Origin: Methylococcaceae bacterium
Lineage (GTDB): Bacteria > Pseudomonadota > Gammaproteobacteria > Methylococcales > Methylomonadaceae
Length of the DNA stretch: 37,386 nucleotides
Direction of reading: 5' to 3'
Assembly: GCA_005772825.1 (NCBI GenBank)
Contig: SXIP01000216.1
Location: 1-37,386 of the forward strand
A program made the position numbers and the translations under genes. Positions 1 through 37,386 of this stretch are shown here, piece after piece. Within the stretch, counting starts at the first letter, position 1, and every line of letters starts with the position of its first letter. The notes below the pieces were generated by a model, which saw nothing but the letters and a program-made list of their open reading frames with translations, had not been told where the DNA came from and did no database searches.

Positions 1-1
1 C

Positions 2-148
2 GGCTGGTTTGATACCGGTAGCGTAGTTCGCCCCGGCGATGAAATCCTGGTATTGCCCAAAGTCGACCAGAAATACCGCCAACTCTTCAAAGAAGTCTCC
101 ATGATGATTTATCAAATGGCTTTGGGCGCAAGGGTTATTCTGAAGTAA
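2..148 (+). CDS. C-terminus of a polysaccharide export protein (SLBB/KpsD-Wza type), partial
   Basis: An open frame enters from the left edge and stops at TAA 146-148, giving 48 residues that begin GWFDTGSVVRPGDEI and end in ALGARVILK. The pattern 'V-R-P-G-D-E-I-x-V-L-P-K-V-D', followed by a short helix and a hydrophobic end, resembles the last SLBB-type segment and tail of outer-membrane capsule export proteins of the KpsD/Wza/RkpU kind. Such proteins form the periplasmic and outer-membrane channel for capsule polysaccharide. The placement directly before an rkp-type cluster fits that role. Only the tail is visible, so the family call rests on a short motif and on context; another SLBB-containing exporter is possible. 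Confidence 0.55.
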   Translation, partial: GWFDTGSVVRPGDEILVLPKVDQKYRQLFKEVSMMIYQMALGARVILK

Positions 149-599
149 GAACCTAAGAGATCCGGAATGTAGGTAGCTGGCTATATATCGAAATGTAAGC
201 GGCTACCACTATCGGACAAATATAAAATACAATACAAAAAAACAGCCCATACGCCATATTGGCGCAAAAATTACGTTTCATCATTAATGAAACAGGGCGG
301 CTCTTTTCCACCTGATATAGTTGGCGTTTGATTGCCCAAACTAAGCGGGTAGTTATACTGTTTGAAACCCGGGCATTACCTATTTTCTTCTCATAACAAC
401 TATCTCCAGGGAAAATAGGGTACTTACCCGACCTTAAAATTGGCGCCCGATCCGGTAAGAATAATATGACCACACCAAAATTTTCGTCGCCACCGAAGTT
501 CATGATTCACCGTGTATAAATAACCGGATTGGTTTTTTAAACTTCAGATCTAGGTTATAATGTCGAATTAATTTTTAGTGAAAGGACAGATTCCTGAGG
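149..599. other. Intergenic gap before rkpA-like gene; no convincing gene
   Basis: This 451-bp AT-rich stretch separates the export gene from the synthase gene. A minus-strand frame at 153-503 could encode 116 residues with one hydrophobic segment near its C-terminus. I see no family motif in it, and an ordinary intergenic origin is as likely. The right end carries the probable promoter of the rkp-like operon. Confidence 0.4.
530..561 (+). promoter_or_regulatory. Putative sigma-70 promoter of the rkpA-like operon
   Basis: A perfect -10 box TATAAT lies at 556-561, 38 bases before the ATG at 600. The -35 side is T-rich and weak (best candidate TTGGTT around 529-534, with too long a spacer), so an activator may be needed. 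A purine-rich AAAGGA at 581-586 is the only Shine-Dalgarno candidate at a workable distance. The -10 is clear; the rest is inference. Confidence 0.35.
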
Positions 600-3500
600 A
601 TGCATAGACGCGTTGCAATCATAGCTTATTCAGTCCGTTTTCCAGGCACTGATACTCAAAACTTCTGGAACGATCTTCTGGCACAAAAAGACCTAGTTAC
701 GGAAGTTGATCCGGCACGCTGGTCTAAGCAAAGCCTCCTTCACCCGGATAAGCGTCATCCCGGCAGCAGTTATACCTTTGCAGCCGGCAGTCTTGGTGAC
801 ATATCTGCCTTCGATGCGGCTTTTTTTGGTATTTCTCCGCGCGAAGCCGCTCTTATGGATCCCCAGCAAAGACTGCTGCTTGAGCTTTCCTGGGAAACAT
901 TTGAAAACGCCGGCATTGTGCCGTCATCGTTACGTGGCAGCGACTGTGGTGTTTATATCGGTATCTCCAGCGTCGATTATGCCTATCGTCTGGCCGATGA
1001 TCTAGCTGCAATCGACTCTTCTGCGGCAACGGGTACTATCTCGAGTATTGCCGCAAACAGAATTTCCTATATATTTGACCTGCATGGCCCGAGTATTGCC
1101 ATGGACACGGCTTGCTCATCATCGCTGGTAGCTTTTCATCAGGCCTGTCAAGCCATCAGAACCGGTGAAATTTCCCAAGCTCTGGCAGGCGGCATAAACC
1201 TTCACCTGCATCCGTTCGGCTTTATTTCTTTTTCAAAAGCCACCATGTTGTCTAAAACCGGCCGCTGCCATGTATTTGATGAAGCAGGCGATGGTTATGT
1301 ACGGTCCGAGGGTGGCGGGTTATTCCTGCTCAAAGACTACAACCAAGCCGTGACGGACGGTGACCAGATTCTTGCCGTCGTTGCAGGTAGCGGAGTTAAT
1401 ACGGATGGTCATAAATCCGGCCTGACCATTCCCAACCCGTTGGCGCAAGCGTCGTTAATGTCGCGTGTTTATGAGCAGGCGGGTATTGATCCCGAAGCTA
1501 TAGACTATTTTGAAGCGCACGGCACCGGCACTGCGGTCGGTGATCCGATTGAAGCGCACGCTATCGGCATGGCGCTGGGACAAAAAAGAAAAAAACCGCT
1601 GTTAATCGGCTCTATTAAAAGTAATCTGGGCCATCTCGAATCTGCATCGGGTGTAGCCGGTCTTGCCAAGGTTCTAAGCTGTATTCAGCATCGCGCCGTA
1701 CCGGCAACAATCGGAATAAAAAACCCAAATCCGAACATCAAGTTCGACGACTGGAATATTGAAGTTGTAACCGAGGCAGTGGACCTGAAATCCGAGGGTA
1801 AACTGATTGTGGGTATCAATTCCTTTGGTTTTGGCGGCGCCAATGCCCATGTTATTCTTGAAAGCCACACTAAAACTCTGAAAAAGAGGGCCAAACAGAA
1901 AAAAAACCAGCTATTGCCACTGATTTTGTCATCAAAAGATATTCCAGGGCTGAGTCTGGCCGCTCAGGAACTTGCGAATTTTCTTGAAAGCGCTAACGAT
2001 GACGCGTTCTATGATATTGCCCATACCGCATTATTTCGTCGCGAGCAGCATCAACAATGCGCTGTTGTTTTTAGCCAAAATGCCAAAGACGCCGCGGATC
2101 AGCTGAAACGCTTTTCAGCCCAGGAGACGGTACAGGATAGCTCCGTCCACACAGGCATCCACCTAGACAATACCAATGGCCCCGCTTTTGTTTATTCCGG
2201 CAACGGCTGCCAATGGCAGGAAATGGGTAAACAGCTATTGGTAGAGTCGGCTATTTTTCGTCGCACCATTATCGAAATTGATGGACTATTCAGTCAATAT
2301 GCCGATTTCTCCTTACTGGATGAATTAAGCGGCCTTAACGGCAGCGGACGTTATCAATATACAGAAATCGCACAACCGGCATTATTCGCAGTCCAGGTAG
2401 GCATTAGCGAAATACTTCGGGAAAATGGCATTCGGCCAATCGCGGTAACCGGTCATAGCGTGGGCGAAGTCGCAGCGGCTTGGGCTTGCGGTGCGTTGTC
2501 CTTAGCGGAGGCGGTTAAAGTCATTTATTATCGCAGTCATTATCAGGGAAAAACCAAAGGTCAGGGACAAATGACCGCTATTGGCTTAAGCGAGCAGGAA
2601 ATTACGCCGCTTTTAAATGACCCTCGATTCAGTGACCTGCATCTGGCCGGTATAAACAGTAATCGTGGTGTTACCATTGCCGGCTCAGCGGAGCAATTAT
2701 CTTTGCTTGAAACCGAAATTGAAGCGCGCAATATTTTTTTCAAGCGTCTGGATCTTGATTATGCTTTTCATAGTCCGGCAATGGATGCCATCGAATCGGG
2801 TGTACGACTTGATCTTGCACAACTCGACGTTAAACAGCCGTCGATAGCCTTTTTTTCAACGGTCACCGGCGCCATTTTTCCTGATTCGGCAGTAGGACAA
2901 GGCCAATTGCTGGATGCCGAATACTGGTGGCATAATATCCGTCACCCCGTACTATTCCAGCAAGCATCGGCCGCCATGCTGAATACCGGGATTAGCACCT
3001 TTATTGAAATCGGCGGTCATCCGGTACTCCAGTCTTATCTTAAAGATTGCCTGAAAGCAGCGGATACCAAGGGTATCGTCATTCCCACCCTGATAAGAGG
3101 GAAAGACTCGGCAAATCAAGTCATGAGCAGCGTTGCGCAGGCGATTATGTCCGGCGCCGCTTTTGATCAAAAGCACTGGTTTCCGGTCCCCGGGCGCTTT
3201 GTCGAGCTGCCCAATTACGCTTGGCAACGAGAAAAACTCTGGCATACGGTAACTTCGGAATCGCACGGCTTGCTCACGCGGGAAAAAATTCATCCGCTGC
3301 TGGGTTACAAATTAAAGCAGCACGATAACCGCTGGGAAAACCAGTTGGATATTCAATTGTTGCCTTATTTGGCTGATCACAATGTGGGAGGCGCTGTCGT
3401 GTTCCCCGGCGCTGGTTTTGCCGAGATCGCGCTTGCTGCGGCTTTTTATAGCCATGCTGCCGACACTGTCGAGATTGAAGAGCTTGAAATACGCTCACCG

Positions 3501-6500
3501 CTGTTGCTCAGTAGCGAGCATAGCAAAGTTGTGCGATTTTCCCATGATGTTGCGGATGGACGCTTTATGCTGCGCAGCAGGGAATTTGCCGTCTCGTCGG
3601 AATGGTCGCCTCATATAGTTGGCCGGTTCATCGCCGAAGCCACAGGGCGCAAACTTGAAATCACCGCGCCAAATATTCCGGATCGCAGCCCGGATTTTGA
3701 TATAAACAGCCATGCTCAACTCACCGAGTATGCCGGCCTTCAATATGGCGATGCCTTCAAGGCAATCAGCCACGGCTGGACTGACCATAACAGTGCAGTG
3801 GCCGTTTTCAAGATTCCTGAATCGATTAGCGCGGAACTGGATCATTATTTCCTTCACCCTGCACTATTGGATTGTACTTTTCAACTGATCTTTCAGGTAC
3901 TTAAAGACGAAATTCATAAGCACGAAGGCATGGCCTTTGTTCCCACCAAGTTGGGCCGCATAAACTTGCGCACCAACAAGGCCGTCCCTCATAGCGCCAC
4001 AGCAACACTGTTGCATCGCTCACCCCACTCGCTCAATGCAGAATTTGCACTGTACGATAGCGACGGCAATACCATTGCCGTGCTCAACAATGTTCGCTTC
4101 CGCGCAGTCAGGCTGCACCGGCAACATGCACAACACTTGCATTACCTGGATTATCACCTGACAGCAGCCCCATTGGGTCAACAGCTTACGCCTGACAGAC
4201 ACCGGCTTCATAGCGCGTTGAGCAATGCCATCCAACAAACACACCAAGAAAGCGCCGGGCTTCGTTACAGCGAAGAAGTTGAACCCTTACTGGACAGTCT
4301 CTGCGCGCAGTTTGTCGTGGAAGCACTCAGAGATTTGAGTGATGGCGCCGGCTTCCTAGCGGAATCTTTTGTTAACACGCTTTATCAGACCAATCCCAAG
4401 TCAGCCGCATTGTTACGCTCCGCCATCTCCGTTGCCATCGAAAACCAGGCATTGAGTGTTGTAGATGGCGAGGGATGGCGGATCAATCAGGAGGCTTTAG
4501 CGCAAGACATCAGCGCCACTGAGATCTGGAATACCCTGGTTCAGGAATATCCTGATTATTTTTACCTGATAAATCTTACCGGTCGCATAGGGATATACCT
4601 GACCAATCTGATAAACGGCGACATCCAGGCCTCAGACTTGAGCCTGACACCTGCGCTCTACGCCCACATCAGCAGCCACATACTCGAACAGACCGGCAAA
4701 AAAACGCTGACTGACGTACTGATTAACGAGTGTACTCGAATCATACAAACACTACCTGCGGGTGAGCGGCTCAGTATCCTGGAAATCAGCTCGTACAAAC
4801 CCGAGTTTGCCGCCCTGCTTTGTTCGCAACTTGATTTCAACCAAAGTGATTACCGATTCGCCAGCCTTTGTGACAACGCAATAAACGCTGCCGAATCGTT
4901 ACATGAACGCTTTCCTTTGCTGCAAAGCACACGTATTCCGCCGGTTGACGCCAATAACCCCGAATCAACGTCGAATTTGCAGACAAGTCCGGCAAATTTT
5001 GCCATTGTTAACCTATCAACAATAAATCCTCAGGAAATCCATCATTTGCTCGCTCAGCTACCGACCATGCTGATTCCGGGCAGTCCGGTGATTTTTATCG
5101 GACAGCAACCCGCGCGCTGGATCGATATTGTATTGGGCGGTTCGGAGGGCTGGTGGATAGCACAAGATAGCGGCGAATTACTGTCGCCTCAATTATCGGC
5201 AAACCAGGTGGCAGAGCAACTGCAGGCACTTAATTTCCATGACACACAAACACTTGAGTTGATACCGGGCAGTTATTCGGGCACTTATCTCATTACAACC
5301 GGCATCGAGGATAAAACTGTCGAGTGTTCAGGTGACGGCAAAAACTGGCTCATACTCACCGGTCAATATGAACCCGAGAATAGCCTGGCGCAACGCATCG
5401 CAGGCCAACTCAAAGACAACGGCAATACGGTAGTATTGCAAAAATTGCAGGATAAGGGCTCAACGTTGCAAGAGCAGTTGATTAATGCAAAAGCGCAAGG
5501 CAAGCACTATGACCATATCATCCATCTGGCCGGATTCGGCCAGCATGACGCCTTCGTGCAAACAGAGCGCTGCTGGTTGGCGACCCAGGTTACCCAAGCT
5601 CTGGAAGCCACATCAATCCATGCAACATTATGGCTGTTGACCCATAACGTCGGCTCACTATTCCCCTGCGATCAGAGCAACACCGATTTAGCAGCCGACA
5701 GCATGCCTAATGATGCAGCGCTATGGGGATTTGGGCGCTCATTAATGAACGAAGCCTCAAACTATAGCATTAAATTATTGGACATCAGCGGCGCCAACTC
5801 CAGCGATTCCCTGCTTAAGGCGCTGATAACGGAACTGACACACGAAAATAGCGAGCAGGAAATTGTTTTCAACTCGGACGGCAAGCGCTTTGTCCCAAGA
5901 CTTCGCAATCAGGAAGTCCCCCGGATTCAACAACCACCGGCAGAGCAACAAACCTTGCGCTTGGGTTTCAAACTGCCCGGGCAGCTGCGCAATTTGCATT
6001 GGGAGAGTACGCCTGACCGATCCCCGGCTGACAATGAGATTGAAGTCGAAGTCAAGGCGACCGGATTGAATTTCCGTGACGTCATGTACACACTGGGTTT
6101 ATTGTCTGATGAAGCGGTCGAAAACGGTTTTGTCGGCCCGACGCTGGGCCTGGAGTTTGCCGGTATCGTCACACGCACCGGCAAGGACGTCAGCGCTTTT
6201 CAACCCGGCGACCATGTTGTAGGGCTAGGCCCTGCCAGTTTCAGCAACCGTGTTATCACACAAGCCAACGCTATTGCACTTATTCCCGATAAAATTGCAT
6301 TCGCGGCCGCCGCCACCATTCCAAGTACGTTTTTCACCGTCTATTATGCGCTGCACTATCAGGCACGATTACAAGCCGGCGAAAAAATCCTTATCCACGG
6401 TGCAGCGGGCGGCGTCGGCATAGCCGCAATCCAGATAGCGCAATGGTTGGGCGCGGAAATATACGCCACGGTCGGCTCCGAGGAAAAACGCGATTTTCTT

Positions 6501-8249
6501 CGCCTGATGGGCATCGAGCACATTCACGATTCCAGGTCGCTAAGTTTTGCCGAAGAAATCCTGGCGAAAACCAACAATAAAGGCGTCGATGTCGTTTTAA
6601 ATTCATTGGCCGGCGAAGCAATCAACCGAAATTTCCAGGTGTTGAAACCCTTTGGGCGCTTTCTTGAGCTGGGCAAACGCGATTTTTACGAAAACACACG
6701 CATTGGACTGCGCCCGTTTCGTAACAATATCAGTTACTTCGGCATTGACGCCGACCAGTTGATGCAAGAACGCCCGGCACTCACCCGTGAATTGTTCACC
6801 GACATGATGCAACTGTTCCATCAAGGCATACTGCATCCATTGCCTTACACCACCTTTGACGCCAATCAGGTTATCGATGCTTTCCGCTATATGCAGCAGT
6901 CCAGGCAAATCGGTAAAATTGTCGTCACTTATGATAACGGCATTCACGCAAAACCCGCCCCAAGTGAAAGCCCCAAGCAATACTTGACATTATCTCCCGA
7001 TGCCAGCTATCTGGTTACCGGCGGATTAGGCGGCTTTGGCTTAAGAACCGCTCAGTGGCTGGTCGAAAAGGGCGCCAGGCATCTCATTCTGATCAGCAGA
7101 ACCGGCCCTGCTACCGATGAAGCAAAAACAGCACTGGCAGCTTTTGCCGAACAGGGCGTCGCCGTGCATGCCGCCGCTTGCGATGTCACCGACAAAGCAA
7201 CGCTTAGCGCCCTGCTCGATCATTGTGACGCCGCAATGCCGCCGTTGAAAGGCATTATTCATTCAGCCACGGTCATTGATGACAGTCTGGTGCGGAACAT
7301 GGATCGGGACCAAATAAGCCGGGTTTTTGATCCTAAAATACAAGGCGCCTTGTATTTACATGAACTGACCCTGGACAAGTCACTCGATCTTTTTGTGATG
7401 TATTCTTCGGCCACAACGTTGTTCGGCAATCCCGGGCAGGCCAATTATGTCGCCGCCAACTTCTGGCTGGAAGGCCTGGCGTCAGCCAGACGGCAACAAG
7501 GCTTGCCGGCGACTTGCGTATGCTGGGGTGCGATTGATGATGTCGGTTTCCTGGCGCGCAATGAGAAACAAAAAGCGCTCCTGCAAAATCGGATGGGCGG
7601 TTCGGCGCTTGCTTCGGCAGCCGCATTAAATGCGCTTGAGCTTATCATGACCTCAGACAGCCGCACGTTAGGAGTCATGGAGTTTGACTGGCGCGCCTTA
7701 AGCAGCTTCCTGCCGACAGCCCGGTCACCGAAATTCCGTGAACTGGCCGTTCACACAAGCGATTCCGATAACAGCGATGACAATCGCGCCGATATGAAAC
7801 GCCTGCTTGACGAGCTCTCCGATGAGGCCTTGCAAAGCACTTTTATCGACATATTAAAAGAGGAATTGAGCCAGATACTGCTGGTTTCCAAAGAGAAAAT
7901 TGATCCTAACCATTCCATGTACGATATGGGCCTGGACTCACTGATGGGTGTGGAGTTGATGATCGCAATCGAATCACGCTTTGACGTCCAGATTCCCGTG
8001 ATGGCTTTAAGTGAAGCGCCTACGCTGAGCAAACTGGCGGAGCGATTGATTGCTCAACTGCGCGGTGAAAAAACCGCACCTGATGACAAGTCGGCAAATA
8101 CCCAGGCTCAAAACAACAAAGACAGCGCCGATATACTGGCGAGCATCAATGATCTGGCCAAGCGTCATGGCTCCGATGTTACACAAACCCAAATTGATGC
8201 GTTGACTGAGGATCTAAAATCCGGCGCCAGCGTCAGGATGATCAGCTGA
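600..8249 (+). CDS. rkpA: RkpA-like type I polyketide/fatty-acid synthase (KS-AT-DH-[inert MT/psi-KR]-ER-KR-ACP)
   Basis: This 2549-residue iterative synthase should build a fully reduced acyl chain on its own ACP. Visible domains in order: ketosynthase ~1-425 with Cys172 (DTACSSSL), His307 (EAHGTGT) and His345 (KSNLGHLE); acyltransferase ~525-840 with Ser620 in GHSVGE and His724 in YAFH, suggesting malonyl use; dehydratase ~890-1180 with His927 and Asp1091; a long stretch ~1240-1770 containing what look like an inactive methyltransferase and a structural KR half; enoylreductase ~1790-2108 with HGAAGGVG near 1934; ketoreductase ~2135-2315 with GGLGGFG at 2141 and Tyr2283; ACP ~2414-2485 with Ser2447 in GLDSLM. 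There is no thioesterase: the protein ends in a ~60-residue polar tail, so the chain must be released by another enzyme, most simply the next gene product one base downstream. Size, domain order and neighbours match RkpA of Sinorhizobium meliloti, needed for K-antigen capsule. A heterocyst-glycolipid or PUFA-like synthase is less likely because of the kpsS-like neighbour. Confidence 0.85.
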   Translation: MHRRVAIIAYSVRFPGTDTQNFWNDLLAQKDLVTEVDPARWSKQSLLHPDKRHPGSSYTFAAGSLGDISAFDAAFFGISPREAALMDPQQRLLLELSWETFENAGIVPSSLRGSDCGVYIGISSVDYAYRLADDLAAIDSSAATGTISSIAANRISYIFDLHGPSIAMDTACSSSLVAFHQACQAIRTGEISQALAGGINLHLHPFGFISFSKATMLSKTGRCHVFDEAGDGYVRSEGGGLFLLKDYNQAVTDGDQILAVVAGSGVNTDGHKSGLTIPNPLAQASLMSRVYEQAGIDPEAIDYFEAHGTGTAVGDPIEAHAIGMALGQKRKKPLLIGSIKSNLGHLESASGVAGLAKVLSCIQHRAVPATIGIKNPNPNIKFDDWNIEVVTEAVDLKSEGKLIVGINSFGFGGANAHVILESHTKTLKKRAKQKKNQLLPLILSSKDIPGLSLAAQELANFLESANDDAFYDIAHTALFRREQHQQCAVVFSQNAKDAADQLKRFSAQETVQDSSVHTGIHLDNTNGPAFVYSGNGCQWQEMGKQLLVESAIFRRTIIEIDGLFSQYADFSLLDELSGLNGSGRYQYTEIAQPALFAVQVGISEILRENGIRPIAVTGHSVGEVAAAWACGALSLAEAVKVIYYRSHYQGKTKGQGQMTAIGLSEQEITPLLNDPRFSDLHLAGINSNRGVTIAGSAEQLSLLETEIEARNIFFKRLDLDYAFHSPAMDAIESGVRLDLAQLDVKQPSIAFFSTVTGAIFPDSAVGQGQLLDAEYWWHNIRHPVLFQQASAAMLNTGISTFIEIGGHPVLQSYLKDCLKAADTKGIVIPTLIRGKDSANQVMSSVAQAIMSGAAFDQKHWFPVPGRFVELPNYAWQREKLWHTVTSESHGLLTREKIHPLLGYKLKQHDNRWENQLDIQLLPYLADHNVGGAVVFPGAGFAEIALAAAFYSHAADTVEIEELEIRSPLLLSSEHSKVVRFSHDVADGRFMLRSREFAVSSEWSPHIVGRFIAEATGRKLEITAPNIPDRSPDFDINSHAQLTEYAGLQYGDAFKAISHGWTDHNSAVAVFKIPESISAELDHYFLHPALLDCTFQLIFQVLKDEIHKHEGMAFVPTKLGRINLRTNKAVPHSATATLLHRSPHSLNAEFALYDSDGNTIAVLNNVRFRAVRLHRQHAQHLHYLDYHLTAAPLGQQLTPDRHRLHSALSNAIQQTHQESAGLRYSEEVEPLLDSLCAQFVVEALRDLSDGAGFLAESFVNTLYQTNPKSAALLRSAISVAIENQALSVVDGEGWRINQEALAQDISATEIWNTLVQEYPDYFYLINLTGRIGIYLTNLINGDIQASDLSLTPALYAHISSHILEQTGKKTLTDVLINECTRIIQTLPAGERLSILEISSYKPEFAALLCSQLDFNQSDYRFASLCDNAINAAESLHERFPLLQSTRIPPVDANNPESTSNLQTSPANFAIVNLSTINPQEIHHLLAQLPTMLIPGSPVIFIGQQPARWIDIVLGGSEGWWIAQDSGELLSPQLSANQVAEQLQALNFHDTQTLELIPGSYSGTYLITTGIEDKTVECSGDGKNWLILTGQYEPENSLAQRIAGQLKDNGNTVVLQKLQDKGSTLQEQLINAKAQGKHYDHIIHLAGFGQHDAFVQTERCWLATQVTQALEATSIHATLWLLTHNVGSLFPCDQSNTDLAADSMPNDAALWGFGRSLMNEASNYSIKLLDISGANSSDSLLKALITELTHENSEQEIVFNSDGKRFVPRLRNQEVPRIQQPPAEQQTLRLGFKLPGQLRNLHWESTPDRSPADNEIEVEVKATGLNFRDVMYTLGLLSDEAVENGFVGPTLGLEFAGIVTRTGKDVSAFQPGDHVVGLGPASFSNRVITQANAIALIPDKIAFAAAATIPSTFFTVYYALHYQARLQAGEKILIHGAAGGVGIAAIQIAQWLGAEIYATVGSEEKRDFLRLMGIEHIHDSRSLSFAEEILAKTNNKGVDVVLNSLAGEAINRNFQVLKPFGRFLELGKRDFYENTRIGLRPFRNNISYFGIDADQLMQERPALTRELFTDMMQLFHQGILHPLPYTTFDANQVIDAFRYMQQSRQIGKIVVTYDNGIHAKPAPSESPKQYLTLSPDASYLVTGGLGGFGLRTAQWLVEKGARHLILISRTGPATDEAKTALAAFAEQGVAVHAAACDVTDKATLSALLDHCDAAMPPLKGIIHSATVIDDSLVRNMDRDQISRVFDPKIQGALYLHELTLDKSLDLFVMYSSATTLFGNPGQANYVAANFWLEGLASARRQQGLPATCVCWGAIDDVGFLARNEKQKALLQNRMGGSALASAAALNALELIMTSDSRTLGVMEFDWRALSSFLPTARSPKFRELAVHTSDSDNSDDNRADMKRLLDELSDEALQSTFIDILKEELSQILLVSKEKIDPNHSMYDMGLDSLMGVELMIAIESRFDVQIPVMALSEAPTLSKLAERLIAQLRGEKTAPDDKSANTQAQNNKDSADILASINDLAKRHGSDVTQTQIDALTEDLKSGASVRMIS

Positions 8250-8250
8250 C

Positions 8251-9579
8251 ATGGCTAATAAAAGTCTTTCGGGGCAATTAAAAGACAAACTCATTCAACA
8301 GGCGCTCGAACGTAAACTGAAAAAAAACGAGCAATCCGAACTACCGGTAATCAACCCGCTGCAAACAACACGCGTTGATATTCCTGAATCGCTCTACCGT
8401 TTTGATCAGCATGCCGGCTATAAACAGATGCAGATCATGCATAAAGGCGCCACTCAATTGGGCATTCCGAGCCCTTTTTTTCGGATTCATGACGGCATAG
8501 CCGCAGCCACTACGGAAATCGGTGGTCGGCAATACATCAATTACGCCAGCTATAATTATCTCGGTTTATCGGGCGATGCCAGAGTGTCGAACGCCGCCAT
8601 AGAGGCTGTTCAGCGATACGGCACTTCGGTATCGGCTAGTCGGTTGGTTTCAGGAGAAAGGCCAATTCACAGACAGCTGGAAGCAGCCATAGCGGAAACA
8701 TACGGCGTTGACGATGCAATCGTCATGGTCAGCGGTCACGCCACCAACGTCACCACCATCGGTTACCTATTCGGCGCCCGCGACCTGATCCTGCATGATG
8801 AACTGATCCATAACAGCACGCTGATCGGTGCGCAATTATCCGGCGCCCGGCGTCTGTCTTTTCCGCATAATGATTACAACGCGCTGGACAAATTACTGTC
8901 CGAACAGCGACGTAACTATGAGCGTGTGCTGATTGTCATTGAAGGCCTTTACAGCATGGACGGCGACTTCCCGGACTTGCCCCGCTTCATTGAACTGAAG
9001 AACCGGCATCGCGCCTTTTTAATGGTCGATGAGGCCCACTCATTCGGCGTCATGGGTGAAAATGGCCTCGGGATACGCGAGCACTTCGCTATTGAAGGCA
9101 AAGCGGTTGATATATGGATGGGCACGCTCAGTAAATCATTGGCCGGCTGCGGCGGCTTTATTGCCGGCGAATCGGCACTGGTCGAACACCTGAAATTTTT
9201 GGCGCCCGGCTTTCTTTACAGCGTGGGCATGCCGCCCCAAGTCGCTGCACCCGCCCTCGCGGCGCTCAATATCATCAGAAACGAACCACAACGAGTCAAA
9301 CAGCTGCAGGCGCGCTCGCAATATTTTCTAACCAAGGCCAAAGCCGCCGGCATCGACACTGGGCACAGCCAGGGCATAGCCATTATCGCTGCGATAACAG
9401 GCAGCTCCATCAGTGCGGCCCGCCTGTCACAGGCGCTTTTTGAACGCGGCATCAACGTACAACCGATCTTGTACCCCGCCGTTCCTGAAAAAAGCGCACG
9501 CCTCAGATTTTTCATCTGCTCCGACCATACCGAAGAACAAATAGATTTTACTATTCAGGCTTATTGTCAGGAACAGTAA
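8251..9579 (+). CDS. rkpG: RkpG-like PLP-dependent alpha-oxoamine synthase
   Basis: This 442-residue fold-type I aminotransferase belongs to the alpha-oxoamine synthase family (BioF, KBL, serine palmitoyltransferase). The PLP lysine is Lys295 in GTLSKSLAGCGG, and the pyridine-binding Asp260 and His263 lie in VDEAHSFGVMG. The N-terminal ~60 residues, lysine-rich at first, extend beyond the ~385-residue BioF length and could contact the ACP of the synthase. The start codon lies one base after the synthase stop, so the two are translationally linked. The family joins an acyl thioester to an amino acid with loss of CO2; here it could off-load the ACP-bound chain as a long-chain amino-ketone. S. 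meliloti RkpG is the closest functional parallel I know. A biotin role is unlikely because no other bio gene is present. The actual amino-acid substrate cannot be read from the sequence. Confidence 0.8.
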   Translation: MANKSLSGQLKDKLIQQALERKLKKNEQSELPVINPLQTTRVDIPESLYRFDQHAGYKQMQIMHKGATQLGIPSPFFRIHDGIAAATTEIGGRQYINYASYNYLGLSGDARVSNAAIEAVQRYGTSVSASRLVSGERPIHRQLEAAIAETYGVDDAIVMVSGHATNVTTIGYLFGARDLILHDELIHNSTLIGAQLSGARRLSFPHNDYNALDKLLSEQRRNYERVLIVIEGLYSMDGDFPDLPRFIELKNRHRAFLMVDEAHSFGVMGENGLGIREHFAIEGKAVDIWMGTLSKSLAGCGGFIAGESALVEHLKFLAPGFLYSVGMPPQVAAPALAALNIIRNEPQRVKQLQARSQYFLTKAKAAGIDTGHSQGIAIIAAITGSSISAARLSQALFERGINVQPILYPAVPEKSARLRFFICSDHTEEQIDFTIQAYCQEQ

Positions 9580-9843
9580 GAAATTGCATCATATAACCTC
9601 CTTGCATTGACTACGCCTTGATAGGGGCATCGATTCGACATCATCGGCGCTCATGCAGGAGTGGTCTACTTCTGAAACAATTGAAACAACAATCCGCATA
9701 CAACAGAAATGGTTTGGAAACATTCATACCTCATACTGCCTTCCGACCCGATAACAAAGGAAAAACCAACACCATCAACCAGAGGCATCGATAAGCTCAT
9801 ACAATTCCGCAGTTGCATCGGGCTATTTCTTAACTAGGAACGT

Positions 9844-9938
9844 GCATGAAATACCTTGGAAACTTGTCCCCTCTCCCTCCGGGAGAGTGTTAGGGAGAGG
9901 GAATCAAATGATCAAGTTATTTTATGCACATTCCTTAA
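9844..9938 (+). repeat. Intergenic repeat, copy 1 (CCCTCTCCC/GGGAGAGGG palindrome)
   Basis: A ~95-bp element whose core CCCTCTCCCTCCGGGAGAG is followed by GTTAGGGAGAGGG and can fold on itself; it ends with CACATTCCTTAA. A second copy in the same orientation lies at 13535-13630. Together they bracket the rkpJ-, rkpH- and rkpI-like genes. Confidence 0.7.
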
Positions 9939-9957
9939 CGGCAGAGACCTTTTTACC

Positions 9958-11190
9958 TTGAACACTAAACGACGATCTTTTCTTTTTCTACAGGGCCCAA
10001 GCTCGCCATTATTCGCTCGCTTGGCCGATAAACTGCATATTGATGGTCACTCTGTACATAAAATAAGCTTTAATTGCGGCGATATCGCCTATTGGCTACC
10101 GCGTCAGTCGATCCTGTTTCGCCGGGAACTGAAAGACCTGCCCGAATTTCTTGAGTCTGTCTGGTTAAAATACGGCATTACCGATCAGATCCTGTTTGGT
10201 GATTGCAGGCCGGTACACAGATCCGCCATTACCCGTGCGGAAGCGTTCGGTATCCGCACCCATGTGTTTGAAGAGGGATATTTTCGCCCGCACTGGGTAA
10301 CGCTTGAGCGTGAAGGCGTGAACGGGCATTCATTACTGCCGAGAGATCCTGACTGGTTCCGGGATGTAGGCAAAGACCTTCCCGAACCGGCGCCTGCCGT
10401 TGCCTTCCAGTCCCCATTTACCACCCGGGCCACGCATGATGTGCTTTATCATGTGGCCGGCATCGGCAATCTATTCGTTTTTCCCCATTACAGAACCCAC
10501 GCTCTCGTGACCGCCCCGATAGAGTATGCGGGTTACATCAGGCGCTTGTCTCTTCTCAGGATCTGGAAATACCGGGATAAAAAAGTCATCCGAAACCTGT
10601 TAAACAGCAAGGCCCGCTACTACCTGCTGCCGCTACAACTAAATAGCGATTCCCAGATTCGTGATCACTCCCGGTTTGAAAACATGACCGAAGTAATCGA
10701 ATATGTCATGACCTCTTTCGCACGACATGCCCCTCGCGATTCACGTCTGGTCATTAAAAATCACCCTCTGGACGCGGGCCTGGTGAATTACCAAAAAACC
10801 ATCCGACAATTTGAGATACTGTTCGCTCTTGAAGGACGCGTTATTTATCTTGAGTCGGGCGACCTGGAACCGCTACTGAAACAGGCCGCAGGAACGGTCA
10901 CGCTGAACAGCACCGTAGGCGGGCTCTCACTTGAACTCAATTGCCCGACCATTGCACTCAGCGATCCGATCTATAATTTGCCGGGCCTGACCTTTCAGGG
11001 CGGACTCGATGCATTCTGGTTACAGGCGTCAAAACCCGAAGCAGAGCTGTACCATTGCTATCGCAACACAGTGATGTACACCACGCAAATCAACGGTGGT
11101 TTATACAGCAAAAAATCAATTGACCTGACCATCCAAAACGCCGCCCGTTTTCTTGAAGCCGACCAATCCCCGCTGGAACAACTGTTATGA
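9958..11190 (+). CDS. rkpJ: KpsS/RkpJ-like capsule polysaccharide biosynthesis protein (Kdo transferase family)
   Basis: A 410-residue protein of the KpsS/LipB/RkpJ family. KpsS is known to place the first beta-Kdo on the lipid anchor of group 2 capsules at the inner face of the cytoplasmic membrane. Diagnostic stretches are FLFLQGPSSPLFARLA at the N-terminus, FGDCRPVHRSAI, HVFEEGYFRPHW, VKNHPL-type KNHPLD, and the C-terminal TLNSTVGGLSLELN. I chose the TTG at 9958 because it begins right before the conserved N-terminus and has AGAGA at 9943-9947 upstream. The frame stays open back to a TTG at 9856, but that extension runs through the palindromic repeat at 9844-9938 and gives an arginine- and serine-rich leader foreign to the family. 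The stop overlaps the next start as ATGA, so translation is coupled to the dehydrogenase gene. Confidence 0.8.
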   Translation: MNTKRRSFLFLQGPSSPLFARLADKLHIDGHSVHKISFNCGDIAYWLPRQSILFRRELKDLPEFLESVWLKYGITDQILFGDCRPVHRSAITRAEAFGIRTHVFEEGYFRPHWVTLEREGVNGHSLLPRDPDWFRDVGKDLPEPAPAVAFQSPFTTRATHDVLYHVAGIGNLFVFPHYRTHALVTAPIEYAGYIRRLSLLRIWKYRDKKVIRNLLNSKARYYLLPLQLNSDSQIRDHSRFENMTEVIEYVMTSFARHAPRDSRLVIKNHPLDAGLVNYQKTIRQFEILFALEGRVIYLESGDLEPLLKQAAGTVTLNSTVGGLSLELNCPTIALSDPIYNLPGLTFQGGLDAFWLQASKPEAELYHCYRNTVMYTTQINGGLYSKKSIDLTIQNAARFLEADQSPLEQLL

Positions 11191-11960
11191 AGCCCACCAA
11201 ACCGCAAACCATCCTGATCACCGGCGCGACCGGCGCAATAGGCGGCGCGCTGGCCCGCTACTACGCCGCACCCGGTGTTTGCCTGATACTGCATGGCCGG
11301 AATGCCGCGCATCTGGATGAAACAGCCGCACATTGCAGAGCCGCAGGCGCCGAAGTCTCGACAATACAACTGGATTTGCGCGACATCCCGGCCTTACAAA
11401 AAAAGCTGGCTGAAATAGCCGCCGAGCGCTTGCCCGATCTGGTCATCGCCAATGCCGGCGTCAACATCAATACCGGAGAGAACAGAGCCGGAGAACAGTG
11501 GGATGACATTGAAGCGCTGCTCGATATTAATATCAAAGCCACCTTCGCCCTGGTCAACAGCCTGATTCCCGCCATGCGCCAAAGAGGCAGCGGGCAGATC
11601 GCGCTGATCAGCTCGCTCGCCGCCTATTACGGACTGCCGGTTACACCCAGCTACAGCGCCAGCAAAGCGGCAATCAAGACCTATGGCGAAGGCCTGCGCG
11701 GCTGGCTGGCCCATGACGGCATACAAGTCAATGTCGTCATGCCGGGTTATGTGGAATCCGCCATGTGTCACGCGATGCCCGGTCCAAAACCTTTTTTATG
11801 GACGCCGGAAAAAGCTGCCGGATTTATCGCCCGCGGACTGCAACAAAACAAGGCCAGGATCAGCTTCCCCTTCCCGCTCAATATCGGCACCTGGTTTCTT
11901 GCGGTACTACCTCCATCCTGGTCGGAACGCATTCTGCTGTTACTGAACTACGGCGGCTGA
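11187..11960 (+). CDS. rkpH: RkpH-like short-chain dehydrogenase/reductase
   Basis: A 257-residue classical SDR. The NAD(P)-binding TGATGAIG is at residues 12-19, NAG at 89-91, and the catalytic Ser142/143, Tyr156 and Lys160 lie in ISSLAAYYGL and SYSASK. The length is typical of the family. It starts within the stop of the kpsS-like gene (4-bp overlap) and ends one base before the rkpI-like gene. In S. meliloti the equivalent RkpH is needed for K-antigen. Placed beside an alpha-oxoamine synthase, its simplest role is to reduce the 3-keto group of the amino-ketone, as 3-ketosphinganine reductase (itself an SDR) does. That substrate assignment is inference; a sugar-modifying role is the main alternative. 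Confidence 0.75.
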   Translation: MKPTKPQTILITGATGAIGGALARYYAAPGVCLILHGRNAAHLDETAAHCRAAGAEVSTIQLDLRDIPALQKKLAEIAAERLPDLVIANAGVNINTGENRAGEQWDDIEALLDINIKATFALVNSLIPAMRQRGSGQIALISSLAAYYGLPVTPSYSASKAAIKTYGEGLRGWLAHDGIQVNVVMPGYVESAMCHAMPGPKPFLWTPEKAAGFIARGLQQNKARISFPFPLNIGTWFLAVLPPSWSERILLLLNYGG

Positions 11961-11961
11961 C

Positions 11962-13533
11962 ATGGATGCACTACTTTTATTGATGCCGCCGGTATTGGCC
12001 GGATTAATCGCGTCCTTTCTATTCGAACCCTTCCTGGAACCGAAACCCTCGCCGATAAGGCAACGCTCATTATCGTCACTGCTGATACATATCGGCACAT
12101 GGCTATTGCTGTTCGCCGTTATGTTATTGTTATTCCGCCGTCCCTGGTTCGCCGTCGTCATTATCGGCGCCATCCAGCTACTGTTATTGCTGGTTCATCA
12201 AGCCAAGTATTTCAGCCTGCGCGAGGCTTTTATCTTCCAGGATTTTGAATACTTTACCGATGCCATCAAGCATCCGCGCCTATACCTGCCATTTTTCGGC
12301 GTAGCCCGTACCATAGCCGCGACCATTGGCTTTATCGGTGCCTTAATCGTCGGCATGTTAATGGAAACCCCGCTGACGGAAACGATTGCCCTACCCTTGT
12401 TAGCCTCGCTATGGTTTGTCATGCTGGCTTGCGGCTTGCTGCTGATCCGGCTGGGCCTGAAAAATTGCCCGCCTATTTCCTGCGACCCCGGCAAAGATTT
12501 GTACAGCATGGGCCAGATACCGTTTTATTGGGCCTATTGGCAAGAAGAAAAACGCGTCAGAGAAATAGACCTGAGCGGCAGCCCTTTCCAAAATCCGCCT
12601 GAACCTGCCGATGACACGAAACGGCCCCATATCGTCGTCGTGCAAAGCGAGTCATTTTTTGATCCGCGCCCCCTGTCGAACAACATCAAACCAACTGTAT
12701 TAACCCACTTTGACCGGATAAAAACCGAGTCCGACTACCACGGACGTTTGCAGGTACCGGCCTGGGGCGCCAATACCGTGCGCACCGAATGCGCATTTCT
12801 CAGCGGCCTGCCGCCCGATCAACTGGGCATTCATCGCTTTAACCCCTACCGTTTGCTCGCCGGGCAAGGCATCCCGACGCTCGCCAGCCATCTCAAACAA
12901 CGCGGCTACCGAACAGTCTGCATACACCCCTACCCTGCCGGCTTCTATCTGCGTGACCGGGTATTCCCACGCCTGGGTTTTGATCAATTTATAGACATCA
13001 ACAGCTTTGACGCGCAGCAAAAAAGCGGTCAATACATCGGCGATCTTGCCGTGGCCGACAAGATCAACGAACTGTTAGCGGCTCAGGACGCTAACCAACC
13101 CGTGTTTATCTTTGTGATCACAATGGAAAACCACGGCCCGCTGCATCTTGAGCAATCTAATCCCGACGATCATGCGGTTTTTTATCATCAAGCACCCCAT
13201 GCCGGTTGCGAAGACCTGACCGTGTACCTGCGTCATTTAAACAATGCCGATCTGATGATAGAGCGTCTCAAGGAAGGCTTGCTGCATTCCCGCTTAGGCC
13301 ATGATAACGAGACAACCCCGGAAAAAGCCCGCGAAGGCATTCTATGCTGGTATGGCGACCATGTTCCGATCATGGCCACTGTCTATGCGCAATTAGGTGA
13401 ACCCGACGGAGACACGGACTACTTTATCTGGAAAACAGCCCGGCCTGATGCAAACTCAGAGGCTGGCGATAAAACCGTTTGCGCTCACGAACTGGCGGCG
13501 CTGATGCTTGGCATAGTGAATACTTTGGAATGA
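11962..13533 (+). CDS. rkpI: RkpI-like membrane sulfatase / LTA-synthase-type phosphotransferase
   Basis: A 523-residue protein with about four to five membrane segments in the first ~165 residues and a C-terminal alkaline-phosphatase/sulfatase-superfamily domain of the LtaS/MdoB kind. Metal-site and nucleophile motifs are visible: Glu230 in VVQSESFFDP, Thr272 in ANTVRTECAFLSG, MENHGP at 388-393, and Asp466-His467 in WYGDHVP. These enzymes transfer a phosphoglycerol or phosphoethanolamine group from a phospholipid on the outer face of the membrane, so here a head group could be attached to the capsule lipid or polysaccharide. It begins one base after the dehydrogenase stop. S. meliloti RkpI is the positional counterpart; its chemistry is, to my knowledge, not settled, so the reaction is inference. 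Confidence 0.75.
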   Translation: MDALLLLMPPVLAGLIASFLFEPFLEPKPSPIRQRSLSSLLIHIGTWLLLFAVMLLLFRRPWFAVVIIGAIQLLLLLVHQAKYFSLREAFIFQDFEYFTDAIKHPRLYLPFFGVARTIAATIGFIGALIVGMLMETPLTETIALPLLASLWFVMLACGLLLIRLGLKNCPPISCDPGKDLYSMGQIPFYWAYWQEEKRVREIDLSGSPFQNPPEPADDTKRPHIVVVQSESFFDPRPLSNNIKPTVLTHFDRIKTESDYHGRLQVPAWGANTVRTECAFLSGLPPDQLGIHRFNPYRLLAGQGIPTLASHLKQRGYRTVCIHPYPAGFYLRDRVFPRLGFDQFIDINSFDAQQKSGQYIGDLAVADKINELLAAQDANQPVFIFVITMENHGPLHLEQSNPDDHAVFYHQAPHAGCEDLTVYLRHLNNADLMIERLKEGLLHSRLGHDNETTPEKAREGILCWYGDHVPIMATVYAQLGEPDGDTDYFIWKTARPDANSEAGDKTVCAHELAALMLGIVNTLE

Positions 13534-13534
13534 A

Positions 13535-13630
13535 CACGAAATAACTTGTAGAACTGGTTCCCTCTCCCTCAGTGAGAGTGTTAGGGAGAGGGGAATCCTT
13601 TACTCACGTAATCTCCTACACATTCCTTAA
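13535..13630 (+). repeat. Intergenic repeat, copy 2 (CCCTCTCCC/GGGAGAGGG palindrome)
   Basis: Second copy, same orientation as 9844-9938: an ACGAAATAACTTG-type lead, the CCCTCTCCCTC core, GTGTTAGGGAGAGG, and the shared end CACATTCCTTAA. It begins directly after the rkpI-like stop codon. Confidence 0.7.
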
Positions 13631-13642
13631 TGAAGTGAATAC

Positions 13643-13670
13643 TGGTTCCAAAGCTCCAGCTTGGAAACGA
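13643..13670. repeat. Solitary REP palindrome
   Basis: GGTTCCAAAGCTCCAGCTTGG followed by AAACGAG: one decayed arm of the palindromic family found at 14748, 15030, 15751, 21669, 22568 and 28738. It lies just downstream of the first FGE-fold gene. Confidence 0.6.
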
Positions 13671-13709
13671 GCGCCAACGGTTTTTTCATCCCACCTACTG
13701 TGTAAGGCC

Positions 13710-13737
13710 TGACCGCCGCCGCTACCGCGCGGCTGTC
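13710..13737 (-). repeat. GC-rich block downstream of VR1, identical to 16017-16044
   Basis: A 28-nt block identical to the one inside the tail of the larger FGE-fold gene. It contains a potential hairpin with stem GCCGC/GCGGC (13718-13722 with 13729-13733). It lies about 70 nt past the variable segment in both genes. It may simply be inherited from the duplication, or it may mark the target for a mutagenic element. Confidence 0.55.
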
Positions 13738-13786
13738 AAGCCGGACACCGCCTACCTGTTTGCCTTGCCGGACTGGATGCGCCTTT

Positions 13787-14584
13787 TCAACCTAGGGCAA
13801 GACGGAAACCGATGTCGAGGTCACGGTAGCCGGGCACGCCCCTGCTGCGGTTAGCAGAACGCGTGTACCAGGCGAGGCGGGACCAGGAACCGCCTCGCAA
13901 CACACGGTGAACGCCCTGCTTCGGCCCAATCGGATCGGGCACCGATTCCACCGGATAATCTCCAAACCAATCCGCACACCACTCATAAACATTGCCGTGC
14001 ATTTCATAGAGTCCCCAACGATTTGAAGGTAACGATTTGACCGGCACCGTTTTTCCCCGATACAGCCCTTTTTTACCTTCAGCATAGGGGTAGTTGCCGT
14101 CATAGTTAACCTGCTCCGGCGTAATATTATCACCGAACGAAAACGGTGTATTTTCCCCTGCCCGGCATGCGTATTCCCATTCGGCTTCGCTCGGCAAGCG
14201 GGCGTTCAAAGACGGGAACATTGCGTTTAAGCGTTCAAGAAAAAGTTGAACGTCGTCCCAACTGACGGTTTCCACGGGATTATCGGGATTATCCTGAAAC
14301 CGGCTGGGGTTACTACCCATGACAGCCTGCCAAAGCACCTGAGTACAGGCGGTATCGGCCAGCCAAAAACCTTTTGTTAACGTGACTTGATGTTGGGTTT
14401 CATCGTCGTAACGCTCCGCTTCTGTTTCCGACGAACCCATCATAAACGTACCGGGGGGCAGCCACCGAAACCATTGGCGGACGCCGTTAACCTCCAAAAT
14501 CATGAACAGGCCATAAGCCCGGTCTTCGCCCCATTCAGAAGCCCAGGGCGCAGGGAATCGAGGTGGCAATAATGCAGGGTTCAT
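13787..14584 (-). CDS. Stand-alone FGE-sulfatase (C-type-lectin-fold) protein with a putative DGR variable region
   Basis: A 265-residue protein made almost wholly of one formylglycine-generating-enzyme-like domain: PPGTFMMGS, the LPSEAEWEYACRAG block, GLYEMHGNVYEWCADWFGD, RVLRGGSW and a final GFRLALG. The two cysteines used by true sulfatase-activating FGE near the C-terminus are absent, so a binding role is more likely than catalysis. It is a paralogue of the last third of the 15965-18646 product. DNA similarity continues past its stop: a CGA codon in the longer gene corresponds to the TGA stop here, so this copy has lost the Gly/Ser-rich tail. The 26 codons at 13808-13885 form a variable segment. 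There is no ATPase or vWA part, so it may work with the operon at 15965-21586 or be a spare target. Confidence 0.8.
   Translation of the reverse strand: MNPALLPPRFPAPWASEWGEDRAYGLFMILEVNGVRQWFRWLPPGTFMMGSSETEAERYDDETQHQVTLTKGFWLADTACTQVLWQAVMGSNPSRFQDNPDNPVETVSWDDVQLFLERLNAMFPSLNARLPSEAEWEYACRAGENTPFSFGDNITPEQVNYDGNYPYAEGKKGLYRGKTVPVKSLPSNRWGLYEMHGNVYEWCADWFGDYPVESVPDPIGPKQGVHRVLRGGSWSRLAWYTRSANRSRGVPGYRDLDIGFRLALG
13808..13885 (-). other. Putative DGR variable region VR1
   Basis: Against the equivalent 78 nt at 16112-16189, which align without gaps, I count 29 differences: 13 at first, 12 at second and only 4 at third codon positions. Many changed codons end in C in both copies (for example TCC/CAC, CGC/AAC, CTC/TAC, GGC/AAC, GAC/TTC), as expected if AAC codons of a template were mutated at adenines. 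Flanking RGGSW, TRSA and IGFRLA are conserved. Just upstream, differences are mainly third-position, as in ordinary genes. Confidence 0.75.
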
Positions 14585-14747
14585 TGTGTTATGCGCCTCC
14601 GGTTCTTAAATTCCGCTTGGTAAGCTTGGCCTGAAGTTCGCGCTTCGTGTCTTGTTGTATTTCCATCACTTTATCACCTGAACTTAATCTAATTGATGAA
14701 GCCGGAGCTTCGTGTCTAATGTCTCCATGCAAAATAACTCATGCCCT

Positions 14748-14856
14748 GGTTCCCAAGCTCCGGCTTGGGAACCCACACGCGAGAAGCCCCAGCTTCGAGA
14801 ATTCTGGAAGCTGGAGCTTCCAAGACTGCATTCCCAAGCTGGAGCTTGGGAACGAG
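14748..14856 (-). repeat. REP/BIME unit, copy R1
   Basis: Three nested palindromes in ~110 bp: GGTTCCCAAGCTCCGGCTTGG with GAACCC, a central GAAGC..CAGCTTCGAGAATTCTGGAAGCTG, and TTCCCAAGCTGGAGCTTGGGAA ended by CGAGG. It has the same orientation as R2 and the opposite one to R3, R4 and R6. Confidence 0.85.
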
Positions 14857-14880
14857 GATTGAACGAGGATCAACTTGAAA

Positions 14881-15020
14881 ACCCGCTGAGCAGTCACTCA
14901 GAACCCAACAAAACAAACCCTACTCACTAAGCCTTAACCACCTCAATCAACCCTGCTCGGCCCCGCATAATCACGCGCACTGGAATAGCGCCAATGCTCA
15001 GGCACATCGACATAGCCGCG
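14881..15020 (-). pseudogene. Remnant of a second RAYT gene (C-terminal ~30 codons only)
   Basis: These 140 bp are a close copy of 15143-15281, which is the 3' end and downstream flank of the intact transposase gene. Read on the minus strand it encodes RGYVDVPEHWRYSSARDYAG, after which a one-base insertion shifts the frame to an early stop. Similarity ends sharply at 15020. With the adjacent R1 it forms a tandem duplicate of the unit 'REP + RAYT 3' end'. Confidence 0.8.
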
Positions 15021-15029
15021 CATTACTCT

Positions 15030-15138
15030 GGTTCCCAAGCTCCAGCTTGGGAACCCAAACTCGAGAAGCTCCAGCTTCGAGAATTCTGGAAGCTGGAGCT
15101 TCCAAGACCGCATTCCCAAGCCGGAGCTTGGGAACGAG
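15030..15138 (-). repeat. REP/BIME unit, copy R2 (3' side of the RAYT gene)
   Basis: Same architecture as R1: GGTTCCCAAGCTCCAGCTTGG start, central CTCCAGCTTCGAGAATTC palindrome, and CATTCCCAAGCCGGAGCTTG end. It lies just past the 3' end of the intact transposase gene. Confidence 0.85.
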
Positions 15139-15185
15139 AATCACCCGCTGAGCAGTTACGCAGAACCCAGCAAAACAAGCCCTGC

Positions 15186-15719
15186 TCACCAAGCCTTCAC
15201 CACATCAATCAACCCTGCTTGCCCGGCATAATCGCGCGCACTGGAATAGCGCCAATGCTCCGGCACATCGACATAGCCGCGTTTCACAGGATTCTGATGA
15301 ATATAATCCAACTTCTGACGCATCATTTGTTCCGATTCCAGCAATTGCGGATGATTGCCCTCTTCCCACACCTGATATTGGCTCTCGATCTTGTGTACAC
15401 GCTTGAACATCGCCAGCATCTCCAACATGCGCTTGGCCTCGCTTTGCTCCAGATAATCGATAATACGCCTGGCGCTGTAAGATTTGAACCGCTGCATATC
15501 ATGGCCGATGTCCTGAGACGACGCTATCAGATGCAGATGGTTTTCCAGGATGACATAACCATAAATCTCAAAGTCCGCTTCCCGCTGCAGAAAGCGCCAG
15601 GAATCCAGCACGATGTCTACCGTCTGGGTGCGGGTGAATAAGGGCAACCAATGATTGACTGTCGCGGTCATGAAATGCGGATAGTTTTTTTGTGTAATGC
15701 GGTAGCGACTTCTGGGCAT
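15186..15719 (-). CDS. REP-associated tyrosine transposase (RAYT, IS200/Y1 family)
   Basis: A 177-residue HUH-superfamily nuclease. The metal-binding HxH is His61-Leu-His63 in YVILENHLHLIAS, and the likely catalytic tyrosine is Tyr81 in MQRFKSYSARRI. The C-terminal YIHQNPVKRGYVDVPEHWRY is typical of RAYTs. These enzymes are single-copy, domesticated relatives of IS200/IS605 transposases that cut REP hairpins and are thought to spread them. The gene is flanked on both sides by REP units in opposite orientations (R2 at 15030-15138, R3 at 15751-15863), the classic RAYT arrangement. It appears intact, so it may be the source of the REP family across this window. Confidence 0.88.
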   Translation of the reverse strand: MPRSRYRITQKNYPHFMTATVNHWLPLFTRTQTVDIVLDSWRFLQREADFEIYGYVILENHLHLIASSQDIGHDMQRFKSYSARRIIDYLEQSEAKRMLEMLAMFKRVHKIESQYQVWEEGNHPQLLESEQMMRQKLDYIHQNPVKRGYVDVPEHWRYSSARDYAGQAGLIDVVKAW

Positions 15720-15750
15720 GGCGATAAGTTGTTTTGGTTACGGAGTTAAT

Positions 15751-15863
15751 CCTCGTTCGCAAGCCGGCTTCGGAATGCTGTGCTGGAAGCTCCAGCTTCC
15801 GGAATTCTCGAAGCTGGAGCTTCTCAGGTGTGGGTTCCCAAGCCGGAGCTTGGGAACCAGTAC
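15751..15863 (+). repeat. REP/BIME unit, copy R3 (5' side of the RAYT gene)
   Basis: CCTCGTTCGCAAGCCGGCTT start, central GAAGCTCCAGCTTCCGGAAT palindrome, and a GGTTCCCAAGCCGGAGCTTG end closed by GGAACCAGTAC. Its orientation is opposite to R1 and R2. Confidence 0.85.
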
Positions 15864-15964
15864 TACCACAGAAACGGTCATCACCCGATGTTGGCTGCAA
15901 AAAGCATTGATAGCGAGTTGCACTTCTTCGGGCCACTTGGCGGGAATGGTAAAAAACTGAAGTT

Positions 15965-18646
15965 TCATGATTTTTTGTTACCTTTCTTGTTGCTGTCCGG
16001 CGTGCTGTGTCCGGCTTGACCGCCGCCGCTACCGCGCGGCTGTCCGTCCGGCCACCCGCCTTCTTTACCTGCCGGACTGGATGCGTCTTTTCGACCCAAA
16101 GCAAGACGAAAACCGATGAACTTGATACGGAGGTCGGGGGCGTTCCAGTGGCATTTAGCAGAACGCGTGCCCCCTGCGTAGTTGTGCCAGGAGCCGCCAC
16201 GCATGACACGGACATCGCCAGTCTCCGCGCCCGTTGGATTGACCACTGCTTCATTTGGGTAATCGCCAAACCAATCTTCGCACCATTCCCAGACATTGCC
16301 GTGCATTTCATAAAGCCCCCAGGGATTAACCGGTAACGATTTCACCGGTACGGTTTTTTCACGATATATATCTTTTTTATCGCCCACATAGGGATGATTA
16401 CCGTTGTAATTAACTTTCTCAGGCGTGATATTGTCGCCGAACGAAAACGGAGTGTTGGTTCCTGCCCGGCAAGCATATTCCCATTCGGCTTCGGTGGGCA
16501 AACGGACGTCAAGACTGGTAAAGTTAGTGTTCAAACGTTCGATGAACCGTTGGCTATCGTTCCAACTGACGTTTTCTACCGGATGGTTGAGATCATCTTT
16601 GAATTCGCTCGGGTTGTCATCCATGATCGCCCTCCATAGCGCTTGCGTACAGGCGGAGTCGGCCAACCAATAGCCTTGAGTTAGCGTCACTTCGTGCTGT
16701 GTTTCCCAACGTAATCGCTCCGGTTCCGAAGCGGGCGATCCCATCATAAACGTACCCGGCGCAATCCAGCGAAAGCGTTGCACGATGCCGTTCAGGTTAA
16801 GGTCGGCATAGAGGCCGTAACGGTCTTGGCCGATGACCTCAGCCCAACTAGGCATGGTCAACCATTCTAAAGTCAGTTCTTCGCGGTCGCTGCGAATCAG
16901 CAAGGGTTGCCCAGGCGTGATAGCTATCGGCTGGTCAAAGGTATACCAACGCGCCCCGTGTTCGGCGTCGGTTTCGATTTGCAGGTAGTCCGTGCTATGG
17001 CGCAGGCTGCCAATACGGCTGCCCCTCGCTGCATCGGTAAGCAGCAACTCCTGACCGCATTGAACAATCTGGCTATCCACAGGCGGCTTGGCGCCAAGCA
17101 TCCAGGCGAATTTTTTCAGGCTTATGGCCTTCGGCAAGTGGGTTACACCGTCTTTTTTATATGCAGCAACCAAGGCCGTAGACAGGTAGGGATTATTCCA
17201 AAATGCGTCCTGCTCTTCTTGCCTGAGCGCCACACGACTTAACCACTGCATAGCGATGTCGCTGATTTCGCCTTCCGACTCACCGACAGTTTTTGCCAGA
17301 CGTTGGGCAAAGCGTTCGGCGTTATCAGGGCTTGCTTGCACCAACAATTCAGCAAGCGCCAGTTGCTCTTCGTAATGAATGACCGGCGACAAATGGGCAT
17401 GATGTTTGTTAAGCAATTCGGCTATTTGCTGTTTTTGTTCGGTGCTTAAATCAGGATCATCGCGCAGGCGGTCACGGTAATGAGACACTTGCGAGGGCTG
17501 GAAATAACAGGCCAGCGGTGTAGTTTGCAGCGCCGGGTGGTTCCACGCCGCGAATTCAGCGCCGACATCCATTGCCTTTGCCGGGAACAGAAAACGAGCC
17601 TCGCGCAGCAAGGCCGGTTCGATACGCACAGCAGTCGCCAGCAAGCTCAGCAATTGTTCGGTGGCCGGATTATCGCGTTCGGGTTTTGCGCTTGCCGTGT
17701 AGGCGGTCTTGCCGGTCAGGCGTTGCGGCGGGCGAACGGCCCTATCCCAATAGACGGCAATAAACACTTGGGTCAATTCGGCATCCCACCAGCGCGGCGG
17801 ACTGGGCATTAACGCCACCGGGCGGCAACCGCTACGGGCGAGTTGCGCACCGAATCGCCGCCAGCGCATGCGCCGTTGCTCACTCACTTCGTTACAGCCC
17901 AAATCGCTTAAAACCAATACCGGTGCGCCGGCCTGCGGCGGATTATAACGGTTTATGGTGCGCCAGCCGTCTGAGGTGTTATGCCAACAAGCGCCGAAGG
18001 GATCGCCATCGGGAAACGCCAGCACATTCAATCCTGCTTGCCCGCGCAGATCGGCAAGCTGTTCGTGCAAGCCGTTAAAATCCGCCCAAAACGGCAGCAA
18101 AGACGGATCAAAATCGATGACGAGTTGCGCCTGACTTGCCCAGCCTTTGCGTTTGGCTTTGGGCAAACGGCGTAACAGTTTGCCTCTGGCGATGCGATCT
18201 ACGATGCGCGGCAAGTCGGGTTTGTGACTGAGAGTATTGGCACCCAAAGCCAGTTTTAGAAACGGCCACAGCCTGCGCCAGGCCATCAGCGGTTTTTGCT
18301 TGGGTGGGCTAAGACCTTCAGGGGCTTTTAAATCGGCATCATTGTCTTGGTAGGGTTGCGCTTCTTGATACCAAAGCGGTTGTTCGGTAATGACTTCATC
18401 GTCTTTGAAGCGGCGGTGGGCGATGACGTGGAGGAAACGGGCCTGGTTGGTATTGACAGTCCCTACACTCATCATCGAATTGAGTGTCGCAGTAATGGCA
18501 ATATTGCCAACTATCCCAACAGCATCGACATTTTTTGAGCTTTCAATAACCGCATAGCCCAAAATAGCCGCAAACTCGTCTATCCGGCTCTCATCACAGT
18601 GCTTAAGGCAAGCCAATAAATCGGCGCGGTTAACTAAGGTCGTCAT
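15965..18646 (-). CDS. SAV_2336-like degenerate vWA protein fused to an FGE/C-type-lectin domain; putative DGR target
   Basis: This 893-residue protein has three parts. Residues ~1-85 are a small alpha-rich N-terminal region, possibly an adaptor-type domain. Residues ~130-300 resemble the vWA-like core of SAV_2336-type MoxR partners (QLVIDFDPSLLPFWADFNGL, PVLVLSDLGCNE, PVALMPSPPRWW), with the metal-site residues not in the usual DxSxS form. A helical linker leads to an FGE-fold domain at ~617-851 (APGTFMMGS, LPTEAEWEYACRAG, MHGNVWEWCEDWFGD, RVMRGGSW, IGFRLALG). A Gly/Ser/Lys-rich tail of ~40 residues ends it. Residues 820-845 are the variable segment. The gene is last in an operon after a phosphoesterase and a MoxR ATPase, seven bases behind the latter. 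The likely role is a sensor or adaptor whose lectin-fold face binds a variable ligand and whose vWA part is handled by MoxR. True FGE activity is unlikely because the catalytic cysteine pair is missing. Confidence 0.78.
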   Translation of the reverse strand: MTTLVNRADLLACLKHCDESRIDEFAAILGYAVIESSKNVDAVGIVGNIAITATLNSMMSVGTVNTNQARFLHVIAHRRFKDDEVITEQPLWYQEAQPYQDNDADLKAPEGLSPPKQKPLMAWRRLWPFLKLALGANTLSHKPDLPRIVDRIARGKLLRRLPKAKRKGWASQAQLVIDFDPSLLPFWADFNGLHEQLADLRGQAGLNVLAFPDGDPFGACWHNTSDGWRTINRYNPPQAGAPVLVLSDLGCNEVSEQRRMRWRRFGAQLARSGCRPVALMPSPPRWWDAELTQVFIAVYWDRAVRPPQRLTGKTAYTASAKPERDNPATEQLLSLLATAVRIEPALLREARFLFPAKAMDVGAEFAAWNHPALQTTPLACYFQPSQVSHYRDRLRDDPDLSTEQKQQIAELLNKHHAHLSPVIHYEEQLALAELLVQASPDNAERFAQRLAKTVGESEGEISDIAMQWLSRVALRQEEQDAFWNNPYLSTALVAAYKKDGVTHLPKAISLKKFAWMLGAKPPVDSQIVQCGQELLLTDAARGSRIGSLRHSTDYLQIETDAEHGARWYTFDQPIAITPGQPLLIRSDREELTLEWLTMPSWAEVIGQDRYGLYADLNLNGIVQRFRWIAPGTFMMGSPASEPERLRWETQHEVTLTQGYWLADSACTQALWRAIMDDNPSEFKDDLNHPVENVSWNDSQRFIERLNTNFTSLDVRLPTEAEWEYACRAGTNTPFSFGDNITPEKVNYNGNHPYVGDKKDIYREKTVPVKSLPVNPWGLYEMHGNVWEWCEDWFGDYPNEAVVNPTGAETGDVRVMRGGSWHNYAGGTRSAKCHWNAPDLRIKFIGFRLALGRKDASSPAGKEGGWPDGQPRGSGGGQAGHSTPDSNKKGNKKS
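16017..16044 (-). repeat. GC-rich block in the tail of the vWA-FGE gene, identical to 13710-13737
   Basis: A 28-nt block with a potential GCCGC/GCGGC hairpin, about 67 nt past the variable segment. Here it is coding (Gly/Arg/Ser-rich tail); in the other copy it is past the stop. Exact identity in a region otherwise diverged suggests selection or recent exchange. Confidence 0.55.
16112..16189 (-). other. Putative DGR variable region VR2
   Basis: The 26 codons of residues 820-845 run from the Trp of GGSW to the Gly of IGFRLA. Variable codons such as CAC, AAC, TAC, GGC, TGC, GAC, CTC and ATC mostly keep a third-position C, while ACG CGT TCT GCT (TRSA) in the middle is identical to VR1. This matches the layout of known FGE-fold DGR targets, in which template AAC codons become NNC. 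Confidence 0.75.
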
Positions 18647-18653
18647 CGCCGAT

Positions 18654-19607
18654 TTACGTACTGGCTTTGCGATAAACGAAACGGCGCAAAATGCTCAGCA
18701 ATTCAAGCTGTTCCTTTTCCGTTGTCGCCATGCCGCTAATGGCTCTGAGCAAATCAAGGTATTCGGCCTGTCCGGGTCTGGGTTGTCCCGGTTCGACAGC
18801 GTTGCGGTCTTCAACCAATAATTCCGCGGCGCGTTGACGCACATCGGCGCTGCACAGATCAGCAAAATGTACTTCACCGCGACGGCACAGGAATTCAATC
18901 AAGTCATCTTTATTGTCGGGCAGCGTCAACGGCAGCACCAAACAACGGCGGACGAAGGCTGCCGGTAATTCGCGTTCTTCATTGGTGGTAATCACAACCA
19001 GCGGCGCGGGGACTTCAGTCTCCCGGCACACCGAACCACCCATATAGGGCACTTTAAAATCACCGTTACCCAAGGTCTCCAGGAGGCTATTCGGTAAATC
19101 GGTATCGGCTTTGTCGATTTCGTCAATCAACAACACACTGCCTTGACCGGGTTCCCAGCCTTCGGGTCTATCTGGAACCGGATCACTTGGATTGCTGCAA
19201 TACTTGAACTGTGCTTCAGCGGAATGCCAGTTCAACGCCCACCACAGCGGGCCGGGGCTGAGAAAGCGCGCCGGCTCCAAACGGCTAAGCCGCTCCGAGT
19301 CCGGCACCGAAGCCATAATCTGCGCCTCGCCCAGGCGCGCCACGGCATCGAATTTCCATTGCAAGTCTTCGCATTCGGTGCGCGCGTTCACAACCACGGA
19401 TAAAAACAAGCGGCCTGTCGCTACCGCCGCCGCCCGCGCCAATTGGCTTTTGCCGGTGCCGGGTTCGCCGCGCAACAATAAAGGCCGACCGGCGGCTTCC
19501 GCGGCCATCAGCGCGTAGCCGTGTTGTTCTTCGAAGAGATGGGTGCTTTCTGGCCAGGAGCCTAGTTTGGGGAGAGTTAGGGGATTGCTGGTAGAATAAA
19601 GTGTCAT
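18654..19607 (-). CDS. MoxR-family AAA+ ATPase
   Basis: A 317-residue AAA+ protein: Walker A GEPGTGKS at 47-54, Walker B VLLIDEIDKA at 158-167, sensor-1 region ITTNEER with Asn210, and an arginine pair at 221-222. Length and motif order fit the MoxR/RavA group, which act as chaperones for vWA-domain partners. The start codon overlaps the phosphoesterase stop (ATGA, 19604-19607) and the vWA-FGE gene follows after seven bases, so all three are made together. An insertion around residues 125-155 between the Walker motifs contains the tryptophan-rich LWWALNW stretch. In conflict systems of this kind the ATPase would remodel or release the vWA protein when the sensor is engaged; that role is inferred from context. 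Confidence 0.85.
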   Translation of the reverse strand: MTLYSTSNPLTLPKLGSWPESTHLFEEQHGYALMAAEAAGRPLLLRGEPGTGKSQLARAAAVATGRLFLSVVVNARTECEDLQWKFDAVARLGEAQIMASVPDSERLSRLEPARFLSPGPLWWALNWHSAEAQFKYCSNPSDPVPDRPEGWEPGQGSVLLIDEIDKADTDLPNSLLETLGNGDFKVPYMGGSVCRETEVPAPLVVITTNEERELPAAFVRRCLVLPLTLPDNKDDLIEFLCRRGEVHFADLCSADVRQRAAELLVEDRNAVEPGQPRPGQAEYLDLLRAISGMATTEKEQLELLSILRRFVYRKAST

Positions 19608-21586
19608 TTTGATTGGTATTTGCTTAATAAATAGAGAAACTCTTTGATTGAAACCAGCAAGTCACTTTCAGGAACTATCAAGACTCGGTCGCCAAAGCCT
19701 GTGCCATATACAAAAATACCGAAATGCTCAAAAATTTTACCAAGTTCATTCCAAATTGGATTTTTTGACATGGCTGAATAATCCTCATAAGGGATTGTTA
19801 TATTATAACGTTCCCCATCTTTGAATCTCCGCTCTAACATTTTTGGTAAGTTTGCTAACATTTCTTTAGTCGTCGGAAACTTATCGTTCCGAGTTACTTT
19901 TTTCCAAATGATTTGCAGAACTTTCTGTAAATAATCTTCAGAAAACATACCAGACTCCAAGTCTGGATAATCTAACTCAGTATGGCAAATTTGCCTGTTG
20001 GCACGAACTTCATAATCTTCTTCAACAAACTCTAAAGAAGGTCGCGTTGCTGATAAACGGCCATTTCCAATCTCTGCCCAGATAGTATGGTTTTCAGGTA
20101 TCCCCTTTGTAGGTTTAATTGAGGAATTAAGGCTATTATCTGGTTGCGATAAAACCCAGGCATCCGGTACGGCGAGCCTTAACAACCATTCCATGATATC
20201 TTTCGAAACTCTTATTGCATGCTCTAAGAGCTTTGGTGGTTCATACTGGACGACTTCGAGCCAATTTTTTACTATTGTATGCCACTCATCAATTATCGAA
20301 ATAATTGGAAATGGTTCAATTTCGTATGGAACCAAATAAATCTCAAGTTCTGTCTGAGTTTTATCCTTCTCAGTATGTTTCTTGAATTTTGCATGCAAAA
20401 TTTTTCCAATCCTATCCATGTCAGGGTTAGGGATAATTTTCCTAATCTCTTCGCGTACTTCAGCCCTAACCTGTTCAGAAACTGTAAGAGCCGTTGGACT
20501 TGTTAAGCCTTTTGTTGAAACCAGGGACGGATTATCATTAGGAAGCTTTGTAGAAATCAAGCTCAATATGGGCTGAAAATTCTTAATTAACCATAACCCA
20601 TTATTGTTCTCCATATCCTCTATGACACGAGGAATCCAACCGCCATGCCCGTCAAATTTCCGTAACCAGATTTCCATATCGCCGGTTTCCAGGTTCAAAC
20701 GCACAAAGTTATAACCATTTTCCTGATCAGACTTTTCGTAGCTGGCGGCAGCAGCTATACGAACATGACGGTTGTTTATGGCATTGACCCAGCCTTGATG
20801 CTCGTGACCATGCAGGAAAAAATCAAAATCCCGTGCCATTTGACTTCGTATCAAGACATCTTCCTGTTCGACAAACCAGCCGGGCGGGTGATGGATGAGC
20901 GCCAATTTCAGATCGGCATTTTCAATGTCAAGGCTCTCAACGATAGTGCCGTTTTGCCAATCACCACCTAACCAGAGCTTGCCTTTTTCCTTTTCGCGGC
21001 TGCAATTCCAGGCGGAATTAAAACCACCAATGCCGAGTTTTATCCCATGAAATTCCCTGATCTGTGAATAGATGAGTCGTTCGGGATCGTCAAGCAAATG
21101 TGTGTAGGCGTTGTTTTCCAAAAACTGACGATACACCTTTAATCTATCCATATATTGCTTCCATGCTTTTTTCTTTTCTTTAATAAGCTGGGTCACACTT
21201 TCCGTATTGGCCTTATTTTCTATCCATTCAATTTCTAATTCCGTCACTTCGGCACGATCCACATCGTGATTACCTGGGACCAAAAACAGGTTTTGTTTTG
21301 GGATTTCTGCACTAAACGCTGCCCGCACTCCGGTAAGAAACGTTTCGACATCGCGATATTGCTCGGCTAACGTGGAACCCGGCCCGGAACCGTAATTACC
21401 AAATGCCGCATCGCCGGTAAAAAACATCAGTTGCGGCAGCAAACCGTGATCATTTTCCATGCGCTTTAAATCCCTGATTAAAGGCTTCATAACCCGGTGG
21501 GCATCCCAGCCTGTTTTGGGTTTACATAAATGCAGGTCGGACAAATGCAGCCAGACGATGGATTTAGATTGATTGATTATGCTCAC
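19604..21586 (-). CDS. Calcineurin-like metallophosphoesterase with a long C-terminal extension
   Basis: A 660-residue protein. Residues 1-~310 are a complete calcineurin-type phosphoesterase: WLHLSDLHL, FFTGDAAFG, VPGNHDVDR, LALIHHPPG and FFLHGHEHQG supply the two-metal ligands. Residues ~350-660 show no family I can name; they contain a charged helix (VSEQVRAEVREEIRK) and several W-rich segments. The start is GTG at 21586, with AGGAG at 21596-21600 nine bases upstream. It is the first gene of a three-gene operon with MoxR and vWA-FGE, so it is the likely effector, hydrolysing a nucleotide, nucleic acid or other phosphoester. The 3' half is visibly more AT-rich than the 5' half and than its neighbours, which suggests a mosaic gene. 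The substrate cannot be assigned. Confidence 0.8.
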   Translation of the reverse strand: MSIINQSKSIVWLHLSDLHLCKPKTGWDAHRVMKPLIRDLKRMENDHGLLPQLMFFTGDAAFGNYGSGPGSTLAEQYRDVETFLTGVRAAFSAEIPKQNLFLVPGNHDVDRAEVTELEIEWIENKANTESVTQLIKEKKKAWKQYMDRLKVYRQFLENNAYTHLLDDPERLIYSQIREFHGIKLGIGGFNSAWNCSREKEKGKLWLGGDWQNGTIVESLDIENADLKLALIHHPPGWFVEQEDVLIRSQMARDFDFFLHGHEHQGWVNAINNRHVRIAAAASYEKSDQENGYNFVRLNLETGDMEIWLRKFDGHGGWIPRVIEDMENNNGLWLIKNFQPILSLISTKLPNDNPSLVSTKGLTSPTALTVSEQVRAEVREEIRKIIPNPDMDRIGKILHAKFKKHTEKDKTQTELEIYLVPYEIEPFPIISIIDEWHTIVKNWLEVVQYEPPKLLEHAIRVSKDIMEWLLRLAVPDAWVLSQPDNSLNSSIKPTKGIPENHTIWAEIGNGRLSATRPSLEFVEEDYEVRANRQICHTELDYPDLESGMFSEDYLQKVLQIIWKKVTRNDKFPTTKEMLANLPKMLERRFKDGERYNITIPYEDYSAMSKNPIWNELGKIFEHFGIFVYGTGFGDRVLIVPESDLLVSIKEFLYLLSKYQSK

Positions 21587-21668
21587 TGACGAAATCTCCT
21601 GTAGCCGGAATTTTTTGCGTTAGTGTATCTTAGCTACTGATTACAGTTGTAGGTTTAAATTATGATTT

Positions 21669-21782
21669 CCTCGCTCCCAAGCTCCGGCTTGGGAATGCGG
21701 CCCTGCAAGCTCCAGCTTCCAGAATTCTCGAAGCTGGAGCTTCTCTGAGTTGGGCTCCCAAGCCGGAGCTTGGGAGCCAGTA
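21669..21782 (+). repeat. REP/BIME unit, copy R4
   Basis: Complete three-palindrome unit: CCTCGCTCCCAAGCTCCGGC at the left, central CTCCAGCTTCCAGAATTCTC, and GGCTCCCAAGCCGGAGCTTG at the right. It lies in the 5' flank of the phosphoesterase operon, between it and the divergent LexA-like gene. Confidence 0.85.
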
Positions 21783-21868
21783 CTTTAATTCTATTGAAAA
21801 TAAATACATAGTTCTTATTCAAAGAGGGAGGACTGAATAATTATGAGCGAGGTATGATCAAAATGAGG

Positions 21869-21916
21869 CCCATTCAGGCACATGCTGCTTATACCCGACA
21901 TTTCGATATTTCAATA
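21869..21916 (+). repeat. Decayed half-copy of the palindrome at 36947-37082
   Basis: AGGCACATGCTGCTTATACC followed by CGACATTTCGATATTTC resembles one arm of the large inverted repeat at the right end of the window (GGGCACATGCTGTTCGTGCC, CGACATCTCGATGTTTC). Only one arm is present. The rest of the 21587-22024 gap shows nothing else I can name. Confidence 0.5.
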
Positions 21917-22024
21917 ACAAGTGTCTTATAATTAGTCACCGTCATTCCGTCATCCTGCAACGATAAAACTATTACCCGAGCGGACTGATAATAATCATTA
22001 ACTGTCAACTCATTAGCCGCCACA

Positions 22025-22264
22025 ATGCATACAGCTTTTACTGCCCGACAAGGCCAATATCTGGCTTTTATCTACTATTACGACAAGATCAACCGCCGCC
22101 CGCCAGCTGAGGCAGATATCCAAAAATACTTCAAAGTGTCGCCCCCGACTGTGCATCAAATGATTCTTACACTAGAAGCAGGCGGCTACATTGAACGAAC
22201 GCCAGGTCTCGCCCGCTCTATTCGCGTTCTCGTCCCCCCGAACGAGTTACCGAATCTCGAATGA
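22025..22264 (+). CDS. LexA-type winged-helix DNA-binding domain protein
   Basis: A 79-residue protein corresponding only to the N-terminal DNA-binding half of LexA: TARQGQYLAFIYYYDKINRR, a recognition-helix-like VSPPTVHQMILTLEAGGYI, and a short IRVLVPP beta-wing. The autoproteolytic Ser/Lys peptidase half of LexA is absent, so cleavage on RecA contact is not expected. Such stand-alone domains occur as small regulators in accessory regions. It is divergent from the phosphoesterase operon with 438 bp between the starts, so control of that operon is possible but not shown. Confidence 0.7.
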   Translation: MHTAFTARQGQYLAFIYYYDKINRRPPAEADIQKYFKVSPPTVHQMILTLEAGGYIERTPGLARSIRVLVPPNELPNLE

Positions 22265-22567
22265 AACTTGCCTAAATACGCAAGTTTAACGGCTATTGCA
22301 TACTTGGTGATGTGGAGTATTACCAGCCACCGTGTTCCCAAGCATCAATTTCATCCCTCGTTATCCTGATAGGGAGTTTGATGGAATAGATCACAAGGTC
22401 AGCCAGACATATTTTAAATTCCGGTCATGGCAGACGGACTAATCATTTATCTCCAGTAATAAAACGATCTATTTCCTGATGGTAGCCGTATTCTTACGAA
22501 ATATTGATACCGAAAACTCTACTATGACGCTTCGATTAATAGTAAACATAATTGTAAGTGCTGAGCT
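22265..22567. other. Gap downstream of the LexA-like gene; no gene seen
   Basis: About 300 bp of AT-rich sequence with no frame of useful length, no clear terminator and no repeat I recognise before the split REP unit that begins at 22568. Confidence 0.4.
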
Positions 22568-22757
22568 CGTTCCCAAGCTCCAGCTTCACTGCCATTAAGA
22601 TAAGCGATTGAGTCCCCTTCGGGGCAGAGTGCTAGGGAGAGGGGGATTTTAAAAGCATTTTTTCCTTAATCTATTCCCCTCTCCCCAACCCTCTCCCGGA
22701 GGGAGAGGGAGCTTTCTTTCTTAACTTAATGGCAGTGAAGCTCCAGCTTGGCAACCA
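22568..22757 (+). repeat. REP palindrome R5 split by an inserted element
   Basis: The left part CGTTCCCAAGCTCCAGCTT and the right part AAGCTCCAGCTTGGCAACCA are pieces of one REP palindrome. They share the 12 bases AAGCTCCAGCTT (22575-22586 and 22738-22749), one copy on each side of the insertion at 22587-22737. Confidence 0.75.
22587..22737. mobile_element. 151-bp MITE-like element with 13-bp inverted repeats and 12-bp target duplication
   Basis: The ends are perfect inverted repeats, CACTGCCATTAAG (22587-22599) and CTTAATGGCAGTG (22725-22737). It is flanked by the direct repeat AAGCTCCAGCTT. Inside are CCCCTTCGGGGC and a CTCTCCCGGAGGGAGAGGGA palindrome related to the repeats at 9844 and 13535. 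It has no coding capacity, so it would depend on a transposase encoded elsewhere. Confidence 0.7.
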
Positions 22758-22830
22758 GCGGTAGGGATTTCAGTAGTTACAAAGAGTTTAGCCATGGGAA
22801 CCATAAAATCCATCAGAGTACAGATATTCC

Positions 22831-24459
22831 ATGAATAAGTTAGGCTCAGGTTTTTATTTTCCCGGTCATGATAAGGAGCATATCTTGCGACATACCGCCG
22901 AATCGCCTTATAACCCGGTTATCGTTCAAAGAACTGATCACCGTTACAGGCATTTGCTTGGCGGCATAGTCATTCCGTTGTTATTGACGTTAATGGACTG
23001 GCCGTTTCGGGAAATTCTCACATCCAGCAACATCCTGATGTTCTATCTCCTGGGTGTATTTTTTGTCGCTATCCGCTTTGGTTTCTGGCCGTCCATTCTG
23101 GCGTCATTAACCAACGCCGCCGCTTTTGCCTATTTCTTCGCTCCGCCGATTTTTTCTTTTGCCATCACCGACCCGGAAAACCTGGTCGGCTTGGCGGTCA
23201 CAATGGTAGTCGGTACGGTGACCAGCAAACTGGCGGAAAATGTCCGTCGGCAAGCGCTCGTGGCCGAACACAGGGAGCGGCGCGCATCGTCGCTGTATCG
23301 ATTGAGCAAGGCCTTGGCCGAAGCCCATCTGGAAACCGAGATTATCGAAATCGGTGTGCGTCACATCCATGCCGAATTCGGTGGACGAAACACCTTCTTG
23401 TTCCCTGATCGCAATGGCGCGTTGTGTTACCCCGATGCCGTCCCGCTGGAGATTTCTTTGCGTGGAGCCGACCTGGACGTGGCTCGACGGGCATTTAAGC
23501 ATGGACAGACAGCGGGCAATGAAACCGATACGCTATCCGGTGAGACGACCCTATACATACCCCTCAATGGTTCAACCGGCACGATCGGGGTTCTCGCGCT
23601 TGAACCCTCCGATTTACGTCAAATCTTCCTGCCGGAGCAACGGCAATTGCTGGACACCTATGTAAATCAGATCGTTCATACGCTGGAGAGGGCTAACGCG
23701 GCGGAACAGGCCAAGGAGGCGACCTTGAAAATGCAGGCCGAAACGCTGCGCAACTCACTCCTCAGCAGTATTTCCCATGATTTGAGAAACCCACTGGCGA
23801 CTATCATCGGTGCCGCCTGCACATTGGAAATGGACGAAGATCGGCTGGATGAAGGCAGCCGAAGAAAACTGGTGGCCGTGATCAGTGAGGAATCCCAACG
23901 CATGTCCGACCTGACCATCAAAATTCTAGAAATGGCGCGCTTGGAAGCCGGTGAAGTGGTACTCAACCGGCAATGGTACGCACCCGAGGAAATTATCGGT
24001 AGCGCCTTGCGCCGACTCGACAAAAAACTGGCAAACAGGCAGGTCAATATACAGATGGCAAACAATCTGGCCTTGATTCATATCGACGCCGTCCTGCTGC
24101 AACAAGTCATGGTTAACCTGCTGGACAATGCCGACAAATATTCTCCTGCCGGATTGCCCATCGATATTTCCGTGCAAACGACGCCGCTCGGTTTGTCGAT
24201 AACTGTCGCCGATAGAGGGCCGGGAATCCCCGAAGGCTTGCAGCATAAGGTTTTTGACAAATTTTTCCGTGTCAATGCGGAAAGCGCGCAAAGCGGTGTG
24301 GGTCTGGGGCTATCCATCTGTCGGGCTATCGTTGAAGCCCATGGCGGCGACATTCAGGCGACTAACCGTAGCGGTGGCGGCGCATTGCTGCAACTGCATT
24401 TGCCGATTCAGGATTATCCTCCCATTGTCGATCCGGAAGAAAAGGAGCCGATATTATGA
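22831..24459 (+). CDS. kdpD: KdpD-like sensor histidine kinase lacking the N-terminal KdpD/Usp domain
   Basis: A 542-residue membrane kinase. Four membrane segments in residues ~42-135 form a DUF4118-type module, followed by a GAF-like region (~150-290), a HisKA dimerisation domain with His316 in SSISHDLRNPLATI, and an ATPase domain with NLLDNADKYSP, DRGPGIP and SGVGLGLSIC. Canonical KdpD is ~890-900 residues because of an N-terminal turgor/Usp part that is absent here. The stop overlaps the next start (ATGA), so kinase and regulator are translated together. There is no kdpFABC operon beside it; instead nhaD and kup follow, which suggests a different potassium or sodium response. The pairing is solid; the signal and target genes are inferred. 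Confidence 0.85.
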   Translation: MNKLGSGFYFPGHDKEHILRHTAESPYNPVIVQRTDHRYRHLLGGIVIPLLLTLMDWPFREILTSSNILMFYLLGVFFVAIRFGFWPSILASLTNAAAFAYFFAPPIFSFAITDPENLVGLAVTMVVGTVTSKLAENVRRQALVAEHRERRASSLYRLSKALAEAHLETEIIEIGVRHIHAEFGGRNTFLFPDRNGALCYPDAVPLEISLRGADLDVARRAFKHGQTAGNETDTLSGETTLYIPLNGSTGTIGVLALEPSDLRQIFLPEQRQLLDTYVNQIVHTLERANAAEQAKEATLKMQAETLRNSLLSSISHDLRNPLATIIGAACTLEMDEDRLDEGSRRKLVAVISEESQRMSDLTIKILEMARLEAGEVVLNRQWYAPEEIIGSALRRLDKKLANRQVNIQMANNLALIHIDAVLLQQVMVNLLDNADKYSPAGLPIDISVQTTPLGLSITVADRGPGIPEGLQHKVFDKFFRVNAESAQSGVGLGLSICRAIVEAHGGDIQATNRSGGGALLQLHLPIQDYPPIVDPEEKEPIL

Positions 24460-25157
24460 AAGCCATGAGTCCCTTACTGCTGCTTATTGAAGATGATCCG
24501 CAATTTCAGAGGCTGCTGAGCACGACGTTGGAAACTCAGAATTACCGGGTGCTTGGCTTCACCAGCGGCCAGGAAGGCTTGATCGCAGCCCGCAACAGTC
24601 AGCCCAGTCTGGTCATTCTTGATCTGGGACTACCGGATATTGACGGACAAGAAGTCATCCGTCGCCTTCGCAAGTGGTCGGAGGTGCCCGTCATTGTGCT
24701 CTCGGCTCGTGATCAGGAAAGCGAAATTACCCAGGCGCTGGATAACGGCGCCGATGATTATCTCACCAAGCCCTTCAGTACGGCCGTACTTGCCTCGCGC
24801 ATCAAGGCCTTGCTCAGGCGCGTTGCCAAAGTACCCGGTGGCGCCCAGGAGATTTTCCAGGTCGGTGAATTGAAAATAGAGCTGACCCGACGCCGGGTTT
24901 TTGTAGGGACTCAGGAGGTTAGCCTGACACCCATCGAATTCAACTTGCTCTGCGTATTGGTGCGCCACGCCGGATTCGTCGTGACGCACCGGCAATTACT
25001 CGAAAAGGTCTGGGGGCCGTCTCATATTGAGCACAGCCATTACTTGCGAATTTACATGGGCCAACTGCGCCACAAGCTGGAAGCCGACCCGGCTCGCCCT
25101 CGATACCTGCTGACAGAAGCCGGTGTAGGTTACCGTCTGTATGAAGGGGAAAACTAA
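24456..25157 (+). CDS. kdpE: KdpE-like OmpR/PhoB-family response regulator
   Basis: A 233-residue two-domain regulator: acidic pocket IEDD at 11-14, phosphoacceptor Asp56 in VILDLGLPDIDG, the switch-region KPFS lysine, and a C-terminal winged helix ending in RYLLTEAGVGYRLYEGEN. It overlaps the kinase gene by four bases and is its obvious partner. KdpE normally activates kdpFABC under potassium limitation. Here the next gene, 83 bp downstream, is nhaD, making that gene and kup candidate targets. I saw no clear operator to support this. Confidence 0.85.
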   Translation: MKAMSPLLLLIEDDPQFQRLLSTTLETQNYRVLGFTSGQEGLIAARNSQPSLVILDLGLPDIDGQEVIRRLRKWSEVPVIVLSARDQESEITQALDNGADDYLTKPFSTAVLASRIKALLRRVAKVPGGAQEIFQVGELKIELTRRRVFVGTQEVSLTPIEFNLLCVLVRHAGFVVTHRQLLEKVWGPSHIEHSHYLRIYMGQLRHKLEADPARPRYLLTEAGVGYRLYEGEN

Positions 25158-25240
25158 ATGATCCGGTTTCACCGCTGTTTTCTAAAGCGCGGCCAGTTAC
25201 CCCTGCCGACATCTCGATAACATAATTATTCTGGAAACAA

Positions 25241-26689
25241 ATGAACTGCCATTTATTAAAGTTATTAACTTTCACGTCATTGCTACTGCCCCTTGCGGCA
25301 TTTGCCGGCGATGCGCCGGAACTGTTAAATACAGCCAAGCCGTTGAGCCTGACCCATCATGTCATCGGCTATCTTTCCATAGCCGTTACCGTTTTGGCCT
25401 ACGTAGCGGCGATGTCGGAAGACATCATCGAACTGCGCAAATCCAAACCGATGGTGTTGGGTTCGGCGGTGGTGTGGTTTGCGATCTGTATTTACTATGC
25501 CTTGCACGGGGAAGCCAAAGTTGCCGCAGTCGCCTTTGAAAGCAACCTGCTGGCTTATGTCGAATTGCTGTTGTTTATCCTGGTGTCGATGACCTACCTG
25601 AATGCGATGGAGGAACGCGGTGTGTTCGATGGCCTCAGGATCTGGCTGCTAAGCCGGCAATACAGCTACCGGCAATTGTTCTGGATTACCGGCGTACTTG
25701 CCTTCCTGCTTTCCACCGTTATCAGCGGTATGGCGGTCGGCCTTTTAATGGGCACTGTGGCGGCGGCAGTTGGCAAATACAAGAAAGAATTCGTCGCCCT
25801 GGCTTGCGTCAATATCGTCGTGGCGACCAATGCCGGCGGTTCGGTCAGTCCTTTGGGCGGTATTTCGACCCTGTTCGTCTGGCAACACAAAATACTGCCT
25901 TTTCATGAGTTTTTCTCATTGGGGCTGCCCTGCCTGGTCAATTTCTTCGTACCTGCCGTCGTCATGCATTTTTTTGTTCCCAAAGAAACCCCGAACCCTT
26001 CAACCAGCACCGTTTGGCTTCGCCGCGGCAGCAAACGGGTTATATTCCTCTTCATCGTGACTCTCAGCATCACTGTCTGGTCCAACGTCGTATTGGAACT
26101 GCCGCCTGCCGCAGGCATGATGGCAGGCCTCGGCTTATTACAGTTTTTCTGTTTTTACCTGACCAAGACGGCACAAGAAGTCAAAAGCGACTTTGCCCAT
26201 GTTTACAAGCTTTTCGGAGTGGAAGCGCCGGTCGATAACAGGAAACAGGATTTTGATGTCTTCAAGAATGTCGGCAATGTGGAATGGGATACCTTGCTGT
26301 TTTTTTACGGCGCGATGATGATCATTGGCGCTCTCGGCTTCATCGGCTATCTGGACGCCATTGCCCATTTCCTGTTCGGCCAGATCAGCCCCACGCTTGC
26401 GAATATCATGATCGGCCTGTCATCGGCGTTTATCGATAACGGCACCTTAATGTTTGCTGTATTAAGCATGCATCCAGACCTGCCGCCCGGTCAATGGCTG
26501 TTGCTGACCTTAACCCTCGGTGTCGGCGGCAGTCTGCTGGCGATCGGATCGGCGCCCGGCGTCGCCTTGCTCGGCCAGATCAAGGAAGGCTATACTTTCG
26601 CATTTCACATGCGTTGGCTGCCTGTTATTCTATTAGGCTATTTCGCCAGCATCGCCGTGCATTTCTGGATAAACGCCCGCTATTTTTAA
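25241..26689 (+). CDS. nhaD: NhaD-family Na+/H+ antiporter
   Basis: A 482-residue inner-membrane protein with an N-terminal signal-like segment (residues ~5-22, ending AAFAGDA) and about eleven further hydrophobic helices. The conserved NAGGSVSPLGG beginning at Asn197 and the FIDNGTLMFA and GSAPGVALLG motifs late in the protein match the NhaD branch of the ion-transporter superfamily. NhaD expels sodium (and lithium) in exchange for protons, mostly at alkaline pH and high salt. It follows the kdpDE-like pair in the same direction and precedes kup, making a small alkali-cation block. The length is normal for the family. Confidence 0.88.
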   Translation: MNCHLLKLLTFTSLLLPLAAFAGDAPELLNTAKPLSLTHHVIGYLSIAVTVLAYVAAMSEDIIELRKSKPMVLGSAVVWFAICIYYALHGEAKVAAVAFESNLLAYVELLLFILVSMTYLNAMEERGVFDGLRIWLLSRQYSYRQLFWITGVLAFLLSTVISGMAVGLLMGTVAAAVGKYKKEFVALACVNIVVATNAGGSVSPLGGISTLFVWQHKILPFHEFFSLGLPCLVNFFVPAVVMHFFVPKETPNPSTSTVWLRRGSKRVIFLFIVTLSITVWSNVVLELPPAAGMMAGLGLLQFFCFYLTKTAQEVKSDFAHVYKLFGVEAPVDNRKQDFDVFKNVGNVEWDTLLFFYGAMMIIGALGFIGYLDAIAHFLFGQISPTLANIMIGLSSAFIDNGTLMFAVLSMHPDLPPGQWLLLTLTLGVGGSLLAIGSAPGVALLGQIKEGYTFAFHMRWLPVILLGYFASIAVHFWINARYF

Positions 26690-26717
26690 GCCCTTCAGTC
26701 AAATACCCGCCTGCAAT

Positions 26718-26749
26718 CGGTGTTTTCTTGAGATAATAAGCAAACACCG
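26718..26749 (+). terminator. Stem-loop after nhaD, weak terminator candidate
   Basis: CGGTGTTT (26718-26725) pairs with AAACACCG (26742-26749) around a 16-base loop. No T-run follows, so it is at best a weak or factor-assisted terminator, or an mRNA-stability hairpin between nhaD and kup. Confidence 0.3.
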
Positions 26750-26820
26750 CTGCTAATCTTACGCACTCATGCCTTAGGATTTTCTTAAATATTTATTCAG
26801 TGTCGGATTAATTACCTAAA

Positions 26821-28704
26821 ATGTCCTCAAATTCTCAAACTCAATCCAAAGAACAATTGGCAGGTTTAGCGCTGGGCGCTATCGGCGTGGTCTTCGGCGA
26901 CATCGGCACCAGTCCCTTGTATGCGCTTAAGGAAGTATTTCACGGCGGCATAAGCATTGATAAAACCCATGTGCTGGGTGTGTTGTCGTTGATTTCCTGG
27001 TCATTGACATTGGTGGTAACGGTCAAATACGCGATTTTTATCATGCGCGCCGATAACAAGGGCGAAGGCGGTATTATCGCGTTAATGGCGCTGGCGCTGC
27101 AGGGTTCTAAAGACAATCCGAAAAGAATGGCTTTTATTGTCACTATCGGCTTGCTGGGTGCCTCGCTCTTTTACGGCGACAGCATCATCACCCCGGCAAT
27201 CTCGGTGCTCAGTGCCGTTGAGGGTTTGCAAATCATCGCCCCGTCATTGGCCGATTATGTATTGCCGATTACCGTTGCTGTGCTGGGCGGACTGTTTATT
27301 ATTCAGGCAAAAGGCACCGGCAAGGTCGGTAAGATCTTTTCGCCGGTCATGTGCTTCTGGTTTGCTTTGCTTGCCGTGCTGGGCGTGATTAATATCATCC
27401 ATGAACCGGGCGTGTTGATGGCCCTTAACCCATATTACGCGGTGCATTTGCTGGTGGAATTGGGCTGGCACGGCTTTTTGATTATGGGTTCCGTGGTGCT
27501 GGCGATCACCGGCGCGGAAGCGTTATATGCCGATATGGGGCACTTCGGCCTGAAACCGATCCGTTACGCCTGGTTCAGTTTCGTATTTCCGGCGCTGTTA
27601 CTGAACTATTTCGGCCAAGGCGCGCTGTTGATCAGCCACCCCGAAGCGATACAAAACCCTTTCTATTTACTGGCGCCGACCTGGGCGCTGTACCCTTTGC
27701 TGATTCTATCCACGATGGCGACCGTGATCGCCTCTCAGGCAGTAATTTCCGGCGCCTTTTCAGTCACCCGGCAAGCCATACAACTGGGTTACTGTCCGCG
27801 CATGAATGTTCTGCATACCTCCGGTGATGAAATGGGACAAGTCTATGTGCCCGCCGTCAATTGGCTGTTGATGAGCCTGGTTTTCGTACTTGTACTCAGT
27901 TTTCAATCCTCTTCGGCATTGGCGTCGGCTTACGGTATTGCGGTGACCGGTACGATGATTGTTGACACAGTGTTGGCCTTCATCATTATCCAGGCGTTAT
28001 GGAAATGGACAAAAGCCACCAGCATTACCTTCCTGTCGACGTTTTTATTTGTAGACCTGCTGTTTTTTTCTTCCAACAGCCTGAAAATACCGACCGGCGG
28101 CTGGCTGCCCCTGGTGGTTGCAACGGTCCTGTTTCTGATATTGACGACCTGGATTAAGGGGCGAAAGCTGCTGTCAGCCTATATGGATGAGAGAAGAACC
28201 TTATTCGAGGACCTGGAAGAGAAAATAAACGGTAAATTGGCGAAGGTGCCGGGTACGGCGATTTATTTGACTCGAAGCTTGCACGGTGTGCCTCAGGTGC
28301 TGTTGCACAACCTTGAACATAACCATGTCTTGCATGAACGCATTATTGTATTGACCATTGTTACGACCAACGACCCTTACGTTGACGAAGCGCACCAGGT
28401 CAAAATCAGGACTTTCGGAAAAAACCAAAGTTTTTACCGGGTGAAACTGTATTACGGCTTCAAGCAAAACGCGGACGTGCGCCGCGCATTGCAACTCTGT
28501 GTAAAGGAAGGCCTGGATATTGATCCCAAAAGCGCCTCTTTTTTCATCGGTAGCGAGAAGGTGTCTTTTCGTAACAAAAGTCCAATGCCGAAATGGCGCA
28601 GGGGCTTGTTCAGGTTTTTATTCCATAATTCGTCCAGCGCCATTGAGTTTTTTAAAATCCCTGTCGATCGGGTCGTGGAGCTCGGCATTCGTATCGAGTT
28701 GTAA
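26821..28704 (+). CDS. kup: Kup low-affinity potassium transporter
   Basis: A 627-residue Kup/HAK/KT family K+:H+ symporter, close in length to E. coli Kup (622). The N-terminal family signature ALGAIGVVFGDIGTSPLYALKE lies at ~17-38, and further marks are GEGGIIALMAL, GDSIITPAISVLSAVEG, GAEALYADMGHFG and YFGQGALLI. Twelve hydrophobic helices occupy roughly the first 450 residues, followed by a ~170-residue cytosolic tail. It imports potassium using the proton gradient, important in acid or osmotic stress. No strong Shine-Dalgarno sequence precedes the ATG. The gene follows nhaD after 131 bp. Confidence 0.92.
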   Translation: MSSNSQTQSKEQLAGLALGAIGVVFGDIGTSPLYALKEVFHGGISIDKTHVLGVLSLISWSLTLVVTVKYAIFIMRADNKGEGGIIALMALALQGSKDNPKRMAFIVTIGLLGASLFYGDSIITPAISVLSAVEGLQIIAPSLADYVLPITVAVLGGLFIIQAKGTGKVGKIFSPVMCFWFALLAVLGVINIIHEPGVLMALNPYYAVHLLVELGWHGFLIMGSVVLAITGAEALYADMGHFGLKPIRYAWFSFVFPALLLNYFGQGALLISHPEAIQNPFYLLAPTWALYPLLILSTMATVIASQAVISGAFSVTRQAIQLGYCPRMNVLHTSGDEMGQVYVPAVNWLLMSLVFVLVLSFQSSSALASAYGIAVTGTMIVDTVLAFIIIQALWKWTKATSITFLSTFLFVDLLFFSSNSLKIPTGGWLPLVVATVLFLILTTWIKGRKLLSAYMDERRTLFEDLEEKINGKLAKVPGTAIYLTRSLHGVPQVLLHNLEHNHVLHERIIVLTIVTTNDPYVDEAHQVKIRTFGKNQSFYRVKLYYGFKQNADVRRALQLCVKEGLDIDPKSASFFIGSEKVSFRNKSPMPKWRRGLFRFLFHNSSSAIEFFKIPVDRVVELGIRIEL

Positions 28705-28737
28705 TTGAAACGCCTTTTCAGCCGGGTATTCGACTCA

Positions 28738-29036
28738 GCTCGTTCCCAAGCTCCAGCTTGGGAATGCGGTCTTGGAAGCTCCAGCTTCCAGAATTGTCGA
28801 AACTGGAGCTTCTAGGACTTGGGTTCTCAAGCGGAACTCTCATCGTTATATACAAGTCGGTTCAAGACTTGAAAGTAGGCCGGAATAAGCATGCCCGGCG
28901 TCAGCAAGGGCGTGTGTTTCCGGCATTACGTGGCTTCGAAGCGCCGGAAACGTCTGTCCTGCGCTAATGCGCGGACAGACTTATTCCGGCCTACGTCGAG
29001 TTGTGTATAACGATGAGAGCTGAACTTGGTAACCAG
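28738..29036 (+). repeat. REP/BIME unit R6 split by a palindromic element
   Basis: The left part 28738-28834 has the usual CGTTCCCAAGCTCCAGCTTG start and central GCTCCAGCTTCCAGAATTG, then breaks off inside the right-hand palindrome. The missing end (GAACTTGGTAACCAGTGAG) resumes at 29022. The 28705-29279 gap holds nothing else coding that I can support. Confidence 0.75.
28837..29019. mobile_element. ~183-bp palindromic MITE-like element nested in REP R6
   Basis: The ends CTCTCATCGTTATATACA (28837-28854) and TGTGTATAACGATGAGAG (29002-29019) are inverted repeats with one mismatch. Inner inverted arms are GTAGGCCGGAATAAG and CTTATTCCGGCCTAC. The target duplication is uncertain (GAAC on both sides at best). 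It is non-coding. Confidence 0.6.
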
Positions 29037-29267
29037 TGAGAGGGGGACTGAGTAGTTACTGTTGAGGAATTAAAGTTAAATAACCTGGACAAGTTGTTCA
29101 TTCGCCATGATGGTGTGGTTGTTGAAGTTATTTTATTTTCATTCCTAAAACAGGCAACAGCCCACCCAACACGCAACATTACAAAATCGTAATGTTTTGG
29201 CAGTCTTCCTGCAATGTCATCCGCGTTATCCTGTTTCTGAAATCAGGTACTTCCGCCTGATAGCCAT

Positions 29268-29272
29268 GAGGA
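29268..29272 (+). promoter_or_regulatory. Ribosome binding site of the PepSY gene
   Basis: GAGGA seven bases before the ATG at 29280 supports that start, which also begins a good signal peptide. Confidence 0.55.
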
Positions 29273-29279
29273 TCAAAAA

Positions 29280-29648
29280 ATGAACATTAAACACAGCAAA
29301 ACATTACCCGTCTTATTGATAACCATTATGATGGTCGGCGCGGCTGTTAACCTCGCGCAAGCCGATGATTCCAAGGAAAAGGACGCCAAAGAAATACTGC
29401 TTTTTAACCAGGCCAAAATCACTTTATCCGAAGCAATCGAAGCGGCGCAACAAAAAACCGGAGGCAAGGCCATTGAGGCTGAAGTGGACGATGAAGCCGG
29501 CACTATCCAGTTCGAAGTTGAAGTTATCAAAGACGGCAAGGTTCATGAAGTCAAAGTCGACGGCATAAGCGGCAAAGTCCTTAAAGTCGCACTGGCCGAT
29601 GAAGCGGCTGAAGACGATGAAAAGGATACGGAAAACGAGAAAGATTAA
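29280..29648 (+). CDS. Periplasmic PepSY-domain protein
   Basis: A 122-residue secreted protein. Residues 1-28 form a signal peptide (positive start, LPVLLITIMMVGAAVNL core, probable cleavage after AQA). Residues ~44-108 match a PepSY domain: ITLSEAIEAAQQKTGGKAIE, a beta hairpin, and VHEVKVDGISGKVLK. The last ~15 residues are almost all acidic. PepSY proteins bind or inhibit peptidases or act as periplasmic partners of two-component kinases. The gene sits just upstream of a response regulator and kinase in the same direction, a common arrangement in which the PepSY product is either the sensed partner or the controlled gene. Confidence 0.8.
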   Translation: MNIKHSKTLPVLLITIMMVGAAVNLAQADDSKEKDAKEILLFNQAKITLSEAIEAAQQKTGGKAIEAEVDDEAGTIQFEVEVIKDGKVHEVKVDGISGKVLKVALADEAAEDDEKDTENEKD

Positions 29649-29688
29649 CTTCAATTGAGGGGGAATGCCTTGGCATACGAAAGACACA

Positions 29689-30366
29689 ATGAAAATTTTG
29701 CTTATTGAAGATGACAGGCAAACCCGGGATTATGTCTCAGCCGGCCTGAAAGAAACGGGCCATACGGTTGATTCGGCCAAGGACGGCTATGAAGGCCTGC
29801 TGTCGGCCAAAGAAGGCAATTATGATTTGTTGGTTGTCGACAGGATGCTACCTCACCTGGATGGCCTGACCCTGGTAAAAACCTTGCGTAGCGCCGGCGC
29901 TCATGTTCCGGTGCTGTTCTTGACCACCATGAGCGGCATTGATGACAGGGTTGAAGGTCTCAATGCGGGCGGCGACGACTACCTGGTCAAACCGTTCGCA
30001 TTCAGTGAACTTGACGCCCGGATAAACGCGCTGCTGCGCAGGCCGCGGAGCATCCTGGAGCAGAAAGCATTGCAGGTCGCTGACCTTGAAATCGATCTGC
30101 TGAAAAGAACGGTCAAGCGTGGCGGTCAGCTTATCGACCTGCAACCCACCGAGTTCCGCCTGCTTGACTACTTGGTCCGACACGCGGGGCAAGTCGTTAC
30201 TCGTACCATGCTACTGGAAAACGTATGGGATTTTCATTTTGATCCCAAAACCAATATTGTCGAAACCCATATCAGTCGCTTGCGCGGCAAGCTGAATGCC
30301 GGGAACAAAACCGATCTTATTCAAACGATTCGCGGCGCAGGTTATATGATCGATGAAATTGCCTAG
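29689..30366 (+). CDS. OmpR/QseB-type response regulator
   Basis: A 225-residue regulator beginning MKILLIEDDRQTRDYV, with phosphoacceptor Asp51 in LLVVDRMLPHLDG, the KPFAFSELDAR switch block, and a winged-helix C-terminus containing LLENVWDFHFDPKTNIVETHISRLR and RGAGYMI. I chose ATG 29689, which gives the family-standard N-terminus. The frame also has an ATG at 29665, but that adds eight atypical residues and its GAGGGGG lies too close. It overlaps the kinase gene by 14 bases. The partner kinase and PepSY gene suggest an envelope-stress or metal/peptide-sensing circuit, but the ligand cannot be read. Confidence 0.85.
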   Translation: MKILLIEDDRQTRDYVSAGLKETGHTVDSAKDGYEGLLSAKEGNYDLLVVDRMLPHLDGLTLVKTLRSAGAHVPVLFLTTMSGIDDRVEGLNAGGDDYLVKPFAFSELDARINALLRRPRSILEQKALQVADLEIDLLKRTVKRGGQLIDLQPTEFRLLDYLVRHAGQVVTRTMLLENVWDFHFDPKTNIVETHISRLRGKLNAGNKTDLIQTIRGAGYMIDEIA

Positions 30367-31720
30367 TCTGGTTCATAACATCAGCTTTAAACTCTCGGCT
30401 TTATATCTGGGCCTTTTCTTGGTTTCATTCCTGGTAGTCGGCGAAACGGTTTATTGGTTGACCTATCATACGCTGGAGCAACAACTTAAGAACACTATCG
30501 AGATTGAAGCAAATCGGCTGAAAGCCGAATATGATTCCGACGACATCGACGAACTGAAAGACGAGATCGACGAAGTAAGTGACAGCCGCTCGCCCGGCTT
30601 TTTTGAATACGGGCTTATCGATCGGAACGGCAATTTAATTGCCGGAAATCTCGCTCAATTTCAAGCCGCCGAAGGCTGGCAAACCGTGATCCGGGAACCT
30701 TCAGTCAATACCCCCGAACCGAACGCCGGAGAATTTCTCCGCGTCAGGGTCATGGCGCTGCCCGATCAGCTTTGGCTGGCTGTAGGCCGCAATAGCGATA
30801 CCGTCGAGAATGCCGGCAACGCCATTATCAAAGCTTTTATAGAAGGCTTCATGCTGATTATTTTTCTGGGCATGATCGGCGGCTTTTATATCAGCCGTAC
30901 TTTTCTCAAAAAAATCCAGCGTATCACCACATCAACCGAGATGATTATTGCCGGTGACCTGAAACACCGCCTCCCGGTTTCAAAAAGCCGGGATGAACTG
31001 GACAGGCTCGCCATCCTGTTGAACCTGATGTTGGATAAAATCGGCGCGTTGATTGAGAATGTTCAACAAGTCTCCAGCGATATTGCCCATGATTTGCGCA
31101 CCCCCATCAGCCACCTTAAATTCAGGCTTGAGTATGCCGTTAAAAGGCCGCTTTCAGAAGAGCAGTACAAAGAACGGATTGGTTTCGCCATTGACGAGGT
31201 CGATACGATTCTCGACACTTTTTCCGCTATGCTGAGAATTTCTCAGATTGAATCCGGTTCCCGCCGGAGCGGTTTTAAAACCGTCAACCTCAGCCACATT
31301 ATTGCTTCCGTCACCGAAGCGCTTTATCCGGTAGCGGAAGAGCAAGGCAAAAAAATCCACTCATCCATTGAAAGGGATGTAACGATTATCGGTGATAAAG
31401 AACTGCTCACACAATTGGCCTTTAACCTGCTGGAAAACGCTATCGTGCATACGCCGGAACAGACACCGATCCATGTCGGCCTGCAATCATCCGGCAATCG
31501 GATCGACCTTATCATCGCCGACCACGGACCCGGCATTGCCGAAGAGCATCGTCAAAAAGTATTCCAGCGTTTTTTCCGGCTTGAAAAGAGCCGTTCCACA
31601 CCCGGTAACGGACTCGGCCTTAGCATCGTGGCCGCCATAGCCAATCTTCATGAAGGAACGCTTACGCTGCTGGATAACAAACCGGGGCTTAAAGTGGTGT
31701 TCAGTTTGTCGAGCAAATGA
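30353..31720 (+). CDS. Two-component sensor histidine kinase (HAMP-HisKA-HATPase)
   Basis: A 455-residue inner-membrane kinase with membrane segments at ~16-38 and ~162-183, a ~125-residue periplasmic sensor carrying an acidic DDIDELKDEIDEV stretch, a HAMP linker, and HisKA with His246 in SSDIAHDLRTPISHLK. The ATPase part shows NLLENAIVHTP, DHGPGIAEE and GNGLGLSIVAA. It overlaps the regulator's end by 14 bases, so the pair is translationally coupled. The acidic periplasmic loop would suit sensing of a cation or cationic peptide; this is inference. Confidence 0.87.
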   Translation: MKLPSLVHNISFKLSALYLGLFLVSFLVVGETVYWLTYHTLEQQLKNTIEIEANRLKAEYDSDDIDELKDEIDEVSDSRSPGFFEYGLIDRNGNLIAGNLAQFQAAEGWQTVIREPSVNTPEPNAGEFLRVRVMALPDQLWLAVGRNSDTVENAGNAIIKAFIEGFMLIIFLGMIGGFYISRTFLKKIQRITTSTEMIIAGDLKHRLPVSKSRDELDRLAILLNLMLDKIGALIENVQQVSSDIAHDLRTPISHLKFRLEYAVKRPLSEEQYKERIGFAIDEVDTILDTFSAMLRISQIESGSRRSGFKTVNLSHIIASVTEALYPVAEEQGKKIHSSIERDVTIIGDKELLTQLAFNLLENAIVHTPEQTPIHVGLQSSGNRIDLIIADHGPGIAEEHRQKVFQRFFRLEKSRSTPGNGLGLSIVAAIANLHEGTLTLLDNKPGLKVVFSLSSK

Positions 31721-31795
31721 ATATCTGCTATTGCAGTTTTATCCAGGTATTATTTTACTGCCATTATGCTATGAATATGTATTAAAAATCAAAAA

Positions 31796-31905
31796 GATAC
31801 TTGTCGTTACCACGCTCCAGCGTGCCCTCTGGGGCATAAATGGGAATGCCGTGAAAGACGCTCCCGCGTCGCGAAATATAAAATAGAGTTCCCACCCCAT
31901 CGGTG
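31796..31905 (+). repeat. Diverged REP-like repeat (CACGCTCCAGCGTG type)
   Basis: CGTTACCACGCTCCAGCGTG, GGGAATGCCG, GACGCTCCCGCGTCGCG and GAGTTCCCACCCC form decayed palindromes of a second REP-like family, based on CACGCT..AGCGTG instead of AAGCTCCAGCTT. The remainder of the 31721-32118 gap shows no gene. Confidence 0.45.
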
Positions 31906-32118
31906 TTTTTGCAACAGTCGCTGCTCTACAGACAGGTAAATAATAAAACGTGACGATGTTGGCAATTCAACAAAACAAATTCTACGTGCTTCTTCAGTTG
32001 ACCGGCTTGTTGACTATACTTGAGCCATTTTTTAAATGCAGCCCTGTGTCACAAATTACCACTATAAAATGCTGGTATATTAGGTCCATCGCCTGCCACT
32101 GTATCAGGATTTTCTTTA

Positions 32119-32658
32119 ATGACGCGTTATCCTTTCCGCTCAGCTTATTTTCCTGTCGACATATCTCTGTTTGGCTTTGTTTTACCGTTGTTGCGGGTGG
32201 GGGTACTGTATGTCTTTATCCTCCTTGCTTTCAATGAATTAGCATGGGGCGCTGTACCTCAGGAGGGAGATATTAAGGCTCAAGTGAGATATAACGCGGG
32301 ATGTTCCAATCCGACTTATTACAGTTCGTTAAGTGAACTGGTTGACGCCTGTAAAGCTAATATTTTACTCAATAAATGCTTGAAACCAGGGTGCGTGTTA
32401 AATTCGTTTTTTGTCGGTGAACAGTACCCTCCCTGCACCAGTTCAACTAATCCCGTTCAATCCATTAACGGTGTTCCTCATCCGGGCCGTTGTGGTTATG
32501 GCAATAAAACAGCCTACTCCCCGCCGGCTTACAACACCGTTATTCCTTCATTGACAGGGACTTTCTTTTATTTTAGCACCGGCCTGGGTTACCTCTGTCC
32601 ACCCAATTCCAGTGTCTATCTGGGCGACAACCATACCCAGCAGAACCAATGGATATAA
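32119..32658 (+). CDS. N-terminal piece of a broken RHS/YD-repeat gene (signal peptide plus Cys-rich region)
   Basis: A 179-residue frame with a long hydrophobic leader (~18-43, FGFVLPLLRVGVLYVFILLAF, likely cleavage near AWG) followed by a cysteine-containing secreted region. It stops at TAA 32656-32658, yet the same frame continues at once with CPIANPIDLTTGIKIQPETDYG, the usual start of the RHS DUF6531-like segment. I therefore read it as the 5' end of the RHS gene cut off by a nonsense mutation, not as an independent gene. The signal peptide implies Sec export of the original product instead of delivery by type VI secretion. Confidence 0.65.
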   Translation: MTRYPFRSAYFPVDISLFGFVLPLLRVGVLYVFILLAFNELAWGAVPQEGDIKAQVRYNAGCSNPTYYSSLSELVDACKANILLNKCLKPGCVLNSFFVGEQYPPCTSSTNPVQSINGVPHPGRCGYGNKTAYSPPAYNTVIPSLTGTFFYFSTGLGYLCPPNSSVYLGDNHTQQNQWI

Positions 32659-33235
32659 TGCCGCCCAAAAACATCTCCTCCCAAAGACCCACCCGGCCCG
32701 CAACAATGCCCCATAGCCAACCCCATCGACCTCACCACCGGCATTAAAATCCAGCCGGAAACCGATTACGGCAGGGACCGACGGCCTCAGCTTCACGCGC
32801 ACCTACCGCAGTTCTACCGGACGCTTCGAGTCCATCCTGACCAGCCGCTGGAGCGCTGCCGGTACGCCCGGCAACCCCATCGGCAGCAGCGGCGCTTTTT
32901 ACAACTGGACTTACCAGCTCAGCGGCAAATGGTTTAACACCCAACTGCCGATCATGAGCGGCGACCTGACCACCGTCAATCACTATCTCTACACCCCCGA
33001 CGGCCAATACCTGGTGTTCAACGAAGACGCCAACGGCACTATTACCGCCAAGGCCGACACCCATATCACCGTCGTTAAAAACCCCGACTCCGCCAGCCAG
33101 TCAATCTGGCGCTGGGAGCTGACCCGCGAAGACGACAGCCACGAGCGCTACAACAACCAGGGGCAATTGACCAGTCGCTGGACGCGCAGCGGCCTGACCA
33201 CCACCTACAGCTAGTCCGACGCCAGCACCGCGCCG
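32659..33235 (+). pseudogene. Broken middle part of the RHS gene (frameshift and in-frame stop)
   Basis: After the TAA the first frame encodes NPIDLTTGIKIQPETDYG to about 32770, then coding resumes in the next frame as AGTDGLSFTRTYRSSTGRFE, a one-base-type frameshift. That frame runs through RWELTREDDSHERYNNQGQL to a TAG at 33212-33214 and continues after it as SDASTAPVIA into the long downstream frame. All three lesions would have to be corrected or suppressed for a full RHS protein. Confidence 0.75.
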
Positions 33236-36200
33236 GTGATTGCCCCGCGGCCCGGTTTGTTGATTCGCATCAGCAACGCTTACGGACGCAGCCTCCAGTT
33301 CAGCTACAACAGTAACGGTCAACTGGCGACGCTGACCGATCCGGCGGGCGGCATCTATAGTTACGCCTATACCGACCCCGCCGCCTTTGATAACCTGACC
33401 GCCTTCACTTACCCGAACGGCAGCATCCGCCGCTATGTTTACAACGAAAGCGCCTACTTGCCGCCGGTCTCCGCGACCGTGCCCAACCCGCTGTACCCGC
33501 ACGCGCTGACCGGCATCATCGACGAAAACAACGTCCGTTACGCCACCTTCGCCTACGACAGCCAAGGCCGGGCGGTCAGCAGCCAGCATATCGGCACCGT
33601 CAATAACGTCAGCGGCCAGGCTGTCGAACGCTATAGCTTTTACTACACCGCCGCCGGTAACACGACCGTCGCCAACCCCTTGGGCGCTATGCACAGCTAT
33701 AACTTCAGCAGCATTGTTAAAACACCGCGCATCACCGGCACCAATCAACCCGGCGGCGCCGGTTGCAACGCGGCGGACAATGCCGTCAGCTACGACACTA
33801 ACGGTAACATCATCAGCCGTACCGACTTCAACGGCAACCGCACCACCTACACGTACGATCTCACCCGCAACCTGGAAACCAGCCGCACCGAAGGCCTGAC
33901 CGCGGCAGGCAGCACCACCGCGGCCACCCGCACGATCACAACCGAATGGCATCCGGCTCTGCGCCTGCCGGTTAAAATCACTCAACCCGGCCAGGAAACC
34001 CGCTGGGTCTATAACGAGCACGGCCACGTTATCGAAAAGACCCGCACCGATACCGCGACCGGCTTAAGCCGCACCTGGACCACCAGCTACAGCTACTCAG
34101 CCAGCGTCCCCGGTGCCGTCCAGCAAAAGACCGAAGACGGCCCGCGCACCGACGTCAATGATGTCACCATCACCGATTCCTACCCGCCCGATGCGCTCTG
34201 CACCGGCGGCCACCTCGGCTGCCGCGGTCAGATCAGCCAGCTCACCAACGCCTTAGGGCAAATCACCCAGATCAGCCGCTACAACGCCCACGGCCAGCCC
34301 GAACAAACCATCGACGCCAACGGCCTGGTCACCACACTCGCCTATGACGGCCGCCAACGCCTGATCAGTCGCAGCACCGGTAGCGAAACAACGCAGCTCG
34401 CCTACGACAACCAGGGCCAAGTAACGCAACTGACCCGACCGGACGGCAGTACCCTTAACTACAGCTACGACGGCGCGCACCGCCTGACCCAACTCAGCGA
34501 CAGCCTGGGCAACGCCATCCGTTATACGCTGGATGCGATGGGCAACCGTATTCGCGAAGACCGTTACGACCCGAGTAACCAACTCAGCCAAACCCAGCGC
34601 CGCGAATACGATCAATTAAACCGCCTGGCGAAAAGCATCGGCGCCGACAACCAGACCACGCAGTACGGCTACGACGCCCAGGGCAATCTCAGCGACCAAA
34701 GCGACCCCTTGGGACACGCCACCGGACACGACTATGACGCGCTGAACCGCCTCATCCACAGCATCGACCCCAACAACGGCCATACCACTAACAACCTGGA
34801 CGCACGGGATAATCTCATCGCCGTCACCGATCCGCGCAACAACACCACGCACTACAGCTATGACGGTCTGAACAACCTGATCGGCGAAATCTCGCCGGAC
34901 CGCGGCGCGCTCAGCTATAGCTACGATGCCGCCGGGAACCAGATCACCCGCACCGACGCGCGCGGCAGCGTCCATACCACGAGCTATGACGCACTGAACC
35001 GCCCGATCCTGAAAACCCATAGCAGCGCCGAAGGCATCCCACCGACCGCCGACATCACCTGGACTTACGACCAGGGCGACAACGGCATCGGTCGTCTGAC
35101 GCAAATGACCGATGAAAGCGGCCACACTACCTATAGCTATGACCCATACGGCAGGCTAATCACCAAGACCCAAACCACCACGATTAACAGCGACAGCCAA
35201 AGCCACACCTTACAGTACAGCTACGACAGCGCCGGACGCTTACACCAACAAACCCTGCCGTCCGGCCTGCAAATCACCACGAGTTACGATGCCCAAGGTC
35301 AAATCAGCGCCCTAACCCTGAACGGCCAACCGCTGCTCAGCACTATCGCCTACCAACCCTTCGGTCAGCCGAAAAGCTGGACCTGGAGCAACGGCGAAAT
35401 CTACACGCGCAGCTTCGATAGCGACGGGCGCATCGCCGCCTACCCGCTGGCACCGGACACGCGCAACCTGACCTACGATGCCGCCGGACGCATCACCGCC
35501 TACAGCCACAGCACGGCGACCAACAACCGCAGCTTCGACTACGACGCGCTGGATCGGCTGACCGCCGAGATCAGCCCCAGCGGCAGCCAAGCCTACAGCT
35601 ATGACGCCAACGGCAACCGCACCGGCATCGCCCTCGATACCACGCCGTACAGCTACAGCATCGACGCGATCAGCAATCGTCTGCTCAGCACAGCCGGGCC
35701 GATTGCCAACACTTACAGCTACGACGCGACCGGCAATAGCACCGGCGACGGTCACGCGACATACCGCTACAACGCCGCAGGCCGCCTCAGTCAAGCCGTG
35801 ACGTCCAGCACCACCACAAATTACTACTACAACGGCATCGGCGAGCGCGTCATCAAATCCGGCCCCAGTCTCACCAACGGCCCGCACCGCTACGTCTATG
35901 ACCCGTCCGGCCATCTGATCGGTGAATACGACTCAAACAACACAGCCCGACAAGAAACCATCTGGCTCGGCGACACCCCGGTCGCAGTCGTCAAACCCGA
36001 CCCGGTCACGCAACAGCCGCTGGTCTACTTCATTGAAGCCGACCACCTAAACACGCCGCGGGTCATCCTGAACAGCGCCCACACCCCGGTCTGGCGCTGG
36101 GACAGTGACGCCTTCGGCCTAGGCCAGCCTGACGAAGACCCGGACAGTGACGGCCAAGCCTTTGAATACAACCTGCGTTTTCCGGGGCAATACTATGACC

Positions 36201-36631
36201 GGGAGACTGGGTTGCATTACAATTACTTCAGGAATTATGAGCCGGAGGTAGGGCGGTATATTGAGAGTGATCCGATTGGGTTAAAGGGAGGGACGAATAC
36301 CTTCGCTTATGCTAATCAAAATCCATTGATATACATTGATTCTTTAGGGCTTTGTCCTGCCTGTGGTCCAAATATTACTTGTTATGCTTGTGGTCAGAAA
36401 ATTAAATGTGTTGCTGGACAAACACCACCGCCTCAAGGATGTTTGCCGATGAATGGGCCTCTTTCGCCGTTACCACTTAGTGGATTGTCTTGTGATGCAC
36501 AATGTAATACTGTGGTTGGAATCGTTTGTGGTGCCGCAGCAACAAGAGGAGGAATTCCCGCTTGGCTTGCCTGTAAGGCATCTGTATACGGGGCTTGCAA
36601 GCTTTCGTGTGACAATAACTGTAAAAAATAG
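33236..36631 (+). CDS. RHS/YD-repeat protein, large C-terminal part with RHS core and Cys-rich tip
   Basis: 1131 residues are open from here. Dozens of YD repeats (YDxxGxL/xxxxD patterns such as YDALNRLIHSIDPNNG) build the RHS shell. The RHS-associated core ~920-1035 includes DHLNTPRVILNSAHTP, WRWDSDAFG, LRFPGQYYDRETGLHYNYFR and RYIESDPIGLKGG. After DSLGL comes a 92-residue tip with 13 cysteines (CPACGP, CYACGQ, CNTVVGIVCG, KLSCDNNC). In intact RHS toxins this tip is the variable effector. The GTG at 33236 has no ribosome site and lies inside the repeat region, so this is the remainder of a longer gene beginning at 32119. The tip DNA is clearly more AT-rich than the shell, a usual sign of tip exchange. 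I do not recognise the tip family. Confidence 0.8.
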   Translation: MIAPRPGLLIRISNAYGRSLQFSYNSNGQLATLTDPAGGIYSYAYTDPAAFDNLTAFTYPNGSIRRYVYNESAYLPPVSATVPNPLYPHALTGIIDENNVRYATFAYDSQGRAVSSQHIGTVNNVSGQAVERYSFYYTAAGNTTVANPLGAMHSYNFSSIVKTPRITGTNQPGGAGCNAADNAVSYDTNGNIISRTDFNGNRTTYTYDLTRNLETSRTEGLTAAGSTTAATRTITTEWHPALRLPVKITQPGQETRWVYNEHGHVIEKTRTDTATGLSRTWTTSYSYSASVPGAVQQKTEDGPRTDVNDVTITDSYPPDALCTGGHLGCRGQISQLTNALGQITQISRYNAHGQPEQTIDANGLVTTLAYDGRQRLISRSTGSETTQLAYDNQGQVTQLTRPDGSTLNYSYDGAHRLTQLSDSLGNAIRYTLDAMGNRIREDRYDPSNQLSQTQRREYDQLNRLAKSIGADNQTTQYGYDAQGNLSDQSDPLGHATGHDYDALNRLIHSIDPNNGHTTNNLDARDNLIAVTDPRNNTTHYSYDGLNNLIGEISPDRGALSYSYDAAGNQITRTDARGSVHTTSYDALNRPILKTHSSAEGIPPTADITWTYDQGDNGIGRLTQMTDESGHTTYSYDPYGRLITKTQTTTINSDSQSHTLQYSYDSAGRLHQQTLPSGLQITTSYDAQGQISALTLNGQPLLSTIAYQPFGQPKSWTWSNGEIYTRSFDSDGRIAAYPLAPDTRNLTYDAAGRITAYSHSTATNNRSFDYDALDRLTAEISPSGSQAYSYDANGNRTGIALDTTPYSYSIDAISNRLLSTAGPIANTYSYDATGNSTGDGHATYRYNAAGRLSQAVTSSTTTNYYYNGIGERVIKSGPSLTNGPHRYVYDPSGHLIGEYDSNNTARQETIWLGDTPVAVVKPDPVTQQPLVYFIEADHLNTPRVILNSAHTPVWRWDSDAFGLGQPDEDPDSDGQAFEYNLRFPGQYYDRETGLHYNYFRNYEPEVGRYIESDPIGLKGGTNTFAYANQNPLIYIDSLGLCPACGPNITCYACGQKIKCVAGQTPPPQGCLPMNGPLSPLPLSGLSCDAQCNTVVGIVCGAAATRGGIPAWLACKASVYGACKLSCDNNCKK

Positions 36632-36639
36632 ATAATTGT

Positions 36640-36933
36640 ATGAATGTACCCAAAATAAATTGCCCTGTTTGCAATCAAGGATTCAGCATTTTAAAAACCA
36701 GAAATCATTTTGTATGCCCGGCTTGTGGCGTTAAATTAGAGTCTAATAGCAATAGGCTTACAGCTACCTATTTTTTGATCTGGTCACTTGTTGTAACGCC
36801 TGTAATATTACCGTTACTAACGAGGGTTTGTCAGGGTTCTACAGGCTTAGCTGTTCTTATCGAGGTGGTTGTTGCGTTACTCGTATTTGGCATTATTTAC
36901 CGTGAATCTCTAGTAGTTGATGTCCTCGAATAA
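36640..36933 (+). CDS. Small zinc-ribbon membrane protein, possible immunity protein of the RHS tip
   Basis: A 97-residue protein: a four-cysteine zinc ribbon (Cys8, Cys11, Cys26, Cys29) followed by two membrane helices (~43-62 and ~70-90). It begins eight bases after the RHS stop in the same direction and shares the AT-rich composition of the RHS tip, which suggests both arrived together. Genes in this position usually encode the immunity factor for the tip toxin. No specific family is recognised, and an unrelated orphan is possible. Confidence 0.6.
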   Translation: MNVPKINCPVCNQGFSILKTRNHFVCPACGVKLESNSNRLTATYFLIWSLVVTPVILPLLTRVCQGSTGLAVLIEVVVALLVFGIIYRESLVVDVLE

Positions 36934-36946
36934 AAAACGAGCCCGG

Positions 36947-37082
36947 AAGCCCGGTCGGGCACATACTGTTCGTGCCCGACATTTCGGAGTTCGATGATGA
37001 AGCGACGATAGCAAATCATAAAACCATTGCCATAGTGAAACATCGAGATGTCGGGCACGAACAGCATGTGCCCGACCGGCTT
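36947..37082. repeat. Large imperfect palindrome (arms ~39 bp, spacer ~57 bp)
   Basis: The left arm 36947-36986 (CCGGTCGGGCACATACTGTT, CGTGCCCGACATTTCG) and the right arm 37044-37082 pair with two mismatches and one indel. A decayed single arm lies at 21869-21916, so this is a dispersed element. It could also end transcription of the upstream gene. Confidence 0.65.
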
Positions 37083-37130
37083 AATTCGTACCTGACCCCA
37101 ATTATTACCAATTATTAGCTTCACTTGTCG

Positions 37131-37386
37131 CAAAATAATTGGGGAGATCTCCCCAGGTAAGGTGCTAAAACTTTCTGCCCGTGCCGCCAAGCTCTACCTG
37201 ATGCGTCTTTCGGTAACGGTTGGATTTCGTGGTCCCTAGCACACTCATCGCCCGCACCCGGCCTCGCTGCTTGTTCGTGTTCCTACGGTCGTGCTTTTGC
37301 TACGCGCTTCTTTCAGGCTGACCTCGCGGTTTCCCCCTTGCGTTTCGCTACGGTTGTCGTTACTCTCTCCGGTTATCTCCTTTCAG
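37131..37386 (-). other. Possible 5' fragment of a group II intron ribozyme, truncated; runs off the window
   Basis: No open frame is present. Read on the minus strand, CTGAAAGGAGATAACCGGAG through TACCTGGGGAGATCT resembles, from memory, the domain I region preceding the maturase gene in some bacterial group II introns. Here the similarity ends at GGGGAGATCT (about 37140) and is followed by unrelated AT-rich sequence instead of the maturase region. The 5' end would lie beyond the right edge. The identification is tentative. Confidence 0.4.

Follow-up and report, generated by a model that had tools for sequence, protein, structure and literature searches.

A PKS and alpha-oxoamine synthase operon beside a capsule exporter in a Methylococcaceae bacterium: a probable pathway to a sphingolipid-type capsule anchor

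The stretch of DNA analysed here, 37,386 nucleotides of contig SXIP01000216.1 from a methane-oxidising Methylococcaceae bacterium (hereafter the window), carries at 600-13533 five plus-strand genes encoding a PKS, an alpha-oxoamine synthase (AOS), a KpsS-type Kdo transferase, an SDR and an LtaS/GacH-type transferase, and we consider it probable that an ABC-transporter (group 2-like) capsule is anchored on a sphingolipid-type lipid made by this operon. The cluster product is most likely phosphoglycerol-sphinganine, primed by KpsS with Kdo.

Gene layout and the link to capsule export

The source is a metagenome-assembled genome, the contigs of which were examined one by one. An exact 141-bp overlap between the window start and another contig (C16) places a capsule exporter directly upstream of the PKS cluster. 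The 3' end of the capsule export gene (Poly_export/SLBB, KpsD/Wza-like) lies at 2..148 (+) of the window and its remainder on C16, where the upstream genes encode ABC2_membrane (permease), ABC_tran (ATPase) and a 373-aa protein that has no Pfam match and is KpsE-like by position. With KpsS in the operon and the exporter directly upstream, the capsule link claimed in an earlier note on this DNA is supported. The locus has the features of an rkp-1/wcb-type capsule lipid cluster, in that PKS, AOS, SDR, LtaS-like and KpsS genes occur together and are linked, by the contig overlap, to an ABC-type capsule export locus. Gene content, active-site state, ACP-AOS wiring and this linkage are read directly from the DNA.

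The AOS gene begins 1 nt past the PKS stop, in agreement with the earlier statement that the AOS follows the synthase at once. KpsS, SDR and transferase are likewise in place, but AOS and KpsS are split by ~0.3 kb of non-coding DNA, which contains a REP-like hairpin (9868..9901, unstranded) and has partial matches elsewhere in the genome. The SDR gene overlaps that of KpsS by 4 nt.

Chain synthesis, release and reduction

The PKS (600..8249, +; 2549 aa) is, by profile and motifs, an RkpA/WcbR/SgaA-type iterative fully reducing type I PKS/FAS with the domain order KS-AT-DH-[degenerate C-methyltransferase/structural KR]-ER-KR-ACP, all domains lying on the plus strand. The ketosynthase (606..2030) has an intact C/H/H set (C171, HGTGT, KSNLGH), the acyltransferase (2187..3158) is malonyl-type by motif (GHSVGE and YAFH), the double-hotdog dehydratase (3291..4112) carries HxxxGxxxxP and DxxxQ, the NADPH sites of the enoyl reductase (5976..6929) and ketoreductase (7002..7538) are intact, and the acyl carrier protein (ACP; 7851..8048), with its GLDSL motif, is followed by a 66-aa C-terminal tail. 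The segment at 4113..5975 (+) is a non-catalytic insert, made of a C-methyltransferase (C-MT) fold with a destroyed SAM motif and then a structural KR-like part; its structure model (pLDDT 85) best matches the C-MT of CurJ (E 4.8e-18). C-MT motif I (SAM) is degenerate in 27/27 PKSs compared, which disfavours a methylated branched chain. Neither a thioesterase nor a reductase (TE/R) was found in the 2549 aa. With a full reducing loop, an ACP, no TE/R and an inactive C-MT, the enzyme belongs to the iterative FAS-like PKSs without thioesterase; the lack of a thioesterase had been noted before. It would assemble malonyl units into an acyl chain that is long, straight and saturated, and hold the product on its own ACP. 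The sponge swf monomodular PKS family was considered and set aside, its partners being others (reductase-sulphotransferase, radical SAM) and its similarity to WcbR/RkpA moderate (PMC3908369).

The AOS (8251..9579, +), of the RkpG/WcbT/SgaB clade and with an ~80-aa N-terminal extension, is predicted to take the chain off the ACP by joining it to L-serine. Its active site is intact (PLP lysine K295; DEAH motif, D260/H263). In the AOS tree it lies in a clade of its own apart from BioF and SPT (support 100/99), and its 14-row clade (support 100/98) is shared with Pseudomonas SgaB-type proteins, which serve as proxies for SgaB of P. fluorescens MYb115, itself outside the tree. Scores fall below the cut-offs of the canonical SPT profiles (271/500 bits for NF047599, 294/640 for NF047600 and 201/670 for NF047603) and of BioF TIGR00858 (346.6 bits, cut-off 426.45), and cut-offs and tree together rule out a BioF or canonical SPT identity. 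A second AOS in the genome, on contig C243, scores as BioF (468 bits). The solved structures nearest to the window AOS by sequence are SPTs (2e-64), and the enzyme may function like an SPT without being classed among them.

In a decarboxylative condensation with L-serine that depends on PLP, the AOS would release the chain as 3-keto-sphinganine. The earlier proposal that the PKS chain leaves as an amino-ketone is supported by fusions and adjacency: among 80 AOS relatives, the PKS adjoins the AOS in 52 and is fused to it in 8 (60/80 in all), and in 14 further relatives an ACP is encoded in cis or immediately upstream. Since ACPs occur in cis, use by the AOS of an acyl-CoA unrelated to the PKS, which the note had named as a finding that would speak against the pathway, is unlikely. 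The 3-keto-sphinganine would then be reduced to sphinganine by the SDR (11187..11960, +), a predicted 3-ketosphinganine reductase (SgaC/RkpH-type); the keto reduction suggested earlier finds support in the intact SDR (Y156, K160) and in PfSgaC (PMC12134224).

We infer that serine is the co-substrate in this organism. AOS enzymes differ in their choice of amino acid, and the score of the window enzyme under all curated SPT and BioF cut-offs would leave room for glycine or alanine, with a deoxy-type amino-alcohol as the product and phosphoglycerol going onto another position or acceptor. We regard this as highly improbable, since PfSgaB is almost exclusively serine-specific (PMC12134224), its close Pseudomonas relatives sit in the same well-supported clade as the window AOS, SPTs are the best solved relatives, and a deoxy base would have no 1-hydroxyl for the head group.

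The layout resembles sgaA-sgaB(-sgaC) of MYb115, in which a monomodular iterative PKS precedes an AOS of the window type, with a KDSR-like SDR a few genes off. The homologous Pseudomonas pair SgaAB makes C24-C28 sphinganines and probable phosphoglycerol-sphinganines, the latter assigned in MYb115 by mass only (PMC12134224). The PKS and AOS steps and the sphinganine product thus have a precedent in homologues, which backs the sphinganine-like enzymology put forward before, and the Pseudomonas products turn "sphingoid-like" into a concrete product class with a named head group. Capsule, KpsS, rkp, wcb, polysaccharide and a head-group enzyme receive no mention in PMC12134224. The spacing of the PKS, AOS and SDR tags in MYb115 (RS19805/19800/19775) equals, in a comparison by tags alone, that of a Pseudomonas plasmid locus (RS26445/26440/26415), in which the SDR lies between an LTA-synthase-family gene and KpsS. 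By description, the pathway is also like that of the fungal fumonisin/sphingofungin PKS-AOS systems, in which the AOS releases the PKS chain and KDSR reduces it (PMC12134224); the fungal products, however, are secondary metabolites or mycotoxins unrelated to capsule. Overall, the lipid chemistry of the cluster is well supported.

Head-group transfer and Kdo priming

The last gene (11962..13533, +) encodes an RkpI-type membrane phosphoglycerol transferase of the GacH/LtaP/LtaS superfamily. It has the catalytic Thr, the Glu/Asp/His metal ligands and the His/Arg/His phosphate ligands of LtaS, LtaP and GacH; these seven residues (E230, T272, H322, R331, H391, D466 and H467) are invariant in 18 homologues, and the catalytic residues are in register with LtaSLm (PMC4192460). 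The earlier description as LtaS/MdoB-like is right as to the LtaS superfamily and less apt as to MdoB, the match to which (4.5e-3) is weaker than those to the nearest solved relatives by sequence, GacH (8.5e-11) and LTA primase (2e-9), the same two being found by fold. As in LtaP, the second GroP site of the LtaS polymerase (LtaSLm Ser-486, Asn-488, His-489) is absent, D466-H467 being followed in a by-eye comparison by VPIMATVYA. We rejected a polymerising LtaS on this ground, and a single, primase-like transfer is predicted. An arylsulfatase formylglycine motif (Cys/Ser in CxPxR) was not found in the protein, and Thr272 holds the nucleophile position in an LtaS/GacH-type site, which rules out an arylsulfatase activated by the nearby FGE-like genes.

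The GacH/LtaP-type catalytic site supports the head-group addition assigned earlier to this protein, which would be the enzyme that moves one glycerol-phosphate, most likely from phosphatidylglycerol, onto the 1-hydroxyl of sphinganine. The predicted product, phosphoglycerol-sphinganine, would be a mimic of lyso-PG. KpsS acts in the cytoplasm, and the charge pattern, a weak rule, puts the catalytic domain of the transferase on this same side in 22/22 homologues; the predicted sphingoid acceptor and the predicted cytoplasmic domain distinguish it from GacH and LtaP.

GacH, the closest solved relative, decorates a polysaccharide, and the transferase might in like manner add glycerol-phosphate to the capsule once exported, or to a different periplasmic glycan, instead of a sphingoid, the more so as LtaS-family catalytic domains are usually extracytoplasmic (PMC4192460). 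We find this rather improbable in view of the charge pattern, of the probable phosphoglycerol-sphinganine in MYb115 (PMC12134224) and of the co-occurrence of the LtaS-like gene with the lipid genes and KpsS in different genera, regardless of which polymer genes are present.

On the preferred reading, in which the head group goes onto sphinganine, KpsS (9958..11190, +) would add the first beta-Kdo to the glycerol, KpsC, encoded elsewhere in the genome, would extend it, and the polysaccharide would be built on the Kdo-primed lipid and then exported by KpsMTED. The KpsS frame is open from 9856, with TTG 9958 as the likely start; the protein scores well above the PF05159 cut-off (269 vs 20) and does not reach that of the KpsS equivalog NF050054 (288 bits, cut-off 600), and a sequence search against solved structures gave no match. 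Kdo transfer by a KpsS-type enzyme, a KpsC gene at another place in the genome and ABC export are also found in the group 2 capsule systems of E. coli and Neisseria. To our knowledge, the anchor pathway of these systems involves no PKS, AOS or LtaS-like gene. Their acceptor is lyso-PG (PMC7694667), whereas a sphingoid acceptor is predicted here. That the lipid is the capsule anchor and is glycosylated by KpsS we likewise infer.

Recurrence across genomes and role in capsule display

All five genes are also present in S. meliloti rkp-1 (rkpA, G, H, I, J), on a Pseudomonas plasmid, and in Paraburkholderia, Methylobacterium and Shinella. In S. meliloti they lie in one stretch with a polysaccharide export gene alongside; unlike in the window, SDR and LtaS-like genes precede KpsS, and identity to the window proteins is 46% for the AOS and 25% for the LtaS-like protein, which is unannotated there. 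The rkpA homologue wcbR sits in the Burkholderia wcb capsule I cluster (PMC3908369), and the loci of Paraburkholderia and Caballeronia carry PKS, AOS, SDR and LtaS-like genes; there, an LpxC-like deacetylase gene, absent from the window cluster, separates PKS from AOS. By contrast, PKS, KpsS and LtaS-like genes were found near none of 20 control AOS loci (hypergeometric ~1e-11), of which four were checked and proved to be three BioF and one SPT-like. Among 184 gammaproteobacterial genomes besides the window's own, the AOS occurs in 5 and a strong LtaS-like gene in 3, with an overlap of 3 (p ~1e-5). The five-gene arrangement, recurring in other genera and classes and absent from control AOS loci, is not due to chance. 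Two LtaS-like genes on Roseomonas plasmids (L161 and L164), which have no G..T.R[ST]E motif match and no capsule or lipid genes nearby, were left out of the supporting counts.

The PKS-AOS unit is not confined to this setting. The LtaS-like gene or KpsS is missing from the PKS-AOS genomes G028, G064, G152, Rhizobium sp. Leaf306 and Azorhizobium, indicating that the unit serves other products too. PKS, AOS and SDR might make a free sphinganine-type lipid, for the membrane or as a secondary metabolite, with the capsule on ordinary lyso-PG and the genes merely neighbours: AOS of the same clade, fused to PKS or FAAL-ACP, occur in organisms that have neither KpsS nor LtaS-like genes, E. coli KpsS acts on (lyso-)PG (PMC7694667), and MYb115 sphinganines accumulate as free lipids that act on C. 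elegans, induction of sgaAB raising free sphinganines and not phosphoglycerol-sphinganines (PMC12134224). We hold this to be unlikely, although less so than the other alternatives. KpsS lies within the operon and the exporter directly upstream, and the trio of KpsS, SDR and LtaS-like genes is found also where PKS and AOS are absent. According to the title of Muller 2009, rkp-1 is reportedly needed for secretion of the Kdo capsule in S. meliloti, and in S. fredii, mutation of rkpH abolishes KPS (PMC8227245).

Novosphingobium plasmids carry KpsS-LtaS-SDR-hydroxylase with no PKS or AOS nearby. This genus produces sphingolipids (PMC6163740), and such a module without PKS and AOS in a sphingolipid maker is what a phosphoglycerol-sphinganine anchor predicts.

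The cluster type is already known, and the capsule role of the FAS-like rkpA/wcbR genes is recognised; in the literature surveyed, the lipid is undefined and the anchor mechanism appears to be unstated. In papers that cite Fraysse 2005, the anchor of S. meliloti 1021 is described only as a "phospholipid anchor". Joining the capsule genes to the Pseudomonas sphingolipids gives each gene a specific reaction and would account both for the reported phosphoglycerol-sphinganines and for the function of capsule genes long known from root-nodule bacteria; it also predicts that capsule anchors come in a second chemical class. The matter touches on nodulation, on capsules in several Gram-negative genera and on the frequency of bacterial sphingolipids. 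We give an even chance to the broader generalisation that many Gram-negative capsules (Sinorhizobium, Burkholderia relatives, Pseudomonas, Bordetella, Halomonas, methanotrophs) are anchored on phosphoglycerol-sphinganine and not on lyso-PG, the chain coming from a dedicated FAS-like PKS and the head group from a cytoplasm-facing LtaS-type enzyme, with sphingomonads coupling the head-group/KpsS module to housekeeping sphinganine. In that case, bacteria would make sphingolipids much more widely than is currently supposed, and mainly for capsule display.

The gene cluster and its genomic setting

The contig, C208, belongs to a 3.7-Mb metagenome-assembled genome (completeness 77%) with two strong PF02461 matches (AMO/pMMO family, E 3.5e-129), probably pmoA, which identify a methane oxidiser. 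Its assignment to class Gammaproteobacteria rests on the neighbours of the window's alpha-oxoamine synthase in a tree. Its first 148 bases are the tail of another gene, and five co-directional genes occupy 600-13533: a PKS/FAS (2549 aa), an alpha-oxoamine synthase (AOS, 442 aa), a KpsS-type Kdo transferase and an SDR, and a membrane protein (523 aa) with an alkaline-phosphatase-superfamily, LtaS-like domain. The earlier note had described a synthase without thioesterase followed by AOS, KpsS, SDR and membrane transferase; all five were found, we regard the cluster as virtually certain to be real as described, and it is a further member of the already known rkp/wcb/sga type.

The end of contig C16 of the same genome is identical to the window start over 141 bases (exact overlap). 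Read through this join, C16 encodes an ABC-2 permease and an ABC ATPase, a 373-aa product that has no Pfam match but whose position is that of a KpsE-like gene, and a Poly_export/SLBB protein, all in the same direction, so that the lipid genes come after an operon for capsule export. KpsC, a 697-aa frame with two Capsule_synth repeats, is on contig C259, amid three sulfotransferases, glycosyltransferases and an epimerase (L051:6428-14881), a company that suggests a sulfated capsule in this methane oxidiser.

A non-coding gap of ~0.3 kb with a REP-like hairpin (9868-9901) separates AOS from KpsS, whereas the two genes abut in the closest relative (L029); parts of the gap are repeated on contigs C286, C24 and C23 at 74-80% identity. 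Two formylglycine-generating-enzyme-like (FGE-sulfatase) proteins (13787-14584 and 15965-18646, - strand) adjoin the cluster, the larger having an AAA ATPase (18654-19607) and a calcineurin-like phosphoesterase (19604-21586) as neighbours; as activators of the LtaS-like protein they are ruled out, its nucleophile being Thr. A protein with 14 RHS repeats (33236-36631) lies close to the contig end.

Chain assembly and release

The KS, AT, DH, ER, KR and ACP motifs of the PKS are all intact, and the AT carries GHSVGE and YAFH, the established malonyl-type signature. For the 620-aa DH-ER interval, the model (pLDDT 85) resembles the CurJ C-methyltransferase (Foldseek E 4.8e-18) and, at lower rank, the human FAS psi/KR region; all 27 aligned PKSs show a degenerate SAM motif I there, and a straight saturated chain is therefore expected. 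As the PKS lacks a thioesterase, release must come from another enzyme.

The best solved relatives of the AOS are serine palmitoyltransferases (SPT; E 2e-64), and it scores under every curated SPT and BioF cut-off. In a maximum-likelihood tree its clade (support 100/99), which includes S. meliloti RkpG, is separate from BioF and SPT/KBL-like rows, and SgaB-type Pseudomonas proteins share its 14-row subclade (100/98). P. fluorescens sgaA (PKS) and sgaB (AOS) yield C24, C26 and C28 sphinganines, purified SgaB being almost exclusively serine-specific and the ketone presumably reduced by the SDR SgaC (PMC12134224). Serine is quite likely the co-substrate of the AOS.

Among its best 80 relatives in genome_contigs, the AOS is adjacent to a PKS in 52 and fused to one in 8; of the other 20, 13 carry an ACP motif within the AOS protein itself and one has it in the adjacent upstream frame. 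Pfam resolves FAAL-ACP-AOS in two Planctomycetota loci, ACP-AOS in Corallococcus, KS-AT-ACP-AOS in Ectobacillus and KS-AT-AOS in Kitasatospora, and Planktothrix and Streptomyces plasmid loci encode PKS and AOS as one protein. PKS, KpsS and LtaS-like genes, the three types scanned for, are each absent within ~10 kb from all 20 control AOS loci (four checked: three BioF, one SPT-like). The p value (about 1e-11) merely illustrates this contrast, since the sample is the best 80 and related loci are non-independent. These adjacencies and fusions argue that the AOS family acts on ACP-bound chains; they also answer, as far as sequence goes, the alternative named in the earlier note, an AOS using acyl-CoA unrelated to the PKS. 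Release of the ACP-bound chain from PKS to AOS is highly probable.

The Planctomycetota FAAL-ACP-AOS fusions (L095:7775-11248, L125:7985-11395), of the same AOS clade and with no capsule genes found nearby, probably convert free fatty acid into a sphingoid-type lipid. Single-protein PKS-AOS fusions (L122:6326-11212, L120, L123, L124, L126, L127, L049, L046) span Bacillota, Actinomycetota, Myxococcota and Cyanobacteriota, with no LtaS-like or KpsS genes nearby.

The LtaS-like protein, a probable head-group enzyme

Among solved structures, sequence comparison places GacH (8.5e-11) and the LTA primase LtaP (2e-9) closest to the LtaS-like protein; by fold (model pLDDT 86.5), GacH with sn-glycerol-1-phosphate ranks first and LtaP next. 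Residues E230, T272, H322, R331, H391, D466 and H467, invariant in 18 homologues, align in the same order with the metal and phosphate binders Glu-263, Thr-307, His-353, Arg-362, His-422, Asp-481 and His-482 of Listeria LtaS (PMC4192460). Spacings including H-R (9 residues) and R-H (60 residues) are identical in the two proteins. A Ser-Asn-His second site, which separates polymerising LtaS from primase, was not seen on comparison by eye, so a single phosphoglycerol rather than a polymer is predicted. In P. fluorescens, +154-Da sphinganine derivatives are most likely phosphoglycerol-sphingolipids (PMC12134224). We consider the protein a likely phosphoglycerol transferase acting on the sphingoid.

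LtaS domains face outward as a rule. Here, Lys/Arg in loops number 8-20 on the catalytic side vs 0-4 on the opposite side, an excess in 22/22 homologues; the contrast is ~2.4-fold once loop length is normalised, and thus no more than suggests a cytoplasmic catalytic domain, which we favour slightly. A cytoplasmic domain would remove the topological conflict with KpsS.

Association with capsule genes and the proposed anchor

The full five-gene set occurs in S. meliloti (L042), Pseudomonas (L043), Paraburkholderia (L044), Methylobacterium (L047) and Shinella (L048), and four of the five in Caballeronia (L045), KpsS being missing from the stretch read. Among 184 other Gammaproteobacteria genomes, AOS-clade members are found in 5 and strong LtaS-like genes in 3, all three within those 5 (p about 1e-5); PF05159 genes are present in these three and in neither of the two AOS genomes without an LtaS-like gene. 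Of 41 named genomes with AOS, 24 carry the LtaS-like gene, all of the non-fused, proteobacterial kind, as against 0/7 fused-AOS genomes tested, which implies at least two purposes for the AOS family. The capsule type of the AOS locus is the one with KpsS and LtaS-like genes. S. fredii rkpH mutants do not make KPS (PMC8227245).

The MYb115 sga locus tags (PKS RS19805, AOS RS19800, SDR RS19775; PMC12134224) are spaced as in L043, the Pseudomonas plasmid locus whose SDR has an LTA-synthase-family gene beside it, with KpsS following; from this numbering we infer that MYb115 shares these neighbours. The text of PMC12134224 makes no mention of capsule or polysaccharide. A phytanoyl-CoA-dioxygenase-family gene (L043:16384-17427) adjoins the AOS in this plasmid capsule locus. 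In Burkholderiaceae, an LpxC-like deacetylase lies between PKS and AOS (L044:14037-14951, L045:14030-14956), and L044 also has a GNAT acetyltransferase after its AOS; these possibly modify the sphingoid amine.

Sphingomonads rely on an SPT of their own for sphingolipid synthesis. A second survey started from the LtaS-like protein, with context read for two Novosphingobium plasmids; both carry KpsS, LtaS-like, SDR and fatty-acid-hydroxylase-type genes, with no PKS or AOS nearby. In a N. pentaromativorans US6-1 delta-rsh strain, two AOS/SPT genes and the KpsS gene WP_052118064 are jointly up-regulated (PMC6163740), the latter being the KpsS gene of the Novosphingobium plasmid locus itself. In Acidisoma, the stretch read contains AOS, SDR, hydroxylase, KpsS and LtaS-like genes and no PKS. 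The head-group/KpsS module thus persists without PKS where the sphingoid base comes from elsewhere, as the sphingoid-anchor model predicts. The fatty-acid-hydroxylase-type genes (L162:14261-14878, L163:14322-14846, L050:13277-13822; mutual identity about 51-64%), found among the modules read here only in PKS-less versions, may hydroxylate the sphingolipid.

The substrate of E. coli KpsS is (lyso-)PG (PMC7694667). We propose that phosphoglycerol-sphinganine would take the place of lyso-PG as capsule anchor, because the glycerol-phosphate end is common to both. The literature covered, which mostly leaves out subscription journals, key rhizobial work included, contains no statement linking phosphoglycerol-sphinganine to capsule anchoring. 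Use of a lipid of this type as anchor appears reasonably probable and, if right, the mechanism would be a new variation on group 2-like capsule anchoring.

Follow-up and report, generated by a model that had tools for sequence, protein, structure and literature searches.

The locus described here, on contig SXIP01000216.1 of a methanotroph genome, is not a complete DGR: it holds two orphaned target genes with FGE domains, and REP sequences and a REP-associated tyrosine transposase (RAYT) stand in place of the reverse transcriptase (RT) and template repeat (TR). With a probability of about 0.86, the two targets are orphaned and probably decaying members of a MoxR-vWA operon of the conflict type, their variable regions (VRs) having been written by a DGR whose local core was later lost. 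Positions refer to the window, the whole analyzed stretch of 37,386 nucleotides.

Organization of the Target Operon

Four genes, encoding a phosphoesterase protein, a MoxR ATPase, the long target and then the short target, follow one another on one strand. The features of the locus are as follows.

19604–21586, minus strand: 660-aa protein with an N-terminal calcineurin-like phosphoesterase domain, first operon gene (PF00149, E 7.7e-9)
18654–19607, minus strand: MoxR-type AAA ATPase, 317 aa (AAA_5, E 6.5e-13)
15965–18646, minus strand: long target, 893 aa, N-terminal extension and C-terminal FGE domain at 16100–16768 (PF03781, E 5.5e-45)
17732–18154, minus strand: putative divergent vWA-like domain, residues ~165–305 of the long target (AF2 models, VIA-align, alignment)
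16112–16189, minus strand: VR B, 26 codons of the long target (alignment, template panel)
15870–15968, minus strand: HRDC stub, 33 codons, what is left of a DGR accessory gene before REP sequence takes over (L016 HRDC as phmmer query, E 6.6e-5 among 7909 ORFs)
14746–15860, no strand assigned: REP-type palindrome blocks flanking the RAYT, at 14746–14859, 15028–15141 and 15764–15860 (repeat search)
15186–15719, minus strand: RAYT, 177 aa (NCBIfam NF047646, E 3.9e-29, above cut-off)
13787–14584, minus strand: short target, 265 aa, FGE/C-type-lectin-type domain alone (Pfam FGE-sulfatase PF03781, E 1.1e-47)
13808–13885, minus strand: VR A, 26 codons of the short target (alignment, template panel)

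Both VRs lie at the C-terminal end of the FGE domain, within its final ~35 codons, and relatives likewise carry MoxR homologues upstream of their long targets. The phosphoesterase protein matches NCBIfam DS8_antiphage at E 1.7e-29, below the cut-off of that model, and PADLOC PDC-S60 at E 6.8e-33.

Up to E 5, the N-terminal extension of the long target matched no Pfam family, and Foldseek searches with its models returned nothing at E 0.001 or below. The top VIA-align rows for these models were vWA domains (Z 9.7 and 9.2), with unrelated folds close behind at Z 8.2–7.8 (MTH_862 at Z 8.2, HPRT at Z 7.9 and below), where values under 8 may reflect merely a common arrangement. Asp178 and Asp248 of the vWA-like domain are invariant in all 13 aligned homologues. 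Taken together, the VIA-align rank, the two aspartates and the neighboring MoxR gene suggest, with moderate confidence, that the extension is a divergent vWA domain.

Codon Footprint of the Paired Variable Regions

As the preliminary description had reported, VR A and VR B align without gaps over 26 codons and differ at 29 nucleotides, 13 at first, 12 at second and 4 at third codon positions. The mostly third-position divergence claimed for the DNA just upstream was also seen in the other 225 aligned codons of the two proteins, with counts of 55, 41 and 108 (Fisher p = 5e-5 versus the VRs). The remaining features of that account recur, in that 11 of the 17 differing VR codons end in C in both copies and the constant blocks GGSW, TRSA and IGFRLA are identical in the two VRs. 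When a 26-codon frame was slid along the alignment, the share of first- and second-position differences peaked at the VR coordinates, tied with the placement one codon upstream. Third positions are more alike inside the VRs than outside (4 of 26 versus 88 of 190 differ, p = 0.0019), as expected if VR A and VR B derive from a single template. The reading frames of both targets are open and the flanking sequence diverges mainly at third positions, which fits targets under selection.

An alternative without a retroelement would trace the first- and second-position excess to ordinary positive selection at a face that binds ligands, or to gene conversion between FGE paralogues; ligand-binding faces can evolve fast, and both target frames are intact. 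Selection, however, predicts neither lowered third-position divergence nor a coincidence of the differences with adenines in the templates of other genomes, and the HRDC stubs that this genome carries at its two loci point to a former DGR core. Undiversified relatives also speak against it: across these 26 codons, three static FGE orthologues from Accumulibacter (L018, L019 and L020) show pairwise differences of 0/2/11, 0/1/7 and 0/3/7 at positions 1/2/3. This third-position pattern is ordinary divergence of the FGE fold without rewriting, and the VR A/VR B pattern differs from it. Selection or gene conversion without a retroelement is thus already contradicted, and its probability is very small.

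Adenine Footprint against Template Repeats of Relatives

Template-adenine sites were defined by 15 TRs, all from other genomes with a DGR RT and none from the genome of the VRs themselves; the panel was drawn from stretches reached via an RT match and yielding a TR. Against this panel, 24 of the 29 differences between VR A and VR B fall on 26 template-A sites and 5 on 48 non-A sites, which upholds the proposed signature of adenine mutagenesis. The enrichment reached the permutation floor (p = 5e-5), likewise with codon position held fixed, and the count of 24/29 on 26 A sites was the same after two same-family TRs were dropped. Outside the panel are L023 (impure TR/VR), L161, which shares a contig with L024, and L160 and L163, for which the scans gave no TR. 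A second VR pair of the same genome, VR C and VR D on contig C273, has 15 of its 18 differences on A sites, one extra VR D codon having been dropped.

The TR of L016, an Accumulibacter locus, differs from its VRs at 16 and 14 template adenines and nowhere else over 75 bp. In 12 further stretches the TR and VR showed 0 or 1 non-A mismatch in 70 bp (ceiling 3), and in L023, which has a short RT frame of 226 aa, the comparisons gave 2 and 4. The scans tolerated up to 4 non-A mismatches for L016 and L023, up to 3 for the 12 further stretches and up to 2 for the two-target stretches of the family, so that more decayed TRs would escape and the low mismatch counts of the recovered pairs are in part a product of these ceilings.

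From this pattern and its counterpart in relatives, it appears that error-prone cDNA of an AAC-rich template was substituted for the 3′ part of both FGE domains, and that this substitution randomized codon positions 1 and 2 in VR A and VR B.

The Interval between the Targets

In L016, the order of genes is MoxR, long target, HRDC accessory, RT, TR and short target. At the present locus the RAYT and REP sequences occupy the interval where relatives hold the RT and TR, and the 3′ part of the RAYT is partially duplicated (14881–15020 versus 15143–15281, repeat search). A truncated HRDC remnant was the only trace of an accessory gene, with no complete HRDC gene at the locus in a phmmer search of the genome ORFs. 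The C273 locus, similar in layout, carries a second HRDC stub (E 1.4e-4 with the same L016 query). The stubs at both loci indicate that a DGR core was formerly present at each.

No DGR-type RT was found in the assembly, which is 77.31% complete and comprises 292 contigs. Two RVT_1 matches considered as DGR RTs were rejected, L001 as a group II intron-like remnant and L002 as a fragment best fitting PADLOC RT_UG39. When the DNA of VR B and of VR C was searched against the same 77% complete assembly, no TR emerged, only the known VRs and short matches, and none of the surroundings of the short matches (six and four in the genome), inspected by eye, was template-like. A genome lacking both RT and TR is what the preliminary description named as refuting its reading; this assembly shows neither, but at 77% completeness their absence does not settle the point.

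Assemblies from short reads may break or be wrongly joined at REP repeats, and with the genome in 292 contigs the real locus might carry a full core that was lost in assembly. Several observations run counter to such an artifact, making it improbable, if slightly less so than selection without a retroelement. The core-less layout recurs, with neither RT nor TR found in 10 of 13 stretches bearing both targets; in the 60% homologue of G081 (L203), too, the long target is followed by a RAYT fragment; and C273 has an HRDC stub of its own.

Loci with and without a DGR Core

The kinship of the layout with DGRs is supported by homologous loci with RT and TR, which show the same two-target arrangement; L016, L150 and L215 bear an RT within the same operon order. 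Of 13 stretches in which a single contig carries the two targets, hand-picked from match rows and made up of 12 from other genomes of the family plus C273, one has an RT, two have a TR alone, and in the other 10 neither was found.

The per-locus mean of non-A differences, averaged over several VR pairs per locus, is 0–3 in 10 core-bearing loci, 0–25 in 11 core-less loci and 5 here. Core-bearing and core-less loci differ in this respect (Mann-Whitney p = 0.003 with A sites defined leave-one-out; p = 0.0013 before own TRs were left out). L159 (unequal VR lengths), L161, and L023, L151, L153, L160, L162 and L163 (fewer than two VRs fitting the motif) were left out of the core-bearing group, and L207 and L210 (one VR fitted), L211 and L209 (TR present), L017 and single-VR loci were left out of the core-less group; the L214/L216 comparison was ungapped. 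L017 has 18 differences on A sites and 2 on non-A sites, and its genome has other RTs. Three of the 11 core-less loci (L021, G066 C302 and C273) have merely 0–2 non-A differences, like the core-bearing ones, so local core loss is not always visible as decay; L021 and G066 C302 belong to one genome, which has a DGR core elsewhere.

These counts bear on whether a core in the ~23% of the genome that was not assembled continues to diversify the targets in trans. Service in trans has been argued for the core-less Thiohalocapsa DGR 4 and 5, in the part of Dore 2024 (PMC10907252) that deals with them, and the incomplete assembly (77.31%, 292 contigs) leaves room for a core. In the related genome G066, moreover, the C302 pair differs by 5/4/0 with zero non-A differences, although the G066 core (on C67) has a visibly different TR. 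Against this, 5 of the 48 non-A sites differ between VR A and VR B, whereas none of 18 core-bearing VR pairs exceeds 3, so that a single template, shared and in recent use, leaves part of the divergence unexplained. At two of these five sites VR B has a base absent from all 15 TRs. Compared with VR C, moreover, VR A departs at 9 of the 48 non-A sites and VR B at 14, so that a single TR for the two loci of the genome is hardly plausible. Diversification in trans is therefore an unlikely reading, with perhaps one chance in four. It is most likely that the targets of this orphaned pair are now fixed or slowly decaying, and service by a DGR absent from the assembly would be the less likely state. 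The DGR mechanism of the preliminary description is thus supported as the origin of the VRs, on the adenine footprint and the layout of relatives; with the local core missing, that support does not extend to ongoing mutagenesis.

Comparison with Known Systems

The target of Bordetella phage BPP-1 also has a C-type-lectin fold. Adenine-directed rewriting of a VR from a TR is common to the BPP-1 DGR and the history proposed here, but in the account of Guo 2011 (PMC3240598) the target is that of a phage and a GC-rich hairpin follows the VR, whereas a strict scan (stem of at least 6 bp, loop of 3–6) found no hairpin within 120 bp after VR A or VR B. The same scan found none after the VRs of L154 and L155, both of which have an RT, and the absence of a hairpin is consequently not decisive. 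A GC-rich CCGCGCGGTAGCGGCGG downstream of VR A, VR B and the G066 VRs resembles an imperfect inverted repeat and was left out of the hairpin count. At the VR-side end (IMH), the conserved IGFRLALG segment overlapping VR A (13790–13813) ends in CTAGGT, as do the VRs of L016 and L155, unlike the TRs of those two loci, which end in CTAGCT; VR B ends in TTGGGT.

Among the 80 short-target relatives kept, L016 (NZ_JAPUVI010000063.1) had the best E-value, with 64% identity; it shares the operon order and differs in retaining HRDC, RT and TR between the two targets. MoxR-linked targets diversified by DGRs are a known kind, to judge from the relevant parts of Kaur 2020 (PMC7159879) and Dore 2024 (PMC10907252). 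The clade 5A-type loci, as presented in sections of the latter, likewise have MoxR directly upstream of an extended long target with a C-terminal variable CLec domain, together with a short CLec-only target, and degenerate loci in which repeat arrays replace the RT are described there too. The present locus departs from the clade 5A type in its first gene, which encodes the phosphoesterase protein, and in lacking RT and TR, so that its likeness to clade 5A is one of gene layout. The extension appears without predicted domains in those sections of Dore 2024 and is modeled here as a vWA-like fold.

The VMAP ternary systems, as set out in portions of Kaur 2020 (PMC7159879), share with this operon the order of effector-type gene, MoxR and vWA component with a C-terminal FGS/FGE domain, as well as an FGS domain carrying the VR. 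The order phosphoesterase gene, MoxR, long target fits the VMAP-MoxR-vWA order, the phosphoesterase gene being a candidate VMAP by its position and the vWA assignment being by predicted fold only. Of the traits of these systems, a vWA domain with two conserved aspartates has its counterpart, with moderate confidence, in the vWA-like domain with Asp178 and Asp248. No VMAP-C match was found, the C-terminal 361 residues of the protein at 19604–21586 giving only DUF5962 at E 0.19, and neither of the distinctive MoxR N-terminal motifs of that source, WxhapG and PsWRxa, precedes Walker A in the translation inspected by eye. An assignment to the VMAP systems is not supported, and the locus was not classed among them.

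Implications

Published proposals and the gene neighborhood suggest that the operon of phosphoesterase, MoxR, vWA-like plus FGE protein and FGE protein most likely belongs among the conflict or anti-phage systems. Following those proposals, the FGE face would act as a sensor and MoxR and the vWA-like domain would pass the signal on.

A wider reading is offered tentatively, at slightly less than even odds. In this methanotroph family, DGR cores may have been repeatedly discarded from between the two sensor genes, with REP/RAYT at the site in the present case, and the targets kept intact as a fixed, non-mutating repertoire. The non-A differences of paired VRs would then give a rough clock of the loss, and the MoxR-linked extension would be a hidden vWA, joining this group to the vWA ternary systems.

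RT-first DGR surveys miss targets that do not lie beside an RT (the part of Roux 2021 on remote targets), and orphan target pairs are recognizable from the codon pattern alone. If the targets still function after core loss, DGRs would be transient generators of immune-type sensors, and not merely standing mutators.

Paired Variable Regions and Their Adenine Footprint

The two 26-codon segments of the preliminary description are present in the window as the variable regions (VRs) of a short target (VR A, 13808–13885) and a long target (VR B, 16112–16189), both on the minus strand and differing at 29 bases, divided 13/12/4 among first, second, and third codon positions.

Features of the target locus
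21586–19604, minus strand, phosphoesterase protein (first gene)
19607–18654, minus strand, MoxR (second gene)
18646–15965, minus strand, long target (third gene)
between the long and short targets, HRDC stub, REPs, and RAYT (REP-associated tyrosine transposase)
14584–13787, minus strand, short target (last gene)

An FGE-sulfatase domain was found in each target, in keeping with the proposed FGE fold, and the mostly third-position divergence claimed for the DNA just upstream was recovered outside the segments, with 55/41/108 differences over the other 225 aligned codons (Fisher p = 5e-5 versus the segments). Third positions are more alike inside the VR than outside (4/26 versus 88/190 differing, p = 0.0019). 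Three Accumulibacter relatives of the gene served as a control and, over these 26 codons, gave the ordinary pattern (0/2/11, 0/1/7, and 0/3/7).

Fifteen template repeats (TRs) from relatives' loci were aligned codon for codon to the segments, where 26 of the 78 sites have adenine in at least half of the TRs (A sites) and 48 have it in under 20% (non-A sites). The proposed adenine-mutagenesis footprint was supported by these TRs of other genomes, as 24 of the 29 A/B differences lie on A sites and five on non-A sites. In 20,000 trials no random placement, whether free or confined to the same codon position, matched 24/29 (p floor 5e-5), and with the two TRs of the window's family removed from the panel there were still 24 differences on A sites and five on the remainder. 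The second VR pair in the window's genome (contig C273, VRs C and D) has 15/18 differences on A sites, and the pair of locus L021 has 12/13. Only 17/28 differences between A and C, and 15/31 between B and C, fall on A sites, indicating that the window locus and C273 had different templates. The C273 pair, at L005:2113–2190 and L005:3359–3439, reads CTGGGT where the window has ATCGGT.

Relatives with a Complete Retroelement

A scan with the short target as query, from which the best 80 loci were kept, revealed DGR-type reverse transcriptases (RTs) in five (motif search of the stored flanks). In one of these, from Accumulibacter (L016, 64% identity), the RT lies between two FGE targets in the order MoxR, 967-aa target, HRDC protein, RT, TR, and 285-aa target, and over 75 bases its TR differs from the two VRs at 16 and 14 template adenines and nowhere else. 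L023 is the least clean of the five, with two and four non-A mismatches between TR and VR. Further TRs are present in the stretches fetched from relatives.

Absence of the Core from the Window and the Available Assembly

The proposed genome-wide search for an RT and template was run on the available assembly (3.7 Mb, 292 contigs, 77.31% complete), probably of a gammaproteobacterial methanotroph, where no TR was found with VR B and VR C as queries; the template-adenine part of the proposal was supported with other genomes' TRs. RT matches in the assembly comprise a group II-like remnant, the sole match to the L016 RT (E 1.2e-6), and a UG39-like fragment. The latter, on contig C275 (L002:868–1689), is a frame near the contig end that matches PADLOC RT_UG39 (E 1.4e-66) and is a candidate defense-type reverse transcriptase.

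In the window, a frame overlapping the stop of the long target is HRDC-like for its first 33 codons and then continues as REP sequence, with the rest of the gap between the targets consisting largely of REP palindromes and the RAYT. In C273, MoxR lies upstream, and the HRDC stub separating the two targets is an HRDC-like start (44 codons by eye; E 1.4e-4) that likewise gives way to similar sequence. The two L021 targets directly overlap. A GC-rich stretch, CCGCGCGGTAGCGGCGG, an imperfect inverted repeat, is conserved 3' of both window VRs (13700–13770 and 16020–16060) and of the VRs of a related genome, G066.

Core Loss across the Family

An N-terminal query of 610 residues from the long target has matches in 27 of 237 family genomes, including the window's own (E 1e-15). 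Sixteen stretches hand-picked from these matches were fetched, one being C273, and both targets are on the contig in 13 (partial short target in L211). Among these 13, an RT is present in one (L215) and a TR without RT in two (L209 and L211), with neither found in ten. No second target was seen in L203 and L204, and L213 has HRDC and RT near a contig end.

Paired VRs were scored as per-locus means, with A sites defined after leaving out each locus's own TR. Non-A differences numbered 0–3 in ten loci with the core versus 0–25 in 11 loci without (p = 0.003). The window pair has five, yet the core-less C273, L021, and G066 contig C302 pairs have two, one, and zero, respectively; on average, therefore, local core loss is accompanied by VR decay, though not always. 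In B, bases absent from all 15 TRs stand at two of the five deviating sites, and A has none except one common to both, which suggests that the VR of the long target has drifted more than that of the short target.

Several loci are individually informative. L209 (7560–8450) carries a TR and an HRDC frame that is shortened, with no RT found, and its VRs show 19 differences on A sites and none on non-A sites; the locus may represent an intermediate stage in the loss of the core. The short targets at L214:5921 and L216:12197, from two genomes, have identical VR peptides and differ at 3/78 VR bases, with 39/36/84 positions differing over the 190 codons upstream (ungapped), pointing to a frozen VR or a recently transferred VR segment. 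On C302 of G066 (L165 and L166), tandem VR-bearing targets flank a RAYT-like frame and REP-like repeats (by eye); their VRs differ 5/4/0, and the core found in this genome (contig C67) has a different TR. Two HRDC starts in Accumulibacter meliphilus (L017), with only 62 and 65 residues matching, perhaps represent core loss outside methanotrophs.

A Putative vWA-like Extension in the Long Target

In the window's family, L205 carries these four genes too and lacks the core; an RT is present in the related operon of L150. No Pfam match was obtained for the long target's extension. Two AF2 models of it (mean pLDDT 74.9 and 76.3) align best with vWA domains, which occupy ranks 1–18 of the 50 best rows for the first (Z 9.7–7.9) and ranks 1–16 for the second (Z 9.2–8.3) and include NorD, a vWA protein that partners with the MoxR ATPase NorQ. 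In 13/13 aligned homologues, two aspartates of the extension are invariant. Foldseek searches with the models gave no E-value reaching 0.001. The window was not classified as a VMAP system, since neither VMAP-C nor the reported MoxR motifs were found in its operon.

Mechanism and Implications

The window locus has the homologous anatomy, the adenine-site footprint, and open target frames, and its core has been lost locally. Mutagenic retrohoming would have written A and B before that loss; the FGE face may bind a ligand, and MoxR and the vWA-like extension could pass the binding signal on to the phosphoesterase protein. A sensor role for DGR targets has been proposed, and degenerate loci and trans diversification described (Doré et al. 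2024, PMC10907252). A and B are probably frozen now; less probably, they are still served in trans.

Published accounts already cover MoxR-linked systems with DGR-diversified FGE domains, as well as remote targets and degenerate loci. Their relevant passages mention neither a vWA-like fold for a clade 5A-type extension, nor REP/RAYT elements in the position of the core, nor a template footprint that is lost by degrees in core-less loci. Since the extensions of clade 5A targets are described in the corresponding part of Doré et al. as lacking predicted domains, a hidden vWA domain, if real, would connect these targets with the vWA ternary systems outlined by Kaur et al. (2020, PMC7159879).
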